Assembly: GCA_904424815.1 (NCBI GenBank)
Contig: CAJGBI010000001.1
Span: 1 to 64,000 of the forward strand
Direction: 5' to 3'
Source of the DNA: Puniceicoccaceae bacterium Marseille-Q1082
Lineage (GTDB): Bacteria > Verrucomicrobiota > Verrucomicrobiia > Opitutales > Intestinicryptomonadaceae
Length of the DNA stretch: 64,000 nt
Under the pieces are notes generated by a model, which was not told where the DNA came from, did no database searches, and saw nothing but the letters and a program-made list of their open reading frames with translations. The translations under genes were made by a program, and so were the position numbers. Numbering within the stretch: the stretch's first letter is position 1; the number at the start of each line of letters is the position of its first letter. Positions 1 to 64,000 of this stretch are shown piece after piece.

Positions 1-37
1 GGGGTAGACTGTTTTTGAGAAAGGAATTATATTGGTC

Positions 38-1465
38 ATGAAAAAAGTGTTTTCTTTTGCGGTCCTTGCCGCCGCTTTCGCGCCGTTCGCGCATTTGTTT
101 GCGCAGACGTTCACCCTTACGCAGTACGATAAATTCGCCAACTGGACTTCGCCCGACATTTGGAGCATAGAGGGCGAAACCTCCCAAACGTATCCGTTGG
201 AAAGCGGCGATGTCGTCATGCACAACGACAGCCAAACTTTCAGCCAGGTCATTATGGTTAACGCTTCCGTCAACATAGATTCGCTCGATATCGCCCTTAG
301 GGGAGGCGGCGGCAACCATTTCAAATTGTTGGTTTCCTCCGGAAGAACCATGCAGATTTCCGAAGATTCCACAATAAACGCCTCTTATGCTTGGTATCAA
401 TTTATGCTCGGTGGAACCGGATCGATAAATTTCCGAAAGAATTTGACTCTGAAAAACGACATATCGGATCTCGGATCTTCGCAGGCGTCGTTAATTTCAT
501 TGGGGGAATCCAACACCGACCCGCTCTCTTTGCTGAGAATAGCCGGCGATCTGAATATAGAGAAAAACGCTTCGGGCGATATGCGCGTATATATGAACGC
601 CAACAACATCACTATTGGCGGAAACATAAATATCGCGCAGGGAGCGCAGCTGCATCTCGCGCGCTGCGTCACGGGGGTTGAATCGGTTTACCGCATTGGC
701 GGAATCAACGGCGGCGGGCATCTCTTTTTGGGCTTTAATACCAATACATATTGGAACCAAAAATCCGTCGCCAATATAACTATCACAAACGGTGGGTCTT
801 GGAGCGGAACGTTCAGAAAAGAGACGACCCACGCGGACAGCCGTTTGAACGTGACGATGAGCGGCAGCGGGACGCAGGATTTCAGGGTTTCTTCGGCAAC
901 CTTTGTCGACGGCGCCACGAACTCCAACGTAATAGACACTCTTACCGTCAACAGCGGCGTTTTCAACTACGGCGCGGGCGACTTCGTTTCGGGCAGCCTT
1001 GTTCTCAACGGCGGAAAGTTCGGCGCGGCGTCTTTGATGGATTCCAGCACCTCTGCGGACGTGGGCGTCGCGCGCTTTGAAAGCGGCATATGGAATGGGG
1101 GCGCGATAATTTTGGACGTGTCGACCATAGACGCCACTTTTGACAAAATCGCGTTTTCGGGCCTCTTTGAAAAGGGCGAGGGGGAGATATCTTTGGAATT
1201 CCGGTTCGACGCCGAGGGCATGGCGGAGCTCATAGGGATGGGATTTTCCACTTTTGAGGACATGATAGTCTACGCCTCGGGGAGCTCCATAGAGGGGACC
1301 GCCCTGAACGGGGTTTCCAACGGATTCGCATGGGAGGCGGTGTTCGGCGAAACCGGCATGGACGTGACGTTTGCCGCCGTCCCGGAGCCCGCCGCTATTG
1401 CGGCTTTGTTCGGGCTTTCCGCGCTTCTTTTCGCGGCGTTCCGCGCGGGGAGAAAGCGAGGATAG
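38..1465 (+). CDS. PEP-CTERM sorting domain protein (paralogue 1)
   Basis: A secreted protein of 475 residues. It opens with a signal peptide (MKK, then a hydrophobic stretch ending near HLFAQ), continues as a beta-rich Gly/Ser/Asn-rich body, and closes with VPEPAA, a hydrophobic helix and the basic tail RAGRKRG. That tripartite C-terminus is the PEP-CTERM signal cut by an exosortase at the inner membrane. A module with IGGINGGG near residue 222 recurs in the proteins at 45025, 54083 and 60903. ATG 38 is 12 bases after AAGGA (21-25); TTG 32, 6 bases after it, is an alternative start. The biological role is unknown; the family is usually linked to exopolysaccharide or surface assembly. Confidence 0.88.
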   Translation: MKKVFSFAVLAAAFAPFAHLFAQTFTLTQYDKFANWTSPDIWSIEGETSQTYPLESGDVVMHNDSQTFSQVIMVNASVNIDSLDIALRGGGGNHFKLLVSSGRTMQISEDSTINASYAWYQFMLGGTGSINFRKNLTLKNDISDLGSSQASLISLGESNTDPLSLLRIAGDLNIEKNASGDMRVYMNANNITIGGNINIAQGAQLHLARCVTGVESVYRIGGINGGGHLFLGFNTNTYWNQKSVANITITNGGSWSGTFRKETTHADSRLNVTMSGSGTQDFRVSSATFVDGATNSNVIDTLTVNSGVFNYGAGDFVSGSLVLNGGKFGAASLMDSSTSADVGVARFESGIWNGGAIILDVSTIDATFDKIAFSGLFEKGEGEISLEFRFDAEGMAELIGMGFSTFEDMIVYASGSSIEGTALNGVSNGFAWEAVFGETGMDVTFAAVPEPAAIAALFGLSALLFAAFRAGRKRG

Positions 1466-1547
1466 GGAATGCGATTCCTGTTTTTCCGGCATCGGCTTCG
1501 CTTAATTCGCGTCCGCGCGGCCGGTTCATATCCCGCCTGAAATGCGG

Positions 1548-1580
1548 AAAATGCGCGCTTCTTTTGGGCGCGCATTTTTT
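1548..1580 (+). terminator. Rho-independent terminator after PEP-CTERM gene
   Basis: The stem AAAATGCGCGC / GCGCGCATTTT encloses a 9-base loop and runs into six T. It lies 82 bases after the stop codon at 1465. Confidence 0.8.
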
Positions 1581-1880
1581 ATGCGCCCTCTCTCCGTCGG
1601 CGGCGCGTGTTAAGCCGCGGCGAAATAGGAAAATTGAAGCTTTCCGCGCCCGCTTTCTTTATTTTGCCGCGTCTTGCGGTTGATCTTTCCATGTGATTGC
1701 AATTCCCTATTTACATGGAAAATTCAAAGTTTTTTGCCGCTTTAATATTGCCGTTTCCATTTTTTTTTGAGCGAAGCGCCGCATAGTTTGCGTATGGCGT
1801 CAAGATACCCGAAAGCCGAAAGCCCGGCCTGTCCAGGGGCATTGTTTTGATTTGTAAAAAAACGGCCGTTTGGGGCGCAA

Positions 1881-1911
1881 AAAAAAGGCGCGCCAGAAAG
1901 CGCGCCTTTTT
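1881..1911 (-). terminator. Terminator of pnp
   Basis: A stem of GGCGCGC / GCGCGCC is flanked by A-run and T-run. Read on the minus strand it ends in six T, 17 bases beyond the pnp stop. The symmetry means it could also stop plus-strand transcription. Confidence 0.8.
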
Positions 1912-1928
1912 CGGAATGGATTTTCCCC

Positions 1929-4076
1929 TTACCTCGACTTGGGCTCGTAGGGGATTCCCTGCTGCTCGCAGAGCGCGGCGCGGCGCGATAGGCGCACGCG
2001 GCCCTTGTCGTCAATGCCTATGCACTTGACGAGAATCTCGTCGCCGAGCTTGCAGACGTCTTCGGTCTTGTTGACGCGGAAGTCCGCGAGCTCCGATATG
2101 TGAACGAGCCCCTCTTTGCCCGGCAGGCATTCGACGAACGCGCCGAATTCCTTTATCGAGCGCACGATGCCCTTGTAGGTCTTGCCGACCTCGATTTCGC
2201 CCGTGACGAGCTCGACTTCCGAGACCGCGCGCCTCATGCTCTCTTCGCTCGTGGCGTAGATGCATACCCTGCCGGGGTGGTCGTCGTCTATGTCTATCTG
2301 CGCGCCCGAGTACTCGGTTATGCGGCGGATGTTCTTGCCTCCGGGCCCTATGAGCATTCCCGTCTTTTCGGGGTCGATCTGCACGATCTTTATGCGCGGG
2401 GCGCAGGGCTTGAGCTCCTTGTTTGGCTCGGCGATGGCTTCCGCCATTATGCCGAGAATCTTCATGCGCACGTCGTGGTTGCGGTAGATTGCCTCTTTCG
2501 CGATGTCGATTGGCAGCCCGTCGATTTTAAGGTCGAGCTGGAAGCCGGTGATGCCGTTTTTGGTTCCGCAGATTTTGAAATCCATGTCGCCGAAGTGGTC
2601 TTCCGCGCCGATGATGTCGGTGAGGACGACGTGTTTGACGATTTTGCCGCTTTCGTCCTTGCGCGTGACGAGCCCGCAGCTTATGCCCGATACGGGCGTC
2701 TGGATCGGGACGCCGGCGTCCATGAGGCTGAGGCAGCCGCCGCAGACGGAGGCCATGGAGGTCGAGCCGTTGGATTCCATGATTTCGGACACCACGCGGA
2801 TCGCGTAGGGGAATTCGTCCTCGGAGGGCAGCACCGGCAGAAGCGAGCGTTCGGCGAGCGCGCCGTGCCCGATTTCGCGGCGGCCAGGGCTGCCGAAGCG
2901 GCCGGTTTCGCCGACGGAGTAGGGCGGGAAGTTGTAGTGCAGTATGAATGACTTTTCCTTGGTGCCGCCGGTAAGCCCGTCGAGCTCCTGGCAGTCGCGG
3001 CTGGTGCCGAGGGTGGTGAGCACGAGCGCCTGGGTCTCTCCGCGCGAGAACAGCGCGCTGCCGTGGACGCGCGGCAGAACTCCCGTCTTGGCGGTTATCG
3101 GGCGGAGATCCATGTAGGTTCTGCCGTCGCACCTCTTGCCGGCGTCGAGAATGTTGTCGCGGTAGACTTTTTCCTGCAATTCTTCAAACGCCATCTTGAT
3201 TTGCGCCATGTCGAATTCATCTTCGCCGACCTTGCCCTTGACGAATTCGGCGGTTTCCTCCATGAGCGCGTCGACGTCCGCCTGCCTCTTGAGCTTGCTG
3301 TCCTGGAAGACGGCGTCGAGGAGCCTGCCGCCGACGTATTCGGAGCACATCCGCATGATTTCGGGCTTGCAGAGCACCAGCGGGAATTCGCGCTTGGGCT
3401 TGCCGCAGAGCTTGGCGAGCTCGCGCTGGGCGGCGATGATTTTCTGTATCTGAACCTGCGCGAATTCGAGAGCCTCTATGAACCTGTCTTCGGGGCACTG
3501 CTCGGCAGAGCCTTCAATCATCATCATTTCGCGCTCGTTGCCTACGTAGATGAGGTCGAGGGTTGAGTCGAGCATCTGATCGTGCGTGGGGTTGACGACA
3601 AATTCGCCGTCGATTTCGCCGATTCTGACGCCGCCTATCGGGCCGTTCCACGGTATGTCGGAAATGAGGAGCGCGGCGGAGGCGCCGTTGACCATGAGGA
3701 TGTCGGGGTCGTTTGCCATGTCGGCCGACAGCAACAGGCCGATGACCTGCACTTCGTTCATGAAACCCTTGGGGAAGAGCGGGCGCAGGGGCCTGTCGCA
3801 GAGGCGGGAGGTGAGGATTTCCTTTTCGTTGGGGCGGCCTTCGCGCTTGAAGTATCCGCCGGGGAATTTGCCCGCCGCGGAGAAAGTTTCGCGGTAGTCC
3901 ACCGTGAGCGGGAAGAAGTCCTGCCCGTCGCGCAGGGCGCCCGCGGCGGTCGCCGTGACGAGGAGGTTGGTTTCGCCCATGCTTATTGTCACCGAGCCGT
4001 TCGCCTGCTTGGCTATCGAGCCGGTGGAGATTTTTATTCCGAGGCCTTCGACCTCGACGCTGTATTTCTGATCCAT
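1929..4076 (-). CDS. pnp: Polyribonucleotide nucleotidyltransferase (PNPase)
   Basis: A 3'-to-5' phosphorolytic exoribonuclease and degradosome enzyme. The 715 residues match the usual family length. In order they hold two RNase PH domains (second one with [12 protein letters not shown] and the SMASVCGG region), a KH domain ([15 protein letters not shown]) and an S1 domain at the C-terminus ([19 protein letters not shown]). The start [10 protein letters not shown] at 4076 is chosen over an upstream in-frame ATG because AAAGGA precedes it by a normal distance and family homology begins there. It follows mutL on the same strand. Unlike in many bacteria it is not next to rpsO, which is about 7 kb away on the other strand. 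Confidence 0.97.
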
Positions 4077-4353
4077 TATTTTTTCCTTTTGTGCAGCCGG
4101 ACGGTTGGGACGTTTCGGGCGTGCGATTGCTTTTTGCGGGCGCCTGTCCGCGCCCGGATATATTTTTTGCGAATATACGCCTTTTAACAAATCACCGAAG
4201 GCGCGGCGTGTCCAGCCAAATTAAAGGGCGGTGGAAGATTTCCCGCGGGGCGGCTGGCAACGTGCGGCGCGGAGTCCCGCAGGGGCTAAGCGCCGGGCTG
4301 GGCGCGGCAAAGCGGCGGGAGGCTCAAAGAACGCGCGCCCGCCATGCGAAGCC

Positions 4354-5052
4354 TCAGGAATTTTCGCCGAATAGCGAGAGCAGGCGCGCGTGGGATATTT
4401 CGTAGAGCGTCTTTCTGCCGTCGGGGGAAGTCATGTGCATGGGGCATTCGAGCAGCTCGGATAGCAGCGAAACGGCGGACTCCTCGGCGCATAAGAACCC
4501 GCCCATGCCGATGCGCGCCGCCGCCGCCGCCGCGAAAATCTCGTCCCCGAGCCGTTTGTTGCGCCGCCCTATTCCGCCCTCCGCGGAGCTTTCCACAATG
4601 TCGCGCACGAACTTTTCGGTTTCCGAAAATTCGAGCCACGCGGGAGCCGCGGATATGCGGTAATATCCCTTTCCGAAGTCGTCGATCTCAAACCCGCACG
4701 ACTCGAACAACCCCCTATTGGCGCGGAAAAATTCGTCGTCCGCGGGGGAGAATCCGATTGTCGCGGGCAGCAGAAGCTTTTGCGAGGCCGCCTTTCGCCC
4801 TTCGAGCGACTTCATTATGCGGTTGAAGCCGACCCTGCGCAAAGCCGCCAAAACCGACATTACGGCGAGCGACTTGGGCGTCTCGAAGCGCGAACCTGCG
4901 GGCCGCGCAGCCGACGTACCGCCAGCCCCACGCTGCGGAGAGCGGGGCGCGCGCGTTTTCCGTTCCGGCGCGGGCGTCGGAGAGCGGCGCGGGGGGGCAG
5001 AAATTTTGGGGCGGCGCGGGGCGGTGCGTCGAGCGCGGCGGAGGGTTCGCAT
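4354..5052 (-). pseudogene. mutL: MutL C-terminal part, out of frame with N-terminus
   Basis: The reading frame after about 4,960 encodes the C-terminal dimerisation domain of MutL: FNRIMKSLEGRKAASQKLLL, then FFRANRGLFESCGFEIDDFG, and a closing CPMHMTSPDGRKTLYEISHA. It is in a different frame from the N-terminal ATPase part. The two frames meet in a GC-rich linker at a run of seven G (4991-4997 on the plus strand). One extra base there would join them. A third frame encodes a plausible stretch WRYVGCAARRFAL just before FETPKSLAVM, so two single-base shifts are also possible. Residues before about 4,960 are probably not native. Sequencing error, pseudogene and phase variation cannot be separated here. 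Confidence 0.65.
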
Positions 5053-6224
5053 ACGCCGCGCGCCGGACCGGAGGGGACGAGAGACTCCGCGGTTCTGTCC
5101 AATACCGCGCGCGGGGGGGGCGCGGATTCAAAACGTTCTCCGAATTCCGGAGGCCCGCCGAAGCGTCCGGAGGATTCCGCGGCGCCCCCGAAAGCTTCCC
5201 TCGGCGCCCCAAAAGGCTCCGAAAGCGAAAATGCCCCCAGCCTCTCGGAGATCGCGCCGGTTAAAAATTCCCTGACGGCGAATTCGTTTTTCAGCCTGAC
5301 TTCGCGCTTGGCGGGGTGCACGTTGACGTCCACCGACGCGGGGTCGAGCTCCAAAAACAGGAATGCGCCCGCAAACCTGCCCTTGGGAACGAACTGCGAG
5401 TACGCCTCTTTTACGGCGGAATACGCCGCCCTGCATTCCACGGGCCTGCCGTTTATGAAAAAGCATATGTTGCGCGACGTCGCGAACGATTCCCCGGGCG
5501 AGAGTATCGCGCCAGAAACTCTCATTCCGTTCCTCTCCGAGGCTTTCAGCTCGACGAGGTTTTCCGCGGCGGCGCCGCCGAAGATTTTCGCGACCCGCGC
5601 CACGACGCCGAGCCCGCCTTCGGAGCGGAAGAGCGTTTTGGAATTTTCCATGAGGGTTATCGAAAGCCGCGGGAGGGCGAGCGCGTAGAGCCTGCAAAGG
5701 CGCGCGATGTGCCCGGCCTCGACCCCGTCGCCCTTCAAAAACTTTCTGCGCGCGGGCACGCCGGCGAAGAGGTTTTCGACGAGTATTTCCGTGCCGCGCG
5801 CCATTCCGCATTCCTTTACGGAGAGGATTTTCCCCGCGTAGGCGTCTATCTGGGTGCCGAAAGCCTCCCCCTCGGGGCGCGTGCGCAGGCGGAATTTGCT
5901 GACGCTTGCTATCGACGGGACGGCCTCGCCCCTGAACCCGTAGGAGGATATTTTAAAGAGGTCGTCGGGGTTTGCGATTTTGCTCGTCGCGTGCTGCTCG
6001 AGGCTCATGAGAGCCTGCTGGCGCGTCATGCCGCAGCCGTTGTCGAGCACTTTTATGAAAGTCTTTCCGCCGTGCTTGAACTCCACGTCTATGCGCGTGG
6101 CTCCCGCGTCCACGGAGTTTTCCAAAAGCTCCTTCACCACCGACGCCGGCCGCTCGACGACCTCCCCCGCCGCGATTTTGTTCGCGACGTCGTCGGGCAG
6201 TATTCTTATTTCGGGCGGTTTCAT
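4860..6224 (-). CDS. mutL: DNA mismatch repair protein MutL, N-terminal part
   Basis: The N-terminal GHKL ATPase of MutL, the matchmaker of mismatch repair. Visible motifs are KELLENSVDAGATRIDVEF, DNGCGMTRQQ, SYGFRGEAVPSIASVS and VNVHPAKREVRL. The first ~330 residues are normal. The frame then crosses the linker with G8 (5113-5120) and G7 (4991-4997) and ends in out-of-frame arginine-rich sequence at 4860 instead of entering the C-terminal domain found in another frame downstream. As read, the product would lack the dimerisation domain. The start MKPPEIRILP is standard for the family. It is divergent from the esterase operon and upstream of pnp. Confidence 0.85.
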   Translation of the reverse strand: MKPPEIRILPDDVANKIAAGEVVERPASVVKELLENSVDAGATRIDVEFKHGGKTFIKVLDNGCGMTRQQALMSLEQHATSKIANPDDLFKISSYGFRGEAVPSIASVSKFRLRTRPEGEAFGTQIDAYAGKILSVKECGMARGTEILVENLFAGVPARRKFLKGDGVEAGHIARLCRLYALALPRLSITLMENSKTLFRSEGGLGVVARVAKIFGGAAAENLVELKASERNGMRVSGAILSPGESFATSRNICFFINGRPVECRAAYSAVKEAYSQFVPKGRFAGAFLFLELDPASVDVNVHPAKREVRLKNEFAVREFLTGAISERLGAFSLSEPFGAPREAFGGAAESSGRFGGPPEFGERFESAPPPRAVLDRTAESLVPSGPARGVCEPSAALDAPPRAAPKFLPPRAALRRPRRNGKRARPALRSVGLAVRRLRGPQVRASRRPSRSP

Positions 6225-6356
6225 TCGGATATTGCGGGCTTTTCAAAAAAGATAATTTCAAAATCCGCGCGACATCAAGGCAAAATGTCTTCGCAAACGC
6301 GCCGTTTGGTCACTATACGGTTGACGCGCCGCGTTTTGGAGTATTCCATATCCGGC

Positions 6357-7274
6357 ATGAAGGCATTTGAAATTGCAGCCGTTTTCGCTGCGGCGATGGC
6401 GTCCGCCGCATGTCTGTGGGCTTCCGGCGGAACTTCCCCGAACCGCATGGGCAACCAGATTTCAGTCACGTTCGACAAGCCGCGCGACGTGTCTCTTGAA
6501 GAGGGCGTGAGGTTTTATCCCGACTGCCCCGACCCGGACGTGAAGCTCGACGTCTACTACCCCAACGAAAAGTTCAAAGGCGGAAAGGGGCCGTACCCGT
6601 GCGTGCTCGCAATCCACGGCGGCGGGTGGAGCATGGGAAATGAAAAAAAGTTCGCGATGATGTCAGCGTTCCTCGCGTCGAAGGGGTATGTCGTGGCGTG
6701 CACCACTTACAGGCTGCGCCCCGAGTATTCCATGGAGGACTGCGCATACGACGCCAAAAAAGCCCTGTGGTGGCTGAAAAAGAACGCGGCGCGCTTTGGC
6801 GGCGACCCTTCGAGGGTCGGGGTGACGGGCGGCAGCGCGGGCGGGCATCTGTCGGCGTTGCTCGCGGTGAGTTCCGGCGCCGGGCAGTGGGGCGAGATAT
6901 TTTCCGGCGGCGTCGACGACTCCGTCCAGGCCGCGGTTCCGATGGCGCCCGTGACGAACCTCGACACTTTCTCAAAGTGGAGGCTTTTTGCGGGAGGGAA
7001 CGGGAGGGAGCGCGCCCGCGCGCTTTCGCCAATCGCATACGTCGGCCCCAAAAGCCCGCCAATGCTGATATTGCACTCCGCGAAAGACCCTGTGGTGCCG
7101 GTTTCCGAGAGCGAAAACATGAAGGCCGCCTACGAAAAGGCGGGCGCGCAATGCGACATAATCCTTTACGATTCCGCCGACCACGCGTTCTGGAATGCGA
7201 AAATCTACGACCCGCTCCGCCTGCGCTCGTGGAGCGACATTGCGGATTTCTTCGACAAGACTTTGAAAAAATGA
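6357..7274 (+). CDS. Secreted alpha/beta-hydrolase esterase (copy 1)
   Basis: A 305-residue exported carboxylesterase of the BD-FAE / acetyl-esterase type. After a signal peptide (to about residue 24) come the oxyanion motif HGGGW (87-91), the nucleophile elbow GGSAGG with Ser160, Asp244 in AKDPVVP and His276 in DHAFWN, so the catalytic set is complete. Such enzymes usually remove acyl groups from polysaccharides or small esters; the substrate is not known. Its stop overlaps the next start (ATGA at 7271-7274). A long stretch is nearly identical at DNA level to the esterase at 7432, which points to recent duplication or gene conversion. Confidence 0.88.
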   Translation: MKAFEIAAVFAAAMASAACLWASGGTSPNRMGNQISVTFDKPRDVSLEEGVRFYPDCPDPDVKLDVYYPNEKFKGGKGPYPCVLAIHGGGWSMGNEKKFAMMSAFLASKGYVVACTTYRLRPEYSMEDCAYDAKKALWWLKKNAARFGGDPSRVGVTGGSAGGHLSALLAVSSGAGQWGEIFSGGVDDSVQAAVPMAPVTNLDTFSKWRLFAGGNGRERARALSPIAYVGPKSPPMLILHSAKDPVVPVSESENMKAAYEKAGAQCDIILYDSADHAFWNAKIYDPLRLRSWSDIADFFDKTLKK

Positions 7275-7435
7275 CTCGCGAAATTTCCATAGCGGCGGTT
7301 TTTTGCGCCTGCGCGCTCGCTCTTTCGGCGTGCGCGACGCATTCCGTTTCGGGGCCGAACGGGACATATGAAACGACCGTCCAGAATCCAGCGGGGTGGA
7401 TCGCCAATCTGGTAAAGGTTTTGACTGAAAAATGA
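7271..7435 (+). CDS. Small lipoprotein, 54 aa
   Basis: A short gene coupled by ATGA overlaps on both sides (7271-7274 and 7432-7435). The product starts MTREISIAAVFC and has a hydrophobic segment ending in the lipobox LSAC, followed by about 35 polar residues ending WIANLVKVLTEK. It is probably a processed lipoprotein with a very small mature domain. No family was recognised. Its place between two duplicated esterases suggests a partner role or a remnant of the duplicated unit. Confidence 0.7.
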   Translation: MTREISIAAVFCACALALSACATHSVSGPNGTYETTVQNPAGWIANLVKVLTEK

Positions 7436-8342
7436 GGGCGCTGGGGGTTTTCTTTTGCGCGGCGCTCGCCGCGCTTTCGTCGCCCTTTGCGGACGCCTCC
7501 GGCGGGCGTTGCGCCGGAAGGGCGGGCAACCAGATTGCAGTCGCGTTCGACATTCCCGCGGGCGTTTCAATCGAGGAGGGAATCCGCTATTTTCCCGAGT
7601 GCCCCGACCCGGACGTGAAGCTCGACGTCTACTACCCCAACGAAAAGTTCAAAGGCGGAAATGGGCCGTACCCGTGCGCGCTCGCAATCCACGGCGGCGG
7701 GTGGAGCATGGGGAGCGAAAAGAAGTTCGCGATGATGGCGGCTTTTCTTGCTTCAAGAGGGTATGTGGCGGCGTGCATATCGTACCGCCTTTGGCCCGAG
7801 TACGGCTGGGACTGCGCGCTGTCGGACGGCAAGCGCGCGCTGGCGTGGCTGAAAAAAAACGCCGCGCGCTTCGGCGGCGACCCCTCGAGAACGGGGGTGG
7901 TGGGCGGCTCTTCGGGCGGCGTGATGGCGGTCCAGCTCGCCGCGACTTCCGGCTCTTTTTGGAGCTCCGGCATCTTCGGCGGGGCGGACGACTCCGTGCG
8001 GGCGTGCGTAGCGATGGCGGCGGGCTGCGACATGACAACCCCCCGCCGCTTCCGTAGAATGTTCGGCGGCGACCGCGCCAAGGCGGCGCGCTATTCGCCG
8101 TACTCGTATCTGACCCCCGCGATGCCGCCGGTTCTCCTATTGCACGCCGAGCGCGACCCCGCCGTCGCTTCCGGAGAGAGCCGCATGCTCAAATCCGCGC
8201 TGTGCGCGCTCGGGACGGAGTGCGAGGCCGTGTTCTACGACTGCGCCGACCACGCGTTCTGGAACGTCAAGCCCGACGACCCCTTCCGCCTGCGCTCGTG
8301 GGAGGATGCGGCAAATTTTTTCGACAGAAAGCTCAAGGGCAA

Positions 8343-8346
<4 letters not shown>
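7432..8346 (+). CDS. Secreted alpha/beta-hydrolase esterase (copy 2)
   Basis: A 304-residue paralogue of the esterase at 6357 with the same layout: signal peptide, HGGGW (87-91), GGSSGG with Ser160, Asp242 in AERDPAV, His274 in DHAFWN. The stretch DVKLDVYYPNEKFKGG is identical in both proteins, and the flanking DNA is nearly identical too, while the lid region (about 200-225) differs, which may change substrate choice. It overlaps the lipoprotein gene upstream and mpl downstream by 4 bases each. Confidence 0.87.
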
Positions 8347-9761
<1,415 letters not shown>

Positions 9762-9775
9762 AAATGGAGGAAAAA

Positions 9776-10873
9776 ATGAAGAAAATATTGACGATTGCCG
9801 TTCTCGCCGCAGCGTCGGTATGCGCCGCGCGCCAAACCCACCCGCCGGACTTGAAACTTGACAATCCGCCCAAACTTCAAGACGGAGGGTCGTTTTCAAT
9901 GGTCGTGTTGGGAGATCCCCAAACGTATGTGAAAAATACTTTCTCGCAGCCGATATTCGAGCTCATGACCGCATGGACGGCGGCCCACAAAGACGCGCTG
10001 AAAATAAAAGCCGTCCTGTGCACGGGGGATTTGGTCGAGCGCAACGACACCCCGACGGCTTTTGCGCAATTCAGGGGCGACGCCAACGGGAACGCCCCGA
10101 GTTTTGCACAGTGGGAGTTCGTGGCGCGGGCGTTTTCGCGTCTCGACGGGGAAATCCCGTATGTGCTCTGCACCGGCAACCACGACTACGGCTATGAGAG
10201 TTCCGAAAACCGCCAGACGCGCTTCGGCGACTATTTCCCCGTCTCGAAAAATCCGCTTTGGAGGGACTGCCTCGTAGCGGCCTTCCCGAACGCCGAGGGC
10301 AAAATGACCCTCGAAAATGCGGCGTTTGAATTTTTCGACCGGAATTGGGGTAAAATCCTCGTAGTGTCGCTTGAATTTGCGCCGCGCGACGAAGCTTTGG
10401 AATGGGCCGAAAGCCTGTTGAAGAGCGAGAAGTTTAAAGGGCATAAGGCGATACTCCTGACCCATTCCGTATTGCGCGTGAAAAAAGGTTTGGCGGAGAT
10501 AATGGAGAAGGAGTCCTACAAGCTCCGGCCCCGCAACTGGGGGGCGGCCGTGATGGAGAAGCTCGTGCGCGGTTCGGACGGCATAAAGCTCGTCGTCTGC
10601 GGGCATTCGGGGGATCCGTCAAGAATGGCGGCGATGGTCGAATACAAAAACGCGAAGGGCGCGAAAATTCCGATAGTCATGTTTAATCCGCAGGCTGTCG
10701 GAGGCTGGCACGGAAACGGCGGAGACGGCTGGCTGCGCATAATGGAGTTTATGCCCGACGGCAAAACGGTGTCAATGCGCACTTATTCCCCCCTGTTTGC
10801 GGCTTCCGAAAAAACCCAGCATCTGTCGTGGAACCGCGATGCGGACAGCGAATTTGAAATAGTTCTCGAATGA
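9776..10873 (+). CDS. Secreted metallophosphoesterase
   Basis: A 365-residue calcineurin-like phosphoesterase with an N-terminal signal peptide (MKKILTIAVLAAASVCAA). Metal ligands are visible in GDPQTY, CTGDLVE, GNHDYGY, LLTHS and VCGHSGDP, the standard order for a dinuclear metal centre. The substrate cannot be told. ATG 9776 is chosen because GGAGG (9766-9770) is 5 bases upstream; ATG 9758 in the same frame overlaps the mpl stop (ATGA) and is the alternative. It is the last gene of the operon that starts at 6357. Confidence 0.88.
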   Translation: MKKILTIAVLAAASVCAARQTHPPDLKLDNPPKLQDGGSFSMVVLGDPQTYVKNTFSQPIFELMTAWTAAHKDALKIKAVLCTGDLVERNDTPTAFAQFRGDANGNAPSFAQWEFVARAFSRLDGEIPYVLCTGNHDYGYESSENRQTRFGDYFPVSKNPLWRDCLVAAFPNAEGKMTLENAAFEFFDRNWGKILVVSLEFAPRDEALEWAESLLKSEKFKGHKAILLTHSVLRVKKGLAEIMEKESYKLRPRNWGAAVMEKLVRGSDGIKLVVCGHSGDPSRMAAMVEYKNAKGAKIPIVMFNPQAVGGWHGNGGDGWLRIMEFMPDGKTVSMRTYSPLFAASEKTQHLSWNRDADSEFEIVLE

Positions 10874-11108
10874 TTTTTACCGGCGCGCTTAAAAAAAGCT
10901 TGAACGCGCGCGGGTTGTGTGGGAGCATAAAAAAAGCGTCAGAATGCGCCGCGCTCCTCCTTGCGGGAAACCGCTCGGGCCGCCGCGTCGCGTTCCGCGA
11001 AACTCCGCCCAAAAATGCGCGGAGTTCAGACGGCGGTTCCGGCACGGCGCTGGGGCGCGGCTCCTCCGGAGAGGGGCCCAAAATTCGCGCTGCAACGAAA
11101 GACTGAAA

Positions 11109-11381
11109 ATGTCCGAACACAAGACGATAAACAAACAGGAAATAATCAAGGAATTCGCCGTCGCGGAAGGCGACACGGGTTCCTGCGAAGTTCAGGTTGC
11201 GATACTTTCGGCGCGCATTGCGCACCTCACCAACCACCTCTCGACAAATAAGAAGGACTTCCACTCGCGCCGCGGGCTCATCGCAATGACGAGCCGCCGC
11301 AGAAAGCTCCTCGACTATCTCAAACGCACGTCGCTCGACCGCTACAACGCGCTCATACAGCGTTTGAAGCTCCGCCGATAA
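11109..11381 (+). CDS. rpsO: 30S ribosomal protein S15
   Basis: Ninety residues, the normal length for S15, with the typical [42 protein letters not shown] and a basic C-terminus LIQRLKLRR. It binds 16S rRNA in the central domain of the 30S subunit. A 235-base leader separates it from the phosphoesterase and may hold its promoter. A strong terminator follows at 11434. Confidence 0.97.
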
Positions 11382-11433
11382 CGGCGGACGCGGCGCGCCA
11401 AGAAACGGACCGCGCGCCGGAACTTTTGCGAAT

Positions 11434-11467
11434 CCGCCGGCGGCATCGAACCGCCGGCGTTTTTTTT
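11434..11467 (+). terminator. Terminator of rpsO
   Basis: A perfect stem CGCCGGCGG / CCGCCGGCG with a 7-base loop is followed by eight T, 53 bases after the rpsO stop. The rest of 11382-11638 has no credible gene and is host DNA up to the prophage end. Confidence 0.9.
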
Positions 11468-11634
11468 GAAGTAATTTTGTGGCGGAAATATGCGCCTTCT
11501 GCGGCGTTTGTTTGGCGCAAGCCGGCCGCGCGCCCGCGGGACGGAATGCCTTTGCTTGGGGAACCCGGGCTGCGGCGAACGCGGCGCTGCATGGGAAGCT
11601 TCGCCGCGAATGCGCCGCGGCAACCCAGCGGGCG

Positions 11635-11638
11635 GTTC
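11635..11638. repeat. Target duplication, left copy
   Basis: GTTC lies directly before the left terminal TG of the prophage and again directly after the right terminal CA (44760-44763). The match extends to GTTCTG because the phage end starts with TG, so the true duplication could be 4 to 6 bases; Mu makes 5. Confidence 0.65.
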
Positions 11639-11806
11639 TGATTTATCTCAAAAGGTTTGAGGAGTCGCCGAAAGCCGCCAGAATCCGCCGAAAGTCGCCA
11701 AAACAGTGAGGTTGTGGACGGTTGAGGCTGTTGGGATTGGTTTGAGGAAAAAAACGCCGTTCGGGCCGATAATCTGCCAAAAAATCGAACGTTTGAGGAA
11801 AAAACG
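11639..11806. repeat. Left prophage end with transposase-binding boxes
   Basis: From the terminal TG at 11639 there is GGTTTGAGG at bases 16-24 of the phage (11654-11662), again at 11739-11747 before an A-run, and CGTTTGAGG at 11790-11798 preceded by TCGAA and followed by an A-run. A weaker GGTTGAGG lies at 11720-11727. The same boxes occur inverted at the right end, with the outer one at the same distance from the terminus. This is the arrangement expected for MuA binding sites. Confidence 0.75.
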
Positions 11807-11929
11807 GCTCTTTGCGGGTAAACGAGAAACGGCCGCGTTAGAAGGCGACTTGTTTGTGATCACGCGCCGAACCGGAAATAAAAAGCCCCTGCAACGGACT
11901 TGCAAGGGCATTGAAACGGGGTTGCCGGT

Positions 11930-12295
11930 TCATTTTTTTCGCGCGGCGTGGAGGCCGTCGTCGGATGGGTTGAAAGGGTAGTCCGGATGGGTGGCGAACT
12001 CTATCATGGCGAGATTGGCGATGTCTACGAGATGTTCGCGGTTTCTGTCCCCTCTATATAATAAGAGGCGGTTTTCGATGGAGCCGATATTATCGTACTT
12101 TGCGCGGCCTATCTGGGATTGGAGACTGCCGTAGCGAAAGTAGCCCATGATTAGGCGATTCCTGCGGTATTCCTCGAAGCGCGGGCATGACTGGACGCGG
12201 GCGATTTCGTCGAGGCTCGGCGCGGGTTTTGCGGGTTCAAAAACGCCCGCCTGTTGAAGCAGGCGGGCACGTAAGTAATCGTGAACGGTTTTCAT
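11930..12295 (-). CDS. Conserved small phage early protein
   Basis: A 121-residue protein with the core EYRRNRLIMGYFRYGSL and a later segment REHLVDIANLAMIEFATH. This pattern (a short acidic/aromatic helix followed by LVD.ANL...EF) occurs in many phage early proteins of unknown function; I do not recognise a named family with certainty. It is the last gene of the leftward early operon and its start codon overlaps the stop of the preceding gene. Confidence 0.7.
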   Translation of the reverse strand: MKTVHDYLRARLLQQAGVFEPAKPAPSLDEIARVQSCPRFEEYRRNRLIMGYFRYGSLQSQIGRAKYDNIGSIENRLLLYRGDRNREHLVDIANLAMIEFATHPDYPFNPSDDGLHAARKK

Positions 12296-12879
12296 CAGAA
12301 CGGGCAGTTATTGGAGGTTTCGGGTTCGGACTCGGAGTTTTCCCAAAGGGAGGCTCCGCGCCTCTGGGCGGCTTTAACTCGGTTTTTGATTGTAATGAAG
12401 AGCTGCCAGAGACGGTATGAGTCAAGCATGCGCCAGTCGGATATGCCGCCGAAACGGTCGCGCGCGATCGCGGAGATGTAATACTCCGGAGCGCCGTACT
12501 CCGTAATGCCCTCCACGTCGAGTCCGGCGTGTTCGATCCACCATGTATAGATGCGCCGCAAACCCTCCTCGCGGGCGAGGTCTGCCATCTCTTTTGACCA
12601 TACAAGGATTCCATCGTTGGAAAGAAGTTCGAGCGCGTAAAACATGACACTCCACTGTTCGTTTGTAAGGCAGCTCGGCTTAGTATATATACCAAATAAG
12701 TCCTCGTTTATCGAGTGCCGCAACGCCTTTTTTTCAGGCTCGGGTTTCGTTTCCCAGCCCCATTTTTTGAATATTTTGTCCCACAATAAGGTGTACTTTC
12801 CAAGTTGTGGCGTGCGCTTGCTTTTGGGGACAAAGCGCCGCCGCAATGGCTTATTAGCTGCCTTGTACAGGATTTCCAT
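12295..12879 (-). CDS. GemA-like (Mu gp16-type) early protein
   Basis: A 194-residue protein. The segments LTNEQWSVMFYALELLSNDG and FGGISDWRMLDSYRLWQLFI, with RRIYTWWIEHAG between, resemble the helical repeats of GemA/gp16 family regulators that lie at the end of the early operon in Mu-like phages. The similarity is partial, so the name is tentative. The basic N-terminus (NKPLRRRFVPKSKRTP) could bind nucleic acid. It overlaps its neighbours on both sides. Confidence 0.6.
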   Translation of the reverse strand: MEILYKAANKPLRRRFVPKSKRTPQLGKYTLLWDKIFKKWGWETKPEPEKKALRHSINEDLFGIYTKPSCLTNEQWSVMFYALELLSNDGILVWSKEMADLAREEGLRRIYTWWIEHAGLDVEGITEYGAPEYYISAIARDRFGGISDWRMLDSYRLWQLFITIKNRVKAAQRRGASLWENSESEPETSNNCPF

Positions 12880-13159
12880 TTGTTTCCGCCTTCTCTTTTA
12901 TTATGCTCTTACGAATTTCCTCGTGTTCTATATCCTCGAGTTTCCTAAATTCGTCATTGCTGATTAACTTGATCCCTTCGTTTTTGAAAGATAGACTTAC
13001 CCGTGATATTAAAGTAGTTGCAAATTCTTCTTTTCCGAATGTGCCTATCATCAGCGATTTTTTTGCCGTAGATAAAAAAGATATAGCGTCTTTTTCTGAT
13101 TCGAACCCGTATTCAATCCAGCCGATTCTTACGACGGCCAGAGTTTTTAATTTTTTCAT
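12854..13159 (-). CDS. Hypothetical early phage protein
   Basis: A 101-residue protein starting MKKLKTLAVVRIGWIEYGFESEKDAISFLSTA in outline, rich in Lys/Glu and clearly more AT-rich than its neighbours. No family was recognised. It overlaps the gam stop by 4 bases and the next gene by 26 bases, which is typical of an early phage operon. Confidence 0.65.
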   Translation of the reverse strand: MKKLKTLAVVRIGWIEYGFESEKDAISFLSTAKKSLMIGTFGKEEFATTLISRVSLSFKNEGIKLISNDEFRKLEDIEHEEIRKSIIKEKAETNGNPVQGS

Positions 13160-13668
13160 TCTCCAACCTCTTTGTCCGTTTTAGGCTCAACGTAAAAGCG
13201 CTCGACAACTTCCATTTCAAAGAGTTCTTCAATTTGCGAGTCGCGCTTTTTTAGCGCTTTTTTGATGCCGGTTTTATCGAGGCTGTAAGAGACTTTGGCG
13301 CAATCTGTGCGCTTGCGTTCGACAAGCTCGCAGGCTACAACATTGTCGGGTTTGCCGCTCACGTTCGATAGCGTCTTGTTGCCGGTTTTGAAACCGTAGG
13401 TCGCAAGCGAGCAGCTCGCCGACTTGCCCTTCCCGAAAAGCCGCTCGCGGTTCGCCGAAGCGTACGGAAGCGCGCGGTTTTGAAGTTCCTCTATCTGTCC
13501 GTCAAGGGCGGAGATTTCCGGATTGTACTTGTCCAATACGCGCTGGCTTTCAAGGTCGCGTATTGCCTTGAGCTTTTCGCGGCGAAGCTGGAGGCGCGCA
13601 ATCTGGTCGATGTCGGCCTCAAATGCGTCGCGCGTTTCGTAGGTTTTTATTTCGGCGTTCGTTCTCAT
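13156..13668 (-). CDS. gam: Host-nuclease inhibitor Gam-like protein
   Basis: A 170-residue protein of the Mu Gam family, which binds DNA ends and blocks exonuclease attack on phage DNA. Visible features are an N-terminal long helix (ARLQLRREKLKAIRD, then EISALDGQIEELQN) and the later KVSYSLDKTGIKKALKKRDS, matching the dimeric coiled-coil layout. Its place two genes downstream of the transposition ATPase is usual for Mu-like phages. Confidence 0.8.
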   Translation of the reverse strand: MRTNAEIKTYETRDAFEADIDQIARLQLRREKLKAIRDLESQRVLDKYNPEISALDGQIEELQNRALPYASANRERLFGKGKSASCSLATYGFKTGNKTLSNVSGKPDNVVACELVERKRTDCAKVSYSLDKTGIKKALKKRDSQIEELFEMEVVERFYVEPKTDKEVGE

Positions 13669-13672
13669 TGCT

Positions 13673-13891
13673 TTATTTCTCCACTTTGATGAAATTGTAC
13701 TCTTCCGCCACCTTGCGCGCGTGCTCGTAGCTGTCGTATCTGGCCCATATTTGCACGCCGCTTTGGAACTTCCAGACGCCAGGGCTTTCCTCGAAGATTC
13801 GGACGCTCTCGACGGGCTTTGCGCGGGCGGGAAACGCGGGTCGGGCTTTCCCGAAAACCGCGCCGATTATTTTCGCAAAAAGTTTCTTCAT
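13673..13891 (-). CDS. Small early phage protein
   Basis: A 72-residue basic protein (MKKLFAKIIGAVFGKARP...) with a C-terminal segment WARYDSYEHARKVAEEYNFI that looks like a small alpha/beta fold. No family was recognised. It sits between the ATPase stop (13898) and gam with gaps of only a few bases. Confidence 0.65.
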   Translation of the reverse strand: MKKLFAKIIGAVFGKARPAFPARAKPVESVRIFEESPGVWKFQSGVQIWARYDSYEHARKVAEEYNFIKVEK

Positions 13892-13897
13892 GGCGGT

Positions 13898-15016
13898 TTA
13901 ATCCCAGTCCGACTTCGAGACCCTTTGCGCCTGAATGTACAAGTGGGCGGCGACAAAGCTCTCCCACGACACTACTCCCCTGCCGAGCTTGCGGGCGTAA
14001 CGTATGCGCTCCGTGATGCTTTTAAGGCCGTCCTCGCGCGCGAGGACGCGGAGAATCTCATAGGGCTGTTCCGTCGCGCGCTTGACTTGAACCGCCGCGC
14101 CCTTTTCGGGAAAATCGAGGCCGCTCGATTTGAGAATGGCGGCTACGTCCGCGCGAGTCGGATACGGCGGAAGTTTAATCTTATGCACTCCCCTGCGGTA
14201 GAGCTGCTCAAGCACTCCGTTGCGCTCCTGCATTACGGACGTTTCAAAGAGTTCCGTGCCGCACAAGACCATTCCGCATCCCGTCTCGTCGTAGATTTCG
14301 CGCAGGATTTCAAGGGCCTGAAAATACGTGTACGATTTGCTCGTCAGGTTGAGCTCGTGGAGCTCGTCGAGTATCAGCAGCATGTTTCCTTTTACCGCCC
14401 TCTTGACGCGGGCGATGAGCGCGTCGCGCTTGTCGTTGGGCGATATGCCCACGGCGTTTGAAAGCGTCTCCAGAAAGCCGTTTATGCCGCGCGCCGGACG
14501 GATTCTGACGTATGGCGAACGCCCGTGGTTGTGCGTGCGCGAATATTGGGTGAGCGCAAACGTCTTTCCGATGTGGCTCGGCCCCCAGAGGAACACGGGC
14601 GTTCCGCTTTCGCGCGCGAGGTCGCACGCCGTGAATATGCGGCGCGCCGTGGGAGTTTCGACAAATTCGGTCGTTCCGAGCACGAGCCTTTTGCGCTCGG
14701 TTTCAAGGAAGTCGCGCATGCCCTTCGCCATGTTTGCAGGAATGCCGTATTTTTCGCCCGTTGCTGGGTTTGCATAGGTTCCGCGGTATATGCGCATCAC
14801 CGTGGTGTGGTCGTACTTTATCTTTTGGCAGAAGTCCCGAAAGGCGATGCCCTCCTTTACGCAGAATAGAAAGCAGTCCGCGAGCAACTGCCGCTCGCTC
14901 TCGGCGTATTCGGCGGTGTCGCGCCGGATTTGGTCGAGAGAGTAGTTCCATGTTGCGCGGGGCGTGAGGCTCTTTGCCTTGTGCTCCGCAAGCTGTGTCG
15001 ATTGGTTTTCTTCCAT
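13898..15016 (-). CDS. Transposition ATPase, MuB-like (AAA+)
   Basis: A 372-residue AAA+ protein that would select target DNA and activate the transposase. An N-terminal helix-turn-helix (AFRDFCQKIKYDHTTVMRIY, about 59-78) is followed by the Walker A loop GPSHIGKT (145-152) and Walker B LLILDELHEL (Asp217-Glu218), the same order as in MuB. It lies 18 bases downstream of the transposase gene. Confidence 0.88.
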   Translation of the reverse strand: MEENQSTQLAEHKAKSLTPRATWNYSLDQIRRDTAEYAESERQLLADCFLFCVKEGIAFRDFCQKIKYDHTTVMRIYRGTYANPATGEKYGIPANMAKGMRDFLETERKRLVLGTTEFVETPTARRIFTACDLARESGTPVFLWGPSHIGKTFALTQYSRTHNHGRSPYVRIRPARGINGFLETLSNAVGISPNDKRDALIARVKRAVKGNMLLILDELHELNLTSKSYTYFQALEILREIYDETGCGMVLCGTELFETSVMQERNGVLEQLYRRGVHKIKLPPYPTRADVAAILKSSGLDFPEKGAAVQVKRATEQPYEILRVLAREDGLKSITERIRYARKLGRGVVSWESFVAAHLYIQAQRVSKSDWD

Positions 15017-15034
15017 TGTATTTCCTTTGCTGTG

Positions 15035-17140
15035 CTAAATTAGCTCCGACGGGTCGGAGAAGTCCTCGAGGCCGCAGTCGTGGGATTCGGGGACGCTCGG
15101 CGCGCCGACGAGCGCGGCCGAATCTTCAAAATCCATCAACGCGCGGTTTTGCGCCGCATTCCGCTTTTTATTTTCGGAATTCGAGCGGCGGATTTCCCTT
15201 GCGACTTTTTCCGCCTCGCGCAGGACGCCGCGGTTGTGTTCGCGCATCGCGGCGAGTTCGCCGGCCTTTGTGGGCATGAGCGGGGCGAGAACCGCGCGGG
15301 CTTCGTTGTTGCGCTTTGCGGCGGCCTCCGCCGCGCGTTTTACGGCTTCGCTATCGAGCATGTTCACGCGCCTAACGCGCTCGCAGCCGCAGATGTAGCG
15401 GTTCTCGTAGGTGAGGTGGACAACCGAAAGGTCGTCGTCAAAATAGCAGAGCATTTTCTTGCCCGTGAACTCTTCGATAATGTCGTCCGGCGGCGACTTG
15501 AAGACGAGGTTTTCCTGTATGCGCTCGCACTTGTGGATTTTAAGAGACTTCGCCGCAAACGTGCATCCGCCGTTTGTGATGGCGAACTTCCAGACCTGTT
15601 TTAGCGCGAACAGATGGCAGTATTGGCGCGGGTCGGGCCGCCAGAAGTCGATCCCCGCAGCGAGGCGGTTCATTCTTTCAAGCGGGCTTTCGAGGCGTTC
15701 CCAAATCTCGATTTGCGGAAGTTCCTCCTTGCCTACCTGGGCGAGCTCCGCCTCAGTGTGGACGCGGTCGAACTTGTCCCGCCTCCATTCCCTGACGGTT
15801 TCAAAGCCCTGCAGATTGTGGTCGGTGCGCTTGCGCAGCGCGTCCAGGGCTTCGATTATCAGCCCGCATATGTCGTCGAAGCGCGGGTACGGCAGGAGAA
15901 GCTTGTCGACGATTTCCTCGCGCGAGCCCGCCTTGCGCAGCAGTTCCTTCGCGTATGAAAGGGCGTATTTTGTCTGCGCCGGCATGTTGTCGTAGCGGTT
16001 GCCGCTGTTGCCGTCGGAAAGGGCCAACTGCTCCTGAAACGGCCTGAAAAACACCTCAATCCACGACTTGCACCACGGCTTGCCGCCGCCCTCCTTGAAG
16101 CCGCCCTTTAAAAACGAGTCGTGCAGAGTGCCGCAACGCTTTATGATTATGCGGTCTCGGAAGGTCTGTTTGAGCGCGAGTTCGTCGGCTTCCGAAAGCG
16201 TCGCCGCGGCGTTTTCGATTTGGAAGGTCACGGGGTACGGCGGAAGCCCGCGCTGGGCGATTATGTTGAGAATAAGCTGTTTTACGTCCTCGCTTGCGAT
16301 GCCGATTACGGAATCGTCTTCTTTGCGCTTGGCGCGGGGCTTTACGATGTGCGCTATGTCGCAGCCCGTGGCGACGTCGAAGGCGAAGACCGCCAGCGGA
16401 TAGCCGAACTGGCGTTTGAGCCCCTTTTCGGCGATGGTGCAGATTTTGTCGATGCGCACGTCGTCAAAGGCTATCCATTCCATGAAACGCAGTTGCGACT
16501 TGTCGCGCAGAACCATTGCGGGCGCGGACGAATGCGCCGCGAAAACTCCCTGCCGCGCGCCGTCAAGCAGGTATTTGTTGCGGGGCTTTATGCGTTGCAG
16601 GTTGCCCAAACTCCAGCCGTCGGGCAGTTCCCTGTCTCCGCCCATAAGCCCTGGAACCGGACGCCCCGTATTCCGCGCCCATTCGTATTTTGTTCCGTAC
16701 CCAGGAATCGCTTCGCCCTTGCGGAACATGTTTATTAGCTGGCGGCGGGCGGCGCGGCACGGGGTCTTGCGCGACCCGCGCAAAAGCAGCTCCCTGAACC
16801 ATTCGACGAACGCGGGCGGAAGCCCCTCCTTATTGCCGCGCCAGTTGGGGCGCAGCACCCGCCAGTCCCCGCTTTTGGAAAATTCGGAATAGAGCGCATA
16901 GAGGCGTTTGTAGCTCCAGCCCCGCGCGCCCTCCGCCTCCTTGCGGCAGGCTATTTTCATGCACGCCTTGTTCGGGCTTTCGGAAAGTATGATTTCGCGC
17001 ATCGCTTCCAGCCTGTCCAAAACGAGGTTGCGGATTTCGAGTTTCAATGAAAGCAGCTCCTCGCGGGCGGCTTCGCCGCATTGAACGAAGTCGCAACTGC
17101 GCACGAGTTCCGCTTTGGTGGGCTGAATGCCGCGTTCCAT
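15035..17140 (-). CDS. MuA-like DDE transposase
   Basis: A 701-residue transposase of the Mu A family with a central integrase-like catalytic core. The first acid is in EWIAFDDVRIDK (Asp226/227) and the final Glu in KSWIEVFFRPFQEQL (Glu362). At the position of the second Asp, usually in a hydrophobic-DN motif, the sequence reads FQIENAAAT, i.e. Glu309 before Asn. The N-terminal ~180 residues carry DNA-binding helices, and after the core comes a Mu-type C-terminal domain. It is expressed with the ATPase downstream. The enzyme would act on the boxes at both prophage ends. Confidence 0.9.
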   Translation of the reverse strand: MERGIQPTKAELVRSCDFVQCGEAAREELLSLKLEIRNLVLDRLEAMREIILSESPNKACMKIACRKEAEGARGWSYKRLYALYSEFSKSGDWRVLRPNWRGNKEGLPPAFVEWFRELLLRGSRKTPCRAARRQLINMFRKGEAIPGYGTKYEWARNTGRPVPGLMGGDRELPDGWSLGNLQRIKPRNKYLLDGARQGVFAAHSSAPAMVLRDKSQLRFMEWIAFDDVRIDKICTIAEKGLKRQFGYPLAVFAFDVATGCDIAHIVKPRAKRKEDDSVIGIASEDVKQLILNIIAQRGLPPYPVTFQIENAAATLSEADELALKQTFRDRIIIKRCGTLHDSFLKGGFKEGGGKPWCKSWIEVFFRPFQEQLALSDGNSGNRYDNMPAQTKYALSYAKELLRKAGSREEIVDKLLLPYPRFDDICGLIIEALDALRKRTDHNLQGFETVREWRRDKFDRVHTEAELAQVGKEELPQIEIWERLESPLERMNRLAAGIDFWRPDPRQYCHLFALKQVWKFAITNGGCTFAAKSLKIHKCERIQENLVFKSPPDDIIEEFTGKKMLCYFDDDLSVVHLTYENRYICGCERVRRVNMLDSEAVKRAAEAAAKRNNEARAVLAPLMPTKAGELAAMREHNRGVLREAEKVAREIRRSNSENKKRNAAQNRALMDFEDSAALVGAPSVPESHDCGLEDFSDPSELI

Positions 17141-17144
17141 CCCC

Positions 17145-17540
17145 CTATTCCCCGCAGTGCTTGATTAGGTTCTTTATTTCGTCGAGCCTGTCCTCAAGCG
17201 ACCTTTCGATGAGCACGAGCTTTTCGAGCGGCAAACGGACGATATCCTTGTGCTTCGTCAGCTTGTCGAATTCGGCAAGATTGTTCGTCCAGTCCTCCCA
17301 CAATAGCATCTGCGCGGACTGCCCGCCGGCGTTTCCGCTTTGCAGAGCGCGAAGATTATTTTTGGGCTGGGGCTTTGACTGCTCCGTCTGTTCGTCCGAG
17401 TAGGCGCGCTCCGCGCCCTCTCGCAGGAGCTGGCGCAACTGCGTCAATGTCATTCCGCGGACGGTGGAGTCTAAGAGCTCCGTTGTCTTCTCGTGCTCTG
17501 CAAGAAATTCATTGATGTTAAAGTCGCTTCGCGCGATTGC
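17145..17540 (-). pseudogene. C-terminal piece of frameshifted early gene
   Basis: From about 17,540 down to the stop at 17145 this frame encodes a natural-looking helical segment (NINEFLAEHEKTTELLDSTV, MTLTQLRQLLREGAERAY, LEKLVLIERSLEDRLDEIKN). The frame directly follows the protein of 17471-17905 if one base is re-read (a -1 shift) near 17,500-17,540. No canonical slippery heptamer is visible in the overlap. It may be a disrupted gene, a sequencing error or a separate small gene starting inside. Confidence 0.45.
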
Positions 17541-17905
17541 ATATCTGCCACAAATATCATCAATTCCTTCAGAGAGTGCACAGGAAGCTTGTTCGGTATC
17601 GAAAGCTTTCCTATGAACACTTTTGCAAGCCCTATGTAGTCTTTGGCGGTTCGTTCCGCCATCGGGCGCACATTTCCGCCGTCGGACAATGCTTCCGACA
17701 GCCATTTTCCGAATTTGCCGTGGCCGACTATGGACTTTGCGGCAAGAGCGCACAGACCGAACTTCAGGGCGTTTACCGCGAAGGCCGAACGGTTCTCTTC
17801 CACAAGGTCAAACGCTTTGCGGACTATGCCCGCATCGGGCTTGAACTGCTTCTGCAAGGCCGTTTCAAGCGGGGTTATTTCAGTGTTTTTTTGAGATTTT
17901 TTCAT
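17471..17905 (-). CDS. Early phage protein, DUF3102-like (probably frameshifted)
   Basis: A 144-residue protein. The segment KSIVGHGKFGKWLSEALSDG followed by ERTAKDYIGLAKVF resembles the core of phage proteins of the DUF3102 kind (GHG-aromatic-W...ERTA..Y), whose role is unknown. The last residues (STRRQRSS) look out of frame, and the expected continuation is found in the -1 frame at 17145-17540. It lies 4 bases after the upstream HTH gene. Confidence 0.6.
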   Translation of the reverse strand: MKKSQKNTEITPLETALQKQFKPDAGIVRKAFDLVEENRSAFAVNALKFGLCALAAKSIVGHGKFGKWLSEALSDGGNVRPMAERTAKDYIGLAKVFIGKLSIPNKLPVHSLKELMIFVADMQSREATLTSMNFLQSTRRQRSS

Positions 17906-17909
17906 GGGA

Positions 17910-18242
17910 TTATTTGCGTTTCAAAGATGCTTTGAGTTCTTCTATAAGCTCCAAACGGGTTGATACGGGAATTTGGCGGATAAACTCCGCGCGGCGCGGC
18001 CCCGTGAGGCGGAATACGACGAAATTGCGGTATTCCTCTATCGGGACGCGCAGCATGCGGCGCGTCTTTCCGTTTGCCCGCGATCCCGTATCAATCGCCA
18101 CGAGTTCCCCCGTATCTATCAGGTTGAGGTAGTGCTGCACCGTCCCGCCCAACTTCTGGGCAACCTCCCACAAATAGAGAACCGTCCGCCCCGGAAAATC
18201 GAGGCTGTGTAAGAAGTTCGTCTGTTGCGGGTTTTCGGGCAT
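17910..18242 (-). CDS. Excisionase/MerR-like HTH protein
   Basis: A 110-residue DNA-binding candidate. The middle (LYLWEVAQKLGGTVQHYLNL, then a wing with RMLRVPIEEYRNFV) has the winged-helix form of excisionase/MerR-type regulators: a short HTH, a loop with a Gly, and a basic strand followed by a protein-contact tail. It begins the transposase operon and probably regulates early transcription. Confidence 0.65.
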   Translation of the reverse strand: MPENPQQTNFLHSLDFPGRTVLYLWEVAQKLGGTVQHYLNLIDTGELVAIDTGSRANGKTRRMLRVPIEEYRNFVVFRLTGPRRAEFIRQIPVSTRLELIEELKASLKRK

Positions 18243-18351
18243 TGGCTGTTTATTAAATTCTACTTGGTGCGGCGGGTATGCCGCGCTCGCTTCTTGGTAA
18301 ATTTGCCGTTTTAAGGTTGATATAAGTAATTATTTTAGTTCTAATTAACTT

Positions 18352-18765
18352 ATGAACGACGGATTTATATCGATTGAAGATTTTGTCTCAAATACCCTTG
18401 CGGGCATCGTTAAAGGAGCTGTAAAAGCCAATGAAGAAATTTCCAGCCTTGGCGGTAGGATAAACCCATCCGTCAATGTGGACAGAGGCACTCCCATCAC
18501 TGTTGAGCGCGGCGATTTGGTTTGCAGGGCAGAATTTGACATTGCCCTTTCCGTCAGCGGCAAGAAAGGCGGCAATGTTAAAGTCGGCGTATTCAGCGGC
18601 TTCCTGGGCGGAGGCGGAGGCGCAGAAGCTGAAAACAGAACATCTGCCGTTTCGCGCGTTAAGTTCGCTGTTCCTTACAGCCTCCCGCAGACGGTCAAGA
18701 TTAAAAGCGGTGGCTGTCAGGCGGTTCCCCTTAATCGTAGTAATAGAGACTTTTCCGGATGTTGA
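18352..18765 (+). CDS. Small accessory protein, trypco2-like
   Basis: A 137-residue protein. An N-terminal helix (SIEDFVSNTLAGIVKGAVKA) is followed by INPSVNV, a strand with EFDIALSVS, a glycine-rich GVFSGFLGGGGGA and the closing strand SAVSRVKFAVPYSLP. That series matches a family of prophage and conflict-system proteins with a C-terminal SR(I/V)(K/R)FxVP...LP motif, similar in outline to the trypco2 domain; the match is by eye only. The last ~25 residues are antisense to the start of the minus-strand gene at 18840. It is read opposite to the early operon. The leader has no clear ribosome site. Confidence 0.55.
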   Translation: MNDGFISIEDFVSNTLAGIVKGAVKANEEISSLGGRINPSVNVDRGTPITVERGDLVCRAEFDIALSVSGKKGGNVKVGVFSGFLGGGGGAEAENRTSAVSRVKFAVPYSLPQTVKIKSGGCQAVPLNRSNRDFSGC

Positions 18766-18840
18766 CAGAGGCCTGATATAAGCTATCTGCGCTACGTCGA
18801 TTATTAAATCTTGCGCCGCAACGAATCTTTTTGATGTCAT
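18388..18840 (-). CDS. Early-operon protein, antisense to 18352 gene
   Basis: A 150-residue frame with a good ribosome site (AGAAAGG, 8 bases before ATG 18840). Its first ~55 residues (LIIDVAQIAYIRPLSTSGKV ... FNLDRLREAV) look like a small beta-strand-rich regulatory domain. The remainder is exactly antisense to the convincing plus-strand gene 18352-18765 and may be unselected. Either the two convergent genes overlap, or only the N-terminal domain is real. Confidence 0.45.
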   Translation of the reverse strand: MTSKRFVAAQDLIIDVAQIAYIRPLSTSGKVSITTIKGNRLTATAFNLDRLREAVRNSELNARNGRCSVFSFCASASAQEAAEYADFNIAAFLAADGKGNVKFCPANQIAALNSDGSASVHIDGWVYPTAKAGNFFIGFYSSFNDARKGI

Positions 18841-18860
18841 AACTTTTACCTTTCTGCTGT

Positions 18861-19370
18861 TTATTTGGTTGAAATTGACGCGAGAAAATCTTTCAGAATA
18901 ACCGCAATATGTTTGAATTTGTCGAGTTTGTGTTTTGCGCCGTGGGAGCGGTCGCTTCCGTGGCGGCAGCCGTGTGCTCGGTATATTTCGGGGTCAAGAA
19001 TCTTAACGCGCAAAAGCCCTTCGTCGGACTTTCCGTTACAAACATAATCACCAGTCTCGGCGGGAAAGCCGTCGCCCTCGATTTGACAAATTCTCGCAAT
19101 TTCGATATCTTCGTTTCCGAATGCTTTTTCCCCATTGATGAAAAGCAGAACTGCCACTTTTTGCCCGTCAGTAGACAACTTCCAATTTGCCTTCACTCCC
19201 GACAGAGGGTCACCGTTTTTATCAACGAACGACACCGTGAGGAGCTCAAAAAACATAAGAAAATCGCCGTTAGAACAGAGTGTGGACATACGTTTTTCTG
19301 CGATATCCCACCGTATATTTGAAATCGAAACCTCTACGCCAAGTGGCGAAAAAATGCCCCAGATCGCCAT
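18861..19370 (-). CDS. Early-operon protein, antisense to 18909 gene
   Basis: A 169-residue frame with a very strong ribosome site (AGGAGGG 8 bases before ATG 19370) and a TAATG overlap with the stop of the upstream HTH gene, both pointing to a real translation start. The sequence itself is not recognised. Its C-terminal half (AHGCRHGSDRSHGAKHKLDK) has the look of antisense to a membrane helix encoded on the plus strand. Confidence 0.42.
   Translation of the reverse strand: MAIWGIFSPLGVEVSISNIRWDIAEKRMSTLCSNGDFLMFFELLTVSFVDKNGDPLSGVKANWKLSTDGQKVAVLLFINGEKAFGNEDIEIARICQIEGDGFPAETGDYVCNGKSDEGLLRVKILDPEIYRAHGCRHGSDRSHGAKHKLDKFKHIAVILKDFLASISTK
18909..19322 (+). CDS. Membrane-anchored accessory protein
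   Basis: A 137-residue protein with an N-terminal transmembrane helix (FCAVGAVASVAAAVCSVYFG), then a soluble domain with KAVALDLTNSRNFDIFVSEC, RQRVTVFINERHREELKKHK and the ending AVRTECGHTFFCDIPPYI. The composition is that of a natural single-pass protein. It lies wholly opposite the minus-strand frame 18861-19370, and one of the two is probably not a gene. Together with the gene at 18352 it would form a plus-strand accessory pair inside the early region. Confidence 0.52.
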   Translation: MFEFVEFVFCAVGAVASVAAAVCSVYFGVKNLNAQKPFVGLSVTNIITSLGGKAVALDLTNSRNFDIFVSECFFPIDEKQNCHFLPVSRQLPICLHSRQRVTVFINERHREELKKHKKIAVRTECGHTFFCDIPPYI

Positions 19371-19612
19371 TATTTCGCCCTCCTATTTGTATGGCGCGGG
19401 GTATGCCGACGGTTTGTAAAAAAATTTGGGTTAGCGCGAATGAAGTCGGAATAATCGGGAAGTTTTGCTATGCGACCATTCAGGCGTATGCTGGTGTGTA
19501 CACCGTTGCAAACATCGCACAAATATTGATATGTTATTCCTAATAAGGGTGCGGCTTTGCGATAACTCCAACCTTTTGTCCGGAGTTTATTTTTTGCCCA
19601 TGTGTTTTTCAT
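19370..19612 (-). CDS. Ner/Cro-like HTH protein
   Basis: An 80-residue DNA-binding protein. KNKLRTKGWSYRKAAPLLGI followed by TYQYLCDVCNGV forms a helix-turn-helix like that of Ner and phage Cro proteins. It is the first gene of the leftward early operon, divergent from the repressor at 19680, just where Ner or Cro sits in transposable phages, and would turn down the early and repressor promoters. Confidence 0.72.
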   Translation of the reverse strand: MKNTWAKNKLRTKGWSYRKAAPLLGITYQYLCDVCNGVHTSIRLNGRIAKLPDYSDFIRANPNFFTNRRHTPRHTNRRAK

Positions 19613-19714
19613 TTTTTTTGATTGCGTAAATTACCAGTTTCTTGTTAATGTTCAAATTAGAATAACAATATTTCTGGTAATGCAAGAAAAAAATACAGAA
19701 AAACTGGTAAATTT
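19613..19714. promoter_or_regulatory. Immunity switch: divergent promoters and operators
   Basis: Between the Ner-like gene and the repressor lies AAATTACCAGTTT (19628-19640). Its near-perfect inverse AAACTGGTAAATTT lies inside the repressor gene start (19701-19714), and a half site CTGGTAA sits at 19674-19680 over the repressor start codon. On the minus strand TTGAAC (19655-19650) and TAATTT (19633-19628) spaced by 16 make a good early promoter whose -10 lies in the first operator. Repressor binding there would shut off early genes and, at the other sites, its own gene. Confidence 0.65.
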
Positions 19715-20021
19715 TTCAGATCGCTTCAAAAAATTGATGGATGAAGCAGGATTAACTCAAACAGCTGCGGCTAAAATCTTCGGCGTATCGCAAGGAGCGA
19801 TATTTGATTATAGGGAAGGTAGAAGCGAACCAAAAAGTTGGCCTTTACTTAGAATGGCAAAATACTTTGGCGTTAGTGTAGAATGGTTGATGACAGGTGA
19901 ATCCGATACGAAAGAGGATTCGGCTACTCAAATTTGGAGGGATAGGGCTCTTGATGCAGAACGGAAGCTTGAAATAGCACGCGATGCCTTAAAAGGGGCA
20001 CTAAAAAAAATTTTAAAATAA
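19680..20021 (+). CDS. cI-like repressor (XRE family HTH)
   Basis: A 113-residue DNA-binding protein: an N-terminal XRE helix-turn-helix (GLTQTAAAKIFGVSQGAIFD), KYFGVSVEWLMTGE after it, and a C-terminal helix (AERKLEIARDALKGALKKIL) suited to oligomerisation. It is divergent from the Ner-like gene and has operator repeats around its start, so it is the probable lysogeny repressor. ATG 19680 is chosen as it begins right after the operator half site. An earlier in-frame TTG (19602) would add 26 residues of operator DNA translation and is unlikely. Confidence 0.8.
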   Translation: MQEKNTEKLVNFSDRFKKLMDEAGLTQTAAAKIFGVSQGAIFDYREGRSEPKSWPLLRMAKYFGVSVEWLMTGESDTKEDSATQIWRDRALDAERKLEIARDALKGALKKILK

Positions 20022-20173
20022 AATGTTCCAGTATGAACAATATAAAAAGGCAGAATCCTTTATTTTAGCGGTTTTGAGGGTTTTTGCGTTAAAAAAGCTG
20101 GAACACTTAATTTCACAACTAACTAATAATCAACAATCCAAAAATGCAAGACTTGCACATTTGAAAGGCCAAA

Positions 20174-20455
20174 ATGGACGAAAGAGACAAAAATTTGCTG
20201 AATATAGGAGTGCTTCTGAGCGAGGATATGGAGCGGATAGAGGTTATGTACGAGGGCTTCGACATGAGTTATTTTATTCTTGGGATGGTGGACGCCGAAA
20301 TGCGCGGCTTGAACTCCCCCGAAGCCCTGGAACACTTGCGCGCCCTGTACGGCATGTTCAGTTCCCCCGCGCGCGCCCGCTACGAAATCCGCTCGCTCGT
20401 CTGGAAGAACCGCGTCGCCGCCGCGAACGAAAAGCCGCCGGAGGAGGACGAATAG
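20174..20455 (+). CDS. Small acidic phage protein
   Basis: A 93-residue acidic helical protein (MDERDKNLLNIGVLLSEDME ... EKPPEEDE) with a good ribosome site (GAAAGG before ATG). Its codon use is GC-rich like the phage core, unlike the AT-rich pair just downstream. No family was recognised. A long alternative frame through it from 20023 is rejected. Upstream, GTTCCAG (20025-20031) and CTGGAAC (20098-20104) form a widely spaced inverted repeat. Confidence 0.65.
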   Translation: MDERDKNLLNIGVLLSEDMERIEVMYEGFDMSYFILGMVDAEMRGLNSPEALEHLRALYGMFSSPARARYEIRSLVWKNRVAAANEKPPEEDE

Positions 20456-20469
20456 CGTGTAAAAAAGAC

Positions 20470-21222
20470 ATGCGTGTCTTGTCTGAATTAAATGCACATA
20501 AGGGGCAAAATTTGCTTTACTGGGACTTTTTTAATGACAATATTGTTCGATATAAAATCGCTGATATGGAAACAGAAATCACAATTGGAAAGACCATAGA
20601 ATGCTATTCTGCTTTGCGTGATGATGTTGTGGGAAAATCCGTTCGAGAAATGTTCGACATCGCAAGGAAATGCGCAAAAGAAGGCGAATATGTTAGCAAC
20701 GATACATATTTTCATGCGTTGTTCCTATCGGAAATAATGTTTTCAAACACAAAGGAATCTTTGAGGATTCTGTCGGGGTGTGACATTGTCCGTTTTTTGC
20801 GGACATTGTACGACTCCTTTATTGCATGTTGCAGTGAAATTGCAAAAAATAACGGTGTAATTAAAATTGTTGCGTTAACTCCTTCCTCTGAACGATTCGA
20901 AAAATGCAAGTCTGACTTGCATGCATTCTTTAAAGAAATAAAAGAAGCATGTCCGTCTATCGACGGAAAAATTTTCGGAGTGTTGAAAATCTTGCCCCCT
21001 GAAATGGCAAAGTCGGTTTTGAATGGAACAAATACGACGCTTTCGCACTATATTGTTTCTGACTCCAAAATGTTGAGGATAGAATCTCCGCACGGTGTGT
21101 TGGCGGAAGATCATCCTGCTTCATCCATAAAGGCCAAGGTTTTTTTCAATACACCGAACACGGCGACCGATATTGCGAACTCATTTGATAATTCCTATTT
21201 CCCCGAAAATGCAACAAAATGA
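20470..21222 (+). CDS. AT-rich accessory protein of unknown function
   Basis: A 250-residue soluble protein (MRVLSELNAHKGQNLLYW..., later GCDIVRFLRTLYDSFIACCS and a C-terminal VLAEDHPASSIKAKVFFNTP). Its codon use is markedly AT-rich compared with the surrounding phage genes. It overlaps the next gene, a three-helix membrane protein, by 14 bases, so the two are translationally coupled. The position behind the repressor, ending in a terminator, is where lysogenic-conversion genes lie. No family was recognised. Confidence 0.7.
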   Translation: MRVLSELNAHKGQNLLYWDFFNDNIVRYKIADMETEITIGKTIECYSALRDDVVGKSVREMFDIARKCAKEGEYVSNDTYFHALFLSEIMFSNTKESLRILSGCDIVRFLRTLYDSFIACCSEIAKNNGVIKIVALTPSSERFEKCKSDLHAFFKEIKEACPSIDGKIFGVLKILPPEMAKSVLNGTNTTLSHYIVSDSKMLRIESPHGVLAEDHPASSIKAKVFFNTPNTATDIANSFDNSYFPENATK

Positions 21223-21715
21223 GTTCACTTTATTTGTTGCAGTATTTGCCGCTACACTTGCTGCAGTAAATATATTCAACGCCTATTTAAATAATCCCTT
21301 TATCCTTAACCCTATCAACGATAGGGTTAAGGCATTAAAGAACAAATGCGATTCCGCAAAACAAGGAGTGAAGTTGCCGTTTGCACGGGAGAAAATAGAT
21401 ACGAAAATTAAGCGTCTCGGATGGATGTTAACCGGAATGAAAGCAGCGACATTCTTTTATAATGCATTAGTTCTCTGTTTATGGGGTTGGTATTCTTTCG
21501 CTATATTGGAAGGAGAATTTAATATGGGAGATGCCCAGGGATTTCTTTGGAAAGTTTCTTCCTTGTCTTTGTCAGTTGTTGGTATCGGGGTTTTGATACG
21601 GCTTGCTCTGCCGTTTATTTCAAAAACAGACGGAATACAGGAGGAAGATTCAAAAAACCTGAAAGCTGCGAACGAGCAGATCGCAAACGAAAGTACTGAA
21701 ACCGAACGCTTTTAA
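21209..21715 (+). CDS. Three-helix membrane protein of accessory pair
   Basis: A 168-residue membrane protein with helices near FTLFVAVFAATLAAVNIFNA, AATFFYNALVLCLWGWYSFA and VSSLSLSVVGIGVLIRLALP, a basic loop between the first two, and an acidic tail. It is coupled to the AT-rich gene at 20470 and followed by a strong terminator. ATG 21209 is chosen because it gives the coupling overlap; an in-frame start at 21173 would add 12 residues. The arrangement resembles membrane effectors of prophage-borne superinfection exclusion or abortive infection, but no family was recognised. Confidence 0.7.
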   Translation: MQQNEFTLFVAVFAATLAAVNIFNAYLNNPFILNPINDRVKALKNKCDSAKQGVKLPFAREKIDTKIKRLGWMLTGMKAATFFYNALVLCLWGWYSFAILEGEFNMGDAQGFLWKVSSLSLSVVGIGVLIRLALPFISKTDGIQEEDSKNLKAANEQIANESTETERF

Positions 21716-21730
21716 ATAAGTAAATTTTCT

Positions 21731-21762
21731 AACCTCCCAAGCTTTGCTTGGGAGGTTTTTTG
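21731..21762 (+). terminator. Terminator of lysogenic transcript
   Basis: A perfect 12-base stem AACCTCCCAAGC / GCTTGGGAGGTT with a 3-base loop runs into six T, 15 bases after the membrane-protein stop. It separates the repressor/accessory transcript from the late operon. Confidence 0.92.
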
Positions 21763-21883
21763 TGCCTTTAACCGCAATTTTCTCCGAGAAATTCTCCGCG
21801 AATTTGAATTTCTCCGCAACTGAATCAACTGATTCAACCGAATATTTTGCGGTTTTCGCGCTTTGTGATAATCTTGCGCCGTT

Positions 21884-22678
21884 ATGCAAAAGACGGCACA
21901 GGACAGTCAATCAAAAAGCGATTCGCCGAGGCGTCCGCGCATTTACGCAATCGCGAAAAAGAGCGCGGACATCGCCCATGTACATGTCGCCTTCTGGGCT
22001 GATGGCGGCCCAAAGAATTTTATGGTGGGCTTCTCCCGTCGCGGGATTGCCGCCGAAATAGCCGGAATTGAAAACGCCCTCGCGGACGGTTCGGAAACAT
22101 TCGACCCTGGCAACGGGCAAATTTACGAAATCTCCCCCGAACTCCTCGGGGAACTTCGCTCAATACTTTCTTCATATCATGCTGTGCTACAGGGCGGCAG
22201 CGACGCGCAAGTCGTCCGTGGCGGCGTTTCAACGCCAATAAAACCCAAAGCGTCCGCGCGGCAAGCCAATGGCTCTGCTGCGCGTCAAAATTTAATATCC
22301 CAAAAGGATACCTGCGCAAATGGCGATGCGGAGTTGGACAACAGTGCCCGCATGGCGCAGGTATCCGCCGATTTTGAAAATCAAGTCGCGCGCATAGTGG
22401 GCGATGAGCTCCGCAAGGCCATGGTGCCTGTTTTGGCTGAGATTGACGCTATCATTGCGCTTGTCAAGGAGTGTGCGGCCGAATTGGAGGCCGTATCCAA
22501 AGATTTTATAACCTGCGCGTCCGGCGAATTTGGAGGCCGGAATACGCCGCCTGCGCCGCGCCGCAAAGGCGGAAGAGACAGTTGTTGCCCGAAGGCGGGG
22601 CGCGTCAACGCCGAGGGCTCCATTTTCACGCGGCGCGGCCGCACGTCGGTTGTGGTCGGTTCGCGCAAGGTATCTTAA
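21884..22678 (+). CDS. Hypothetical phage protein at head of late region
   Basis: A 264-residue protein. The first ~110 residues are conserved-looking (HVAFWADGGPKNFMVGFSRR, PELLGELRSILSSYHAVLQG); a middle helix (RMAQVSADFENQVARIVGDE, then EIDAIIALVKECAAELEAVS) looks coiled-coil; the C-terminus is basic and Cys-containing (RRKGGRDSCCPKAGR). It is the first gene after the terminator and so could include a late regulator, but there is no HTH that I can point to. Confidence 0.6.
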   Translation: MQKTAQDSQSKSDSPRRPRIYAIAKKSADIAHVHVAFWADGGPKNFMVGFSRRGIAAEIAGIENALADGSETFDPGNGQIYEISPELLGELRSILSSYHAVLQGGSDAQVVRGGVSTPIKPKASARQANGSAARQNLISQKDTCANGDAELDNSARMAQVSADFENQVARIVGDELRKAMVPVLAEIDAIIALVKECAAELEAVSKDFITCASGEFGGRNTPPAPRRKGGRDSCCPKAGRVNAEGSIFTRRGRTSVVVGSRKVS

Positions 22679-22697
22679 CTCAAACAAAAGGAAAACT

Positions 22698-23219
22698 ATG
22701 ACTACATTGTTTTTAATTCTTGCGACGGCGTGCGTGCTTGTCGCCCTCGATTTGCCTCGCACCCTTTGGGGAAGTCGCGGCGGATTGTCGCTTGCCGGAA
22801 TCGCCTTTTTTGGCGCGCTGGCCGCCCTCTGCGCCGGATGTGCATCGACAACGGTCACCGAATACGACGAACAGGGAAATGTAGTTAAGGTGACGGAGAG
22901 CGACGAAAGCGCGTTTGCGATAGCGGCGCAGTCTATACAAACGAAAGACAATATGCTGCACGCCTCGGGCTGGGCGGTCGGAGTTCAGCCGAGTGCTGGC
23001 ATATACGGCGTGGGAGCGTTCGACGTGCTGGCGGGCTCGATAAACGCCGAAACGGGAGCCGCAAACGCCGCAAGCTATGCGGCCATGATAAACGCCTCGA
23101 AGGTGTCGCTGGACGTCACGGCGAACGCCGAAGGCATAACGGCAAAGGCCCAGTCAAATGAAAATGCTATCACAACGCCTGATTCAAACGCGGGCGCAGA
23201 AATGGCGGAGGGCAAGTAA
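22698..23219 (+). CDS. Phage lipoprotein with N-terminal membrane segments
   Basis: A 173-residue protein with two hydrophobic stretches (LFLILATACVLVALDL and AGIAFFGALAALCAGC) ending in a lipobox-like ALCAGCAS, followed by a TTVTEYDEQGNVVKVTES stretch often seen in small bacterial lipoproteins and a repetitive Ala-rich region. ATG 22698 has AAAGGAAAA upstream. Its place before a small membrane protein suggests the lysis or envelope cassette, but no spanin family was recognised. Confidence 0.6.
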   Translation: MTTLFLILATACVLVALDLPRTLWGSRGGLSLAGIAFFGALAALCAGCASTTVTEYDEQGNVVKVTESDESAFAIAAQSIQTKDNMLHASGWAVGVQPSAGIYGVGAFDVLAGSINAETGAANAASYAAMINASKVSLDVTANAEGITAKAQSNENAITTPDSNAGAEMAEGK

Positions 23220-23220
23220 G

Positions 23221-23409
23221 ATGTCCGGCGAAACTCCCGCCGCGCAAAGCGGCAAGCAGGCGATAGGTTCCTGGCTCAAGGCAAAAGGCACCGCGATAGG
23301 CGTCGCAGTCGGCGTCGCGCTGACGAGCTTGGGCGACTACCTGTTGGGCGATACGGGGCTGATACCGTTTTGCATAGGGCTTGTAAAGCAGGCGATAGCG
23401 TTCTTTTGA
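23221..23409 (+). CDS. Small membrane protein, holin candidate
   Basis: A 62-residue protein with a hydrophobic stretch from KGTAIGVAVGVALTSLGDYL to LIPFCIGLVKQAIAFF, i.e. one or two helices, and a polar N-terminus. GGAGGG precedes ATG 23221. Size and position ahead of the packaging genes fit a holin, but that is inference; no endolysin is visible nearby. Confidence 0.55.
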   Translation: MSGETPAAQSGKQAIGSWLKAKGTAIGVAVGVALTSLGDYLLGDTGLIPFCIGLVKQAIAFF

Positions 23410-23504
23410 TGCGACGCCTTTGCAAACTGCTTTCCCGCGTGTCCGCCGCCTTGTGGCGCGGCGCGCGGGGGTTAATCGGGGTGAAAATTAACATTAGGTT
23501 TTAA
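23409..23504 (+). CDS. Possible 31-aa basic peptide
   Basis: ATG 23409 overlaps the stop of the holin candidate (TGATG) and opens a 31-residue basic peptide (RRLCKLLSRVSAALWRGARG in its middle). It ends at 23504, one base before the ATG of the next gene. The coupling is suggestive but there is no other support. Confidence 0.3.
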   Translation: MRRLCKLLSRVSAALWRGARGLIGVKINIRF

Positions 23505-23918
23505 ATGCTTTTCGGGAGTTTTTCGGGGCTTTGCCTCTTTGCTGCGGGATACGCCGAAGTTGAGGCCGGCTGGCTGCAGCAGGCGGCGATATTCATCGCG
23601 GCGTCCGCGGCCACGCTCTACTACGTGCGCGGCGTTTTCAAAAAGATTCCGCCCGACAGCGAAAAGTACCGGCACGTAAACGACTGCGAAAAGCTTTGCC
23701 AAGCAAACCTCTACGCCCACGAGAAACTCGACCGCGAAATGAACGAACGGCTCGCATCCATGAGCGGGCATTCCGCCAACAGCCGCAAGGAAATCTACAC
23801 GCGGCTTGCGCACGTTGAAAACGAGCTCGCCTCCATAAAGAAGGAAAACGAACTGCAAACCAAAGAACTTTACCTGATACGCGAAATGCTTTCGCGCCAA
23901 AACCGACACGAACAATGA
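23505..23918 (+). CDS. Membrane-anchored coiled coil, Mu gp25-like (DUF2730)
   Basis: A 137-residue protein with an N-terminal transmembrane helix (AAIFIAASAATLYYV) and a long charged coiled coil (LYAHEKLDREMNERLASM, then HVENELASIKKENELQTKEL). This layout and the place directly before a gp26/gp27/gp28/gp29-type series match Mu gp25. An i-spanin (Rz) has the same layout and is the alternative. It overlaps the next gene by 4 bases. Confidence 0.6.
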   Translation: MLFGSFSGLCLFAAGYAEVEAGWLQQAAIFIAASAATLYYVRGVFKKIPPDSEKYRHVNDCEKLCQANLYAHEKLDREMNERLASMSGHSANSRKEIYTRLAHVENELASIKKENELQTKELYLIREMLSRQNRHEQ

Positions 23919-24178
23919 CTCTCTGCGAAAAAGAACAACTGCGCCGCGTGCTGCTTTTAATATTGGAAGCCGCGCGCCACGGGCTCGCCCTGCGCGAAAT
24001 CGCGAACTTGGCCGAACTGCGGGCTTTTAAAAACGCCGACGCCGAATTTGTCGAGAACCTCGAATGGCTTTGTGCCAAAGGCTATGCGGAGGAGACGCGG
24101 ACAGGGATTTCGAAGCTGACCCGCGCGTGGCGCATTACGGACGCCGGCGTGGAATACCTCGACTCCATAAACGCATAA
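23915..24178 (+). CDS. Winged-helix phage protein, Mu gp26 position
   Basis: An 87-residue protein with a winged-helix pattern: LILEAARHGLALREIANLAE, FVENLEWLCAKGYAEE, then the wing LTRAWRITDAGVEYLDS. It lies between the gp25-like gene and the small terminase gene, where Mu has gp26. Function unknown. Confidence 0.65.
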   Translation: MTLCEKEQLRRVLLLILEAARHGLALREIANLAELRAFKNADAEFVENLEWLCAKGYAEETRTGISKLTRAWRITDAGVEYLDSINA

Positions 24179-24180
24179 AG

Positions 24181-24777
24181 ATGGCCCTGACGCGCACATG
24201 GATAGACTCGAAGCTCTCCCGCAGGGAGCGCGCGAGACTCGTAGAATACCTCCTCGAACGGTGGAACAACCCGACGGCGGAACAGATTCTTTCCGCCATA
24301 GGAGAACTGTTTCCGGAAAAGGAACCGCCTGGAATCCGCTCGGTATCCGACTGGAAGGCGAAGGCGTGGGAATTCGAAGTGAGCCTCACCGAGATGCGCG
24401 CGGAAGGCGAAGCCGCCCGCCGAGTCGTGGAGGACGGGAACGACTTCGGAGCTGCCAACAAGAAGAAGCTCGACGAGCTTTTGTGGCGCAAGCTGCGCGA
24501 ACTCAAGGACGGCGACGAGATAGACGGCAAGCTGCACGACTTGGTGCTCTCCTCCGCGCGGCTTACGGCGCAGGTGCGCGCCAACCGCGAGTCGGAAGGC
24601 AAGCTGAAACTTTTAGAGGCAAAGCTCGCCGAACTCGCCCGCGAAAAGGCCGAGTGGGAGTGCAAGGAAAAGGAGCGGGAGGAAGCCAAAAAGAAGGCTA
24701 TTGCCGACATCCGAAACGGCGGCGGGCTTTCCGACGAGGCCCTTGCGAAGCTCGAAGCCCAGATAGGGAGTTTGTAA
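24181..24777 (+). CDS. Small terminase subunit, Mu gp27-like (DUF3486)
   Basis: A 198-residue protein that would recognise phage DNA for packaging. The N-terminal part (KLSRRERARLVEYLLERWNN, then RSVSDWKAKAWEFEVSL) and the long C-terminal coiled coil (AKLAELAREKAEWECKEKER) fit DUF3486/gp27. It is directly followed by the large terminase gene with one base between. Confidence 0.82.
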   Translation: MALTRTWIDSKLSRRERARLVEYLLERWNNPTAEQILSAIGELFPEKEPPGIRSVSDWKAKAWEFEVSLTEMRAEGEAARRVVEDGNDFGAANKKKLDELLWRKLRELKDGDEIDGKLHDLVLSSARLTAQVRANRESEGKLKLLEAKLAELAREKAEWECKEKEREEAKKKAIADIRNGGGLSDEALAKLEAQIGSL

Positions 24778-24778
24778 T

Positions 24779-26185
24779 TTGAAGGAAATCTGCACAGTCA
24801 AAGCCAAGAACAGGCCCGAGCTCGAGATGGGAATCTTTTTGCCGTACCAGTGGCGGTGGATTCAAGACCGCTCGCGCATAAAGCTCGTGGAAAAATCCCG
24901 CCAGATAGGCTTTTCGTGGGCGACGGCCTACGACATAGTGCGCCAGCAGTCGCGCAAGGCTGTAAAGCTCGACTCTTGGATTTCCTCCCGTGACGAAATA
25001 CAGGCGCGGCTCTTCTTGCAGGATTGCAGGAAGTTTGCGGGGCTTTTAAACATTGCCGCCTCCGAAATCGGCGAGAGGGTCTATAAAATAGACGAGGCGC
25101 GCTCCGTCACGGCCTTTGAAATGTCCTTTGCAAACGGCACCGTGGCGCATTCCATGAGCTCCAATCCGGACGCGCAGGCGGGAAAGCGCGGCACGCGCGT
25201 CTTGGACGAATTCGCGCTGCACCAGAATCCGCAGGTTCTTTACTCCATCGCATTGCCAGGCATTACATGGGGCGGCCAAATGGCGATAGTTTCCACCCAC
25301 CGCGGCGCGCACAACTTCTTCAACCGTCTCGTTCAGGAAGCGCGCTACGGCGAAAACAAAAAGCGGATTTCGCTCCACCGCGTCAGTCTTCAGGACGCGC
25401 TCGACGAGGGTTTCCTGTGGACATTGCAACAAAAATTGCCAGAGGGCGACGAGCGGCAGGAAATGGACGAGGCGGCCTATTTCGACAGCGTGAAAGACCA
25501 ATGCGCCGACGAGGAGTCCTTTCTACAAGAGTACATGTGCGAGCCCGCGGACGAATCGAGCGTGTTTATCACGTCCGACTTGTACGACGGCGTGACCTAC
25601 GGACTCTCCGAAAACTGGCAAAAGCCGCTTTCCGAGTGCGGAGACCTCTATGTGGGCATAGACGTCGGCCACAAGCACGACCGCACCACCTGCTGGGTCT
25701 GGGAGAAGCTGGGCAACATCTATTTTCAAAGGCGGCTGAAAGTCTTGCAGAATATGAAGTTCTCGGAGCAGGAAGCGGAGATTTACCCGATTCTTTCTCT
25801 TCCCAACATGCGCCGCTGCTGCGTGGACGCCACGGGTATAGGCGCGCAGTTCGCCGAACGCATGCAAGAAAGGTTCGGGAAATACCGGATTGAAGCGGTC
25901 GCATTCACGAACGCTGTCAAGGCCGACATGGCCTACAAGCTGCGCGCGGCGTTTGAAGACCGCAACATACGCATCGCCGACGACAGGGACACCCGCGCGG
26001 ATTTCCGCAGCATAAAGAAGGAGATAACGAGCTCCGGAGCCGTTCGCTTCGACGCAGAGCGCACCGAAGCCCTCGGACACGGAGACCGCTTCTGGGGCGC
26101 GGCGTTGGGGTTCTACGCCGGAGCGAAGCCGACGGAGTCTTATTTTATCCCCATAACGCGCCGCAGCGACAGGAGGCTTTTTTAA
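24779..26185 (+). CDS. Large terminase subunit, Mu gp28-like
   Basis: A 468-residue packaging motor. The N-terminal ATPase shows LVEKSRQIGFSWATA (a variant Walker A) and RVLDEFALH (Walker B). The C-terminal RNase H-like nuclease shows YVGIDVGHKHDRT near residue 295 with later acids at CCVDATGIGAQF. The start is TTG 24779 with GGGAG upstream; the next ATG (24827) would cut off the first 16 residues. It leads straight into the portal gene. Confidence 0.9.
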   Translation: MKEICTVKAKNRPELEMGIFLPYQWRWIQDRSRIKLVEKSRQIGFSWATAYDIVRQQSRKAVKLDSWISSRDEIQARLFLQDCRKFAGLLNIAASEIGERVYKIDEARSVTAFEMSFANGTVAHSMSSNPDAQAGKRGTRVLDEFALHQNPQVLYSIALPGITWGGQMAIVSTHRGAHNFFNRLVQEARYGENKKRISLHRVSLQDALDEGFLWTLQQKLPEGDERQEMDEAAYFDSVKDQCADEESFLQEYMCEPADESSVFITSDLYDGVTYGLSENWQKPLSECGDLYVGIDVGHKHDRTTCWVWEKLGNIYFQRRLKVLQNMKFSEQEAEIYPILSLPNMRRCCVDATGIGAQFAERMQERFGKYRIEAVAFTNAVKADMAYKLRAAFEDRNIRIADDRDTRADFRSIKKEITSSGAVRFDAERTEALGHGDRFWGAALGFYAGAKPTESYFIPITRRSDRRLF

Positions 26186-27643
26186 ATGAAATCGGAAATC
26201 ACTGACGAGAGAATCTTGTGGGAGAAGCGTTCGCGCTACAATCCTCTGCTGGGCTTGCGGCCGCAGACGCTGCGCGCTGCAAACGACGCCTTCAAGACGG
26301 GCTATATGTCGAAGGCCGCGCGCATTTGGGAGGAAGTCGAGGAGTGCGACGGAATTGTCTCCACCGTGCGCGCCAAGCGGCGCAAGAGCGTATCGCGCCT
26401 TGCCTGGAACATCGTTCCGTTCGGTAACGCCTCCGAGGACACGGCCAAGGAGCACGCCTCAATACTTGAGGATTTTTACAACAACATATCGTGGACGCAC
26501 GCCTGCAACGGGCACCGCACGGGCGGGTTCTCCCGTCTTGTGGAGGCCATGCTCGACTGCGTCGGCAAGAAGTATTCCGTGCATGAAATCGTCTGGAACC
26601 CCAATCCGCAGGCGCGCTCTCTCCGCGCGACTTTCAAGTTTGTGCCGCTCTATTTTTTTGAGGATACGTTCGGCGAATTGAGGCTGCTTAAGTCGCCCAA
26701 CGCCGTATTTGGCGACGAATTGAAGCCTGACAAGTGGCTTATCGCCGCAACCGACTATCCGCTGATGGCGGCGTGCTCCGTCTATTATCTGATGAAGCAG
26801 ATGAGCCTTGCGGATTGGCTCGTGTTCTCGCGCCGCTTCGGTTCGGCTTTGGCGTGGCTGAAAACGGACGAGCCCGCCCATTCCGAAAAGTGGGAAGCCA
26901 TGGCCTCCGCCCTCGCGAACATCGACAACGAATCGAGCCTGATGACCGGCAACGCCGATACTCTAACGCTCTTGCAGGCTTCCGGCCAGAACGCCCCTTT
27001 CAAGGAAGTAATAGACCATCTCACGCGCCTTGTGATCACGATGTGGCTCGGCAGCGACCTTGCCACAATGTCCTCGCAGGACGGCGCGGGGGCGAGTTTG
27101 CAGGGCGAGTCGGCGGCGATGCTCGAGGACGACGACTGCCTCTTGATAGAGGAGACTTTGGCAAACACCGTATCGCGCTTTGTAATCCGCTACTATTTCG
27201 GCAACGTCGAGCCCGCAGCATATCTGCAATTCCAGCGCACCGACCGTTCCGACAAGAAGGCCGCCCTCGAAATCCTCGGAATGACGGCGGACAGAGGCGT
27301 TTCCGTCTCCCAAAAGGCGTGGCGCGAGGCAAGCGGAGTCGCCGCGCCCGACGAGGGCGAAGCCGTAATCGAGAAATCGCAGACGCCGATGCTTCAAGAT
27401 TCCGCCTTCGGCGCAAACGACGCTGAAAGCGACATAGACGAGCTTTCCCGCGCGATGAGCACCGAAAAGAAGCGGAAGCTCCTTGCCGAACTCGACCGCA
27501 TCGAGGCTATGGACGACGCCTCTCAGCGCGCCGACGCCCTTGCCGAACTGGAGCGGAATATCGGCGAGTATTTCGACGGCGGCAGGGCCGAAGCGGAAGC
27601 CATGATGAAGATTTTGGAAAGGAGAATTTCAAATGAAAAATAA
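26186..27643 (+). CDS. Portal protein, Mu gp29-like (DUF935)
   Basis: A 485-residue portal protein forming the head-tail gate at the capsid vertex. WEEVEECDGIVSTVRAKRRK, KYSVHEIVWNP and MWLGSDLATMSSQDGAGASL are typical for the DUF935 family. AGGAGG (26171-26176) precedes ATG 26186. It overlaps the protease gene by 11 bases. Confidence 0.9.
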   Translation: MKSEITDERILWEKRSRYNPLLGLRPQTLRAANDAFKTGYMSKAARIWEEVEECDGIVSTVRAKRRKSVSRLAWNIVPFGNASEDTAKEHASILEDFYNNISWTHACNGHRTGGFSRLVEAMLDCVGKKYSVHEIVWNPNPQARSLRATFKFVPLYFFEDTFGELRLLKSPNAVFGDELKPDKWLIAATDYPLMAACSVYYLMKQMSLADWLVFSRRFGSALAWLKTDEPAHSEKWEAMASALANIDNESSLMTGNADTLTLLQASGQNAPFKEVIDHLTRLVITMWLGSDLATMSSQDGAGASLQGESAAMLEDDDCLLIEETLANTVSRFVIRYYFGNVEPAAYLQFQRTDRSDKKAALEILGMTADRGVSVSQKAWREASGVAAPDEGEAVIEKSQTPMLQDSAFGANDAESDIDELSRAMSTEKKRKLLAELDRIEAMDDASQRADALAELERNIGEYFDGGRAEAEAMMKILERRISNEK

Positions 27644-28931
27644 AGCGGGAAAAATTTTGGCGTTTTTGGGGCTTAAATGTTCCGAGACGGACAATCTATC
27701 CAAAAGCGAGAGAAAACGATTTTGCAACGGGTTTTTGGCGTTTTGCAACGGGGTTGCAAAGCGCGACGGGGATAGCGACATTGCGAAGCAATCGCGTAAG
27801 GGGCTTGCCCCTTCAATGGCAGGCGCACCTTGCGCCTGGGCGGCGAACGAGTCCGATGGATTTGAATATGTGGTTCAGGATACGGATCTGGTTTGCGCGG
27901 CAAACGATGGCGACGGCTGGTATCTGGTGGCTCCGTATGGAAATTTCAACCACCGCGTCGGGGTTCAGCGTTTCGACGAGCGGGGCGCGGACGAGATAAT
28001 CGACAAGTACAAGTCCATTTGGGCGCGCCTGAAACGCGCCGCCGGATTCGGGACGACAATTCCCGTCCATCTCGGGCATCCGGACGTGGGCGACGACGGC
28101 AGGCCGGGCATTTCCTCCAAATATCTCGACAAGTCCGTGTACGGCAAAGTGGCGGACTTGGCAAAGTCTCCGGAAGGGCTTCTGGCGAAGATAGACTGGC
28201 AGCCGGATTTCGGGTTGCTTCCGCACGGGCTGCGCTTCTCGCCGTTCTGGCTGATGCGGCCACTTTCAAAGGGCGTATACCGCCCGATGTTCCTCGCGTC
28301 TCTGGGGCTGACGCCAACTCCGAACATTCCCGCAACCGCCGCGGCAAATTCGCTCGAGGAGGCAATTTCAACTGAAAACCAAACAAAGGAAAACCAAATG
28401 ATAAAAGAGCTGTTAACGCTTTTGGGGTATTCCGAAGAGGAGACCCAAAAGTATCTGGACAAATCGGAGGGCGCACCTTCCGAAGACGAAATCAAGGCCA
28501 AGATAAAAGCCATTTTCGACGGGGCGGGAAACGCCGAAGCCGCGAAAACCGCGCAGGCCGAGGCTGAAAAGAAGCTCGCCGAAGCGCAGGCCGCCGCGGC
28601 TAACGACAGGGCCGCCGCAGCGGAAATTGTAATTAACGCCGCTATAAAGTCCGGCAAACTCACGGAGGCCGACCGCGCCGCCCGTACCGAAACTCTGAAG
28701 AAGGCTGCGGATTTTGTCGCCGCCGCAAATGAAATCGAGGCCTTGCCGGTTGTAGTGGAAACCAAGCCGGAGACTGACGGCCTCAAACAGGGGGACGCGA
28801 AGGCCAACGCCAAGGCCGCTTTCAACGGGCTTGTCGCCAAATACGAATCTGAGGGCATGAGCCATTTTGACGCCACGATGCGCGCCAAGCGCGAAATCCC
28901 CGAGCAGTACAAGCTCGCGTTTGAATCTTAA
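27633..28931 (+). CDS. Prohead protease with C-terminal scaffold (Mu gpI/Z-like)
   Basis: A 432-residue protein. Residues ~60-240 form the Mu I-type protease (AANDGDGWYLVAPYGNFNHR, IPVHLGHPDVGDDGRPGI, HGLRFSPFW). From residue 256 follows a scaffold domain with a charged coiled coil (AQAEAEKKLAEAQAAAANDR). The first ~55 residues are unusually AT-rich and Lys/Cys-rich. A second ribosome site and ATG at 28398 would produce the scaffold alone. Confidence 0.85.
   Translation: MKNKAGKILAFLGLKCSETDNLSKSERKRFCNGFLAFCNGVAKRDGDSDIAKQSRKGLAPSMAGAPCAWAANESDGFEYVVQDTDLVCAANDGDGWYLVAPYGNFNHRVGVQRFDERGADEIIDKYKSIWARLKRAAGFGTTIPVHLGHPDVGDDGRPGISSKYLDKSVYGKVADLAKSPEGLLAKIDWQPDFGLLPHGLRFSPFWLMRPLSKGVYRPMFLASLGLTPTPNIPATAAANSLEEAISTENQTKENQMIKELLTLLGYSEEETQKYLDKSEGAPSEDEIKAKIKAIFDGAGNAEAAKTAQAEAEKKLAEAQAAAANDRAAAAEIVINAAIKSGKLTEADRAARTETLKKAADFVAAANEIEALPVVVETKPETDGLKQGDAKANAKAAFNGLVAKYESEGMSHFDATMRAKREIPEQYKLAFES
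28398..28931 (+). CDS. Internal start: capsid scaffold protein (Z-like)
   Basis: AAAGGA (28385-28390) lies 7 bases before ATG 28398, in frame with the protease gene. The product would begin MIKELLTLLGYSEEETQKYL and run 177 residues to the common stop, the scaffold half only. Mu makes its scaffold Z from inside the protease gene in the same way. The same AACAAAGGA type of leader precedes other genes of this operon (28954, 35658), which supports real use. Confidence 0.6.
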   Translation: MIKELLTLLGYSEEETQKYLDKSEGAPSEDEIKAKIKAIFDGAGNAEAAKTAQAEAEKKLAEAQAAAANDRAAAAEIVINAAIKSGKLTEADRAARTETLKKAADFVAAANEIEALPVVVETKPETDGLKQGDAKANAKAAFNGLVAKYESEGMSHFDATMRAKREIPEQYKLAFES

Positions 28932-28953
28932 ACCCAAACAAAGGAACCATCCA

Positions 28954-29394
28954 ATGAAAAGAATCATGGAAAAAATCCGCCGCCTGTTCGCCCCGTGCGT
29001 GTGGGCGGCAAATGATACGCTCGTCGGCATTCATCCCGAGGGCGCAATAAACTGCGTAGCAGACGGCGCAATCGTACGCAACAGCCTCGTCGCGCTTTCG
29101 TCCGGCAAAGTCGTCGCGTGCGCCGCAAATAACCGCCCGCTCGGCTTTGCGCAGGACAATGCCGCCGAGGGCGAAGGGCTCGCCGTAAGGCTTCTGGGCA
29201 ATGCGGTGGGAACCGCGGTGGGAATCGCCGCTGAAACCGTAGCGCAGGGAGACCCTCTCTACGAGGCCGCAAACGGCAAGGTCGGCAAGACGGAGGGCGG
29301 ATACTTCATCGGCTACGCCCTGAACGCCGCATCCGCCGGCGGAGAAGTGGAAATCCAGCACTGCGTCCCGCAGGCGATTCCGGCTTCCGAATAA
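28954..29394 (+). CDS. Head decoration protein (DUF2190-like)
   Basis: A 146-residue protein with GAIVRNSLVALSSGKVVACA, PLGFAQDNAAEGEGLAVRLL and GYALNAASAGGEVEIQ, the repetitive beta pattern of DUF2190 capsid decoration proteins. ATG 28954 has AAAGGA upstream. It lies between scaffold and major capsid genes, the usual place. Confidence 0.78.
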   Translation: MKRIMEKIRRLFAPCVWAANDTLVGIHPEGAINCVADGAIVRNSLVALSSGKVVACAANNRPLGFAQDNAAEGEGLAVRLLGNAVGTAVGIAAETVAQGDPLYEAANGKVGKTEGGYFIGYALNAASAGGEVEIQHCVPQAIPASE

Positions 29395-29412
29395 CCTTAA
29401 AAAATCAAAGTC

Positions 29413-30357
29413 ATGGAAAAGATACACGAACTTACCAATTCCAACCTCAATAGCGGCTTCATTTGCGCCGCCAATGACCGCGTGGCGGACTCGCAATTCA
29501 GCGAGGCCCTCACCAACTTTGCAAGCGGGGTCAGGAGCGAGAAGTACGAGGCTCTGCTCAACTTCATCGCCCCCGCCGTGCGCGCAAACCGACGCTTCGA
29601 GTTCCGCAAGGGCGGCAAGGGGGAATTCCTCGCCGACAGTGAAGACGTGCGAAACGTCGGCGGCGACTTCAAGCGGCTCGAAGTGAAGGGCGAAATCGTC
29701 CAGGAAAAGACGCTCAACAAGGGCCTTACCATCCGAATAGACAACGACGAACGCTACGACGGAATCGAGGAGGAGAAAACCCAGAGCCTCGTTCGCCGCC
29801 TGATTCGCAACGAATGCGTGCGGGCTGTCGCCATGCTGCTTTCCGTGGCGGGGTCCGCCGCCTCCAAATCGTGGGCGACCGGCTCTACCAAGACGCAGCC
29901 CGACGCCGACCTGCGCGCCCTCATAGATTCGGTGGGAGACGCGGTAATGCTCGACGCCAACCGCCTGCTCATAGGCTCGAAGGCATGGAGCACGCGCCTT
30001 GAGGTCTACGAAAGCTCCACCGCCCCCTATGCGGGAGTGGCCGCAAACTTCGGGGCCCAGCAGCTCGCCGACAAACTCGGGCTCGACGGCGTATTCAAGA
30101 GCACAGAGCGTGTCGAAACCGTATCCGGAAAGGCAAAGGTTACAAACAGCGCGTATGCGGTCGCCTTTATCGGCATGGACGGGGCGACAGACCTCGACCC
30201 CTCGACGCTCAAACGCTTCTGGAGCCCGTGCGACGGTGGCGAAATGTTCCGCATCTGGCGCGACGAAAAGGCGAAGTGGGTGGACATCACGGTCGAGCAC
30301 TACTCCAACATCGTAAACACGGTGGCGGGCGGCGCGAAAGCCATATCCGTGTCCTAA
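29413..30357 (+). CDS. Major capsid protein, Mu gp34 (T)-like
   Basis: A 314-residue major head subunit. HK97-type features are the alpha/beta mix with VRANRRFEFRKGGKGEF, TLNKGLTIRIDNDERYD, NRLLIGSKAWSTRLEVY and the C-terminal WVDITVEHYSNIVNT. Length and position match Mu T. It is followed by a very stable hairpin (30366-30399). Confidence 0.88.
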   Translation: MEKIHELTNSNLNSGFICAANDRVADSQFSEALTNFASGVRSEKYEALLNFIAPAVRANRRFEFRKGGKGEFLADSEDVRNVGGDFKRLEVKGEIVQEKTLNKGLTIRIDNDERYDGIEEEKTQSLVRRLIRNECVRAVAMLLSVAGSAASKSWATGSTKTQPDADLRALIDSVGDAVMLDANRLLIGSKAWSTRLEVYESSTAPYAGVAANFGAQQLADKLGLDGVFKSTERVETVSGKAKVTNSAYAVAFIGMDGATDLDPSTLKRFWSPCDGGEMFRIWRDEKAKWVDITVEHYSNIVNTVAGGAKAISVS

Positions 30358-30365
30358 GCAACCGT

Positions 30366-30399
30366 CGCGCGGAGGCGGGCAAATAGCCCGCCCCGCGCG
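30366..30399 (+). terminator. Strong hairpin after capsid gene
   Basis: Two stacked stems, CGCGCGG / CCGCGCG and GGCGGGC / GCCCGCC, with a 5-base loop and one bulged A, followed by a pyrimidine-rich stretch ending in TATATTTTTT. It may be a partial terminator or a stabiliser of the abundant capsid mRNA. Confidence 0.5.
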
Positions 30400-30423
30400 G
30401 CATCCCTTTCTCTTATATTTTTT

Positions 30424-31236
30424 ATGAATCCGGTTTTTCCATATTCGGGCGGCAAACGCAGAATGCTGAAGCACATTTTGCCCGTGATTCCGCAGCACGA
30501 TACCTACATTGAACCCTTTGCGGGAGGTTTGGCTGTGTTCCTGGCAAAGGAACGCGCAAAGGTTGAAGTGATAAACGATTTGAACGACGAGGTGTCGGGA
30601 TTTTATTTGTATGTGCGCGAGCATCTGGACGCGCTGCTTTCCGAAATGGAGTGGTACCTGCATTCCGTGGAAATTTTCAACCGCCTGCAGGAAAACAAGG
30701 GGCTTACCGAGCTTCAAAAAGTCGCGCGATGGTATCTTTTGAAAGTGTCGTCGTTTAGCGGTTTTGGCGACTACTACGCGCGCGATCCGCGCGGATATCG
30801 CGGATTCGACAAGGTAAAACATGTTCCCGCAATCAAAGAACTCCATGAGCGTCTTCACGGCGTTTACATTGAAAAACGCGACTGGCGGCATGTTGTGAAA
30901 TTTTACGACAAGGAATCCGCCTTCATCTACTTTGACCCGCCTTATTGCACGGCCGACAGCGGCGTCTATGACGTTTGGGAGCCCGCAGACATGGAGTTGT
31001 TGCGAAACAGTCTCTACACCCTCAAGGGCAAGTGGCTGCTTTCTTGCGACGGGTCGGATATTTGTAGGGAAATCTTCGCAGACTTCGCAAAAGTCGAAGT
31101 TCCGTTTAAATATTCGGCGGGTACGGGCGACAGAATTCGCCCAGTAAAGAGTGAAATGCTCGTCGCCTGCGACGCGCTTGCGGACGCCTTGCAGGGGAAT
31201 TTCAACGCCGTTTCAGGGCTTCGGCAAGCGGCATAA
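30424..31236 (+). CDS. DNA adenine methyltransferase, Dam-like
   Basis: A 270-residue D12-class N6-adenine methyltransferase. FPYSGGKRRML and EPFAGGLAVFL form the AdoMet site and YFDPPYCTADSG (DPPY 171-174) is the catalytic motif, in the order usual for Dam-type enzymes. It lies with a C5 methyltransferase between the capsid and head-completion genes, an insertion compared with Mu, and probably protects phage DNA from host restriction. The target sequence cannot be read from the protein. Confidence 0.88.
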   Translation: MNPVFPYSGGKRRMLKHILPVIPQHDTYIEPFAGGLAVFLAKERAKVEVINDLNDEVSGFYLYVREHLDALLSEMEWYLHSVEIFNRLQENKGLTELQKVARWYLLKVSSFSGFGDYYARDPRGYRGFDKVKHVPAIKELHERLHGVYIEKRDWRHVVKFYDKESAFIYFDPPYCTADSGVYDVWEPADMELLRNSLYTLKGKWLLSCDGSDICREIFADFAKVEVPFKYSAGTGDRIRPVKSEMLVACDALADALQGNFNAVSGLRQAA

Positions 31237-31255
31237 CAATCAACGAAGAGGACGA

Positions 31256-32041
31256 ATGAATGAGCTACACTTATTTGTTGGAGGGGGCGGAGGCATACTC
31301 GGCGGAATGCTTTGCGGGCATACCTGCGTCTGCGCCGTCGAAATCGAGCCCTATTGCCGCGAAATTTTGCTCCAAAGGCAGCGAGACGGAATGCTGCCGA
31401 AGTTCCCGATTTGGGACGACGTGCGGACATTCGACGGCAGGCCGTGGCGGGGGAAAATCGACGTCGTCTGTGGCGGCTTCCCGTGCCAGGACATTTCCTC
31501 GGCAAACAGAAAGGCCGTCGGAATCTGCGGCGAAAGAAGCGGCCTCTGGCGCGAAATGGCCCGCATCGTCGGGGAAGTCGGGCCTGAATACGTCTTTGCC
31601 GAAAACTCACCGATGCTCGAAAGCAGGGGCGTCGAGCGCGTCCTCGAAGACCTCAACGCGCTCGGCTACGACACGCGGCGCGTCAAACTCGGAGCTGAAA
31701 ATCTCGGCAAAACGGTACGGCAAAGGCTTTGGATTCTGGGGCGTCGTGCAGGCGAGCCGGATAACCCACGGAATGTCGGCTGCCGCGACGCTGAATACGA
31801 AGTACGGAGTGATTGTTTCCTCCGCACATCGGCGTTTTCTGGAATCCTTCGGGCATCTCCCCCCGCCGGAGTTTGCGGAATGGGCGATGGAGTTCCCCAT
31901 CGGCTAGACAGGCTTGCGACGGTTGGCAACGCGCAAATTCCGGTCGTGGCGGCACTCGCGTTTACGGTTCTTAAAGGGAGTTTCGATAACCCCGAAATCG
32001 AAAAAATCGACTTTGCGGAACATTTCCGCGAAGCCGCTTAG
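31256..32041 (+). CDS. DNA (cytosine-5) methyltransferase
   Basis: A 261-residue C5-methyltransferase: LHLFVGGGGGILGG (motif I), GGFPCQDIS with Cys77 (motif IV), ENS 116-118 (motif VI), RQRLWILG (motif VIII) and LATVGNAQIP (motif X). The target-recognition part (about 165-225) is short and less natural. The +1 frame over the same DNA encodes a stretch that looks like the C-terminus of another phage methylase type. It probably acts with the Dam-like enzyme in anti-restriction. Confidence 0.85.
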   Translation: MNELHLFVGGGGGILGGMLCGHTCVCAVEIEPYCREILLQRQRDGMLPKFPIWDDVRTFDGRPWRGKIDVVCGGFPCQDISSANRKAVGICGERSGLWREMARIVGEVGPEYVFAENSPMLESRGVERVLEDLNALGYDTRRVKLGAENLGKTVRQRLWILGRRAGEPDNPRNVGCRDAEYEVRSDCFLRTSAFSGILRASPPAGVCGMGDGVPHRLDRLATVGNAQIPVVAALAFTVLKGSFDNPEIEKIDFAEHFREAA

Positions 32042-32053
32042 AAAGGCTGCATA

Positions 32054-32515
32054 ATGGCAAGATGGGTAAAGATTACAATCGAGGATATTGCGAGCTACCA
32101 GGCGGGCGCGATCGTAAAGGCTTTGGAAAGCAAGGCAAAGTATTCGGACGCGCAGGAAAATCCGCTTGAAGTCGCCATAGAGCGCATTACTGCGCGCATA
32201 AGAAGCGACGTCAAAAGCGGCGGGTTCTCCGTGGACGTTGACGATTCAAAGGTTCCGGGCGAGCTGACCGCCGAGGCGGTGGCCCTCATTGTGGAATTTG
32301 CCAAGCCGCGACTAATGCAAAAGCTCTCCGCAGACGAAGTGAACCTCGCAAACGCCGCGCGCGCCCGCCTCGACAAAATCGCGGAGGGAAAAATAAAACC
32401 CTCTCTTCCCGACAATCCTGAACCCGCCGCCGTTAGCGTCCAGGCGAGCGGCGGATGCCAGCTCGTGCGTCCCGCGCGCGGAGTTCCTCAGCGCGGGGAT
32501 TATAACGGAATGTAA
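32054..32515 (+). CDS. Head completion protein, Mu gp36-like (DUF1320)
   Basis: A 153-residue protein. The layout (QAGAIVKALESKAKYSDAQE, IERITARIRSDVKSG, then an alpha-helical MQKLSADEVNLANAARARL) fits the head-tail connector/completion role of gp36 at this place in the operon. The family match is by pattern and position. It is followed by the intergenic repeat element. Confidence 0.65.
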   Translation: MARWVKITIEDIASYQAGAIVKALESKAKYSDAQENPLEVAIERITARIRSDVKSGGFSVDVDDSKVPGELTAEAVALIVEFAKPRLMQKLSADEVNLANAARARLDKIAEGKIKPSLPDNPEPAAVSVQASGGCQLVRPARGVPQRGDYNGM

Positions 32516-32676
32516 TGAAAAATGAATAATGAAGAATGAATAATGTAATTCAACAACCCTTGCGCAGTACAAAAGCTTTATGTTCGAGCATAGAGCGGAC
32601 AGGCGCGCCTGCGAGTGTGACGGGCGCGTTGCGCCCCAATTATTCATTATTCATTTTTCATTTTTAATTATGCCTT
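32516..32676. repeat. Duplicated intergenic element, copy 1
   Basis: About 160 bases. Both edges are built of AATGAAT/ATTCATT units (AATGAATAATGAAGAATG on the left, ATTATTCATTATTCATT on the right), making a long imperfect inverted repeat around a GC-rich core that begins AATTCAACAACCC and holds GGGCGCGTTGCGCCC. Copy 2 lies at 35394-35620 with about 80% identity in the core. There is no gene inside. Confidence 0.75.
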
Positions 32677-33948
32677 ATGCCTAATCTGTCTGTCAGTCTC
32701 GCTTCCGACCCAAAGGCGGTATCGCGCTTTGAGGGGCGCAGGGCCGCTCCCAGCACGCGCACGAGCGCGGAGTGGGAGCGCGTGGCTCCGGCCCTGCGCG
32801 AGAAGTGCTTTTTTTCGGCGCGCGTCAACGACGCCGAAGTTCTTGGCAAGATGCGGGAACTCATCGGGAAGGCGGTCGATTCCTCCAAGCGCAATCCGAA
32901 CGAGGCGTTGGTATCGCAGGACAAGTTCATATCCGAGATGAAGTCCTTTTTACGTTCGCGCGGCTATACTATGGGCGGAAGCAAACTCACGGACATTACA
33001 AGCAGGCGCAGGCTTGGGCTCATCTACGACATGAACATTCAAGAGGCACGCGAATACGCCCGCTATGTGCGCGGGCAGGACGCCGACGCGCTCGACATGT
33101 ACCCTGCGCAGGAATTCGTGAGGGTTGAAAGCCGCCGAGTGCCGCGAACGGACTGGCCGATGCGCTGGCGCGCGGCGGGGGGCAAGATAAGGGGCGGCCG
33201 CATGGTGGCTTTGAAGTCCGACCCCGTGTGGACGAACCTTTCGCGCTTCGGGCGTCCGTACCCGCCATTTGACTACGGCAGCGGCATGGGCGTGGAGGAC
33301 ATAGACAGGGAGGAAGCCGTGGAACTTGGCCTGCTTCCCGACGACGAGCCCGCCGACGAAATCCCCGACTTCGACATTAGGCTGGAAGCGGAAGTCTCCC
33401 TCGACCGCATACCGGAGGACATGCTCGACTCTATTATAAAAGAGACTCCCAACGCGCGCATCGAAGGCGGCAAGCTAAAAATGAGCGACAAAAAGCCTCT
33501 TCCGACCTGGAGAGATACGGGGCTTGAGTCTGCGCGAAACTGGAAACCGAGCGTTAGGGAGACGACTATTTCAAAAACGGAAGCCGAAAAAAAGCTGAAA
33601 GACGGCTTTGCCGTGAGCGACCCGACGGGCAACGCCGCGGTTTTCTCCGACGACACCATTCATTGGCGAAAAAGTCTGACGGAAAAAGATGCCGCCGACG
33701 CCTTCGGACGCCTGATACGCCTGCCCATGGCCGAAATGTGTGTCTCCCGGTCAAAGGAAATCTGGCAGCTTCCCAACGGCATGCGCAACTACGTCTTGGA
33801 TTATACCAATAGGAACGGAAAACATAAGGGTATTGCTACATCAGTATATCCCGACGGAGGAGTTCATACCTACTTTATAGAGGATATAAACGGACTGAAC
33901 CTTTTTAGAAAGGGAGAATGTATCTACAGAAAAAAGGATGGCGATTAA
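32677..33948 (+). CDS. Minor head protein gpF-like with C-terminal nuclease-like cassette
   Basis: A 423-residue protein. Residues ~60-240 are the Mu F/gp30 head-morphogenesis domain (SRRRLGLIYDMNIQEAREYA, YPAQEFVRVESRRVPRTDW, WTNLSRFGRPYPPFDYGS). After a linker the C-terminus (about 320-420) reads SKEIWQLPNGMRNYVLDY, GIATSVYPDGGVHTYFIEDI and FRKGECIYRK, which resembles the PBECR group of RelE/EndoU/colicin-like nuclease domains attached to phage head proteins. Codon use becomes AT-rich only over this cassette. An orphan segment similar to its end lies at 34058. The nuclease assignment is by eye. Confidence 0.8.
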   Translation: MPNLSVSLASDPKAVSRFEGRRAAPSTRTSAEWERVAPALREKCFFSARVNDAEVLGKMRELIGKAVDSSKRNPNEALVSQDKFISEMKSFLRSRGYTMGGSKLTDITSRRRLGLIYDMNIQEAREYARYVRGQDADALDMYPAQEFVRVESRRVPRTDWPMRWRAAGGKIRGGRMVALKSDPVWTNLSRFGRPYPPFDYGSGMGVEDIDREEAVELGLLPDDEPADEIPDFDIRLEAEVSLDRIPEDMLDSIIKETPNARIEGGKLKMSDKKPLPTWRDTGLESARNWKPSVRETTISKTEAEKKLKDGFAVSDPTGNAAVFSDDTIHWRKSLTEKDAADAFGRLIRLPMAEMCVSRSKEIWQLPNGMRNYVLDYTNRNGKHKGIATSVYPDGGVHTYFIEDINGLNLFRKGECIYRKKDGD

Positions 33949-34057
33949 GGGAAATCTTAACCGCCACTTGATCCCGAGGGAATAGCCACTTCCTGCACCC
34001 TCGTTCACTGTCTGATTAAAATATCGGCCAAAACATTCAGAAAATCAAGAGAAAAAG

Positions 34058-34210
34058 ATGCTTTTAAAATTTACAGTCAAAGCGGCAAAAGGCAAAACGC
34101 GCGGGTTCGTTGTTGTTGTAGAAGACGGAATGGTGGTGCGCACTTATTTCGCAAAAGATTTAAACGCCCTGAACAATGCACGGAAAGGCGAACTGATATG
34201 GAAAGAATAA
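34058..34210 (+). CDS. Orphan 50-aa remnant of nuclease-like cassette
   Basis: A 50-residue frame. Its first 8 residues (MLLKFTVK) and ~35 bases of leader duplicate the start of the gpG-like gene at 34387. The remainder, FVVVVEDGMVVRTYFAKDLN then NNARKGELIWKE, parallels the last residues of the gpF-like protein (SVYPDGGVHTYFIEDING, RKGECIYRK). It looks like the tail of a displaced cassette joined to a copied leader. Whether it is translated is unknown. The flanks 33949-34057 and 34211-34386 have no gene; 34218-34231 forms a short GCGGA/TCCGC hairpin. Confidence 0.55.
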   Translation: MLLKFTVKAAKGKTRGFVVVVEDGMVVRTYFAKDLNALNNARKGELIWKE

Positions 34211-34386
34211 AAAAGACGCGGACGAATCCGCGCCTTGGCGATTTACCGATTTCTCGGCTGGTCGGGGAGCCACCATTACAGGTTCAGTCTGACAACCGTA
34301 GGCGGTAAAAGTATCGCAACTGACTGCACTTCTACCGTTGCTTTAAACACTATCGGCCAAACCCATTTGAAAATCAACTGAAAAAA

Positions 34387-34968
34387 ATGCTTCTGAAATT
34401 CACAGTCAAAATGCGTGCGGGCGAGGATGCGAGGCGAATTGAACGCCTTGCCGCGAAGCTTTCCGACGCGCAAAAGCTCAATGCCGCCGTCGGCAGGGGC
34501 TTTGAGCGGACGCTCCGCCGGCATTTTCGGGAGTTAGACAAACGGCCCAACCGCCGCGGATGGCGCAAGAGCCATTTCTGGGAGAAAATCGCGGCAGACA
34601 CCGTATTTGCGGGGGCCGATGACAACAGGGCCGTCGTTTCGATAGGTTCGGATTCCGGCCCGAAGTTCGCCGCAAAGGTGTTCGGCGCGAGGATTCGCCC
34701 CAAGGGCGGCAAAAAGTTTCTGGCGATTCCGGCGATTGAGGCGCGCTACGGGGTTAGCCCCTCGAGCCTCGACAAGAGCGAACTCCAATTCCGCCGGACG
34801 CGCCGCGGCGGGTTGCTCGGCGTCATACGCGCGGACGGCACAATGCAGGTTCACTACTGGCTTGTGCGCAAGGCCGACACCCCGCGCGACCCCGACGCGC
34901 TGCCGAAGAAAGAAACCGTACTGGAGGACGCGAAAAAGGAAATTTCAAAATACCTTAGAATAAAATGA
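34387..34968 (+). CDS. Virion morphogenesis protein, Mu gpG-like
   Basis: A 193-residue tail-completion/virion morphogenesis protein: RRHFRELDKRPNRRGWRKSH, FWEKIA and KFLAIPAIEARYG are typical of Mu gpG (phage_tail_S type). It overlaps the next gene by 4 bases. Its leader and first codons are duplicated upstream at 34021-34085. Confidence 0.8.
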   Translation: MLLKFTVKMRAGEDARRIERLAAKLSDAQKLNAAVGRGFERTLRRHFRELDKRPNRRGWRKSHFWEKIAADTVFAGADDNRAVVSIGSDSGPKFAAKVFGARIRPKGGKKFLAIPAIEARYGVSPSSLDKSELQFRRTRRGGLLGVIRADGTMQVHYWLVRKADTPRDPDALPKKETVLEDAKKEISKYLRIK

Positions 34969-35393
34969 ACCCGTCAAAATTATACCAATTTCAGGAATGG
35001 CTTGAAGGCAAGGTGGCTGCGGTTTTGCCGGAGGGCGTCGAAGTCATTTGCCGCCGCAAGGGAAATATCGACAACGACATTCAAAACGCGCTTTCGTCGC
35101 TCGGCATCGCGGTTGTGATAGAGCCTCCGCTGCCGCTTGCGTGGGCAAAGACCTACATACTTAAAGCCGAAACCGTCGAAAGCGAAATCCACATTCTGGA
35201 AAACGTCATGCTGCAAAACACGCAGGAAACGGCGTACAGCCTGCTTGAAAAGCTTGCAAAGTCGTTGCACGAGGAACGCTGCGACGAACTCGGCGGGGCT
35301 GTGATCACGCTCGGCAGCGTCCGCGACGAATCGCCCGCGGACGAGCCTGTCCTGCACTTCGTGCTGCCGCTTACGAATGCTCTGAATCTTTAA
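34965..35393 (+). CDS. Tail terminator-like protein, Mu gp37 position
   Basis: A 142-residue protein (EWLEGKVAAVLPEGVEVICR, then ALSSLGIAVVIEPPLPLAWA, ENVMLQNT and VLHFVLPLTNALNL). Pattern and place after gpG suggest the gp37/tail-terminator role at the head-tail joint. The family assignment is tentative. Confidence 0.6.
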   Translation: MNPSKLYQFQEWLEGKVAAVLPEGVEVICRRKGNIDNDIQNALSSLGIAVVIEPPLPLAWAKTYILKAETVESEIHILENVMLQNTQETAYSLLEKLAKSLHEERCDELGGAVITLGSVRDESPADEPVLHFVLPLTNALNL

Positions 35394-35620
35394 TGAATAA
35401 TGAAGAATGAAAAATGAATAATGTAATTCAACAACCCTCGCGCAGTGCGAAAGCTTTATGTCCAGCCATAAAGCAATCGGCCGCGCCTGCGAGAGTAGCG
35501 GGCGCAACGCGCCCCAATTATTGGCTCGTTGCTCTCGCCCCTTCGGGGTGCGCCTGCGGCGCATCTAAACGCGCCTCCGGCTTGTTTTCATTATTCATTT
35601 TTCATTATTCATTCTGAGGC
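35394..35620. repeat. Duplicated intergenic element, copy 2
   Basis: It starts with the same AATGAATAATGAAGAATG edge and the same core (AATTCAACAACCC, AAAGCTTTATG, GGGCGCAACGCGCCC, CCAATTATT) as 32516-32676, then carries an extra ~60 bases with CCCCTTCGGGG and GCGCCTGCGGCGC hairpins before the closing ATTATTCATTTTTCATT edge. The gene-free stretch runs to 35657, where CAAAGGA starts the leader of the next gene. Confidence 0.72.
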
Positions 35621-35657
35621 AAGACCTCTTTCACCTTTAAACTCAACAAAGGAAAAA

Positions 35658-36662
35658 ATGAAACAGTATCCAATCGAAGACATAAAAGCCCCCGCGTATC
35701 TGTTCGTGGGCGGGAGCGTCCTTTTCATAAAGGACAACATAAAAGTGCAAAAGACCTCGGCGCGCCTTGACGTGGCGACCTCGCACGCGATAAAGGCGGG
35801 CGACATTATCACCGACCAGGCGATAACGATAAAGGGCTCGCCAGTGGCGTTCTCGAACATAGACGCGCTCTTCAAGGAATTGAAGCTCGTAAGGGGCGCG
35901 CGCATTCCCAAGATTGAAAACTTCTATATAGTCGCGCGCGTCGCTTCCGACAAGTGGGTGAAGTGGACATTTCTGCCGGCAATTCACGACACGATAGGCA
36001 GCATTACTTTCGGGGCGAACCTGCCGCTCGGAGAGCACGGCTGGACGGTCTATCCCGACCCGCTGAATCCGACATCTCCCATGGTGACGAGCTCCGAACT
36101 TGACGCCGCCCCGACCGTTCCGGACATGGAGGACGCGGGGAAGTTCATGCTGCGGTGCCTCGGAATCTACGGAGAGGGCGACAGCGCGATAGACTTCGAC
36201 ACCGACGGCGCGAGCATTGAAATTTCCCTCACGACGGAGGACGCGCAAAACGACCGTTTGATTAAGTACGGCAAAAACCTCACGGATATGAGCGTTTCGG
36301 CCAAGTTCAAGCCAAGAAACATCACGCTTGAAAAGTGGCAGACGCTCACGGGGATTTTAAAGAGCGACACTCTCGGGGAATTTAAGGGCGTAGGCTCGCT
36401 TCCGAATCTTGTCTTGCGCGGGGCGAAGAGCGGCGACTTCCAGTTTACTCTTAAATCCGCGCGCTGCGCAGACCCGTCGGCAACTTTCAGTCCGTCCGAG
36501 GCGTTGATGGACGAGCTGACGTTTGAGGCGATGGGCGACAACCTGGGCGACAACAAGCTCACCATCGGCACGGCCGCTGCGGACTTCACGTTTGAAACGG
36601 ATACGGTGCTTACGGCGAAGCTTTCGAGCAAGGGCTCTAAGTCCGGAACGGTGGTTGCGTGA
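35658..36662 (+). CDS. Tail tube protein
   Basis: A 334-residue beta-rich protein (SHAIKAGDIITDQAITIKGS, IEISLTTEDAQNDRLIKYGK, MSVSAKFKPRNITLEKWQTL) with the pattern of long-tail tube subunits. No sheath gene precedes it, which argues for a non-contractile tail. AAAGGA precedes ATG 35658. The next gene starts in the stop (TGATG). Confidence 0.65.
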   Translation: MKQYPIEDIKAPAYLFVGGSVLFIKDNIKVQKTSARLDVATSHAIKAGDIITDQAITIKGSPVAFSNIDALFKELKLVRGARIPKIENFYIVARVASDKWVKWTFLPAIHDTIGSITFGANLPLGEHGWTVYPDPLNPTSPMVTSSELDAAPTVPDMEDAGKFMLRCLGIYGEGDSAIDFDTDGASIEISLTTEDAQNDRLIKYGKNLTDMSVSAKFKPRNITLEKWQTLTGILKSDTLGEFKGVGSLPNLVLRGAKSGDFQFTLKSARCADPSATFSPSEALMDELTFEAMGDNLGDNKLTIGTAAADFTFETDTVLTAKLSSKGSKSGTVVA

Positions 36663-37141
36663 TGCGGCTCGTAGTCGGAGATAAAATCATTGCCGACGCG
36701 GCCTCGGACGGGTTGACGCGCTGGATTCGCGCGGGAAAGCCCGAGCTGCGGCTGCGCGCGAACTCGCTGGAAATTGTGGGCGCGAAATACGCCCGCAATT
36801 CCTCGCGGGCGTGGGGGCAGTATTTTTCCTTTATCGTGACGGTCGGCAGGCAGTTTGCGTCCTACGCCGCCGCCGAGGACTTTTGGCTTTCCCATACTGC
36901 GGAGCTTTCAAGCGGGGCGGAGGGCGTTTTGAAGTACGAAGGAATCTTGGGCAAACTCTACGGCTTTGAAAACGCCGCCCTTGAAGGCGTGAAGCCGGTG
37001 TCGGAAATCGGCGTATCGACTGAAATCGAATACACTTTCCGCTGCGGACGCCCAACAGAGGACTTTGACAGCTTGATTGTGGTCAACGGCGCGGTGCTCA
37101 AAATCGGGGAATTTTTCCCGTACATAAAGGCAAATCTATGA
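36662..37141 (+). CDS. Phage tail protein of unknown role
   Basis: A 159-residue protein (MRLVVGDKIIADAASDGL, WGQYFSFIVTVGRQFASYAA, TEIEYTFRCGRPTEDFDSLI). Repetitive beta strands and the position between tube and fibre genes suggest a tail component. It overlaps both neighbours by 1-4 bases. Confidence 0.6.
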   Translation: MRLVVGDKIIADAASDGLTRWIRAGKPELRLRANSLEIVGAKYARNSSRAWGQYFSFIVTVGRQFASYAAAEDFWLSHTAELSSGAEGVLKYEGILGKLYGFENAALEGVKPVSEIGVSTEIEYTFRCGRPTEDFDSLIVVNGAVLKIGEFFPYIKANL

Positions 37142-39162
37142 GAAATCTTGAAGAGAAAGAGATAAAGCAGTTTTCGGAATTTACCGAGGTGACGCCGGAA
37201 TCGTCGCAGAACTTGATAACCGACAAGGGCCGCTTCACCGTCGGCGCGCTATTTAGCGCGGTCGTCGCCTATGCTACGGACTTGATAAATGCGGCGGTAA
37301 ACAGCGCGGTGAGCGGCGTGCAGGCGTTGATAACTTCGGCCGCGGAGGACGCTGCGGAAGAGGCCGTCGAGGGCGTCCAGGAGACGATTGCGGCGGCGGC
37401 GTCAAGCGCGGTGACGCAGGCGGAGAGCGCAAAGGCGGGAGCGGAGGCGGCAAAGACCGCGGCGGAAACTGCCAAGAGCGGCGCGGAGACGGCGAAGGAC
37501 ACGGCCGTCGCAAAGGCGGAGCAGGCAGCCTCCGACGCCGACGCGGCGGCCGCCGACAAGGCGGCGGTGCAAACCATTAAGACGGAAGTCCAGTCGCTAA
37601 AATCCGCCGCGGAAGCCGCCGCGCAAAGCGCGCAGGAATCGGCGTTCTCAAAGGCAAATAGTCCGCAACTGTGGTTCAATCGCGGCAAACTAAACGTACC
37701 GGATTGGCCGTCTGTCGTACTTCCGCTGCCGTTTTCGCTCGCGATAGAATACGAGGTCGAAAGTTGGGACGGAATAAGCTACGAATACAACAACGAATTT
37801 TCCTTCTTCAACTGTACGAACGCCGACTGGGACGCTTCGGGCTATCCGATTTATGGATTCCGCCTTACCAAGAACGGGGAATCGACTTTGGGATTTACGC
37901 TCGGCGGCTGCGGCGGCGAGGGAATGGGAGCGTCGCGCGGATGGACAGGAAGCATAACGCTGCCGACGGGCAGGCACACGCTCGCCCTCGCCGTTCCCGC
38001 GCCCGACGCAAGCGGCAACAACCCCGCGTCCATACCGGTATACATAGACGGCGAAAACGCGGGCAGCCTCGTCGCATCAGTCGGCAAGCACAACACGTCG
38101 GTTTCATTCCAAAAGCCGCTTGTGATAAACGAGCGCGGAGTGTATACTGGCGGCGCAACCTTCAACGAATTTGAAATCGCGCTTTCGCGAATCTCGATTT
38201 TCAGTTTCGACATATCGGCCGAAAGCGCGCCGTACACCGTCGCCGACTACGCGGCGGGCAAGAGTGTTCCGCCGTCGCTTTTGCGCTCGTCGATATTCGG
38301 CGACAAGAGCTATAACATTTATTACAGGTCGAACGCGGCAAACAATTACGACGTTGCGACAAGCGCGCTTACTTTCTTCCAGGCTGCGGGAAGCGAATCC
38401 GCGCTTGCGTCATTGCTATTCAATGTGAATTTCCCCGTGCCGATTGCCGCGGGAAAGAAAGTCCGGATAACCTACGATTCTATAACCGGCGACGCCGTTC
38501 AAAACTCGGGCGGGGCCTATGCGTACGTATCGTTTTACGATTCCTCTTCGCAGTACGTCTTGGGCGACGCGCAGTTGACTAACCTTGGCGGCGAAACGAT
38601 TGTCAAGACGCAGACGGCCTCTTACGCCTCGCGCAAGCTGGAAAGGGTCTGCGTGTACGTGTATACGACCGCATCGTCCGAAGCCGAGCAGACGATAAAA
38701 ATCAACGGGCTGCGGATAGAGGTTGACGGCGCGGTCTTGTGTCTCGACGGCTCGGCCGACGGACTTCAGGCGCGCGACATGTCGGAAGGCGGCCACCATG
38801 CCTGGATGTACGGCGGCGTGCGCGCCGGCAGGCCCCGCGCCGCGGGGCAGTCGAACTGGCGGCTTTCGTGGACTTCGGGCAGCTCCACGGGCGCATATTG
38901 CGGGCAAAATTCCGCCGCCCTCGCGTTGCCGGAATTTTCACTCTCGCGCGTGCGCGTCAGGAGCGACAACGCCGCGACATTCAAAGTCGGCGACGCCTCA
39001 AACGCCGCCGCATACTCCGCGGAACTGTCCGTGCCGGCCTCCGGCTGGGCGGAGCTCGAGATAACGACAAAGACGGCTTCCGCCCTTACATTTACGCCGA
39101 CCGCGGCCCTGTCCGCGGCGACAAACTTGGACATCATCATCGAACATAGGAGAACGTACTAA
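37138..39162 (+). CDS. Tail fibre / receptor-binding protein
   Basis: A 674-residue fibre-like protein. The N-terminus binds the particle, then an Ala/Lys/Glu-rich trimeric coiled-coil shaft runs from about residue 45 to 170 (AKAGAEAAKTAAETAKSGAE). The rest is beta-rich, with a concanavalin/LamG-like portion (LPLPFSLAIEYEVESWDG, GRHTLALAVPAPDASGNN, IPVYIDGENAGSL) and further C-terminal strands. It is the best candidate for host recognition. It lies before the tape-measure gene, unusual for a fibre. Confidence 0.75.
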   Translation: MRNLEEKEIKQFSEFTEVTPESSQNLITDKGRFTVGALFSAVVAYATDLINAAVNSAVSGVQALITSAAEDAAEEAVEGVQETIAAAASSAVTQAESAKAGAEAAKTAAETAKSGAETAKDTAVAKAEQAASDADAAAADKAAVQTIKTEVQSLKSAAEAAAQSAQESAFSKANSPQLWFNRGKLNVPDWPSVVLPLPFSLAIEYEVESWDGISYEYNNEFSFFNCTNADWDASGYPIYGFRLTKNGESTLGFTLGGCGGEGMGASRGWTGSITLPTGRHTLALAVPAPDASGNNPASIPVYIDGENAGSLVASVGKHNTSVSFQKPLVINERGVYTGGATFNEFEIALSRISIFSFDISAESAPYTVADYAAGKSVPPSLLRSSIFGDKSYNIYYRSNAANNYDVATSALTFFQAAGSESALASLLFNVNFPVPIAAGKKVRITYDSITGDAVQNSGGAYAYVSFYDSSSQYVLGDAQLTNLGGETIVKTQTASYASRKLERVCVYVYTTASSEAEQTIKINGLRIEVDGAVLCLDGSADGLQARDMSEGGHHAWMYGGVRAGRPRAAGQSNWRLSWTSGSSTGAYCGQNSAALALPEFSLSRVRVRSDNAATFKVGDASNAAAYSAELSVPASGWAELEITTKTASALTFTPTAALSAATNLDIIIEHRRTY

Positions 39163-39398
39163 TGGCAAATTCAAACGCACAGGAAGGCGCGCAGGAAAGC
39201 GCGCAAGTGGAAGTTTCAATCGGCGGCGGAAACGTGCTGCGCATAGAATCCGTGAGGGTGTGCGGCGACGTGCGCGACGCCTCCGGCAAGACGATTGAGC
39301 GCGGCCGCTTTATCGAGCTGGACGCCGCGCAAGTTGCGGCTCTCGGGCAAGAGAACATTCAGGACATCGCCGACGTGTGGGCGGCAGAAAACGATTAG
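39162..39398 (+). CDS. Small phage tail protein
   Basis: A 78-residue acidic protein (QVEVSIGGGNVLRIESVRVC, IERGRFIELDAAQVAAL, IADVWAAEND). The start overlaps the fibre stop (TAATG). It could be a fibre chaperone or an early tail assembly factor; there is no family call. Confidence 0.6.
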   Translation: MANSNAQEGAQESAQVEVSIGGGNVLRIESVRVCGDVRDASGKTIERGRFIELDAAQVAALGQENIQDIADVWAAEND

Positions 39399-39402
39399 GC
39401 AA

Positions 39403-39801
39403 ATGCAAGCGGAAAACAACATGGCGACGTTCCTCGGGTATGAGGAAGTGGAACTTTCAAAGCCGTTGAACGGCAAGAAATCGGTAAAGGTAAAATGCCT
39501 GCCGGTGAGAAAGCTCGCGGAATATGCGGCTTTGTTTACGATAGAGCCGGAACTCATCGAGCTTGCGACGGAACTCTCGGCGGAAGAAGTTGACATGCTC
39601 TCCGCGGAGGATTCCGGCAAGATTTTTGAAAAGGTGCATGAGCTAAACTTCGACCCTTTTTCGGCGTGGCTGAGACGGAAGGGGAAAGCCGCCGAGATGC
39701 AGGCCCAGGCTTATGGGATAGCCCTTCCGAAAGACGGACAAGCGACCGATGGCGAAGAACCTGCGAGCTCGCCGGATGGATTGCCGCAAACTCAGGGCTG
39801 A
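39403..39801 (+). CDS. Tail assembly chaperone, short form
   Basis: A 132-residue protein (MATFLGYEEVELSKPLNGKK, VKVKCLPVRKLAEYAALF, FDPFSAWLRRKGKAAEMQAQ). Its position directly before the tape measure and an overlapping open frame in -1 fit the G half of a G/GT chaperone pair. ATG 39421, with GGAA upstream, is an alternative start that removes 6 residues. The heptamer CCCTTTT (39654-39660) is in the phase needed for a -1 shift. Confidence 0.7.
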   Translation: MQAENNMATFLGYEEVELSKPLNGKKSVKVKCLPVRKLAEYAALFTIEPELIELATELSAEEVDMLSAEDSGKIFEKVHELNFDPFSAWLRRKGKAAEMQAQAYGIALPKDGQATDGEEPASSPDGLPQTQG

Positions 39802-39971
39802 CATGGGAGGAGGTTTTAGACTTGTCGCCGTTGAGACTGCGGTTTGTGGCCCGCGCGATAGACCGCCGCCGCGCGCTCGACAAGCTCGCAATCTTCGACG
39901 CGCAGGCCGCCCTCATGGACGAAAAATCCCTCAACCGGCTCAACGCCGAATTGAGGGAGGCTCAAAGGTGA
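39654..39971 (+). CDS. Frameshift extension of tail chaperone (T part)
   Basis: An open frame with no good start of its own, in the -1 phase relative to 39403-39801 and overlapping its end. Its last 70 residues (CELAGWIAANSGLTWEEVLD, then RLRFVARAIDRRRALDKLAI) look like a real chaperone domain. In zero frame the codons around 39654 read GAC CCT TTT, so C CCT TTT allows both tRNAs to slip back by one and pair. The fused product would be about 188 residues. Slippage at another place in the overlap cannot be excluded. Confidence 0.65.
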   Translation, partial: PFFGVAETEGESRRDAGPGLWDSPSERRTSDRWRRTCELAGWIAANSGLTWEEVLDLSPLRLRFVARAIDRRRALDKLAIFDAQAALMDEKSLNRLNAELREAQR

Positions 39972-39983
39972 AAACGGGGAAGC

Positions 39984-40145
39984 CTACTTCTTATACATCT
40001 TTATGACAGGTTTCCCCAAAGGCATATTTTTCAGAAAATCAATACCAAGGTTTATCAGGCACAGAAAGAATATGAAGCCGCCGGTTATGAACAGGCAAAA
40101 TATGACGCATAGTATTTGCGATAAAAGTGAGGGTTCTTCGGTCAT
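39984..40145 (-). CDS. Small one-helix membrane protein on opposite strand
   Basis: A 53-residue protein encoded against the late operon, between the tail chaperone and the tape measure. It opens MTEEPSLLSQI and has one long hydrophobic helix (ILCVIFCLFITGGFIFFLCL) and a basic tail (NMPLGKPVIKMYKK). A purine-rich ribosome site (AAGAAGAGAAG) and a promoter (40166-40195) precede it. Codon use is AT-rich. Such isolated reverse-strand genes are typically expressed in the lysogen, e.g. for superinfection exclusion; that role is inference. Confidence 0.7.
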   Translation of the reverse strand: MTEEPSLLSQILCVIFCLFITGGFIFFLCLINLGIDFLKNMPLGKPVIKMYKK

Positions 40146-40165
40146 CTTCTCTTCTTTCTTTAATT

Positions 40166-40195
40166 AAAATATCGCACAAAGGTTCCACAAATCAA
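40166..40195 (-). promoter_or_regulatory. Promoter of the reverse-strand membrane gene
   Basis: Read on the minus strand, TTGATT (40195-40190) and TATTTT (40171-40166) are separated by 18 bases and lie about 20 bases before ATG 40145. Confidence 0.5.
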
Positions 40196-40212
40196 CAAAA
40201 ATCGGACGGAAA

Positions 40213-43200
40213 ATGGCGGACGAAAAACCTTACAACATTTCCATAGAGACGAAGGCGCAGCTTGCCGAGCTTCAAAAGCTGCTAACGGAGCTCCGAGCCA
40301 TAAACGCGGAAATCGCCAAAATGAACGGGCTGACGTTTAGTTCGATAAATGCGTCGGTGTCCGAACTTGCAAAGGCCGGAAAGGAACTGTCCAGCGCGCT
40401 GGTGTCGCTGCCGAAGACAATGGACACGATAGCGGACGATGTGAAAAAGATAGGCGAGGAATCCAAGAAGGCCGGAGAAGATTTGAATGGGTTGAAAACG
40501 ACTGCGCAGGGCGTATTCATGGAGCTCGGCGCGCAGATAACCGATTTTGCCGTAAATAAATTAAAGCAAATTCCCGCGGCAATAATGAGTTCAATCGAGG
40601 CGTTCGGGCAACAGGAAATGGCGGTGCAGAAACTCGCCGCGGCGATAAGGTCGCAGGGCGGAAATGTTAGCGAAATACTGCCAATATACGAATCGCTTGC
40701 GGGTGAAATGCAGCGATTGACAACTTACGGAGATGAGGAAGTGCTTGCGTTGCAATCCACGGCAACTGCAATGGGAGTGACGTCTGAACAAATGGACTTG
40801 TGCATAAAAGGCGCTATAGGGCTATCTAATGTTTTTGGCATAGGGCTAAATGAGGCAGTGCGCGCGGCGGCAACAGTTGTCCAGGGGAAAACGGACAAAC
40901 TGAATGAAATGATACCGGCTCTTTCTAAATGCAAGTCTGAAACGGAAAAATATGCCATCGCAGAGAAAGCGATGAAAGACGGCTTTGCGCAGGCGAAGGC
41001 CGAAGCGGAAAGCACATCAGGCAAACTTAAACAGGCGGCAAACGCCTGGGGAGACCTCGCGGAAGTCGCCGGAGAGACATTTGCGCCGGTGGCAGTAGAA
41101 GTCGCTGGCGCGTTAAAATCCGTTTGCGAGTGGCTTTCAAAGAACAGCGAAATTATTCAGGTTCTCATAGGCGGGCTTTCCTCGCTCGCGGTGGGGTTTG
41201 CGTTTTCGAGAATAGGCGGGCTCGCGTCCGTGGCGGCGCTTTTTAAAACGGTTTCCGCAGCGATTGCGGGGACGAAAGCCGCAAGCGACGCGCTGAATGT
41301 ATCTTTGAAGGCCAATCCTCTCGGAATCGCGATGACGGCGGTTTCGGCGTTTGCGCTGCTCGTGTCGCATTTGCATTCGAAGGAAAAGGCGAGGTACGAA
41401 TCCAACATCGAACAGTCGAAAGAATACCGCGACGGCATAGACGCGGAAATCGACGCCATGAAGCAGTGGGGCATATCGGCCGAGGACAATGAAAAGCGCA
41501 CTGCGGAGGTGGCCGACGAGATTGCCAAATTGAAAGCAGAAGAGGAAGAGTACCGGAAATCCCACGGCCAGCTGCGCGGAGCCTATGGCGGGGCGATGTA
41601 CAAAGTCTACTCGAAAGAAGAGCAGGCGGAAATCGATAACTACCGCGCCAAGATTGAAAAGCTTGAAGAACGGCAAAAGGCGGCGGCCAACGTAAAGGAA
41701 TTGGACGCTCTTGCCGCGAAACGCCACGCTGCGGCGGTTGCGGCGTCGGAGGAAATCCTTGCCAAGAGCGCGGAAGAGATGCGGGCGGCGCAGTCTGCGA
41801 CGGAGGCGTTGAAGGTGACGCGGGAAAGATACGCCAGAACCGAAAAGGAAATCGCCGAACTTCAAAAGGCTTTTGACGGCGGAAAAATCGCGGATTCCGA
41901 GCGGGTGGCGAAGGCGGAACGTTTGCGGCGCGCGCGGCTGGAATTGCTCGAGCTTGGCAAGAAGGAAATCGAGCAGGAAACGGCCCTTGCGGCGTCGAAG
42001 TACGCCGCGTTGAAGACGGCGGAGCTCAACAAGCAAAACGACCTTGAGGCGCGGCTTGCGGGCGCGCGCCTGCACGGGAACGCGGCGGAGGCCAAGTCGC
42101 TTGAAACGGAGCTTGAAGGGGTGAAAATCCAACGGAAGCGGCTCGACATAATAACGGCGTACATATCTGCGCGGAAGTCGGAAATCAAAACCGCGGAGGA
42201 CTTGAACCGCATACAGGCGGACGCGGCGCGCTACGCAAACGCGACGCTCGAATTTGAAAAGCAAAAGGCCGATTCGGAAAAGTGGTTGAACGGCGAAATT
42301 GAGAGGAACAAAGCGGCGCAGCGGGACATGGAAGTGGAGATATTGCGCGCGCGGGCGGCGGGCAACGAGGCGGGGGCAAAGGAGCTCGAGCTAAAATTGA
42401 AAATAGCCCAGACTGCGGCGGAAATCTTTGAATCCACGCGCAAGGAGGGTATGAGCCGCGACGAGCTCGAACGCTTGCAAGCCTCCGCCAACGAAAAGGC
42501 GCGCGAAAAGTGCGAGCTTGAAAAATCCATAACGGACGAGGTTGAACGCCAGAACTTGGCAAAGGATGCGCAGGCGAAAATCGAGGACATTCTTTTAACG
42601 AACAAAATCGAGCAACTCAAATCAGAAGGAAAGCTAACCGAGGCGCGGGAGCTTGAACGGGAAAGGGAAAACAGGCGGACTATTGCGGGAATACCAGGAT
42701 TGTCTGCGGATGATAAGGAAAAGCTTCTATCCACCATGCGCCAGACAAACGACTACCGCGACAAACAGGAAAAAATGCGCGGTGGCGGCGGCGGAAGCGG
42801 TTATGGCGCGGGAACGTCGTCCTATTCGGGCGGCGGAGGTTATGCGGGAAGTTCGGGCGGCTCTTACGGCAGTTCGGGATACGGCGGAAGCTACGGCGCG
42901 AGTTTCGGCGGCGGATACGGAGGCGCGGCGAAATATTCGGGGCCGACGCCGCCGAGACGCCCCCGTCCCGCGACCATTTCGGAAAAGTATCGCGGGCTTT
43001 ACAACGAATGGCAGGCGTCCGGCGGCTCCCGAAGCGGCGTAAGCTGGATAGACTACCGCAACAGCCGCCGCGGCGAAGTCGACGCCGCGGAAAAGGCGAG
43101 AAAATCCTATGGCAAAACAGTCGTCACCGACGCAAACACGCCGGTCGCCGAACAGCGCGACCGCGCGGCGAAAACCATATCCGGAATCGAAAGCGAAGCC

Positions 43201-43458
43201 AAAGGGATGGCGTCGAGGGTGACGCTCGGCGGCGCGGTAGGGGCGGCTGCAAACAGCGTTCCGAACGAAGCCCCGCGCAAGGCTCCGCGCGCAGGAGGAG
43301 AGGAGGAGAGCGAATCGCCCGAAAACAGGCAGCGGCGCACTCAAATTCAAACAAACTCGCAAAACACGCGCCAGCAAACCGCGCAACTATCAAACCCAAC
43401 GCTCGGAATCCTGCGTGAAATTTTAATGAATGTTAAGAGTCTTAGGGAAAGCGATTAA
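40213..43458 (+). CDS. Tail tape measure protein
   Basis: A 1081-residue tape measure that sets tail length. It has predicted coiled coils from the start (AELQKLLTELRAINAEIAKM), a helical MEMBRANE-active-type region around 310-370 (VLIGGLSSLAVGFAFSRIGG), long charged coiled coils ~390-850, and a Gly/Ser/Tyr-rich segment at about 856-911. At roughly 3 nt of coding length per residue and the usual 1.5 angstrom per residue, the tail would be about 0.16 micrometre (estimate). It is followed directly by the last late gene. Confidence 0.88.
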   Translation: MADEKPYNISIETKAQLAELQKLLTELRAINAEIAKMNGLTFSSINASVSELAKAGKELSSALVSLPKTMDTIADDVKKIGEESKKAGEDLNGLKTTAQGVFMELGAQITDFAVNKLKQIPAAIMSSIEAFGQQEMAVQKLAAAIRSQGGNVSEILPIYESLAGEMQRLTTYGDEEVLALQSTATAMGVTSEQMDLCIKGAIGLSNVFGIGLNEAVRAAATVVQGKTDKLNEMIPALSKCKSETEKYAIAEKAMKDGFAQAKAEAESTSGKLKQAANAWGDLAEVAGETFAPVAVEVAGALKSVCEWLSKNSEIIQVLIGGLSSLAVGFAFSRIGGLASVAALFKTVSAAIAGTKAASDALNVSLKANPLGIAMTAVSAFALLVSHLHSKEKARYESNIEQSKEYRDGIDAEIDAMKQWGISAEDNEKRTAEVADEIAKLKAEEEEYRKSHGQLRGAYGGAMYKVYSKEEQAEIDNYRAKIEKLEERQKAAANVKELDALAAKRHAAAVAASEEILAKSAEEMRAAQSATEALKVTRERYARTEKEIAELQKAFDGGKIADSERVAKAERLRRARLELLELGKKEIEQETALAASKYAALKTAELNKQNDLEARLAGARLHGNAAEAKSLETELEGVKIQRKRLDIITAYISARKSEIKTAEDLNRIQADAARYANATLEFEKQKADSEKWLNGEIERNKAAQRDMEVEILRARAAGNEAGAKELELKLKIAQTAAEIFESTRKEGMSRDELERLQASANEKAREKCELEKSITDEVERQNLAKDAQAKIEDILLTNKIEQLKSEGKLTEARELERERENRRTIAGIPGLSADDKEKLLSTMRQTNDYRDKQEKMRGGGGGSGYGAGTSSYSGGGGYAGSSGGSYGSSGYGGSYGASFGGGYGGAAKYSGPTPPRRPRPATISEKYRGLYNEWQASGGSRSGVSWIDYRNSRRGEVDAAEKARKSYGKTVVTDANTPVAEQRDRAAKTISGIESEAKGMASRVTLGGAVGAAANSVPNEAPRKAPRAGGEEESESPENRQRRTQIQTNSQNTRQQTAQLSNPTLGILREILMNVKSLRESD

Positions 43459-44553
43459 ATGAAAGACAGTTTTTTTTCGAGAAAGGTCTATCAGGGTTTG
43501 TATTCGCCCGTGTACAGGTTCGCCGAATTCGGGGACGTGGGCAATTACTGGATTGAGCTAAGCTACATCTGCAACCGCGACGATTGGCAGTCCGTCAAGG
43601 GCGAATTAGGGGAACCGCTCGACTTCGACCTGAGAAACGAAGACGGCGAAAAAATTTTTGGAGAAGTAGAACCCGAACATTTTGCCGAATTGAAGTTGCG
43701 CGGTTATGTGCTCGGCGGTATTCCCGAACCGGAGGTGGACGGCGACGATGAAAGTCTCGTTCGAGCGCGCGAACTTTATGTTTATGCTCCCAAACGGGAA
43801 TATATCCGCTACGATAGCGATGTGGTTCCTATCTGGGGGCTTGAAGACACCGACTACGCCACGCAAACGCCGATTACAATCGGCGAGAACGCAGGACATG
43901 TTCAAAAGACGCAATTTTACGACAACTGCCTCCTGCCGGTTTCCGACACTACGGATTTCAAAACGGGCGATTTTGTCGTGGGACATTTCGACTGTCGTTT
44001 CGGAGCTCCGACGGGAGCGACAGGTACGGTGATATATTATAACGACGCCTGGTGCGAATTCGGGCCTGCTGAAATTGTGAGAATCGACGGAAATGTGTTG
44101 GAACTGAAAGGCGCGGGTGCAAGTTTCCCTACGCAGCTTGACGAAACGTATTCGCAATACGAGAACCACTCTATTTACGAGGACAAGCAATGGTATAGGA
44201 TTTTAAACGGACTCGTCCTCGGCCCGAACGACTACGGGTACCTGAACATGACCCCGACCTCCGGATATCTGCTGAAAGCCTACGCGAAGCGCGCGCACAA
44301 GAAACGGCAGCGGATTATCCGCGAGAAGGTAAGTTTCCATTTGTCCTTCCCCGAGCTTCCGGAAATATTCGTCCCGCAACAGCAGACGGGATTCGAACAG
44401 ACGACAATATCGCGCTATACGACGCCAACCGCCGCCGAATGGAAAGCAAAAATCGCCCGAAACGACTGGTTTGTCTACGCCGAACCTACCGTCCAATTTC
44501 TGCCCGAAGCCAATATATACGAACGCAGAATACGCGAAACCCCCTGTGTATAA
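43459..44553 (+). CDS. Last late gene, probable tail tip protein
   Basis: A 364-residue protein starting in the first codon after the tape-measure stop. It is beta-rich with many aromatic residues (DVGNYWIELSYICNRDDWQS, ELYVYAPKREYIRYDSDVVP, KVSFHLSFPELPEIFVPQQQ). Position after the tape measure suggests a distal tail or tip protein, the only candidate for that role. No family was recognised. Confidence 0.65.
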   Translation: MKDSFFSRKVYQGLYSPVYRFAEFGDVGNYWIELSYICNRDDWQSVKGELGEPLDFDLRNEDGEKIFGEVEPEHFAELKLRGYVLGGIPEPEVDGDDESLVRARELYVYAPKREYIRYDSDVVPIWGLEDTDYATQTPITIGENAGHVQKTQFYDNCLLPVSDTTDFKTGDFVVGHFDCRFGAPTGATGTVIYYNDAWCEFGPAEIVRIDGNVLELKGAGASFPTQLDETYSQYENHSIYEDKQWYRILNGLVLGPNDYGYLNMTPTSGYLLKAYAKRAHKKRQRIIREKVSFHLSFPELPEIFVPQQQTGFEQTTISRYTTPTAAEWKAKIARNDWFVYAEPTVQFLPEANIYERRIRETPCV

Positions 44554-44713
44554 AGCGATACGGTACACCGCCCGCTATCTTCCCGCACTGCGTTAAAATG
44601 TTTTCGTAGTTGTCTTCCCCTTGCGGCAAGATTAAAGCGGTTTTCAAACGACTTGCAACACCCTTGCAACCCCCACGAACGCCCCTTACGATAATCCTCC
44701 AAAATGGGTTTTT

Positions 44714-44759
44714 CCTCAAACGTTCGATTTTTTTTCCTCAAACCTGACGACGCGATACA
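44714..44759. repeat. Right prophage end with transposase-binding boxes
   Basis: Read inward from the terminal CA (TG on the other strand) at 44759, GGTTTGAGG lies at bases 16-24 (44744-44736) and CGTTTGAGG 22 bases further in (44722-44714), each followed by an A-run. TCGAACGTTTGAGGAAAAA is shared with the inner left box. The spacing of the outer box is identical at both ends. From 44554 to the boxes there is no gene. Confidence 0.75.
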
Positions 44760-44763
44760 GTTC
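44760..44763. repeat. Target duplication, right copy
   Basis: GTTC directly after the terminal CA of the prophage, matching 11635-11638; the identity extends to GTTCTG on both sides. Confidence 0.65.
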
Positions 44764-44928
44764 TGCCGCGGCGGAACCGTGCGGATTATCCGGTTTTCGG
44801 GGGCTTTCATTTGCAGCCTGCCTGCCGGACGAATCCGCCTTTGCCGCCTTGCGCACGCCGCTTGCCCTGCGTTTCCCCAAAGGCGCACATGCCGCGCCGC
44901 GGACGGAAAAAATGTCGGAATCCTTCCG

Positions 44929-44957
44929 TTGAAGCTTAATATTTTAACGGTTTAATA
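44929..44957 (+). promoter_or_regulatory. Promoter of PEP-CTERM paralogue 2
   Basis: TTGAAG (44929-44934) and TTAATA (44952-44957) are spaced by 17 bases, about 70 bases upstream of ATG 45025. The host DNA between the prophage end and this site holds no gene. Confidence 0.45.
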
Positions 44958-45024
44958 AAATAAACGCTTCTTTCGCTTGTCGGGATTCGGCAATTCTTGT
45001 AGGCTATTTTTAAATATTTGCAAT

Positions 45025-46389
45025 ATGCCTATGAAAACGTTCGTTTCCTCCGTATTTTTGTCGTCAATATTGACCTCGTCCGCCTTTTCGCAAGCCGACG
45101 CCTCCAAAAACTATTATTGGATAGGGGCGTACGAAGGGCTCATATCCAGCGCGTCGAGCTGGAGCGAAGACGAGGCGGGGTACGACAATCCGGTGTCCGA
45201 GGCGCCCGGCGAAAACGCCATACTGAACGTCAATAAGGACAACAAACAGACCGCGGGGCAGCTTTCCAATCCCGCCCGCATACAGGCGAGTACCGGTAAG
45301 CGGTTTTTATCGCTCGTGTCGACCGTGAACACCGAAATACACGTCCTCCAAACCATGAATTTTATCGGCGATTACGTCAGCAGGGTGGATTCGGACTATA
45401 TTTACAACGGCAATACTAAGCAGCTGCGCTTCGCGAACGACAATTCATCGTCCGAGTTCAAGTTTCTGAACGTCGGCGGGGACATGACGCTTTCGACGCG
45501 CAAATACCACACGGCGCGCGTGAGCTTCGTGAAGGGAACAGCAATGCGCATGGACGTCGGAGGGGCGCTCAACTTCGAATATCTCGGCTCCGCCGCCGAT
45601 GCCGGATTCCACACTTTCGACATGCGCGATTCCCAGTCGAGCACCGGCTCGAATTTCATCGCCAACCTCGGGGGAATGTCTTCGAGCGGGCGCGCGGTTC
45701 TCATGACTGCGTACAAGGGGGTGGTTGCGGATTTCGTCTTCCAAAACGATTCTTCCGGCGCGTTTAAGGGCGGGGATTTTGAGGGCGTGTTCGCGAACTA
45801 CACTTCCGCGGAGTCTACGGTCAATTTCTCGATGAGCGGCGCGGGAAGGCAGTCCGTGGCGGTATACAGTGCGGCCAACGCCGCGGCGCACGGCATAGGC
45901 GGCGTGTCGGGCAAGACCGACATGAATATCGGCTCCGTGGAGGTTTACGGCGGCGAGTTTTTTATGGACAGCGAGCTCGCCGTAAATTCCGTTCTTCTCG
46001 ACGGGGGGAGCCTCGGGTTTTCCTCCCCCGAGAAGGTCGAAAGTTTCACCGCAAACGGCGGAACCATCGTCTATTCCGGAAAAATATCTGCCGATACGCT
46101 CTCGGTTGCCGCAGATTCCGTAAAAGTCGTGTTTTCCGACGAAGACCTTGCCGCCCACGACATAGTGGTATTCGATTTCGGGTACCTTTCGGACGACTTT
46201 GACGCGAACGAAGTTTTCTCCGCTTACGACGCCTCCGGAAACAGGCTCGGCGGGGAATTTTTCCTGAACGGCTCCGCGGGAGGCTCCGGAACCCTCGCCT
46301 ATTCCGTCCCTGAACCCTCCGCGCTGGCTGCGATACTCGGAATTTTTGCGCTTTCCGCCGCATTCGCCGCGCGCAAGCAGCGCCGTTAA
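45025..46389 (+). CDS. PEP-CTERM sorting domain protein (paralogue 2)
   Basis: A 454-residue secreted protein. The signal peptide (MKTFVSSVFLSSILTSSAFS) is followed by KNYYWIGAYEGLISSASSWS, an opening shared with other members, then a beta-rich body with NLGGMSSSGRAV and FVFQNDSSGAFKG at the family's conserved module. It ends in VPEPSALAAILGIFALSAAF and ARKQRR, the exosortase signal. ATG 45031 is a second possible start. Function unknown; surface or matrix association is expected. Confidence 0.87.
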   Translation: MPMKTFVSSVFLSSILTSSAFSQADASKNYYWIGAYEGLISSASSWSEDEAGYDNPVSEAPGENAILNVNKDNKQTAGQLSNPARIQASTGKRFLSLVSTVNTEIHVLQTMNFIGDYVSRVDSDYIYNGNTKQLRFANDNSSSEFKFLNVGGDMTLSTRKYHTARVSFVKGTAMRMDVGGALNFEYLGSAADAGFHTFDMRDSQSSTGSNFIANLGGMSSSGRAVLMTAYKGVVADFVFQNDSSGAFKGGDFEGVFANYTSAESTVNFSMSGAGRQSVAVYSAANAAAHGIGGVSGKTDMNIGSVEVYGGEFFMDSELAVNSVLLDGGSLGFSSPEKVESFTANGGTIVYSGKISADTLSVAADSVKVVFSDEDLAAHDIVVFDFGYLSDDFDANEVFSAYDASGNRLGGEFFLNGSAGGSGTLAYSVPEPSALAAILGIFALSAAFAARKQRR

Positions 46390-46420
46390 CGCAATTCTCC
46401 GGCGCCCGTCCGAATAATTT

Positions 46421-48658
46421 ATGCGCATGAAAACTAAAAGCTCAATGACATTGTGTGCCGCCGCGTGTTTGGCGGCGCTTTCCGCCTGCGACGGGGGCGC
46501 TTCCGCCCCGTCGGATTCCGGATCTTCCGCGAACCGGACAGCGCAGCCGTCCGCGCCCGCCCCGTCGGATTCCGCAAATGCGGGCTCGGATTTTAAGGCG
46601 GAGGTTTTGCTTTCGGACGATTTTGAAAAAGGCGTCTCGGAATTTTCCGGCCGCGTCGGAAAGGGGGTTGCAAAAATCTCCGCCGCGACGGGGGCGGACG
46701 CGCTCTCCGGCAGGCAGTCGCTCTGCCTCGATTCGACGGGCTCTTCGCAGGAGTGGATTCTGGCGGCAGAGCTCGGCAAGGATTTAAAGCTCGAACCCGG
46801 AAAGGCGTATGCGGTCGAGTTTAAATACCGCCTTGCGGACGCCTCAAACCAGTCGTCCAACAACTATGTCTCTGCGGCGGGCAAGGGGGGGAAGTTCTAC
46901 GCGCGCTCGATTTTCGCCGCCGCCCCCGGGCAGTCGGGGAGCGCGAAGTTCGCGTTCGTTCTGCCGCCGGACGCCAGGGACGCCGCCCTACGCTTTTCCT
47001 CGCACGGCGCGTGCAGGACTATAATCGACGACCTTAAAGTCAGCCGCATTGACGGCATAGACGCGGATTCGTGGATTTTCAAGCCCGACGCGTTTGTCGG
47101 AATGCGCAAGACGCCCGTCAATCCGAACATGCTCGACCTCTCGAACCCGTCGTTTTCGCTGCCCAAAGAAAAATATTTTCCGATGATAGACGAGTTCGGG
47201 CAGTTCAAGCATGCGGATTGGAAGGGCAAGCCGCGGAACCTCGGAGACATAAAGGCGCAGATTGAGGAGGAAAAACGGTATACCGCCTCCCGCCCCGACA
47301 TCGCCGGCCGCGACGAATTCGGCGGGCTCGCGGGCTCGGCGGGTTCCGCGCCGAAGACGGAGGGGTTCACCACGGCGAAAGTCGGCGGAAAGTGGTATTT
47401 CCGCGACCCGGACGGCAACCTCTTCTGGTCGATCGGCGTCACGGGAGTGGGGGAATTCCCCTTGACCCCGATTACCGACAGGGAGTTTTATTTCGAGAAA
47501 ATCGACCCCGCGTACGTCGTCAAAGGCCGCGGATTCAAACCCGGAACGGATTATTACAACCGCGAGATAAAAATTTACGCGCTCGGCAGGCGGAATGCCG
47601 AGTTGAAGTACGGGCCCGACGGCGTGAAAAATTATTGGAAAATCGCGGCGGAGCGCTTCAAAAAGTGGGGGCTGAACACCTACGGGGCGTGGTCGGCGTA
47701 CTCCGTGATGGCGTCCGACACGGTTCCGTTCACCGCGTATCTGAGCAGCGCGGGGGCTGCGCCTCTGAAAACCAAGCGCAAGCTATATGCGCTGTGGGGC
47801 AATATTCCAGACTATTTTGCTCCGGCTTTCGAGACGGAGACCGCCAAGCGCGTTAAGAAATCCGCCAAGCTGCTCGCGTCGAGGTACTGCATAGGCGCGT
47901 TTGTGGACAACGAGATTTCTTGGCAGCGCAAGCCCGGCGTCACGGCGCTCGCGGTGCTCTCTTGCCCCGCCGGCCAGCCGGCGAAAATCGAAATGCAGAA
48001 AATGCTGCGCGAAAAGTACGGTTCGGTTGAAAACCTTAACAAAGCGTGGAAGAGCCCGTATTCGGATTGGGGCGACTTCCTCGCGCGCGACGACTTCGAG
48101 CCGAATCCGGCCGATGCCGACGCGGATTTGCGCGCCTTTGAAAAGCTTTTTGCCGAGCGGTATTTCAAGGTCTGCCGCGCAGCCGTCAAGGCGGCGTGCC
48201 CGAAGGCCCTGTACATGGGCTGCCGCTTTGCCGCGGGCGAAAACGAAATAGTTTCCCGCGCCGCGTACGAAATTTGCGACGTCGTAAGCTGCAACATCTA
48301 CCGTTCGGGCGTGGCGTTTTACGCGCCGCCGCCCGGCGCCAAAGACAAGCCGGCAATCATCGGGGAATTCCACATCGGCAGAATCGACAAGGGCTCGCCG
48401 TACGGCGGACTGCTCGAAGTTCCCGACGCGCAAAAGGCGGCGGAGGCGTACAAGAAATACATGGTTTCGGCGATAGAAAACCCGAATATCGTGGGCGCGC
48501 ACTGGTTCCAGTGGCACGACATGTTCGTCACCGGCCGCGCCGACGGCGCCAACGCGACCTGCGGATTTGTTAGCGTGACCGACGAGCCCGACTACGCCCT
48601 TGCCGACGCCATCCGCGAAGTCTCGGCGCAGCTCTACAAGCTGCGCGCGCAAAAATAG
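46421..48658 (+). CDS. GH50-like glycoside hydrolase lipoprotein
   Basis: A 745-residue lipoprotein (lipobox LSACDGG after MRMKTKSSMTLCAAACLAA) with a carbohydrate-binding-like domain (about 65-210: FEKGVSEFSGRVGKGV, LSGRQSLCLDSTGSSQ) and a C-terminal TIM-barrel. WYFRDPDGNLFWSIGVTGVG, FKKWGLNTYGAWS and FVDNEISWQ are typical of the GH50 beta-agarase group; the Glu of DNEIS would be the acid/base and the Glu of IIGEFHIG near residue 647 the nucleophile. The true substrate may be another galactan. A ribosomal start at 46427 is possible. Confidence 0.8.
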   Translation: MRMKTKSSMTLCAAACLAALSACDGGASAPSDSGSSANRTAQPSAPAPSDSANAGSDFKAEVLLSDDFEKGVSEFSGRVGKGVAKISAATGADALSGRQSLCLDSTGSSQEWILAAELGKDLKLEPGKAYAVEFKYRLADASNQSSNNYVSAAGKGGKFYARSIFAAAPGQSGSAKFAFVLPPDARDAALRFSSHGACRTIIDDLKVSRIDGIDADSWIFKPDAFVGMRKTPVNPNMLDLSNPSFSLPKEKYFPMIDEFGQFKHADWKGKPRNLGDIKAQIEEEKRYTASRPDIAGRDEFGGLAGSAGSAPKTEGFTTAKVGGKWYFRDPDGNLFWSIGVTGVGEFPLTPITDREFYFEKIDPAYVVKGRGFKPGTDYYNREIKIYALGRRNAELKYGPDGVKNYWKIAAERFKKWGLNTYGAWSAYSVMASDTVPFTAYLSSAGAAPLKTKRKLYALWGNIPDYFAPAFETETAKRVKKSAKLLASRYCIGAFVDNEISWQRKPGVTALAVLSCPAGQPAKIEMQKMLREKYGSVENLNKAWKSPYSDWGDFLARDDFEPNPADADADLRAFEKLFAERYFKVCRAAVKAACPKALYMGCRFAAGENEIVSRAAYEICDVVSCNIYRSGVAFYAPPPGAKDKPAIIGEFHIGRIDKGSPYGGLLEVPDAQKAAEAYKKYMVSAIENPNIVGAHWFQWHDMFVTGRADGANATCGFVSVTDEPDYALADAIREVSAQLYKLRAQK

Positions 48659-49027
48659 GCGGAGGCTTGCGCGCGGAAATTCGTTTTCGGTTGCACGGCT
48701 CGCTCCGGAGTCTTTTCCGGAGCGCCGCGCCGTTTTCGCGGGAATGCGGGCAACTGTCAATATCGGAATATGCGGCGGAGGCCGCCCGCGAAATTTTGCG
48801 GCTATACCCCGCGTTTATTTTTTGCAGACTCTTGCCTCTCTCGCGCCAAAAAAATATCGCTTCTCCCGCTGTCGGCGCGCCGGACGAAAGCCGGTATGCC
48901 CTTTAAAAGGCGCCCGCTGCGTTTTTTTCGATAAATTCGACCGGCGGGGCTCGCGCGGGAGGCCGAAACATTCAAGCCCGCGCGCTGAGGGCTGAAACTG
49001 TTTGCCGCTGGCGGAGTTGGAGCAGGC
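48659..49027. other. Intergenic region, 369 bp
   Basis: No credible gene was found in either strand. It contains a hairpin GCTCCGGA / TTCCGGAGC near 48704-48725, possibly the end of the hydrolase transcript but without a T-run. Nothing else can be assigned. Confidence 0.5.
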
Positions 49028-49705
49028 CTACTTTGACGACGGCACATTGGGCGAGAGCAGCAGGAGCTTGGAGCGCGGCAAAGCGGGGACGATGCCCTTG
49101 GAGCGCAGCCGCTCTTCGGTTCTCCTCTGCGACTCCTCCGCTTCCATCCTGAGCCGCTCGAGTTCCGCCTGCCTCTTTTTGAGCCTTTCGATTTCGGCCT
49201 CGCGCTGGGCGAGCAAATCCTGCATGCGCGCTATTTCGGCGCCGCCGTCCTCCGCTCCGCGCTTTTTCAGGTCGTCGAGAGCGGTCTTTGCGTCTTCCAC
49301 GGCTATCCTCAAAATGTCCCGCTGCTTTTGGAGCTCTTTTGACGCCTTTTCGGCGGCGATTCTCGCGTCGGCTTCGCGTTCGAGCTGCGAGTTCAGATTT
49401 TTCACGAGCTCCATTTGCGTGAGCTCGCTCTGCCTCTTGGATTTTTCGAGCATTTCGCGCGCCTGCTGCACCCTGCGCATGTTTTCCTCGGCGCTCTGCC
49501 TCGCGATTTTGCTGAGCCTTTCGGCTTCTTTCGCCCTGCGCTCAGCTTTCTTTTCCATGTCGAACACGAGTGTCTGGGAGGCCATGTTTTCGGCTTCAAG
49601 AGCCTTCGACTGCGCGCGCTCCCGCCCGTATTTGAAGAAAAACACGACGGTCGTGAAAGCGAGCAGGCATATTGCCAATATAAAAGTGTTCTGGAGCTCT
49701 TTCAT
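49028..49705 (-). CDS. Membrane-anchored coiled-coil protein
   Basis: About 225 residues: one N-terminal transmembrane helix (NTFILAICLLAFTTVVFFF) and then an almost continuous charged coiled coil (MEKKAERRAKEAERLSKIA, LEREADARIAAEKASKELQK, AEIERLKKRQAELERLRMEA) to a short basic C-terminus. The coiled coil would lie in the periplasm or cytoplasm according to topology, which cannot be told. ATG 49705 is preferred because the helix follows directly; ATG 49753 in frame adds 16 residues. No enzymatic domain. Confidence 0.75.
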   Translation of the reverse strand: MKELQNTFILAICLLAFTTVVFFFKYGRERAQSKALEAENMASQTLVFDMEKKAERRAKEAERLSKIARQSAEENMRRVQQAREMLEKSKRQSELTQMELVKNLNSQLEREADARIAAEKASKELQKQRDILRIAVEDAKTALDDLKKRGAEDGGAEIARMQDLLAQREAEIERLKKRQAELERLRMEAEESQRRTEERLRSKGIVPALPRSKLLLLSPNVPSSK

Positions 49706-49850
49706 TTTAAGCGCGTCAAAGAAAAACGCTACAATCGGGGCGGGCATTTGCAAATTTAAAATATTCCGCGCCGGAGATTTTCCGCGTGCGCCTTTTTATG
49801 CTTGAAAGGCGGCTCCCGCGCGTCTAACGATTTCCGGCGAGATTCCGCCT

Positions 49851-50681
49851 ATGCACAAATTCGACCACGAGGCCATGAACGCCAAACTCGACCTGCTGAT
49901 ATGCGGGTGCGACCGCAATTACGCGCGCTCCGCGGCAGCGGAGTGCTTCGAGAAGGTCTCCATGCTCGAGACGCTGCTTAGCATGTATTCCGAGGGAAGC
50001 GACATAGACATGATAAATTCGTCGCCCGTCGGGGGAATCGTCAAGCTCACGGGAGACGCCTGCGACTGCCTCATGCAGGCTTTCGGGGCGTCGGCGGCCA
50101 CGGGGGGCGCGATAGACGTGTGCCTCGGCGACTATTTTTCCAGGAGGAAGGCCTCCAAAGGCGGCGAAAAAATCGAGCCCGTGCGCGGAAGGTTCGAGCT
50201 CGACCCGGAGAACTTTTACATAAAGAAGGTCGCCGAGGGGAAAATCGACCTCGGGTGCATAGGCAAGGGCTACGCCGTGGACGAGGCCGTCAAGATTTTG
50301 CGCGACACTTGGGAAATCGGCAGCGCGTTTCTGAATTTCGGGGGCAGCTCGATATACGCATTCGGCGCGCAGGACGGCGGCGACCCGTGGAAAGTCAACC
50401 TGGCGGGAGGGGTAACCTATGGCATTCCCGAAAGCGGGGCGGGCGTGGGGGCGTCGGGCACCTCGGTTCTCGGGGAGCACATAGTGGACGCGCGCACGGC
50501 GGAGGTCCCGCAAAGCCAGCCGTTCAGGACGTGGGCGTTCTCCGGTTCGGCGGCGGCGTCCGACGCGCTGTCGACGGCGTTCATGGTTCTCGGCGAGTCC
50601 GAAATCCGCAGAATATGCTCCGAAAACGGCGTGTCCGCCGCCGTGCAGCGCTCGGAGGATTCGCCGGTTGAGTTTCTCTGA
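49851..50681 (+). CDS. apbE: FAD:protein FMN transferase, ApbE-like
   Basis: A 276-residue enzyme that would transfer FMN from FAD to a Thr of target proteins. Family motifs: DLGCIGKGYAVDEAV (usual DLGGIAKGYAVD), AFLNFGGSSIYAFG, SGTSVLGEHIVDARTAE and SDALSTAFMVLGE. It is shorter than the ~330-residue secreted forms and has no signal peptide or lipobox, so it would be cytoplasmic. No Rnf/Nqr target gene is in the window. Confidence 0.82.
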   Translation: MHKFDHEAMNAKLDLLICGCDRNYARSAAAECFEKVSMLETLLSMYSEGSDIDMINSSPVGGIVKLTGDACDCLMQAFGASAATGGAIDVCLGDYFSRRKASKGGEKIEPVRGRFELDPENFYIKKVAEGKIDLGCIGKGYAVDEAVKILRDTWEIGSAFLNFGGSSIYAFGAQDGGDPWKVNLAGGVTYGIPESGAGVGASGTSVLGEHIVDARTAEVPQSQPFRTWAFSGSAAASDALSTAFMVLGESEIRRICSENGVSAAVQRSEDSPVEFL

Positions 50682-50764
50682 CGCGCGTTCCGCTCCGCCC
50701 TTTCGCCGCCGGCGGGGACGTTTAATGTTGACCTTGCGGCGCGCTGCGGGATAATCGCTCCCAT

Positions 50765-52777
50765 ATGAACAAAGAAACGCTTCTTATTGGAATGGCGGCC
50801 GCCTCGCTCTTCGCGGCTCTGGCTTCCGCCGAGACTTTCAGGCTAAATTCCCCCGACGGAAAAATCGAGGCTCTCGTCTCGGACGGGAAAGCGCTAACTC
50901 TCGACATTTCGGCCGACGGCAAAAAGCTGCTCGAAAAAGTCGAATTCGCGATGGACACTGACAGGGGCGCGCTCGGGAGGGACGCCTCGGCCGTTTCCTG
51001 CGACTATTCCAACCACAGGGGCGCGATAGATACCGTCTGGGGCATCGAGAAGTCCGTCAGGGACGACTACAACCAGATGGAGCTGAACTTCAAAAAATTC
51101 AAGGTCATAGTCCGCGCCTACGACGACGCCGTCGCGTACCGCTTCGTCTCAAAGCTCGGGGACGGAAAGATGACAGTCGGCGGCGAGACGCTGAATATCC
51201 CGCTCAAACCCTCCGACAAGCTGGTGGCGCACTTGGAAAAAGGCGTCCAGACTTCTTTTGAAAAGCCGTACACGCGCCTTACTTTCGGAGAAATGAAAAA
51301 GGAGAATCCGCACAGCGCGTCTCTGCCGCTGCTCATGGACAGGGGGAGCGCGAAAGTCGCGCTCGTGGAGTCCGACGTTTCCGGCTATCCGGCGCTCCGC
51401 GTTGCGGCGGGCGAAAGCGGAATGGTGTCCAAAATTTCCAAGTATCCCAAGGCGTTCAAAGTCAAGGTTCACAACCGCTACGCTTCCGAGTTTGAGGACT
51501 GCATCGCCAGAACTTCCGCCTCTCGCGAGTTCCCGTGGAGGGCGTTTGTGGTCGCGCGCGACGACGCGGATCTGGCCGCCAACCAGACCGTGTTCAGGCT
51601 CGCCAAGCCGTGCGCCATAGAGGACACGTCTTGGATAAAGCCCGGCGTGTGCGTCTGGGAATGGTGGAACAACTGGAACCTCGAGGGGGTGGACTTTGAG
51701 TCAGGCGTCAACGAGCAGACCTACCGCTATCTGATAGACTACGCCGCAGAAAACTCCATTCCCTACGTCGTGTTCGACGCCGGCTGGCTCACCGGCAAGG
51801 ACGCCGGCGAGATGCTCGACACCGACGAAAAGCTCGCCGAGGGCAAAACATACATAGACGTCAAGGGACTCATCGAATACGCGGATTCCAAGGACGTAAA
51901 GGTCATTCTCTGGGTGCTCGCAAAGTCCATGGACAAATACCCCCAAAAGGCGTTCGACCTCATGAAGAGCTGGGGGGCGGCGGGCCTCAAAATAGACTTC
52001 GCCGACCGCGACGACCAGACCGCAATGGAGTTCTACGAAAAGATGGCGCGCGAGGCCGCCGAGCGCGAAATGATAATAGACATGCACGGGTGCGCCAAGC
52101 CCGTTGGACAGTTCCGCACTTGGCCGAACCTCGTGAACTTTGAGGGCGTTCTCGGCGGGGAGGTCAACAAGTGGGCAAAGAGCATTACCCCCTCGCACAA
52201 TGTGGACTTGGTCTTTACCAGAATGCTCATGGGGCCGATGGACTACACCCCGGGCGGGCTCAGAAACTCCGCCAAAAAGGATTTCAACGTGTGCTGGAAC
52301 CTTCCGCAGACGCAGGGCACGCGCGCGCACCAGACGGCGATGTACGTCGTGTACTTCGCGCCGCTGCAAATGCTTTGCGACTCCGCGAGCGAATACCTGA
52401 AAAATCCCGACATCCTCAAATTCATGTCCGAAACCCCGACGACTTGGGACGAGACCAGGGTCATCGAGGGCAAGCTGGGCAAGTATATAGTCGTGGCGCG
52501 CCGCTCCGGAGACGACTGGTATATCGGCGGCATGTGCGACTGGGACGGAAGGGAGACGGACATAGACCTGTCGCAAATCCTCCAGCCCGACACCGCGTAC
52601 AAAGCCGAAATAATAAGCGACGGCGCCAACGCGGGCAAAATCGGAACCGACTTCAAATATTCCGTCAAAGAGCTTTCCTCCTCCGACAGGCTCAAGCTCA
52701 AGATGGCCCCGGGCGGCGGATTCGCGGTTAAGCTCAGCCCCAAAAACTTCGACATATTCGGGCTCGAAATCTTCTGA
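50765..52777 (+). CDS. GH97 family glycoside hydrolase
   Basis: A 670-residue secreted enzyme (signal peptide to about ALASAE). The N-terminal beta-sandwich (SPDGKIEALVSDGKALTLDI) is followed by the TIM-barrel: WEWWNNWN, FDAGWL, AGLKIDFADRDDQTAMEFYE and MHGCAKPVGQFRTWPNLVNF, EGVLGGEVNKW, all diagnostic of GH97. The Asp of KIDF (about residue 410) is at the place of the nucleophile in retaining GH97 members, so an alpha-galactosidase-like retaining enzyme is more likely than the inverting alpha-glucosidase type (inference). It is followed by a strong terminator. Confidence 0.93.
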   Translation: MNKETLLIGMAAASLFAALASAETFRLNSPDGKIEALVSDGKALTLDISADGKKLLEKVEFAMDTDRGALGRDASAVSCDYSNHRGAIDTVWGIEKSVRDDYNQMELNFKKFKVIVRAYDDAVAYRFVSKLGDGKMTVGGETLNIPLKPSDKLVAHLEKGVQTSFEKPYTRLTFGEMKKENPHSASLPLLMDRGSAKVALVESDVSGYPALRVAAGESGMVSKISKYPKAFKVKVHNRYASEFEDCIARTSASREFPWRAFVVARDDADLAANQTVFRLAKPCAIEDTSWIKPGVCVWEWWNNWNLEGVDFESGVNEQTYRYLIDYAAENSIPYVVFDAGWLTGKDAGEMLDTDEKLAEGKTYIDVKGLIEYADSKDVKVILWVLAKSMDKYPQKAFDLMKSWGAAGLKIDFADRDDQTAMEFYEKMAREAAEREMIIDMHGCAKPVGQFRTWPNLVNFEGVLGGEVNKWAKSITPSHNVDLVFTRMLMGPMDYTPGGLRNSAKKDFNVCWNLPQTQGTRAHQTAMYVVYFAPLQMLCDSASEYLKNPDILKFMSETPTTWDETRVIEGKLGKYIVVARRSGDDWYIGGMCDWDGRETDIDLSQILQPDTAYKAEIISDGANAGKIGTDFKYSVKELSSSDRLKLKMAPGGGFAVKLSPKNFDIFGLEIF

Positions 52778-52792
52778 CCGTATAGGCTCGGG

Positions 52793-52832
52793 AAATTCGC
52801 GGAGCGGCGCCGCCGCCCCGCGAATTTTTTTT
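52793..52832 (+). terminator. Terminator of GH97 gene
   Basis: The stem AAATTCGCGG / CCGCGAATTT encloses a GC-rich loop and runs into eight T, 16 bases after the stop. Confidence 0.85.
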
Positions 52833-52878
52833 GCGAAAAAGTTTGCGCCGCGGCGCTTGCTTCGCGATTTTACGGATA

Positions 52879-53712
52879 ATGGCTGCCGACAGGCACATAA
52901 TAATAGACGGCTGGAACGCCGTGCGGTCGAATCCCGCCATGGAAAAAATATTTCTCGAGCGCGGGCTCGACGCCGCGCGCGAAGAGCTCTGGAGGCTCGT
53001 CGGCCCGCTCCACGACTACGGAGGGGCGCGCGTGACCATAGTCTACGACGGCAGGGGCGATGAGGTCTCCATTCTGCGCCGCAACGGAATAAACACCCTT
53101 TCGGAAGTTTTCACCCCGTCCTGCATGACGGCCGACGAGCTCATCGAGCAGCTCTGCGCGTCTTCGTCGAATCCCTCGGGTATAACGGTGGTCTCGCGGG
53201 ACAACCTCCTGCGGCTGACGGCGACGACTTTCGGAGCGGCCGCCCTCGCGCCGGACAAGCTCTTCGACGGGGCGCGCGGTTGTTCAAGGGCGATGGCGGA
53301 ATCGCTCAGGCTTTCCAACGCAGCGGCCGACCGCAAATGGAACTCCGAAAACGCGTTTGCGTTGCTCGACACTTTCGATTTGGAAGTCCGCGAGGCCGCG
53401 CGCAGGGCGGAAATAATTTCAAAGCACATGAAGAAGCGGCGCAGGCGGCTTGCTTCGGCGGCTGGGGGGCGGGAAGGGGGCTGTCCCGCGCCCGCGCTTC
53501 CCGCAAATAAAAGCAAAAAGGCCTTTTCGGCGCAGGTGAAATCTTTCGCCGCGCTCGAGCCGAAAAAGGTTTCCCCCGCGCCGAAAAGGGTTTCCGACGA
53601 AAAGCCGTTTTCTTTCAGCGAGGCGCTCAAAAAGCCGATGTCGCTCTCGGAGATAGCCGCGGCGAAAGTTCTCGGCGATAAGCCCGCGCGCAAAAAAAAG
53701 CGCAACAAGTAG
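52879..53712 (+). CDS. NYN-domain (YacP-like) ribonuclease
   Basis: About 277 residues. The first ~170 form a NYN/PIN-like nuclease domain with acids in HIIIDGWNAVR, IVYDGRGDE, TADELIEQ and VVSRDNLLRL, the layout of YacP/Rae1. The C-terminal ~100 residues are basic and low-complexity (MKKRRRRLAS ... DKPARKKKRNK) and could bind RNA or ribosomes. ATG 52879 (MAADRHII) is chosen because family homology begins there; an upstream in-frame start lies in the terminator hairpin. Confidence 0.8.
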   Translation: MAADRHIIIDGWNAVRSNPAMEKIFLERGLDAAREELWRLVGPLHDYGGARVTIVYDGRGDEVSILRRNGINTLSEVFTPSCMTADELIEQLCASSSNPSGITVVSRDNLLRLTATTFGAAALAPDKLFDGARGCSRAMAESLRLSNAAADRKWNSENAFALLDTFDLEVREAARRAEIISKHMKKRRRRLASAAGGREGGCPAPALPANKSKKAFSAQVKSFAALEPKKVSPAPKRVSDEKPFSFSEALKKPMSLSEIAAAKVLGDKPARKKKRNK

Positions 53713-54082
53713 CGCGGGCGGCTTGAATCCCCTGGTTTGCGGATTTTCCCCTATTTTGATTCCGCGCGCATGCGTTTCCGAAAAGCGGAAAATCGCGCCG
53801 GTTCTTTTGAAATTATATGAACCGCCGCCTTGCCGGATTCGGGGCGCGGACCGGCGCGCGGAAAGCTTCTTTTCCCGCGAGCGCCGTTTGGTTGGTTGGC
53901 GCCCGTAATTTTCGTTTTCCGCAAGGCGCGCCGGTACGTGCGGGCGGGGTGGAAAGGACGCAAAAGGGGCGCAGCGTTGCCGGAAAATTTGGGGGACAGC
54001 GGAAGGGATTGTGGGAAATGGCAAAAAAATTTTTTTCTTTTAAATCTTGACATATTTAAAACTCCCGTCTACGAGATTTTAT
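53713..54082. other. Intergenic region, 370 bp
   Basis: No credible gene was found. A good TTGACA (54046-54051) lies close upstream of the PEP-CTERM gene; the best -10 at 17 bases is only TACGAG, so the promoter is uncertain. Confidence 0.5.
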
Positions 54083-55582
54083 ATGAAAAACAAATATTTT
54101 CCCCCCATATTTTTTATCTTTTGCGTTTCCGCCTTTGGAGCGCAAAGCAGAACCGAACTCTATTATTCGGACAACGGGGGAGGTTTCGTTTTATCCGACG
54201 CGGCCATATGGAGGGTCGGCTCCTTCGACGGTCCGCAATTTTCAGGTTCCCTGACGGAAACGGAAGATAACGTCAATTCCCTCAATTTTTCCGCGGCCGG
54301 AAGCGGAAACGACTGGTATGTCTGCACTCTTAACGACTCCATTTCCGTTGCCGGTATAAACGCCGACATTTCATGCGCCGGCGGAGGAAACTCGTATGTT
54401 ATAGACGTTTCAGCGGGCAAGACGCTCGATGTGTCCGGAGATTTTTCGGTCGTCGCGAATTATGATTCGTTTGACAGGGTTACGGATTTGAAAATCAGGG
54501 ACGGAGCGTCGGTGAATATTGGGGGGGATCTTTCATACGAATATAATTATAGCGGCACGGTTTCATGGAATACGGCGATATTTAAGCTCGGCTCCGGCGG
54601 GTCTTTTTATCTTGCCGGAGACCTGAAAATTTCGGGAGGCAATTCCCAGCGGCTCATTTTGGATGTGAAAAATTTTACCGTCGGAGGAGTCGTCGGCGTG
54701 GGAAATTTTGACAGCACGGTTTCCGTCTTTTCGCTGGAAGGCTTGAATGTTTCTTCGGACGTCCTTTACCGTAAAATGGGAGGGCTTAACGGCGGGGGCA
54801 AGATGGTGGTAAACAGTTCCGGCAAGACGGTTCAAATGGAATTTACCAATTCATCCGCATGCCAATGGTCGGGAATGCTGGGAAAAGGCGCGGGGGATAA
54901 CACTTCCGCCCTGTACATAACAATGGACGCCGCCGACGCGGAGAACGGCAAACAGACATTGCGTTTCACCGGCGCGGGAGATTTTTTTACCGAAGGCGGC
55001 ACGGCGTACCAAAAGATGGACATAGCGTCGGTTATTGTAAAAAACGGGGAATTGAGCTTGGGTATGCCGTCCGGAATGGGCGCGGGGTCTTTGTCGGTCG
55101 AGGGCGATGGCGCGGTATTTAGCGCGGCGGGCCTTAGCGGCGAAGTTGGCAGGGCGTATTTCGACTCCGTATGGTTTTCGCGCGGGACGATAAGGATAGA
55201 CTTTTCGGAGGCCGACGGCTGCGACACGCTGGTCGTCGCGGAACAGTTTTATCTTCCAAACGGGACCGGTTCCGCGTTTTTTGAATTGAACGTTTCGTCG
55301 TACGATCTCGGGGCGTGGTTGGAGGCGTCCGACGCGCAATACATGGATTTTACCATATTGGAATTCGGGTCTACAAACATTGCTTCAAAGAGCGTTGCCG
55401 AGATGCTGAAACTTTCGGAGGGAGTAAAAGCCGAAGTTGTCGAAGGCGATTTCGCGGACGGCAAGCTTAGTCTCCGGCTGAGCCTCGCGCAAGTGCCCGA
55501 ACCGGCCGCCGCCGCAGCGCTTGCCGGAGCGCTTTCGCTCGTTTTTGCCGCGGGCTTTACGGGGCGGCGGCGGTGCAGATAG
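54083..55582 (+). CDS. PEP-CTERM sorting domain protein (paralogue 3)
   Basis: A 499-residue secreted protein: signal peptide (MKNKYFPPIFFIFCVSAFGA), a beta-rich body with the family module KMGGLNGGGKMVV and MEFTNSSACQWSGML, followed by a segment GAGDFFTEGG comparable to the GAG/GSG motif of the other paralogues, and a C-terminal AQVPEPAAAAALAGALSLVF with the basic tail RRRCR. ATG 54083 gives a proper signal peptide; an earlier in-frame start adds 12 residues. Followed by a perfect terminator. Confidence 0.87.
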   Translation: MKNKYFPPIFFIFCVSAFGAQSRTELYYSDNGGGFVLSDAAIWRVGSFDGPQFSGSLTETEDNVNSLNFSAAGSGNDWYVCTLNDSISVAGINADISCAGGGNSYVIDVSAGKTLDVSGDFSVVANYDSFDRVTDLKIRDGASVNIGGDLSYEYNYSGTVSWNTAIFKLGSGGSFYLAGDLKISGGNSQRLILDVKNFTVGGVVGVGNFDSTVSVFSLEGLNVSSDVLYRKMGGLNGGGKMVVNSSGKTVQMEFTNSSACQWSGMLGKGAGDNTSALYITMDAADAENGKQTLRFTGAGDFFTEGGTAYQKMDIASVIVKNGELSLGMPSGMGAGSLSVEGDGAVFSAAGLSGEVGRAYFDSVWFSRGTIRIDFSEADGCDTLVVAEQFYLPNGTGSAFFELNVSSYDLGAWLEASDAQYMDFTILEFGSTNIASKSVAEMLKLSEGVKAEVVEGDFADGKLSLRLSLAQVPEPAAAAALAGALSLVFAAGFTGRRRCR

Positions 55583-55684
55583 TGAACCGGCGCGCGCAAT
55601 CAGGTTTCGCCCGCCCTTGCGCGCGGGGCATATTTGCCGCCGGTATGTTTCCCGTGCAATTTACCGTTAATGGAGGGACGCCTT

Positions 55685-55718
55685 AAAAAAGCCCGCGTTT
55701 AATTAAACGCGGGCTTTT
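55685..55718. terminator. Bidirectional terminator
   Basis: A perfect palindrome AAAAGCCCGCGTTTAA and its complement with A-run and T-run at the edges serves both the PEP-CTERM gene and the minus-strand gene ending at 55760. Confidence 0.9.
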
Positions 55719-55759
55719 GATGTTGAGATGCTTAAAATCCTGTGCCTTTCGGGCACCCT

Positions 55760-57535
55760 TTAATCCGAGGTCTTGCCGTCGGGATTTTCTTCCTTGCCGG
55801 CGCCCTCCGGATTTGCTGCGGATTCGGAGGAGTCGGAGGGCGTCTTAGCGCCGTCGGATGCAGGGGTTTCCGCCTCTCCCGCGCGGGTTTCCGCGGCCGG
55901 CCCTGCGGCGCTTTCGGAGGGTTCCGCCGGGGCGGGCTCTTCCGCGGATTTTTCCGCCGGGCTTTCTTCCGCATTTTCGGACTTTTCTTTGGTCGCGATT
56001 ATCGGCTCGTCGCCGGCTTTTGCGGCTTCGGCTTCCGGGTCTGCCGCCTGCGCCTTGTCCTTGGGCTTGGGCAGGTACGGGTTCGCCTGGAGCGTGCCGT
56101 CGGCGTATTCCACAACGTACCCTTCCGACACCAGCCACGAGAGCTCGCTCCAAACGGAGGAGAGGCTCGCCTTGGTTTCGTCGGGCAGCTCCGCGCTTTC
56201 CGCGGGCTTTTGGGATTCGAGCGTCTCCGCCCCTTCGGAGTGCTCCTGCGCGAGGGTTTTCGATTTAGCCTCCGACTTCGGGGGTTCGAGCCCGAGGTAT
56301 TTGTAGGGGAGGTCGGCGGCGCGGATAGCGGGGTTTGCTGTTATGAAGTCGAAAATCTTCTGGGGGACTTCAGAGAGGCTTTCGCCCTCGAATATGAATT
56401 TGCGCTTGATGGTGGATACGAACGCAAACCCCTTGCTTCCGCGCTTGTAGACCGTGAAGCCGGAGCGGCGCAGCCTCCCGCGCAGGTTGTTCGCCGTCAC
56501 TATCGGGAATTTTTTCTGCTTGCGGCACGCCTCCTCTATGTTCCGGCGGATTCTTCCGAACGGGAGCTTGGCGACGTATTCGCCGCGCATTCTCACCTGC
56601 TCGTAGGTCTTGACGAGCTCCGCCCCGAACTTTTCTGAGATGTACGCGCGCGCGGCCTCGCGCGTGTCGAAAGACTCCGGAGCGCCCTCCTGCGGCTCTT
56701 TGAGCTTGAACACCGTCTTTTTCTTCATCGTTTCAAGCCATGCGGCGATCTGGTCGGCGTCGCGCACGCTCTCTATCGACGCGGAGAACTTTTCAAACGG
56801 CATTTTCGGGAATTTGCGGCTGTGGTATTCGCGGACCGTCTCGCCGTATTTGTGCCAGTTCGGCGCGCCGAGCAGGTCGCCGGTTATCGAGCACCTGTTG
56901 ACGACTTGAAATTCGCCTTTCGGAGGTTCGGCGTCGATTTCTTCGGAGACAAAGAGTTCGCCGAATTTCGCATCGACCGCAGCGGCCTTTGCGGACGCCT
57001 CGTCTTCAAAGGGCAGGTTGAGCGGCTGGGCGCAGTAGAGGGGTTTCGTGTTTCCGTCGGCGTCCGGCAGATTCTTGGCGAGCACCACGAACCTCTCGGG
57101 TTTTTCGAGGATTATTTCGGCGATGTCGAAGAGCTGGTAGGTGCGCTTCGACGCCTTCATTATGTCGGAAAGCTTGTTGAACGGAGCGTCTTCGGGGTAG
57201 AATAGAACCTCCATGGAAAATGCGAAAGGCTCTTTTTTCGCCTTTTTGTCAAAAGGCTTCGGGCGCCTCTTAAACGGCTTGTCCGGGTTCTGGCGGGGGT
57301 CGCCGTCCCTGCGCGCCTTGAACGGGCGCTTTTTGAAGTCCCCGCCGTCGCGCGGTTTCCCGAAGCGGGAGCCGTCGCGCCTCGGGCCCTTGAAGTTTCC
57401 GCTCCCGCGCGGCGAAAAGGTTTTCGGGGATATGCTGGAGCTCGGGGTCCAGGCCGTCGCGAACTGGAGGTTGGAAAGTTCGCTCAGGTCGATTTCTCCG
57501 GTTTTGTTTTCCCGTTTGTTTTCTTGTTCGGGCAT
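55760..57535 (-). CDS. Low-complexity protein with basic N- and acidic C-terminus
   Basis: A 591-residue protein of unknown function. The N-terminus (~40-110) is Arg/Gly/Lys-rich (RRDGSRFGKPRDGGDFKKRP), like RNA-binding RGG-type tails. Next come two ordered parts (MEVLFYPEDAPFNKLSDIMK ... and SFDTREAARAYISEKFGAEL with NNLRGRLRRSGFTVYKRGS). The C-terminal ~110 residues are Glu/Ala/Pro-rich (AEKSAEEPAPAEPSESAAGP). No known family, but the same charge layout is seen in conserved verrucomicrobial proteins to my memory. Lone gene between two terminators/promoters. Confidence 0.72.
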   Translation of the reverse strand: MPEQENKRENKTGEIDLSELSNLQFATAWTPSSSISPKTFSPRGSGNFKGPRRDGSRFGKPRDGGDFKKRPFKARRDGDPRQNPDKPFKRRPKPFDKKAKKEPFAFSMEVLFYPEDAPFNKLSDIMKASKRTYQLFDIAEIILEKPERFVVLAKNLPDADGNTKPLYCAQPLNLPFEDEASAKAAAVDAKFGELFVSEEIDAEPPKGEFQVVNRCSITGDLLGAPNWHKYGETVREYHSRKFPKMPFEKFSASIESVRDADQIAAWLETMKKKTVFKLKEPQEGAPESFDTREAARAYISEKFGAELVKTYEQVRMRGEYVAKLPFGRIRRNIEEACRKQKKFPIVTANNLRGRLRRSGFTVYKRGSKGFAFVSTIKRKFIFEGESLSEVPQKIFDFITANPAIRAADLPYKYLGLEPPKSEAKSKTLAQEHSEGAETLESQKPAESAELPDETKASLSSVWSELSWLVSEGYVVEYADGTLQANPYLPKPKDKAQAADPEAEAAKAGDEPIIATKEKSENAEESPAEKSAEEPAPAEPSESAAGPAAETRAGEAETPASDGAKTPSDSSESAANPEGAGKEENPDGKTSD

Positions 57536-57749
57536 CTTTAGGTGATGTTTGCTATGGTTTATGGATTAGCCGGCCCTTCGCGGGCGCGTGCATTTTCCCT
57601 TTTATTTGCGCGATTCAAACATTTTTGCCGCGCAACGCAAAACAATTCTTCGGGGCGGAATATAATATATTTCAACGGCGCGTCGCCGCGCGGGTAATCC
57701 GAATTGAAAAAGCGCGATTGCGGCGATAAAAAAAAAGCGAAAAAAATAC

Positions 57750-57778
57750 TTGTATTGTCGCGGGGTTTACTTTACTTT
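57750..57778 (+). promoter_or_regulatory. Promoter of secreted-protein gene
   Basis: TTGTAT (57750-57755) and TACTTT (57773-57778) are spaced by 17 bases, followed by a 48-base leader with AAAAAGGA before ATG 57827. The -10 is imperfect. Confidence 0.4.
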
Positions 57779-57826
57779 TCGACCACAATCAGAAAAAACA
57801 TTTCTTCTACTTAAAAAGGAAATACC

Positions 57827-58546
57827 ATGAAAGTTTTAAACTATATCGCAGTTCTCGCAGTTCTGTCCGTCGGCGGAATGCTCGGCGCCCAGACTCCCGC
57901 TCCCGCGGCTTCCGCTCCCCAGGCAGTTAGCGCGGACAACGGAATAAGCGTACAGGCGTCCGTAAACGACAAGGAAGTCAGCGTCAAGGTCGACGCCGAG
58001 GCGAGAGGCTTGCTCGTATCTTCCAAGGACATGCTCAAGAGGGTTGTCGCTGAAACTTTGAAGGCAATAGGCGCCGACACGCACCAGGGCAAGGTTTTCA
58101 ACGCTCTCATGGCCGCCGTAGAATCCTCGATGGGCGATCCCAACGCCTCCGTGGAAGGTCCCGTCTCGCTCACCGTTTCCATCAAGCCCGATTCCGAGAA
58201 TGTCTACAATTCCAATTTGGCGTTTGAAATGAACGGCGTAAAATTCGCCTCCCAGGCCAAATCGACGGTAAATTACGACGACAGCATAACTACGGTGGGC
58301 AATGTCACCGTCACTTCTCCCGACGGCGCCTCGAAGACCAACCCCATTATCCTCGCAACGAGCGCGTCCGGCGTCATCACCGGCTCGGTAGGCAGCGCTT
58401 CTGTCGCGGACAAGACGGTGGACGCGGCTGTTTCAGAGTCCATTGTGATGACGCATTCGAAAGCTGACGCTGTCGATGGCGGTATTTCCGCGTCTACCAC
58501 GTCTATCCTTCCCGACAACACTCTGAATCCTAGCGTCGACGATTAG
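57827..58546 (+). CDS. Secreted protein of unknown function
   Basis: A 239-residue protein with signal peptide (MKVLNYIAVLAVLSVGGMLG, mature from about AQTPAPA) and a Thr/Ser/Val-rich body (VSIKPDSENVYNSNLAFEMN, DSITTVGNVTVTSPDGASKT). No Cys and no membrane anchor; soluble in the periplasm or exported. AAAAAGGA gives a very good ribosome site and the promoter/terminator pair makes it a single-gene unit. No family was recognised. Confidence 0.72.
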   Translation: MKVLNYIAVLAVLSVGGMLGAQTPAPAASAPQAVSADNGISVQASVNDKEVSVKVDAEARGLLVSSKDMLKRVVAETLKAIGADTHQGKVFNALMAAVESSMGDPNASVEGPVSLTVSIKPDSENVYNSNLAFEMNGVKFASQAKSTVNYDDSITTVGNVTVTSPDGASKTNPIILATSASGVITGSVGSASVADKTVDAAVSESIVMTHSKADAVDGGISASTTSILPDNTLNPSVDD

Positions 58547-58566
58547 CCGAGAAACGGAATTTATGC

Positions 58567-58604
58567 AAAAAACCGGAGTCCCGTGGCGGGCTTCGGTTTT
58601 TTTT
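58567..58604 (+). terminator. Terminator after secreted-protein gene
   Basis: The stem AAAACCGGAGTCCCG / CGGGCTTCGGTTTT (one mismatch) with a short loop runs into eight T, 21 bases after the stop. Confidence 0.85.
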
Positions 58605-58667
58605 GCGCGCGCTTTTGCGGCGCAGAAAATTGTTGCAACTTTTAAGTGCCCCGAATAGGTTTTGCGA

Positions 58668-60596
58668 ATGAAAATTTTTAGCGGTAAACGTCTGATGGCA
58701 AAGCTTGCCGCGATATTGGCGTTGGGCGTTTGCTCGTCGCTGTTTCCCGCGTTCAAATACGTTTCGTCGGTGTTGAGGGAGACCGACAGGTACAGGGCGG
58801 AGCTTGGCGGGGCGCGCATTTTGCAGGGGCTTTCTGTTCTCTCGCACGCGGCGTTTGAGCGCGGGCTTTCAGGTGCGGATTCCGCGGCGGACCCAAATTT
58901 CAAGAGCGCCCTGGCTTCCGCTCGCGACAGCATTTTTTCCGGCGCGGCGGAAATCGCGCGCACGTCTTCTTACATGCGCCAGGCGTCTTCCGAAAAGCAC
59001 GCCAACATATCCGCAATATACACGGCGGAATCGCTGGACGCTTTTCCGGATTCCCGAAACAAGGCTTCCGTGCTTCTCGACATGTCCGACGGCGCGCTTG
59101 TCGCCGGCGGCCTCTATTCGGATCCGGCAACCGAACGCTACTTGTTGATGAAAATCTGCGGATCCTACTTCCCGAAAATTTATTCGGGGCTTTTCAGGCT
59201 CCAGGCTGAATCGGGAGTGGACGGCGACAAATCGCAGCTCTCTGCGATTCACGACGAGCTTCTCGACGACATAGACGACCTTTCTTCCGCCCTCAAAACG
59301 CTCTCCGTAAATTTCGAGAGCGGCGATATGATAAAGTCCTCTTCCGAGAAAATTTCCCAGAACGGAAAGGCGCTCGCGGATTCGATGTTTTCGTATGAGG
59401 AATTCAATCCCGACGAAATTTCAAAACGCATGGTTTCCTTTGAAACTCTCTGCGTCCAGGCGTGGGTCTACTGTTCGGGGCTTTTGGCTGATATGCTGTC
59501 GGGGGCGCTTGCGGACGCGCGCGACGCCATGGTTTACTTTTGCGCGGAGTACGCGCTGTTTATGATATTCCTTTCGTCATCCGCCCTCGCCGTCGCTTTC
59601 GGAATCCGCAGGTCGGCGGGCCGCACGGCGACGCTCGCGCGCGCGTGCCTTTCCGGTTCGCCGGAGGAGACGCGGGTGCGGTACTATTCTACGGCGTCTT
59701 CTTTCGGAGGGGAGTTCGGCGAAATAGACTCGCTGATTCTTGAAGCCGTTGCGGCGCGCGGCCGTTTGCTCGAGCTCTCCAAAAAGCTTTCGGTGGCTTG
59801 CATATCAGGACGGAACGAAGTCGAGGCTGCCTCGGCATCGAACTCCAAGATGCTTGAGTTTGCGGATTCGTCGCTTGCGGAGCTTGAAAAGTCTCTTTTG
59901 GATTCCGAGCTTTACGGCGGCGCCCTGAAAGCTGCCGGCAGAATTTCAGGAGCCGTTTCCGAGCTCGCGGCGAGCCTGCCCAAAAAGGACGACATCGCCG
60001 GAGGATTTGCCAGAATCATATCCGAGCAGTCGGAGGCGGTTCGGGCGTCCGGAGATTCGATAGACGCCGCGCTCGAGTCGGTCGGCACGATAGGCAGGCT
60101 CGCCGGAGAAATCGCCTCGATAGCCGACAGGGCAAATCTTTTGAGCCTAAACGTCTCCATAGAAGTCGGCAAGTCCGGCAGTTCCGGAAGCGGGCTATCG
60201 GTTCTGGCAGAGCAGATAAAAACGCTCGCTAAGCGCACCGGCGTGGTCGTTCTTGACATGGAGGATGTGGGCGCGGGCTGCGCGGATTCCCTGAACGCCG
60301 CAAAGGCAAAAATAGCGGCTTTGGCGGCTCCGCTTTCCGCCGGACGGCGCGACGCCGACAGGGTTCTCGAGTCCGTCTCCGCCATGGAAAATTCAATATC
60401 ATCGCTCTCATACGCCGCCGAGCGCATGGAGGGGCTCGCGCGGTCGCGCGAGGGAAGCGGTATTTCCGCCCGCATTTCCGAAGCCCGAGAGGCTATCGCG
60501 AAGGCGGAAAAATCCCTTTTCGAGCTTTCAAAGATTTCCCGCATTTCTGGGCCGGCGCTCGAGGAATTGTCGCGGGAGATATCGTCTCTCGAATAG
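58668..60596 (+). CDS. Methyl-accepting chemotaxis-like sensor
   Basis: A 642-residue protein with an N-terminal transmembrane helix (LMAKLAAILALGVCSSLFPA), a ~250-residue helical sensor part, a second helix near 290-312 (AEYALFMIFLSSSALAVAFG), and a C-terminal coiled coil whose hairpin reads IASIADRANLLSLNVSIEVG then GLSVLAEQIKTLAKRT, a diverged form of the MCP tip (usual NLLALNAAIEAARAG). It would talk to CheA/CheW-type partners, none of which is in the window. A HAMP domain is not clear. TTG 58662 is a possible earlier start. Confidence 0.8.
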   Translation: MKIFSGKRLMAKLAAILALGVCSSLFPAFKYVSSVLRETDRYRAELGGARILQGLSVLSHAAFERGLSGADSAADPNFKSALASARDSIFSGAAEIARTSSYMRQASSEKHANISAIYTAESLDAFPDSRNKASVLLDMSDGALVAGGLYSDPATERYLLMKICGSYFPKIYSGLFRLQAESGVDGDKSQLSAIHDELLDDIDDLSSALKTLSVNFESGDMIKSSSEKISQNGKALADSMFSYEEFNPDEISKRMVSFETLCVQAWVYCSGLLADMLSGALADARDAMVYFCAEYALFMIFLSSSALAVAFGIRRSAGRTATLARACLSGSPEETRVRYYSTASSFGGEFGEIDSLILEAVAARGRLLELSKKLSVACISGRNEVEAASASNSKMLEFADSSLAELEKSLLDSELYGGALKAAGRISGAVSELAASLPKKDDIAGGFARIISEQSEAVRASGDSIDAALESVGTIGRLAGEIASIADRANLLSLNVSIEVGKSGSSGSGLSVLAEQIKTLAKRTGVVVLDMEDVGAGCADSLNAAKAKIAALAAPLSAGRRDADRVLESVSAMENSISSLSYAAERMEGLARSREGSGISARISEAREAIAKAEKSLFELSKISRISGPALEELSREISSLE

Positions 60597-60824
60597 GCCC
60601 GCGTTTTCGCCGCCATTTGCGCCGAGAGCGTTGGGTGCTTGATTTTGCCGGATATCTGTTGTCTCGGCGATCGCGCGGCGGCATTCTGGATTTTCCGGAA
60701 AATGGGCCGTCGCGCTTTTTGAAAATTTGGGGCTTCGCGCTTTTCGTTTTTTTTTGCAAAGGCTCGTCCGCAACCCGCGGCTGCGCAGTTTGTCAAACTT
60801 GTTTATATGCGGCTGTTTTTTGCG

Positions 60825-60853
60825 TTGACCGGAAATTTGATGGAATGTAAACT
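60825..60853 (+). promoter_or_regulatory. Promoter of PEP-CTERM paralogue 4
   Basis: TTGACC (60825-60830) and TAAACT (60848-60853) are spaced by exactly 17 bases, giving a leader of about 45 bases to the proposed CTG start. The rest of the gene-free stretch 60597-60902 (306 bp) shows nothing else. Confidence 0.55.
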
Positions 60854-60902
60854 TTTAAACTAACATCCGGATTTGAATTTATCCCAACCGAAAGCATAAG
60901 CC

Positions 60903-62513
60903 CTGAAAGATATATCTCTCCAAAAGCTCGGATTATTGCCGGTGTTTTGCGCATTCGCATCCATCGCGGCGTCCGCGGAAAACACCTTCTATTATTGGGG
61001 CGACGGCACCGGCGGAAATATGCCGGTATTCGACGCCTCCGCATGGAGCGTTTCAAGCTCGGGATATGTCGCGCCCGCCGAGGGAACAAACATCAATTCT
61101 CCCGACGCCAACTGGGTCTTTGACTACGACGCCCATCTGCCCGTCGCCCACAGAAGAGAGGGCATTTATTTCAATATCATAGACCAACCTTTCATAAACA
61201 TAGCGTCGCTTTCCGTCTTAAACTACAATTATACTGCCACGGACTATGTTTCGGGCGATTCCGTCGTTTCAGGTGGAGGCGCAAAAACCCTGTTTCTCTC
61301 AAACACCGAAGGCGCCTATTGGAGCATAGGCGAATTCACGTTTGAGGGAGGAAGCTCGAATAGTGAGTTTGTTTTCGGTTCCGCGCTGTATAATACAACC
61401 CAGCCCGAGGTGACTTTGGGAACCGTCAATATCGGCAGCGAGGGCGCGCGCGCCGAAATCCAGTTCGGCGGCGATGCTGCGGGCATCTGCAAAATGACCG
61501 CCGGAGACAATATCGGCCAAGACACAACCATGAACGAATCTGCCTGCATGAAGTACCTCACTGTCACGGGAGACTTCAATATTGTGGGCGAATCCACAGT
61601 GGGCCTTAACGTCTGGAACGAGGACGCCTCCGCCGTACACTCTGAAAATATGCCCGACATCGCAATCGACGGGGTCGTCAGAATGACGCCGTCTTCCGAC
61701 GGAAAACTCCCTACCCTCAATCTTCTCAACAGGGTTGCAACAATAAGTTGGTCTCCAACCAAACCCGCCCCGGGCGCCACCAACACCTTTATAAAAGTAG
61801 GCGGGCTCGACGGCAGGGGGAATCTGTCGAACAACTCGCAAACGCTCGACGCGAGCACCGTAAAGCTCATCTTCACCAACAAGGAGGACTGCGATTTCTC
61901 CGGCACTTTCACAGAAAACCGCTCCGACTCCATAAAGACCGTAATGAGCGTAAAAATGGCGGGCGAAAACGGAAAGAGGCAAATAATCCGCGCGGATTCC
62001 GCCTTCACCGGTACCGTCGAAGTCGAGAGCGGCACCCTCATAATCCACAGCACGACGGCACTCGGAAAGCTCACAATGACCGGCGGCGGCTTCGGCGGCA
62101 TCGAGGGCGGCGTGACCGTCTCCGGAGCCGAATGGTTTGGCGGGGACATAGTTTTCCACAACACCGAAACTTACTTCGGGGGGCTCGCCGACAAGATTAC
62201 CATTGATGGGACTTTCACAAAGTCCGCCGAGGGGAAAATAGGCGTGGACTTTTCGGGGCTCGACGCCTCCGGACTGATAGACGAAGGCAACAACGTGTTC
62301 GACCTGATAACCGCTAACGCCCTGGAAGGCTCGTTTTCGTCCGACGCGAACGACGACTTTGAAGCCAAGAACCTGCTGAACGCGATAGCGGACTTCGCGT
62401 GGGTCGGCAACACCCTCACCGTCACCTTCTCGCAGGTGCCCGAACCCGCGGCTGTCGCCGCCCTCATCGGAGCGTTCGCCCTCGGCGTTGCCGCGTGGCG
62501 CAGGAGGAGATAG
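60903..62513 (+). CDS. PEP-CTERM sorting domain protein (paralogue 4), CTG start proposed
   Basis: About 536 residues. The frame has no ATG or GTG before the mature part. From CTG 60903 it reads (M)KDISLQKLGLLPVFCAFA and SIAASA, a good signal peptide. From TTG 60936 only a clipped signal (MPVFCAFASIAASA) results. The body has the family module VGGLDGRGNLS and LIFTNKEDCDFSGTF and opens FYYWGDGTGG; it ends QVPEPAAVAALIGAFALGVA with the basic tail RRRR. An in-frame stop (60897-60899) precedes the CTG, so no longer form exists. Confidence 0.82.
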   Translation: MKDISLQKLGLLPVFCAFASIAASAENTFYYWGDGTGGNMPVFDASAWSVSSSGYVAPAEGTNINSPDANWVFDYDAHLPVAHRREGIYFNIIDQPFINIASLSVLNYNYTATDYVSGDSVVSGGGAKTLFLSNTEGAYWSIGEFTFEGGSSNSEFVFGSALYNTTQPEVTLGTVNIGSEGARAEIQFGGDAAGICKMTAGDNIGQDTTMNESACMKYLTVTGDFNIVGESTVGLNVWNEDASAVHSENMPDIAIDGVVRMTPSSDGKLPTLNLLNRVATISWSPTKPAPGATNTFIKVGGLDGRGNLSNNSQTLDASTVKLIFTNKEDCDFSGTFTENRSDSIKTVMSVKMAGENGKRQIIRADSAFTGTVEVESGTLIIHSTTALGKLTMTGGGFGGIEGGVTVSGAEWFGGDIVFHNTETYFGGLADKITIDGTFTKSAEGKIGVDFSGLDASGLIDEGNNVFDLITANALEGSFSSDANDDFEAKNLLNAIADFAWVGNTLTVTFSQVPEPAAVAALIGAFALGVAAWRRRR

Positions 62514-62782
62514 TTATCTTGATATGAGGGGGTCTGTGCGCCCCCCTCATACTCCCCCGCAGGCGCGAGGCGCGCCGGCCATTGAAGGGGCTGACGCCCC
62601 TTACGGCGATTGCCTTGCAATACGCCTATCCCCTTTGTGGTTACGGATAATAGTGGTTAGAAAGAAGTGTATTTAATGGGGGATTGGTTATATGCCAAAG
62701 TAAAACTTGAAACCCGAGTTTCATTAGCCGTTTATTTGTTTGCGCGCGGCGCAAAGGCAAATAAACGGCTTTTCTCTTCCGC

Positions 62783-62856
62783 AACGGCTTCGCCGTTGCG
62801 GCGTTGCTTTAAGTTTGCCGTAATCCGAAATTGGCGGAGTGCGGGTTAAAGCGGCG
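62783..62856. repeat. 74-bp direct repeat, copy 1
   Basis: It begins AACGGCTTCGCCGTTGCGG (an inverted repeat with a 4-6 base loop) and goes on with TTGCTTTAAGTTTGCCGTA to GATTAAAGCGGCG-type ends. About 90% identical to 62969-63042, 186 bases downstream. Confidence 0.75.
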
Positions 62857-62968
62857 TGGAATGGGAATTGTACAATGCGATGTGGATTGGGAATTATGCA
62901 ATTTGGCGTGTCTGGTAGCTTTGGAAAAGGGTTTTTATTTTTGCGCAACAGCGGGCTTTCTTTTAGGG

Positions 62969-63042
62969 AACGGCTCCGCCGTTGCGGCATTGCTTTAAGT
63001 TTGCCGTATTCCGAGATTGGCGGAATGCGGATTAAAGCGGCG
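62969..63042. repeat. 74-bp direct repeat, copy 2
   Basis: It matches 62783-62856 with a few substitutions (CTCCGCC for CTTCGCC, GCATTGC for GCGTTGC, TATTCCGAG for TAATCCGAA). The hairpin core AACGGC...GCCGTT is kept, with compensating changes limited to the loop. Confidence 0.75.
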
Positions 63043-63102
63043 GAAGATGCGGGGGAAAGTTTTCGTCGGGTGCGGTGACGGCGCGTTTTTGCCGGATTGA
63101 AT

Positions 63103-64000
63103 CTATTTTGCCACCAGGCCGTGGCTCAACCCCAGAATGCTGAGCACTATTCCCACCGCGAAAACGAGCACCAGCGCGAATGCGAGCGCGAGCGCGGCTC
63201 CGCCGAGCGCGCCGGTCGAAAATTTTATCCTGCGGTTTAGCGATTCAGTATGCGACTTCCCTATTTCAGCGAAAGCCGACACCAGGCTTCCGGTTCGCTC
63301 TCCAACCGCCACTATGTCTATGTCTTCGCTGTCGATTATGCCGAACTTCTTCAGCGCGGCGGAAATGGGCGCGCCGTCGTTTACCGCTATCCTGAAATTT
63401 TGTATGCGGGAGCGCACGAGGGAGTTTTTCACCGACTTTTCCGCCAGCCTGAAAGTCTCCGTCGTGTTGACGCCCGAGGCGAAGAGCGTGGAGGCGAGCG
63501 TAGAAAACCTGCACAGGTCGGAGTCCGCCGCTATCTTTCCTATGACGGGGATTTTCAACAGGGCGGCGTCGGTTTTCAGGAGGCCTTCGGGCGTCTTTCG
63601 CATAAATTTTATGGCTGCGATCGCCAGAATCGCGGCGGCGGCGGCGACAGGTACGCCCGTAGTCAGAACCGAGCCTATTGTTTTCATCAGCGTTATGGGC
63701 CCGTTTTCGCCCGCGCCGATGTTCGACATCATGGATTCGATTCTCGGCAGCATGAAGAAGAGGAAGAGCAGCACGACGCCGGAGGCCATCACGCACAAAA
63801 ATACGGGATACGCGAGCGCCGAAATTATCGTGCGGCGCAGCTGGCGGCGCGCCTCTATGTACGATATTATGTTTTCAAACACGAACCCGAGGTTTGCGGT
63901 GGACTCGCCCGCCTCCACGAGGTGCGTGATGCACGGGTCGAAGAGGGCGGGGTATCTTTTGAGCGCGTCGGCGAGCGTCCGGCCCTCGCTGAGTTCCTTG
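63103..64000 (-). CDS. Type II secretion/type IV pilus inner-membrane protein (GspF/PilC family), 5' part outside window
   Basis: The C-terminal ~299 residues of a polytopic inner-membrane protein. SEGRTLADALKRYPALFDP, VEAGESTANLGFVFENIISY and GALGGAALALAFALVLVFAV fit the two cytoplasmic repeats and membrane helices of the T2SS F domain; helices occur at ALAYPVFLCVMASGVVLLFL, VPVAAAAAILAIAAIKFM and the C-terminus. The open frame continues to the window edge, so the start lies beyond 64000. It would anchor the pilus/pseudopilus assembly machine. Confidence 0.88.
   Translation of the reverse strand, partial: KELSEGRTLADALKRYPALFDPCITHLVEAGESTANLGFVFENIISYIEARRQLRRTIISALAYPVFLCVMASGVVLLFLFFMLPRIESMMSNIGAGENGPITLMKTIGSVLTTGVPVAAAAAILAIAAIKFMRKTPEGLLKTDAALLKIPVIGKIAADSDLCRFSTLASTLFASGVNTTETFRLAEKSVKNSLVRSRIQNFRIAVNDGAPISAALKKFGIIDSEDIDIVAVGERTGSLVSAFAEIGKSHTESLNRRIKFSTGALGGAALALAFALVLVFAVGIVLSILGLSHGLVAK

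Follow-up and report, generated by a model that had tools for sequence, protein, structure and literature searches.

Jamet et al. (2017; PMC5576092) found a small open reading frame (ORF) behind 89.4% of 191 MuF toxin genes and took it as a likely immunity gene. Bxa, a MuF-ART protein of Bacteroides, is described with two adjacent immunity proteins (PMC11699363). Iyer et al. (2017; PMC5512222) proposed that PBECR domains on MuF proteins are RNases that are injected with phage DNA and are unpaired with immunity, and they characterized PBECR by a His in the first helix and a C-terminal Thr or Ser. For the CDI toxins, integration of a new 3′ end is reported to push the old one downstream with its orientation unchanged, and repeated rounds of this process yield tandem arrays that have been called a “fossil record” (PMC4927057). 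The word “orphan” does not occur in the main text of Jamet et al., and no description of displaced MuF tips was found in the titles and abstract openings of the mainly open-access literature on MuF and PBECR.

Here we describe a locus in a 64,000-nucleotide stretch of DNA (the window), which is part of the 2.7-Mb genome G000; same-genus relatives of this genome include G002, G007, and G008. We consider it very probable that a MuF-type head protein encoded in the window carries an exchangeable PBECR2-like tip (tip A), and that this tip came from a sister phage and displaced an ancestral one (tip B), leaving a stub and spacer B ahead of the next late gene. On this account, repetition of such exchanges stacks remnants, and the tip would be carried in the head and cut RNA in the cell, as its domain family suggests.

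The carrier is a 423-amino-acid ORF on the forward strand (32677-33948) that matches phrog_220 (minor head protein and DNA pilot) with an E value of 2.7e-7 over residues 27-155. We therefore assign it as a MuF-type minor head protein, in agreement with the preliminary description of this DNA, which had placed a phage head protein at the same ORF. The profile is matched by 13 of 14 aligned MuF proteins, a test set that comprised the proteins of the window, L026-L033, L035-L037, and L039 as well as the Akkermansia phage protein of L085, with L038 left out. No Pfam MuF match was obtained for the window protein or for 10 homologues. The position of the gene is also that of a head gene: a Phage cement protein gene lies upstream, and the order of neighbors is the same in the related loci L026 (G007), L027 (G002), and L028 (G008). 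Other late genes of this phage encode what we take to be the portal and capsid proteins.

The late operon upstream of the MuF gene also carries genes for an adenine (D12 class) and a cytosine-C5 DNA methyltransferase (30424-31236 and 31151-32041, respectively). A 132-nt intergenic repeat (83%) occurs at 32513-32644 and 35391-35522, with inverted arms resembling ‘TTCATTATTCATTTTTCATT’ on its sides, and short repeats like it recur between the late genes of L027 and L028. Second homologues of the portal-like and capsid-like proteins, at about 32-44% identity, are encoded elsewhere in the genome (L113; G000:C1:1720402-1721466 and 1723054-1723944). Portal-like and capsid-like queries each found matches in 18 of the 19 genomes of the bacterial family, mostly one such second copy, and these second homologues may belong to a domesticated phage or a gene-transfer-agent-like element.

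Outside the genus, matches to the MuF protein mostly cover residues ~12-258 only, with the exception of L033 (13-417). Named phage records gave five matches (three Akkermansia and two Helicobacter phages) at 22-31% identity and within residues 3-223 only. Conservation among sister phages drops after W289 (about 33543), and the homology between L027 and L028 stops at this same codon. These alignments establish a domain boundary between a conserved part (residues 1-289, 32677-33543) and a C-terminal module, tip A (residues 290-423 plus the stop codon, 33544-33948, both on the forward strand). The preliminary description had started the module at 33480, but its start is better placed near 33543 because sister-phage conservation ends after W289. 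The module had also been called AT-rich. This applies to its second half (GC 0.43 for 33742-33945) and not to its first (0.55 for 33544-33741); the corresponding values are 0.61 for MuF residues 1-289 and 0.57 for 24827-43458.

Tip A of the window by itself has no match in Pfam. PBECR2 was matched by tip B of L028 (E 2.5e-5, 24.9 bits, profile positions 14-119 of 120), the tip of L033 (3.7e-5), tip C of L034 (6.2e-4), and the L027 version of tip A (0.016), all of them under the curated cut-off of 27.1 bits. We nevertheless name tip A “PBECR2-like” because a profile built from three A-type tips aligns with a profile of tip B, tip C, and the L033 tip (hhalign; 125 columns, probability 99.5, E 2.2e-23). 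The resemblance to PBECR nucleases that had been proposed earlier is thus borne out by transitive profile comparison, with direct matches below the cut-off, and tip A is best classed as PBECR2-like and, by family, as RNase-like.

In a sequence alignment, H329 and T398 of tip A fall at the likely His and Thr columns of PBECR, and tip C is alike in this respect; the columns are placed by alignment rather than by structure. Tip B has Asp for His and the L033 tip has Asn for Thr at these columns, and therefore activity may not be uniform among the tips. We infer RNase activity, and nuclease function in general, only from the families to which the tips are related. Structure models of tip A and tip B were poor (mean pLDDT 58.4 and 47.9, respectively), a Foldseek search of PDB and BFVD with the tip A model gave no match at E 0.001, and the predicted fold was left out of the evidence for BECR identity.

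A search of 88 genomes gave 18 MuF matches in 15 of them. Fourteen proteins were complete or nearly complete, and the fragments in L034, L040, L041, and L042 stand outside this tally. PBECR2-like tips are found in five of the 14 (window, L026, L027, L028, and L033). There is also one PBECR3-like tip (L029; E 2.1e-5, below the cut-off) and there are two ART-like tips (L036, E 7.8e-6, above the cut-off; L032, E 1.3e-3, below it). L035 has an HEVVH motif that was seen by eye, with no relevant family match, and the C-termini of L030 and L031 have no family assignment. The remaining three proteins (L037, L038, and L039), judged by length only, end at 264-289 residues and have no tip. Variable C-terminal domains on a conserved N-terminus are a feature of MuF polymorphic toxins that these 14 homologues display. 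The earlier suggestion of a swappable tip is therefore supported by the comparison of related prophages, in which different tips occur at MuF, and the module is not a structural domain common to all gpF-like proteins.

Genome G007 holds two prophages, L036 (ART-like tip) and L026 (tip A), that have 4659 nt of later genes in common at 99.3% identity and differ in their MuF and gpG genes. Because the two share this DNA yet differ in their tips, sister phages do recombine. The sharing is also, in its own right, a sign of recent exchange between co-resident prophages.

A 50-residue frame (the 50-mer; 34058-34210, forward strand) begins 109 nt after the MuF stop codon. The preliminary description had regarded its end as parallel to the end of the module. 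Residues 13-50 do align with the tip of the window (score 73; best of 5000 shuffles, 45), whereas residues 1-12 are identical to the start of the next late gene, gpG, in L026 and differ from the window's own gpG. The fit to tip B of L028 is better than that to the present tip. Over 43 positions, residues 8-50 share 67% identity with the tip B end (E 5.5e-16), and residues 13-50 score 141 (best of 5000 shuffles, 50), compared to 44% over 39 positions for the window's own tip (E 3e-6). When searched alone, the 50-mer aligns with the last part of the PBECR2 profile (positions 77-120 of 120) at an E value of 4.8e-4 and 20.8 bits, under the cut-off of 27.1.

These two sets of alignments identify the 50-mer as a chimera. 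Its first part is a copied gpG start of the L026 type (12 codons, 34058-34093), and the rest is a stub consisting of the 3′ end of tip B, a different PBECR2-like tip, with its stop codon (34091-34210; both on the forward strand), with GG shared at the joint. The displaced tail that had been proposed is present downstream of the tip, but it is the tail of tip B rather than of the present one. The stub lacks the N-terminal half of the domain, which bears the putative catalytic His, so that it can represent no more than part of a domain and is most likely debris. Tip B, spacer B, and gpG follow one another in intact order in L028 and L048. Neither the viral contigs scanned nor the named phage records gave a match to tip B.

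The gene called gpG, by position only (34387-34968, forward strand), has homologues after MuF in L026, L027, and L028 and matches nothing in Pfam or PHROG. It is preceded by spacer B with the gpG leader (34211-34386, forward strand), which shares 76% identity with the spacer that follows the intact tip B of L028 and L048. Spacer A (33949-34057, forward strand) follows the MuF gene, ends in a copy of the gpG leader (34022-34057), and is 100% identical in L026 and 83% in L027 and L040. Leader and gpG start are thus present twice, as a 60-nt direct repeat (82%) whose second copy lies at 34351-34410. MuF and gpG lie 109 nt apart in L026 and 177 nt apart in both L028 and L048, and spacers go with their tips (A with A, B with B, and C with C). 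A third copy of the leader motif (‘ATATCG..CAAA’, 70%) was seen at 40152-40191, just before a long ORF at 40213, and weak matches occur in other phages of the genus; the motif may be a leader common to late genes.

L026 has tip A and spacer A as well, but no stub. Between it and the window there are 154 mismatches in the 1065 bp of 32677-33741 (85.5% identity) and none in 33742-34093. This identical tract of 352 bp on the forward strand starts midway through tip A, covers its second half and spacer A, and takes in 12 codons of gpG in its L026 form. If sites are assumed to be independent, the chance of such a perfect run is near 1e-24 at the upstream mismatch rate and 1e-18 at the rate in the first half of the tip. 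Constraint is an unlikely reason for the identity because the tract includes non-coding and third-position sites, and the alignment demonstrates a recent exchange. Identity stops at 34093, where the stub starts, and the GG at this point is common to tip B of L028.

The displaced and intact states can be compared directly in L027 and L028. These loci are 89% identical through MuF codon 289 and 92% identical again from L028 position 5729, which is the last base of the L028 MuF stop codon. The shared flanks enclose 401 nt (tip B) in L028 and 843 nt in L027. The L027 segment comprises tip A and spacer A, then a tip-C tail accompanied by spacer C, and finally a copied gpG start fused to the beginning of spacer B. 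By these alignments, L027 contains two stacked remnants in a tandem array. The tip-C remnant frame begins with a stretch (5810 to about 5846-5882) for which no clear source was found, and the 628 nt between MuF and gpG of L027 held only small frames, with no integrase or transposase seen. Among the viral contigs scanned with MuF, gpG, and tip A, only IMGVR_UViG_2914150438_000001 matched. This contig is identical to the window over the match, and no second isolate of this phage with the displaced order was seen.

The recombination history that we propose is well supported by these comparisons. The ancestor of the window's phage would have carried tip B, then spacer B, and then gpG. Sister-phage DNA with tip A, spacer A, and the first 12 gpG codons would then have recombined in, on the 5′ side presumably through homology in MuF and on the 3′ side at a joint within the old tip B, where 2-3 bases are shared. 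The 3′ end of tip B and spacer B would have stayed between the new tip and the untouched gpG, and repeated exchange would stack remnants as in L027. To judge from the domain families, the tip may travel in the head, enter the cell with the DNA, and cut RNA there; one reading is that tips would act for the phage in the newly infected cell.

There is about an even chance that the window reached its present state in two events. Tip A would have displaced tip B earlier, and a later gene-conversion-like exchange with an L026-like phage would have replaced the last part of tip A together with spacer A and the gpG-start copy, halting at the stub, where the homology runs out. In its first half, tip A differs from L026 at 11% of positions (22/198), whereas the second half and the spacer are identical. 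Because of this divergence, one transfer from an L026-like phage fails to explain the whole tip, and the locus may already have been displaced when the recent exchange overwrote part of it. Moreover, a homologous tract would naturally stop at the stub. However, the intermediate state was not found, and a second event alters the number of steps and not the displacement, which is left unchanged by either order of events.

A different proposal is that protection lies in the spacers and not in the stub, each tip being accompanied by its own small protein or RNA. We regard this as quite improbable. Each spacer does accompany its own tip, and a TTG-start frame of 48 codons in spacer B (34235-34381) is open in all four copies (window, L027, L028, and L048), which are alike at both ends. 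In addition, RNAalifold predicts a 7-pair hairpin in the shared 3′ part, with three pairs changed on both sides in an alignment of only eight related sequences. Against this, the middle of the 48-codon frame is unlike between the window and L028/L027 (score 36; best shuffle, 35) and the spacer B copies differ by 1- and 2-base indels, and the coding status of the frame is doubtful. Furthermore, the window now carries tip A, whose spacer is interrupted there by stops in each of the three forward frames. A permissive Rfam search of L026, L027, L028, L042, and window positions 33400-34500 gave only matches far below gathering scores, with none on the spacers. Thus, with the 48-codon frame as a reservation, the locus appears to have no recognizable immunity gene, and none is visible between the MuF gene and the 50-mer, as had been stated before.

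The 50-mer itself might be a functional small gene, such as an immunity protein or a dominant-negative partial domain for tip A, but this is highly improbable in our view. Its frame is open and starts at the copied gpG leader and ATG, and therefore it may be translated; a small ORF also lies behind most published MuF toxin genes (89.4% of 191; PMC5576092). Its differences from tip B of L028 lean to third codon positions (9, 5, and 18 in 38 codons), like those of gpG (55, 50, and 93 in 191 codons), although such a codon bias can predate displacement. However, the 50-mer is absent from L026, which has the same tip A, and it consists of half a domain fused to a gpG start.

An assembly artefact across the repeat is scarcely credible: the locus has the 60-nt repeat and two related fragments lie at contig ends, but a repeat of 82% identity with distinct flanks is not easily collapsed, and the same kind of arrangement is present in another genome, in L027 on a 188-kb contig. 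A tandem duplication within one phage, in which the stub is a diverged duplicate of the tail of its own tip, is extremely improbable and is already contradicted by the alignments. The stub is homologous to the window's own tip, and the leader and gpG start occur twice, but tip B of L028 is a far closer match to the stub, and the spacer after it is B and not A.

Solitary tip, spacer, or gpG-start pieces were found at six sites whose surroundings we read as chromosome (G011:C29, G011:C69, G018:C384, G018:C348, G002:C12, and G005:C158). The last of these holds spacer C without a tip or gpG. There is also one N-terminal MuF piece (G002:C32) and a weak match at G005:C119 (E 1.8e-4). At G002:C12 (L069, 4535-5354), an inverted 821-nt piece of an ART-like MuF tip (91%) adjoins the tip-C tail and extends from MuF residue 282 past the stop codon, through the spacer of this tip, into the opening bases of the following gene. 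Genome G010 had no match in any search that included it and may hold little searchable sequence; it was left out of the search that found G018:C348.

As controls, the portal-like, capsid-like, and tail proteins were searched in 19 genomes, with pieces judged by match length alone and their surroundings unread. They yielded a single short piece (portal residues 7-59, G018:C96), a match truncated at a contig edge (G018:C135), and a split gene (G008:C3); the tail protein had no partial matches. A special retention of solitary tip and spacer pieces is no more than suggested by this comparison, because the kinds of query are unequal in sensitivity, two of the pieces lie at contig ends, and tail-gene debris is present at two of the sites. 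Indeed, decayed prophages explain the solitary pieces well enough since two sites also hold this debris. We also considered whether L034 and L042, both in G011, derive from one stacked site. This was not supported, given that the PEPCK-like gene beside L034 was not found in the 14-kb stretches around carA in four relatives (the labels PEPCK, carA, and proS are presumed from our reading of the proteins).

A broader scheme would treat a tip, its own spacer, and a copied leader with the start of the next gene as a recurring exchange unit, each exchange leaving an ordered stub. The solitary pieces in host chromosomes of the bacterial family would then form a silent reservoir of tips for incoming phages, and the spacer would perhaps have an RNA or small-protein function tied to its tip. 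We consider this scheme unlikely.

Our preferred account, displacement of tip B by tip A, places the locus close to several described systems. It resembles the MuF polymorphic toxins of temperate phages, as described in PMC5576092, in its variable C-terminal domain, its RNase-type and ART tips, and its location among prophage late genes. It differs from them in lacking a recognizable immunity gene and in the nature of the small ORF, which derives from an older tip. The tips share their domain family and carrier with the PBECR-MuF fusions of PMC5512222, but displaced stubs and the joint travel of tips and spacers set this locus apart from the account given there. Likewise, the ART tips on MuF in L036 and L032 are similar to that of Bxa as presented in PMC11699363, where the tip also varies among relatives.

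The closest parallel for the displacement is with the orphan cdiA-CT/cdiI modules (PMC4927057) and orphan Rhs modules (PMC3967940), as far as these reports describe them. In both cases, a displaced 3′ end in the same orientation matches an intact tip elsewhere, and remnants can occur in tandem. The likeness to orphan cassettes drawn in the preliminary description is therefore valid for the displaced 3′ end but does not extend to its content, because the toxin and immunity pair of CDI and Rhs orphans is not kept here, where only a half-domain stub and a spacer remain. In addition, the carrier is a phage virion protein, and each remnant comes with a copied start of the next gene. The locus shows, on a virion protein of a phage in a gut bacterium, the displaced-orphan pattern that bacterial polymorphic toxins display. 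The alignment of displaced (L027) and intact (L028) states, together with an exchange tract whose edges can be mapped, makes tip exchange among prophages traceable by genome comparison. An immunity function should not be taken for granted when a small ORF follows a MuF gene, and in this phage that ORF is a piece of an older tip.
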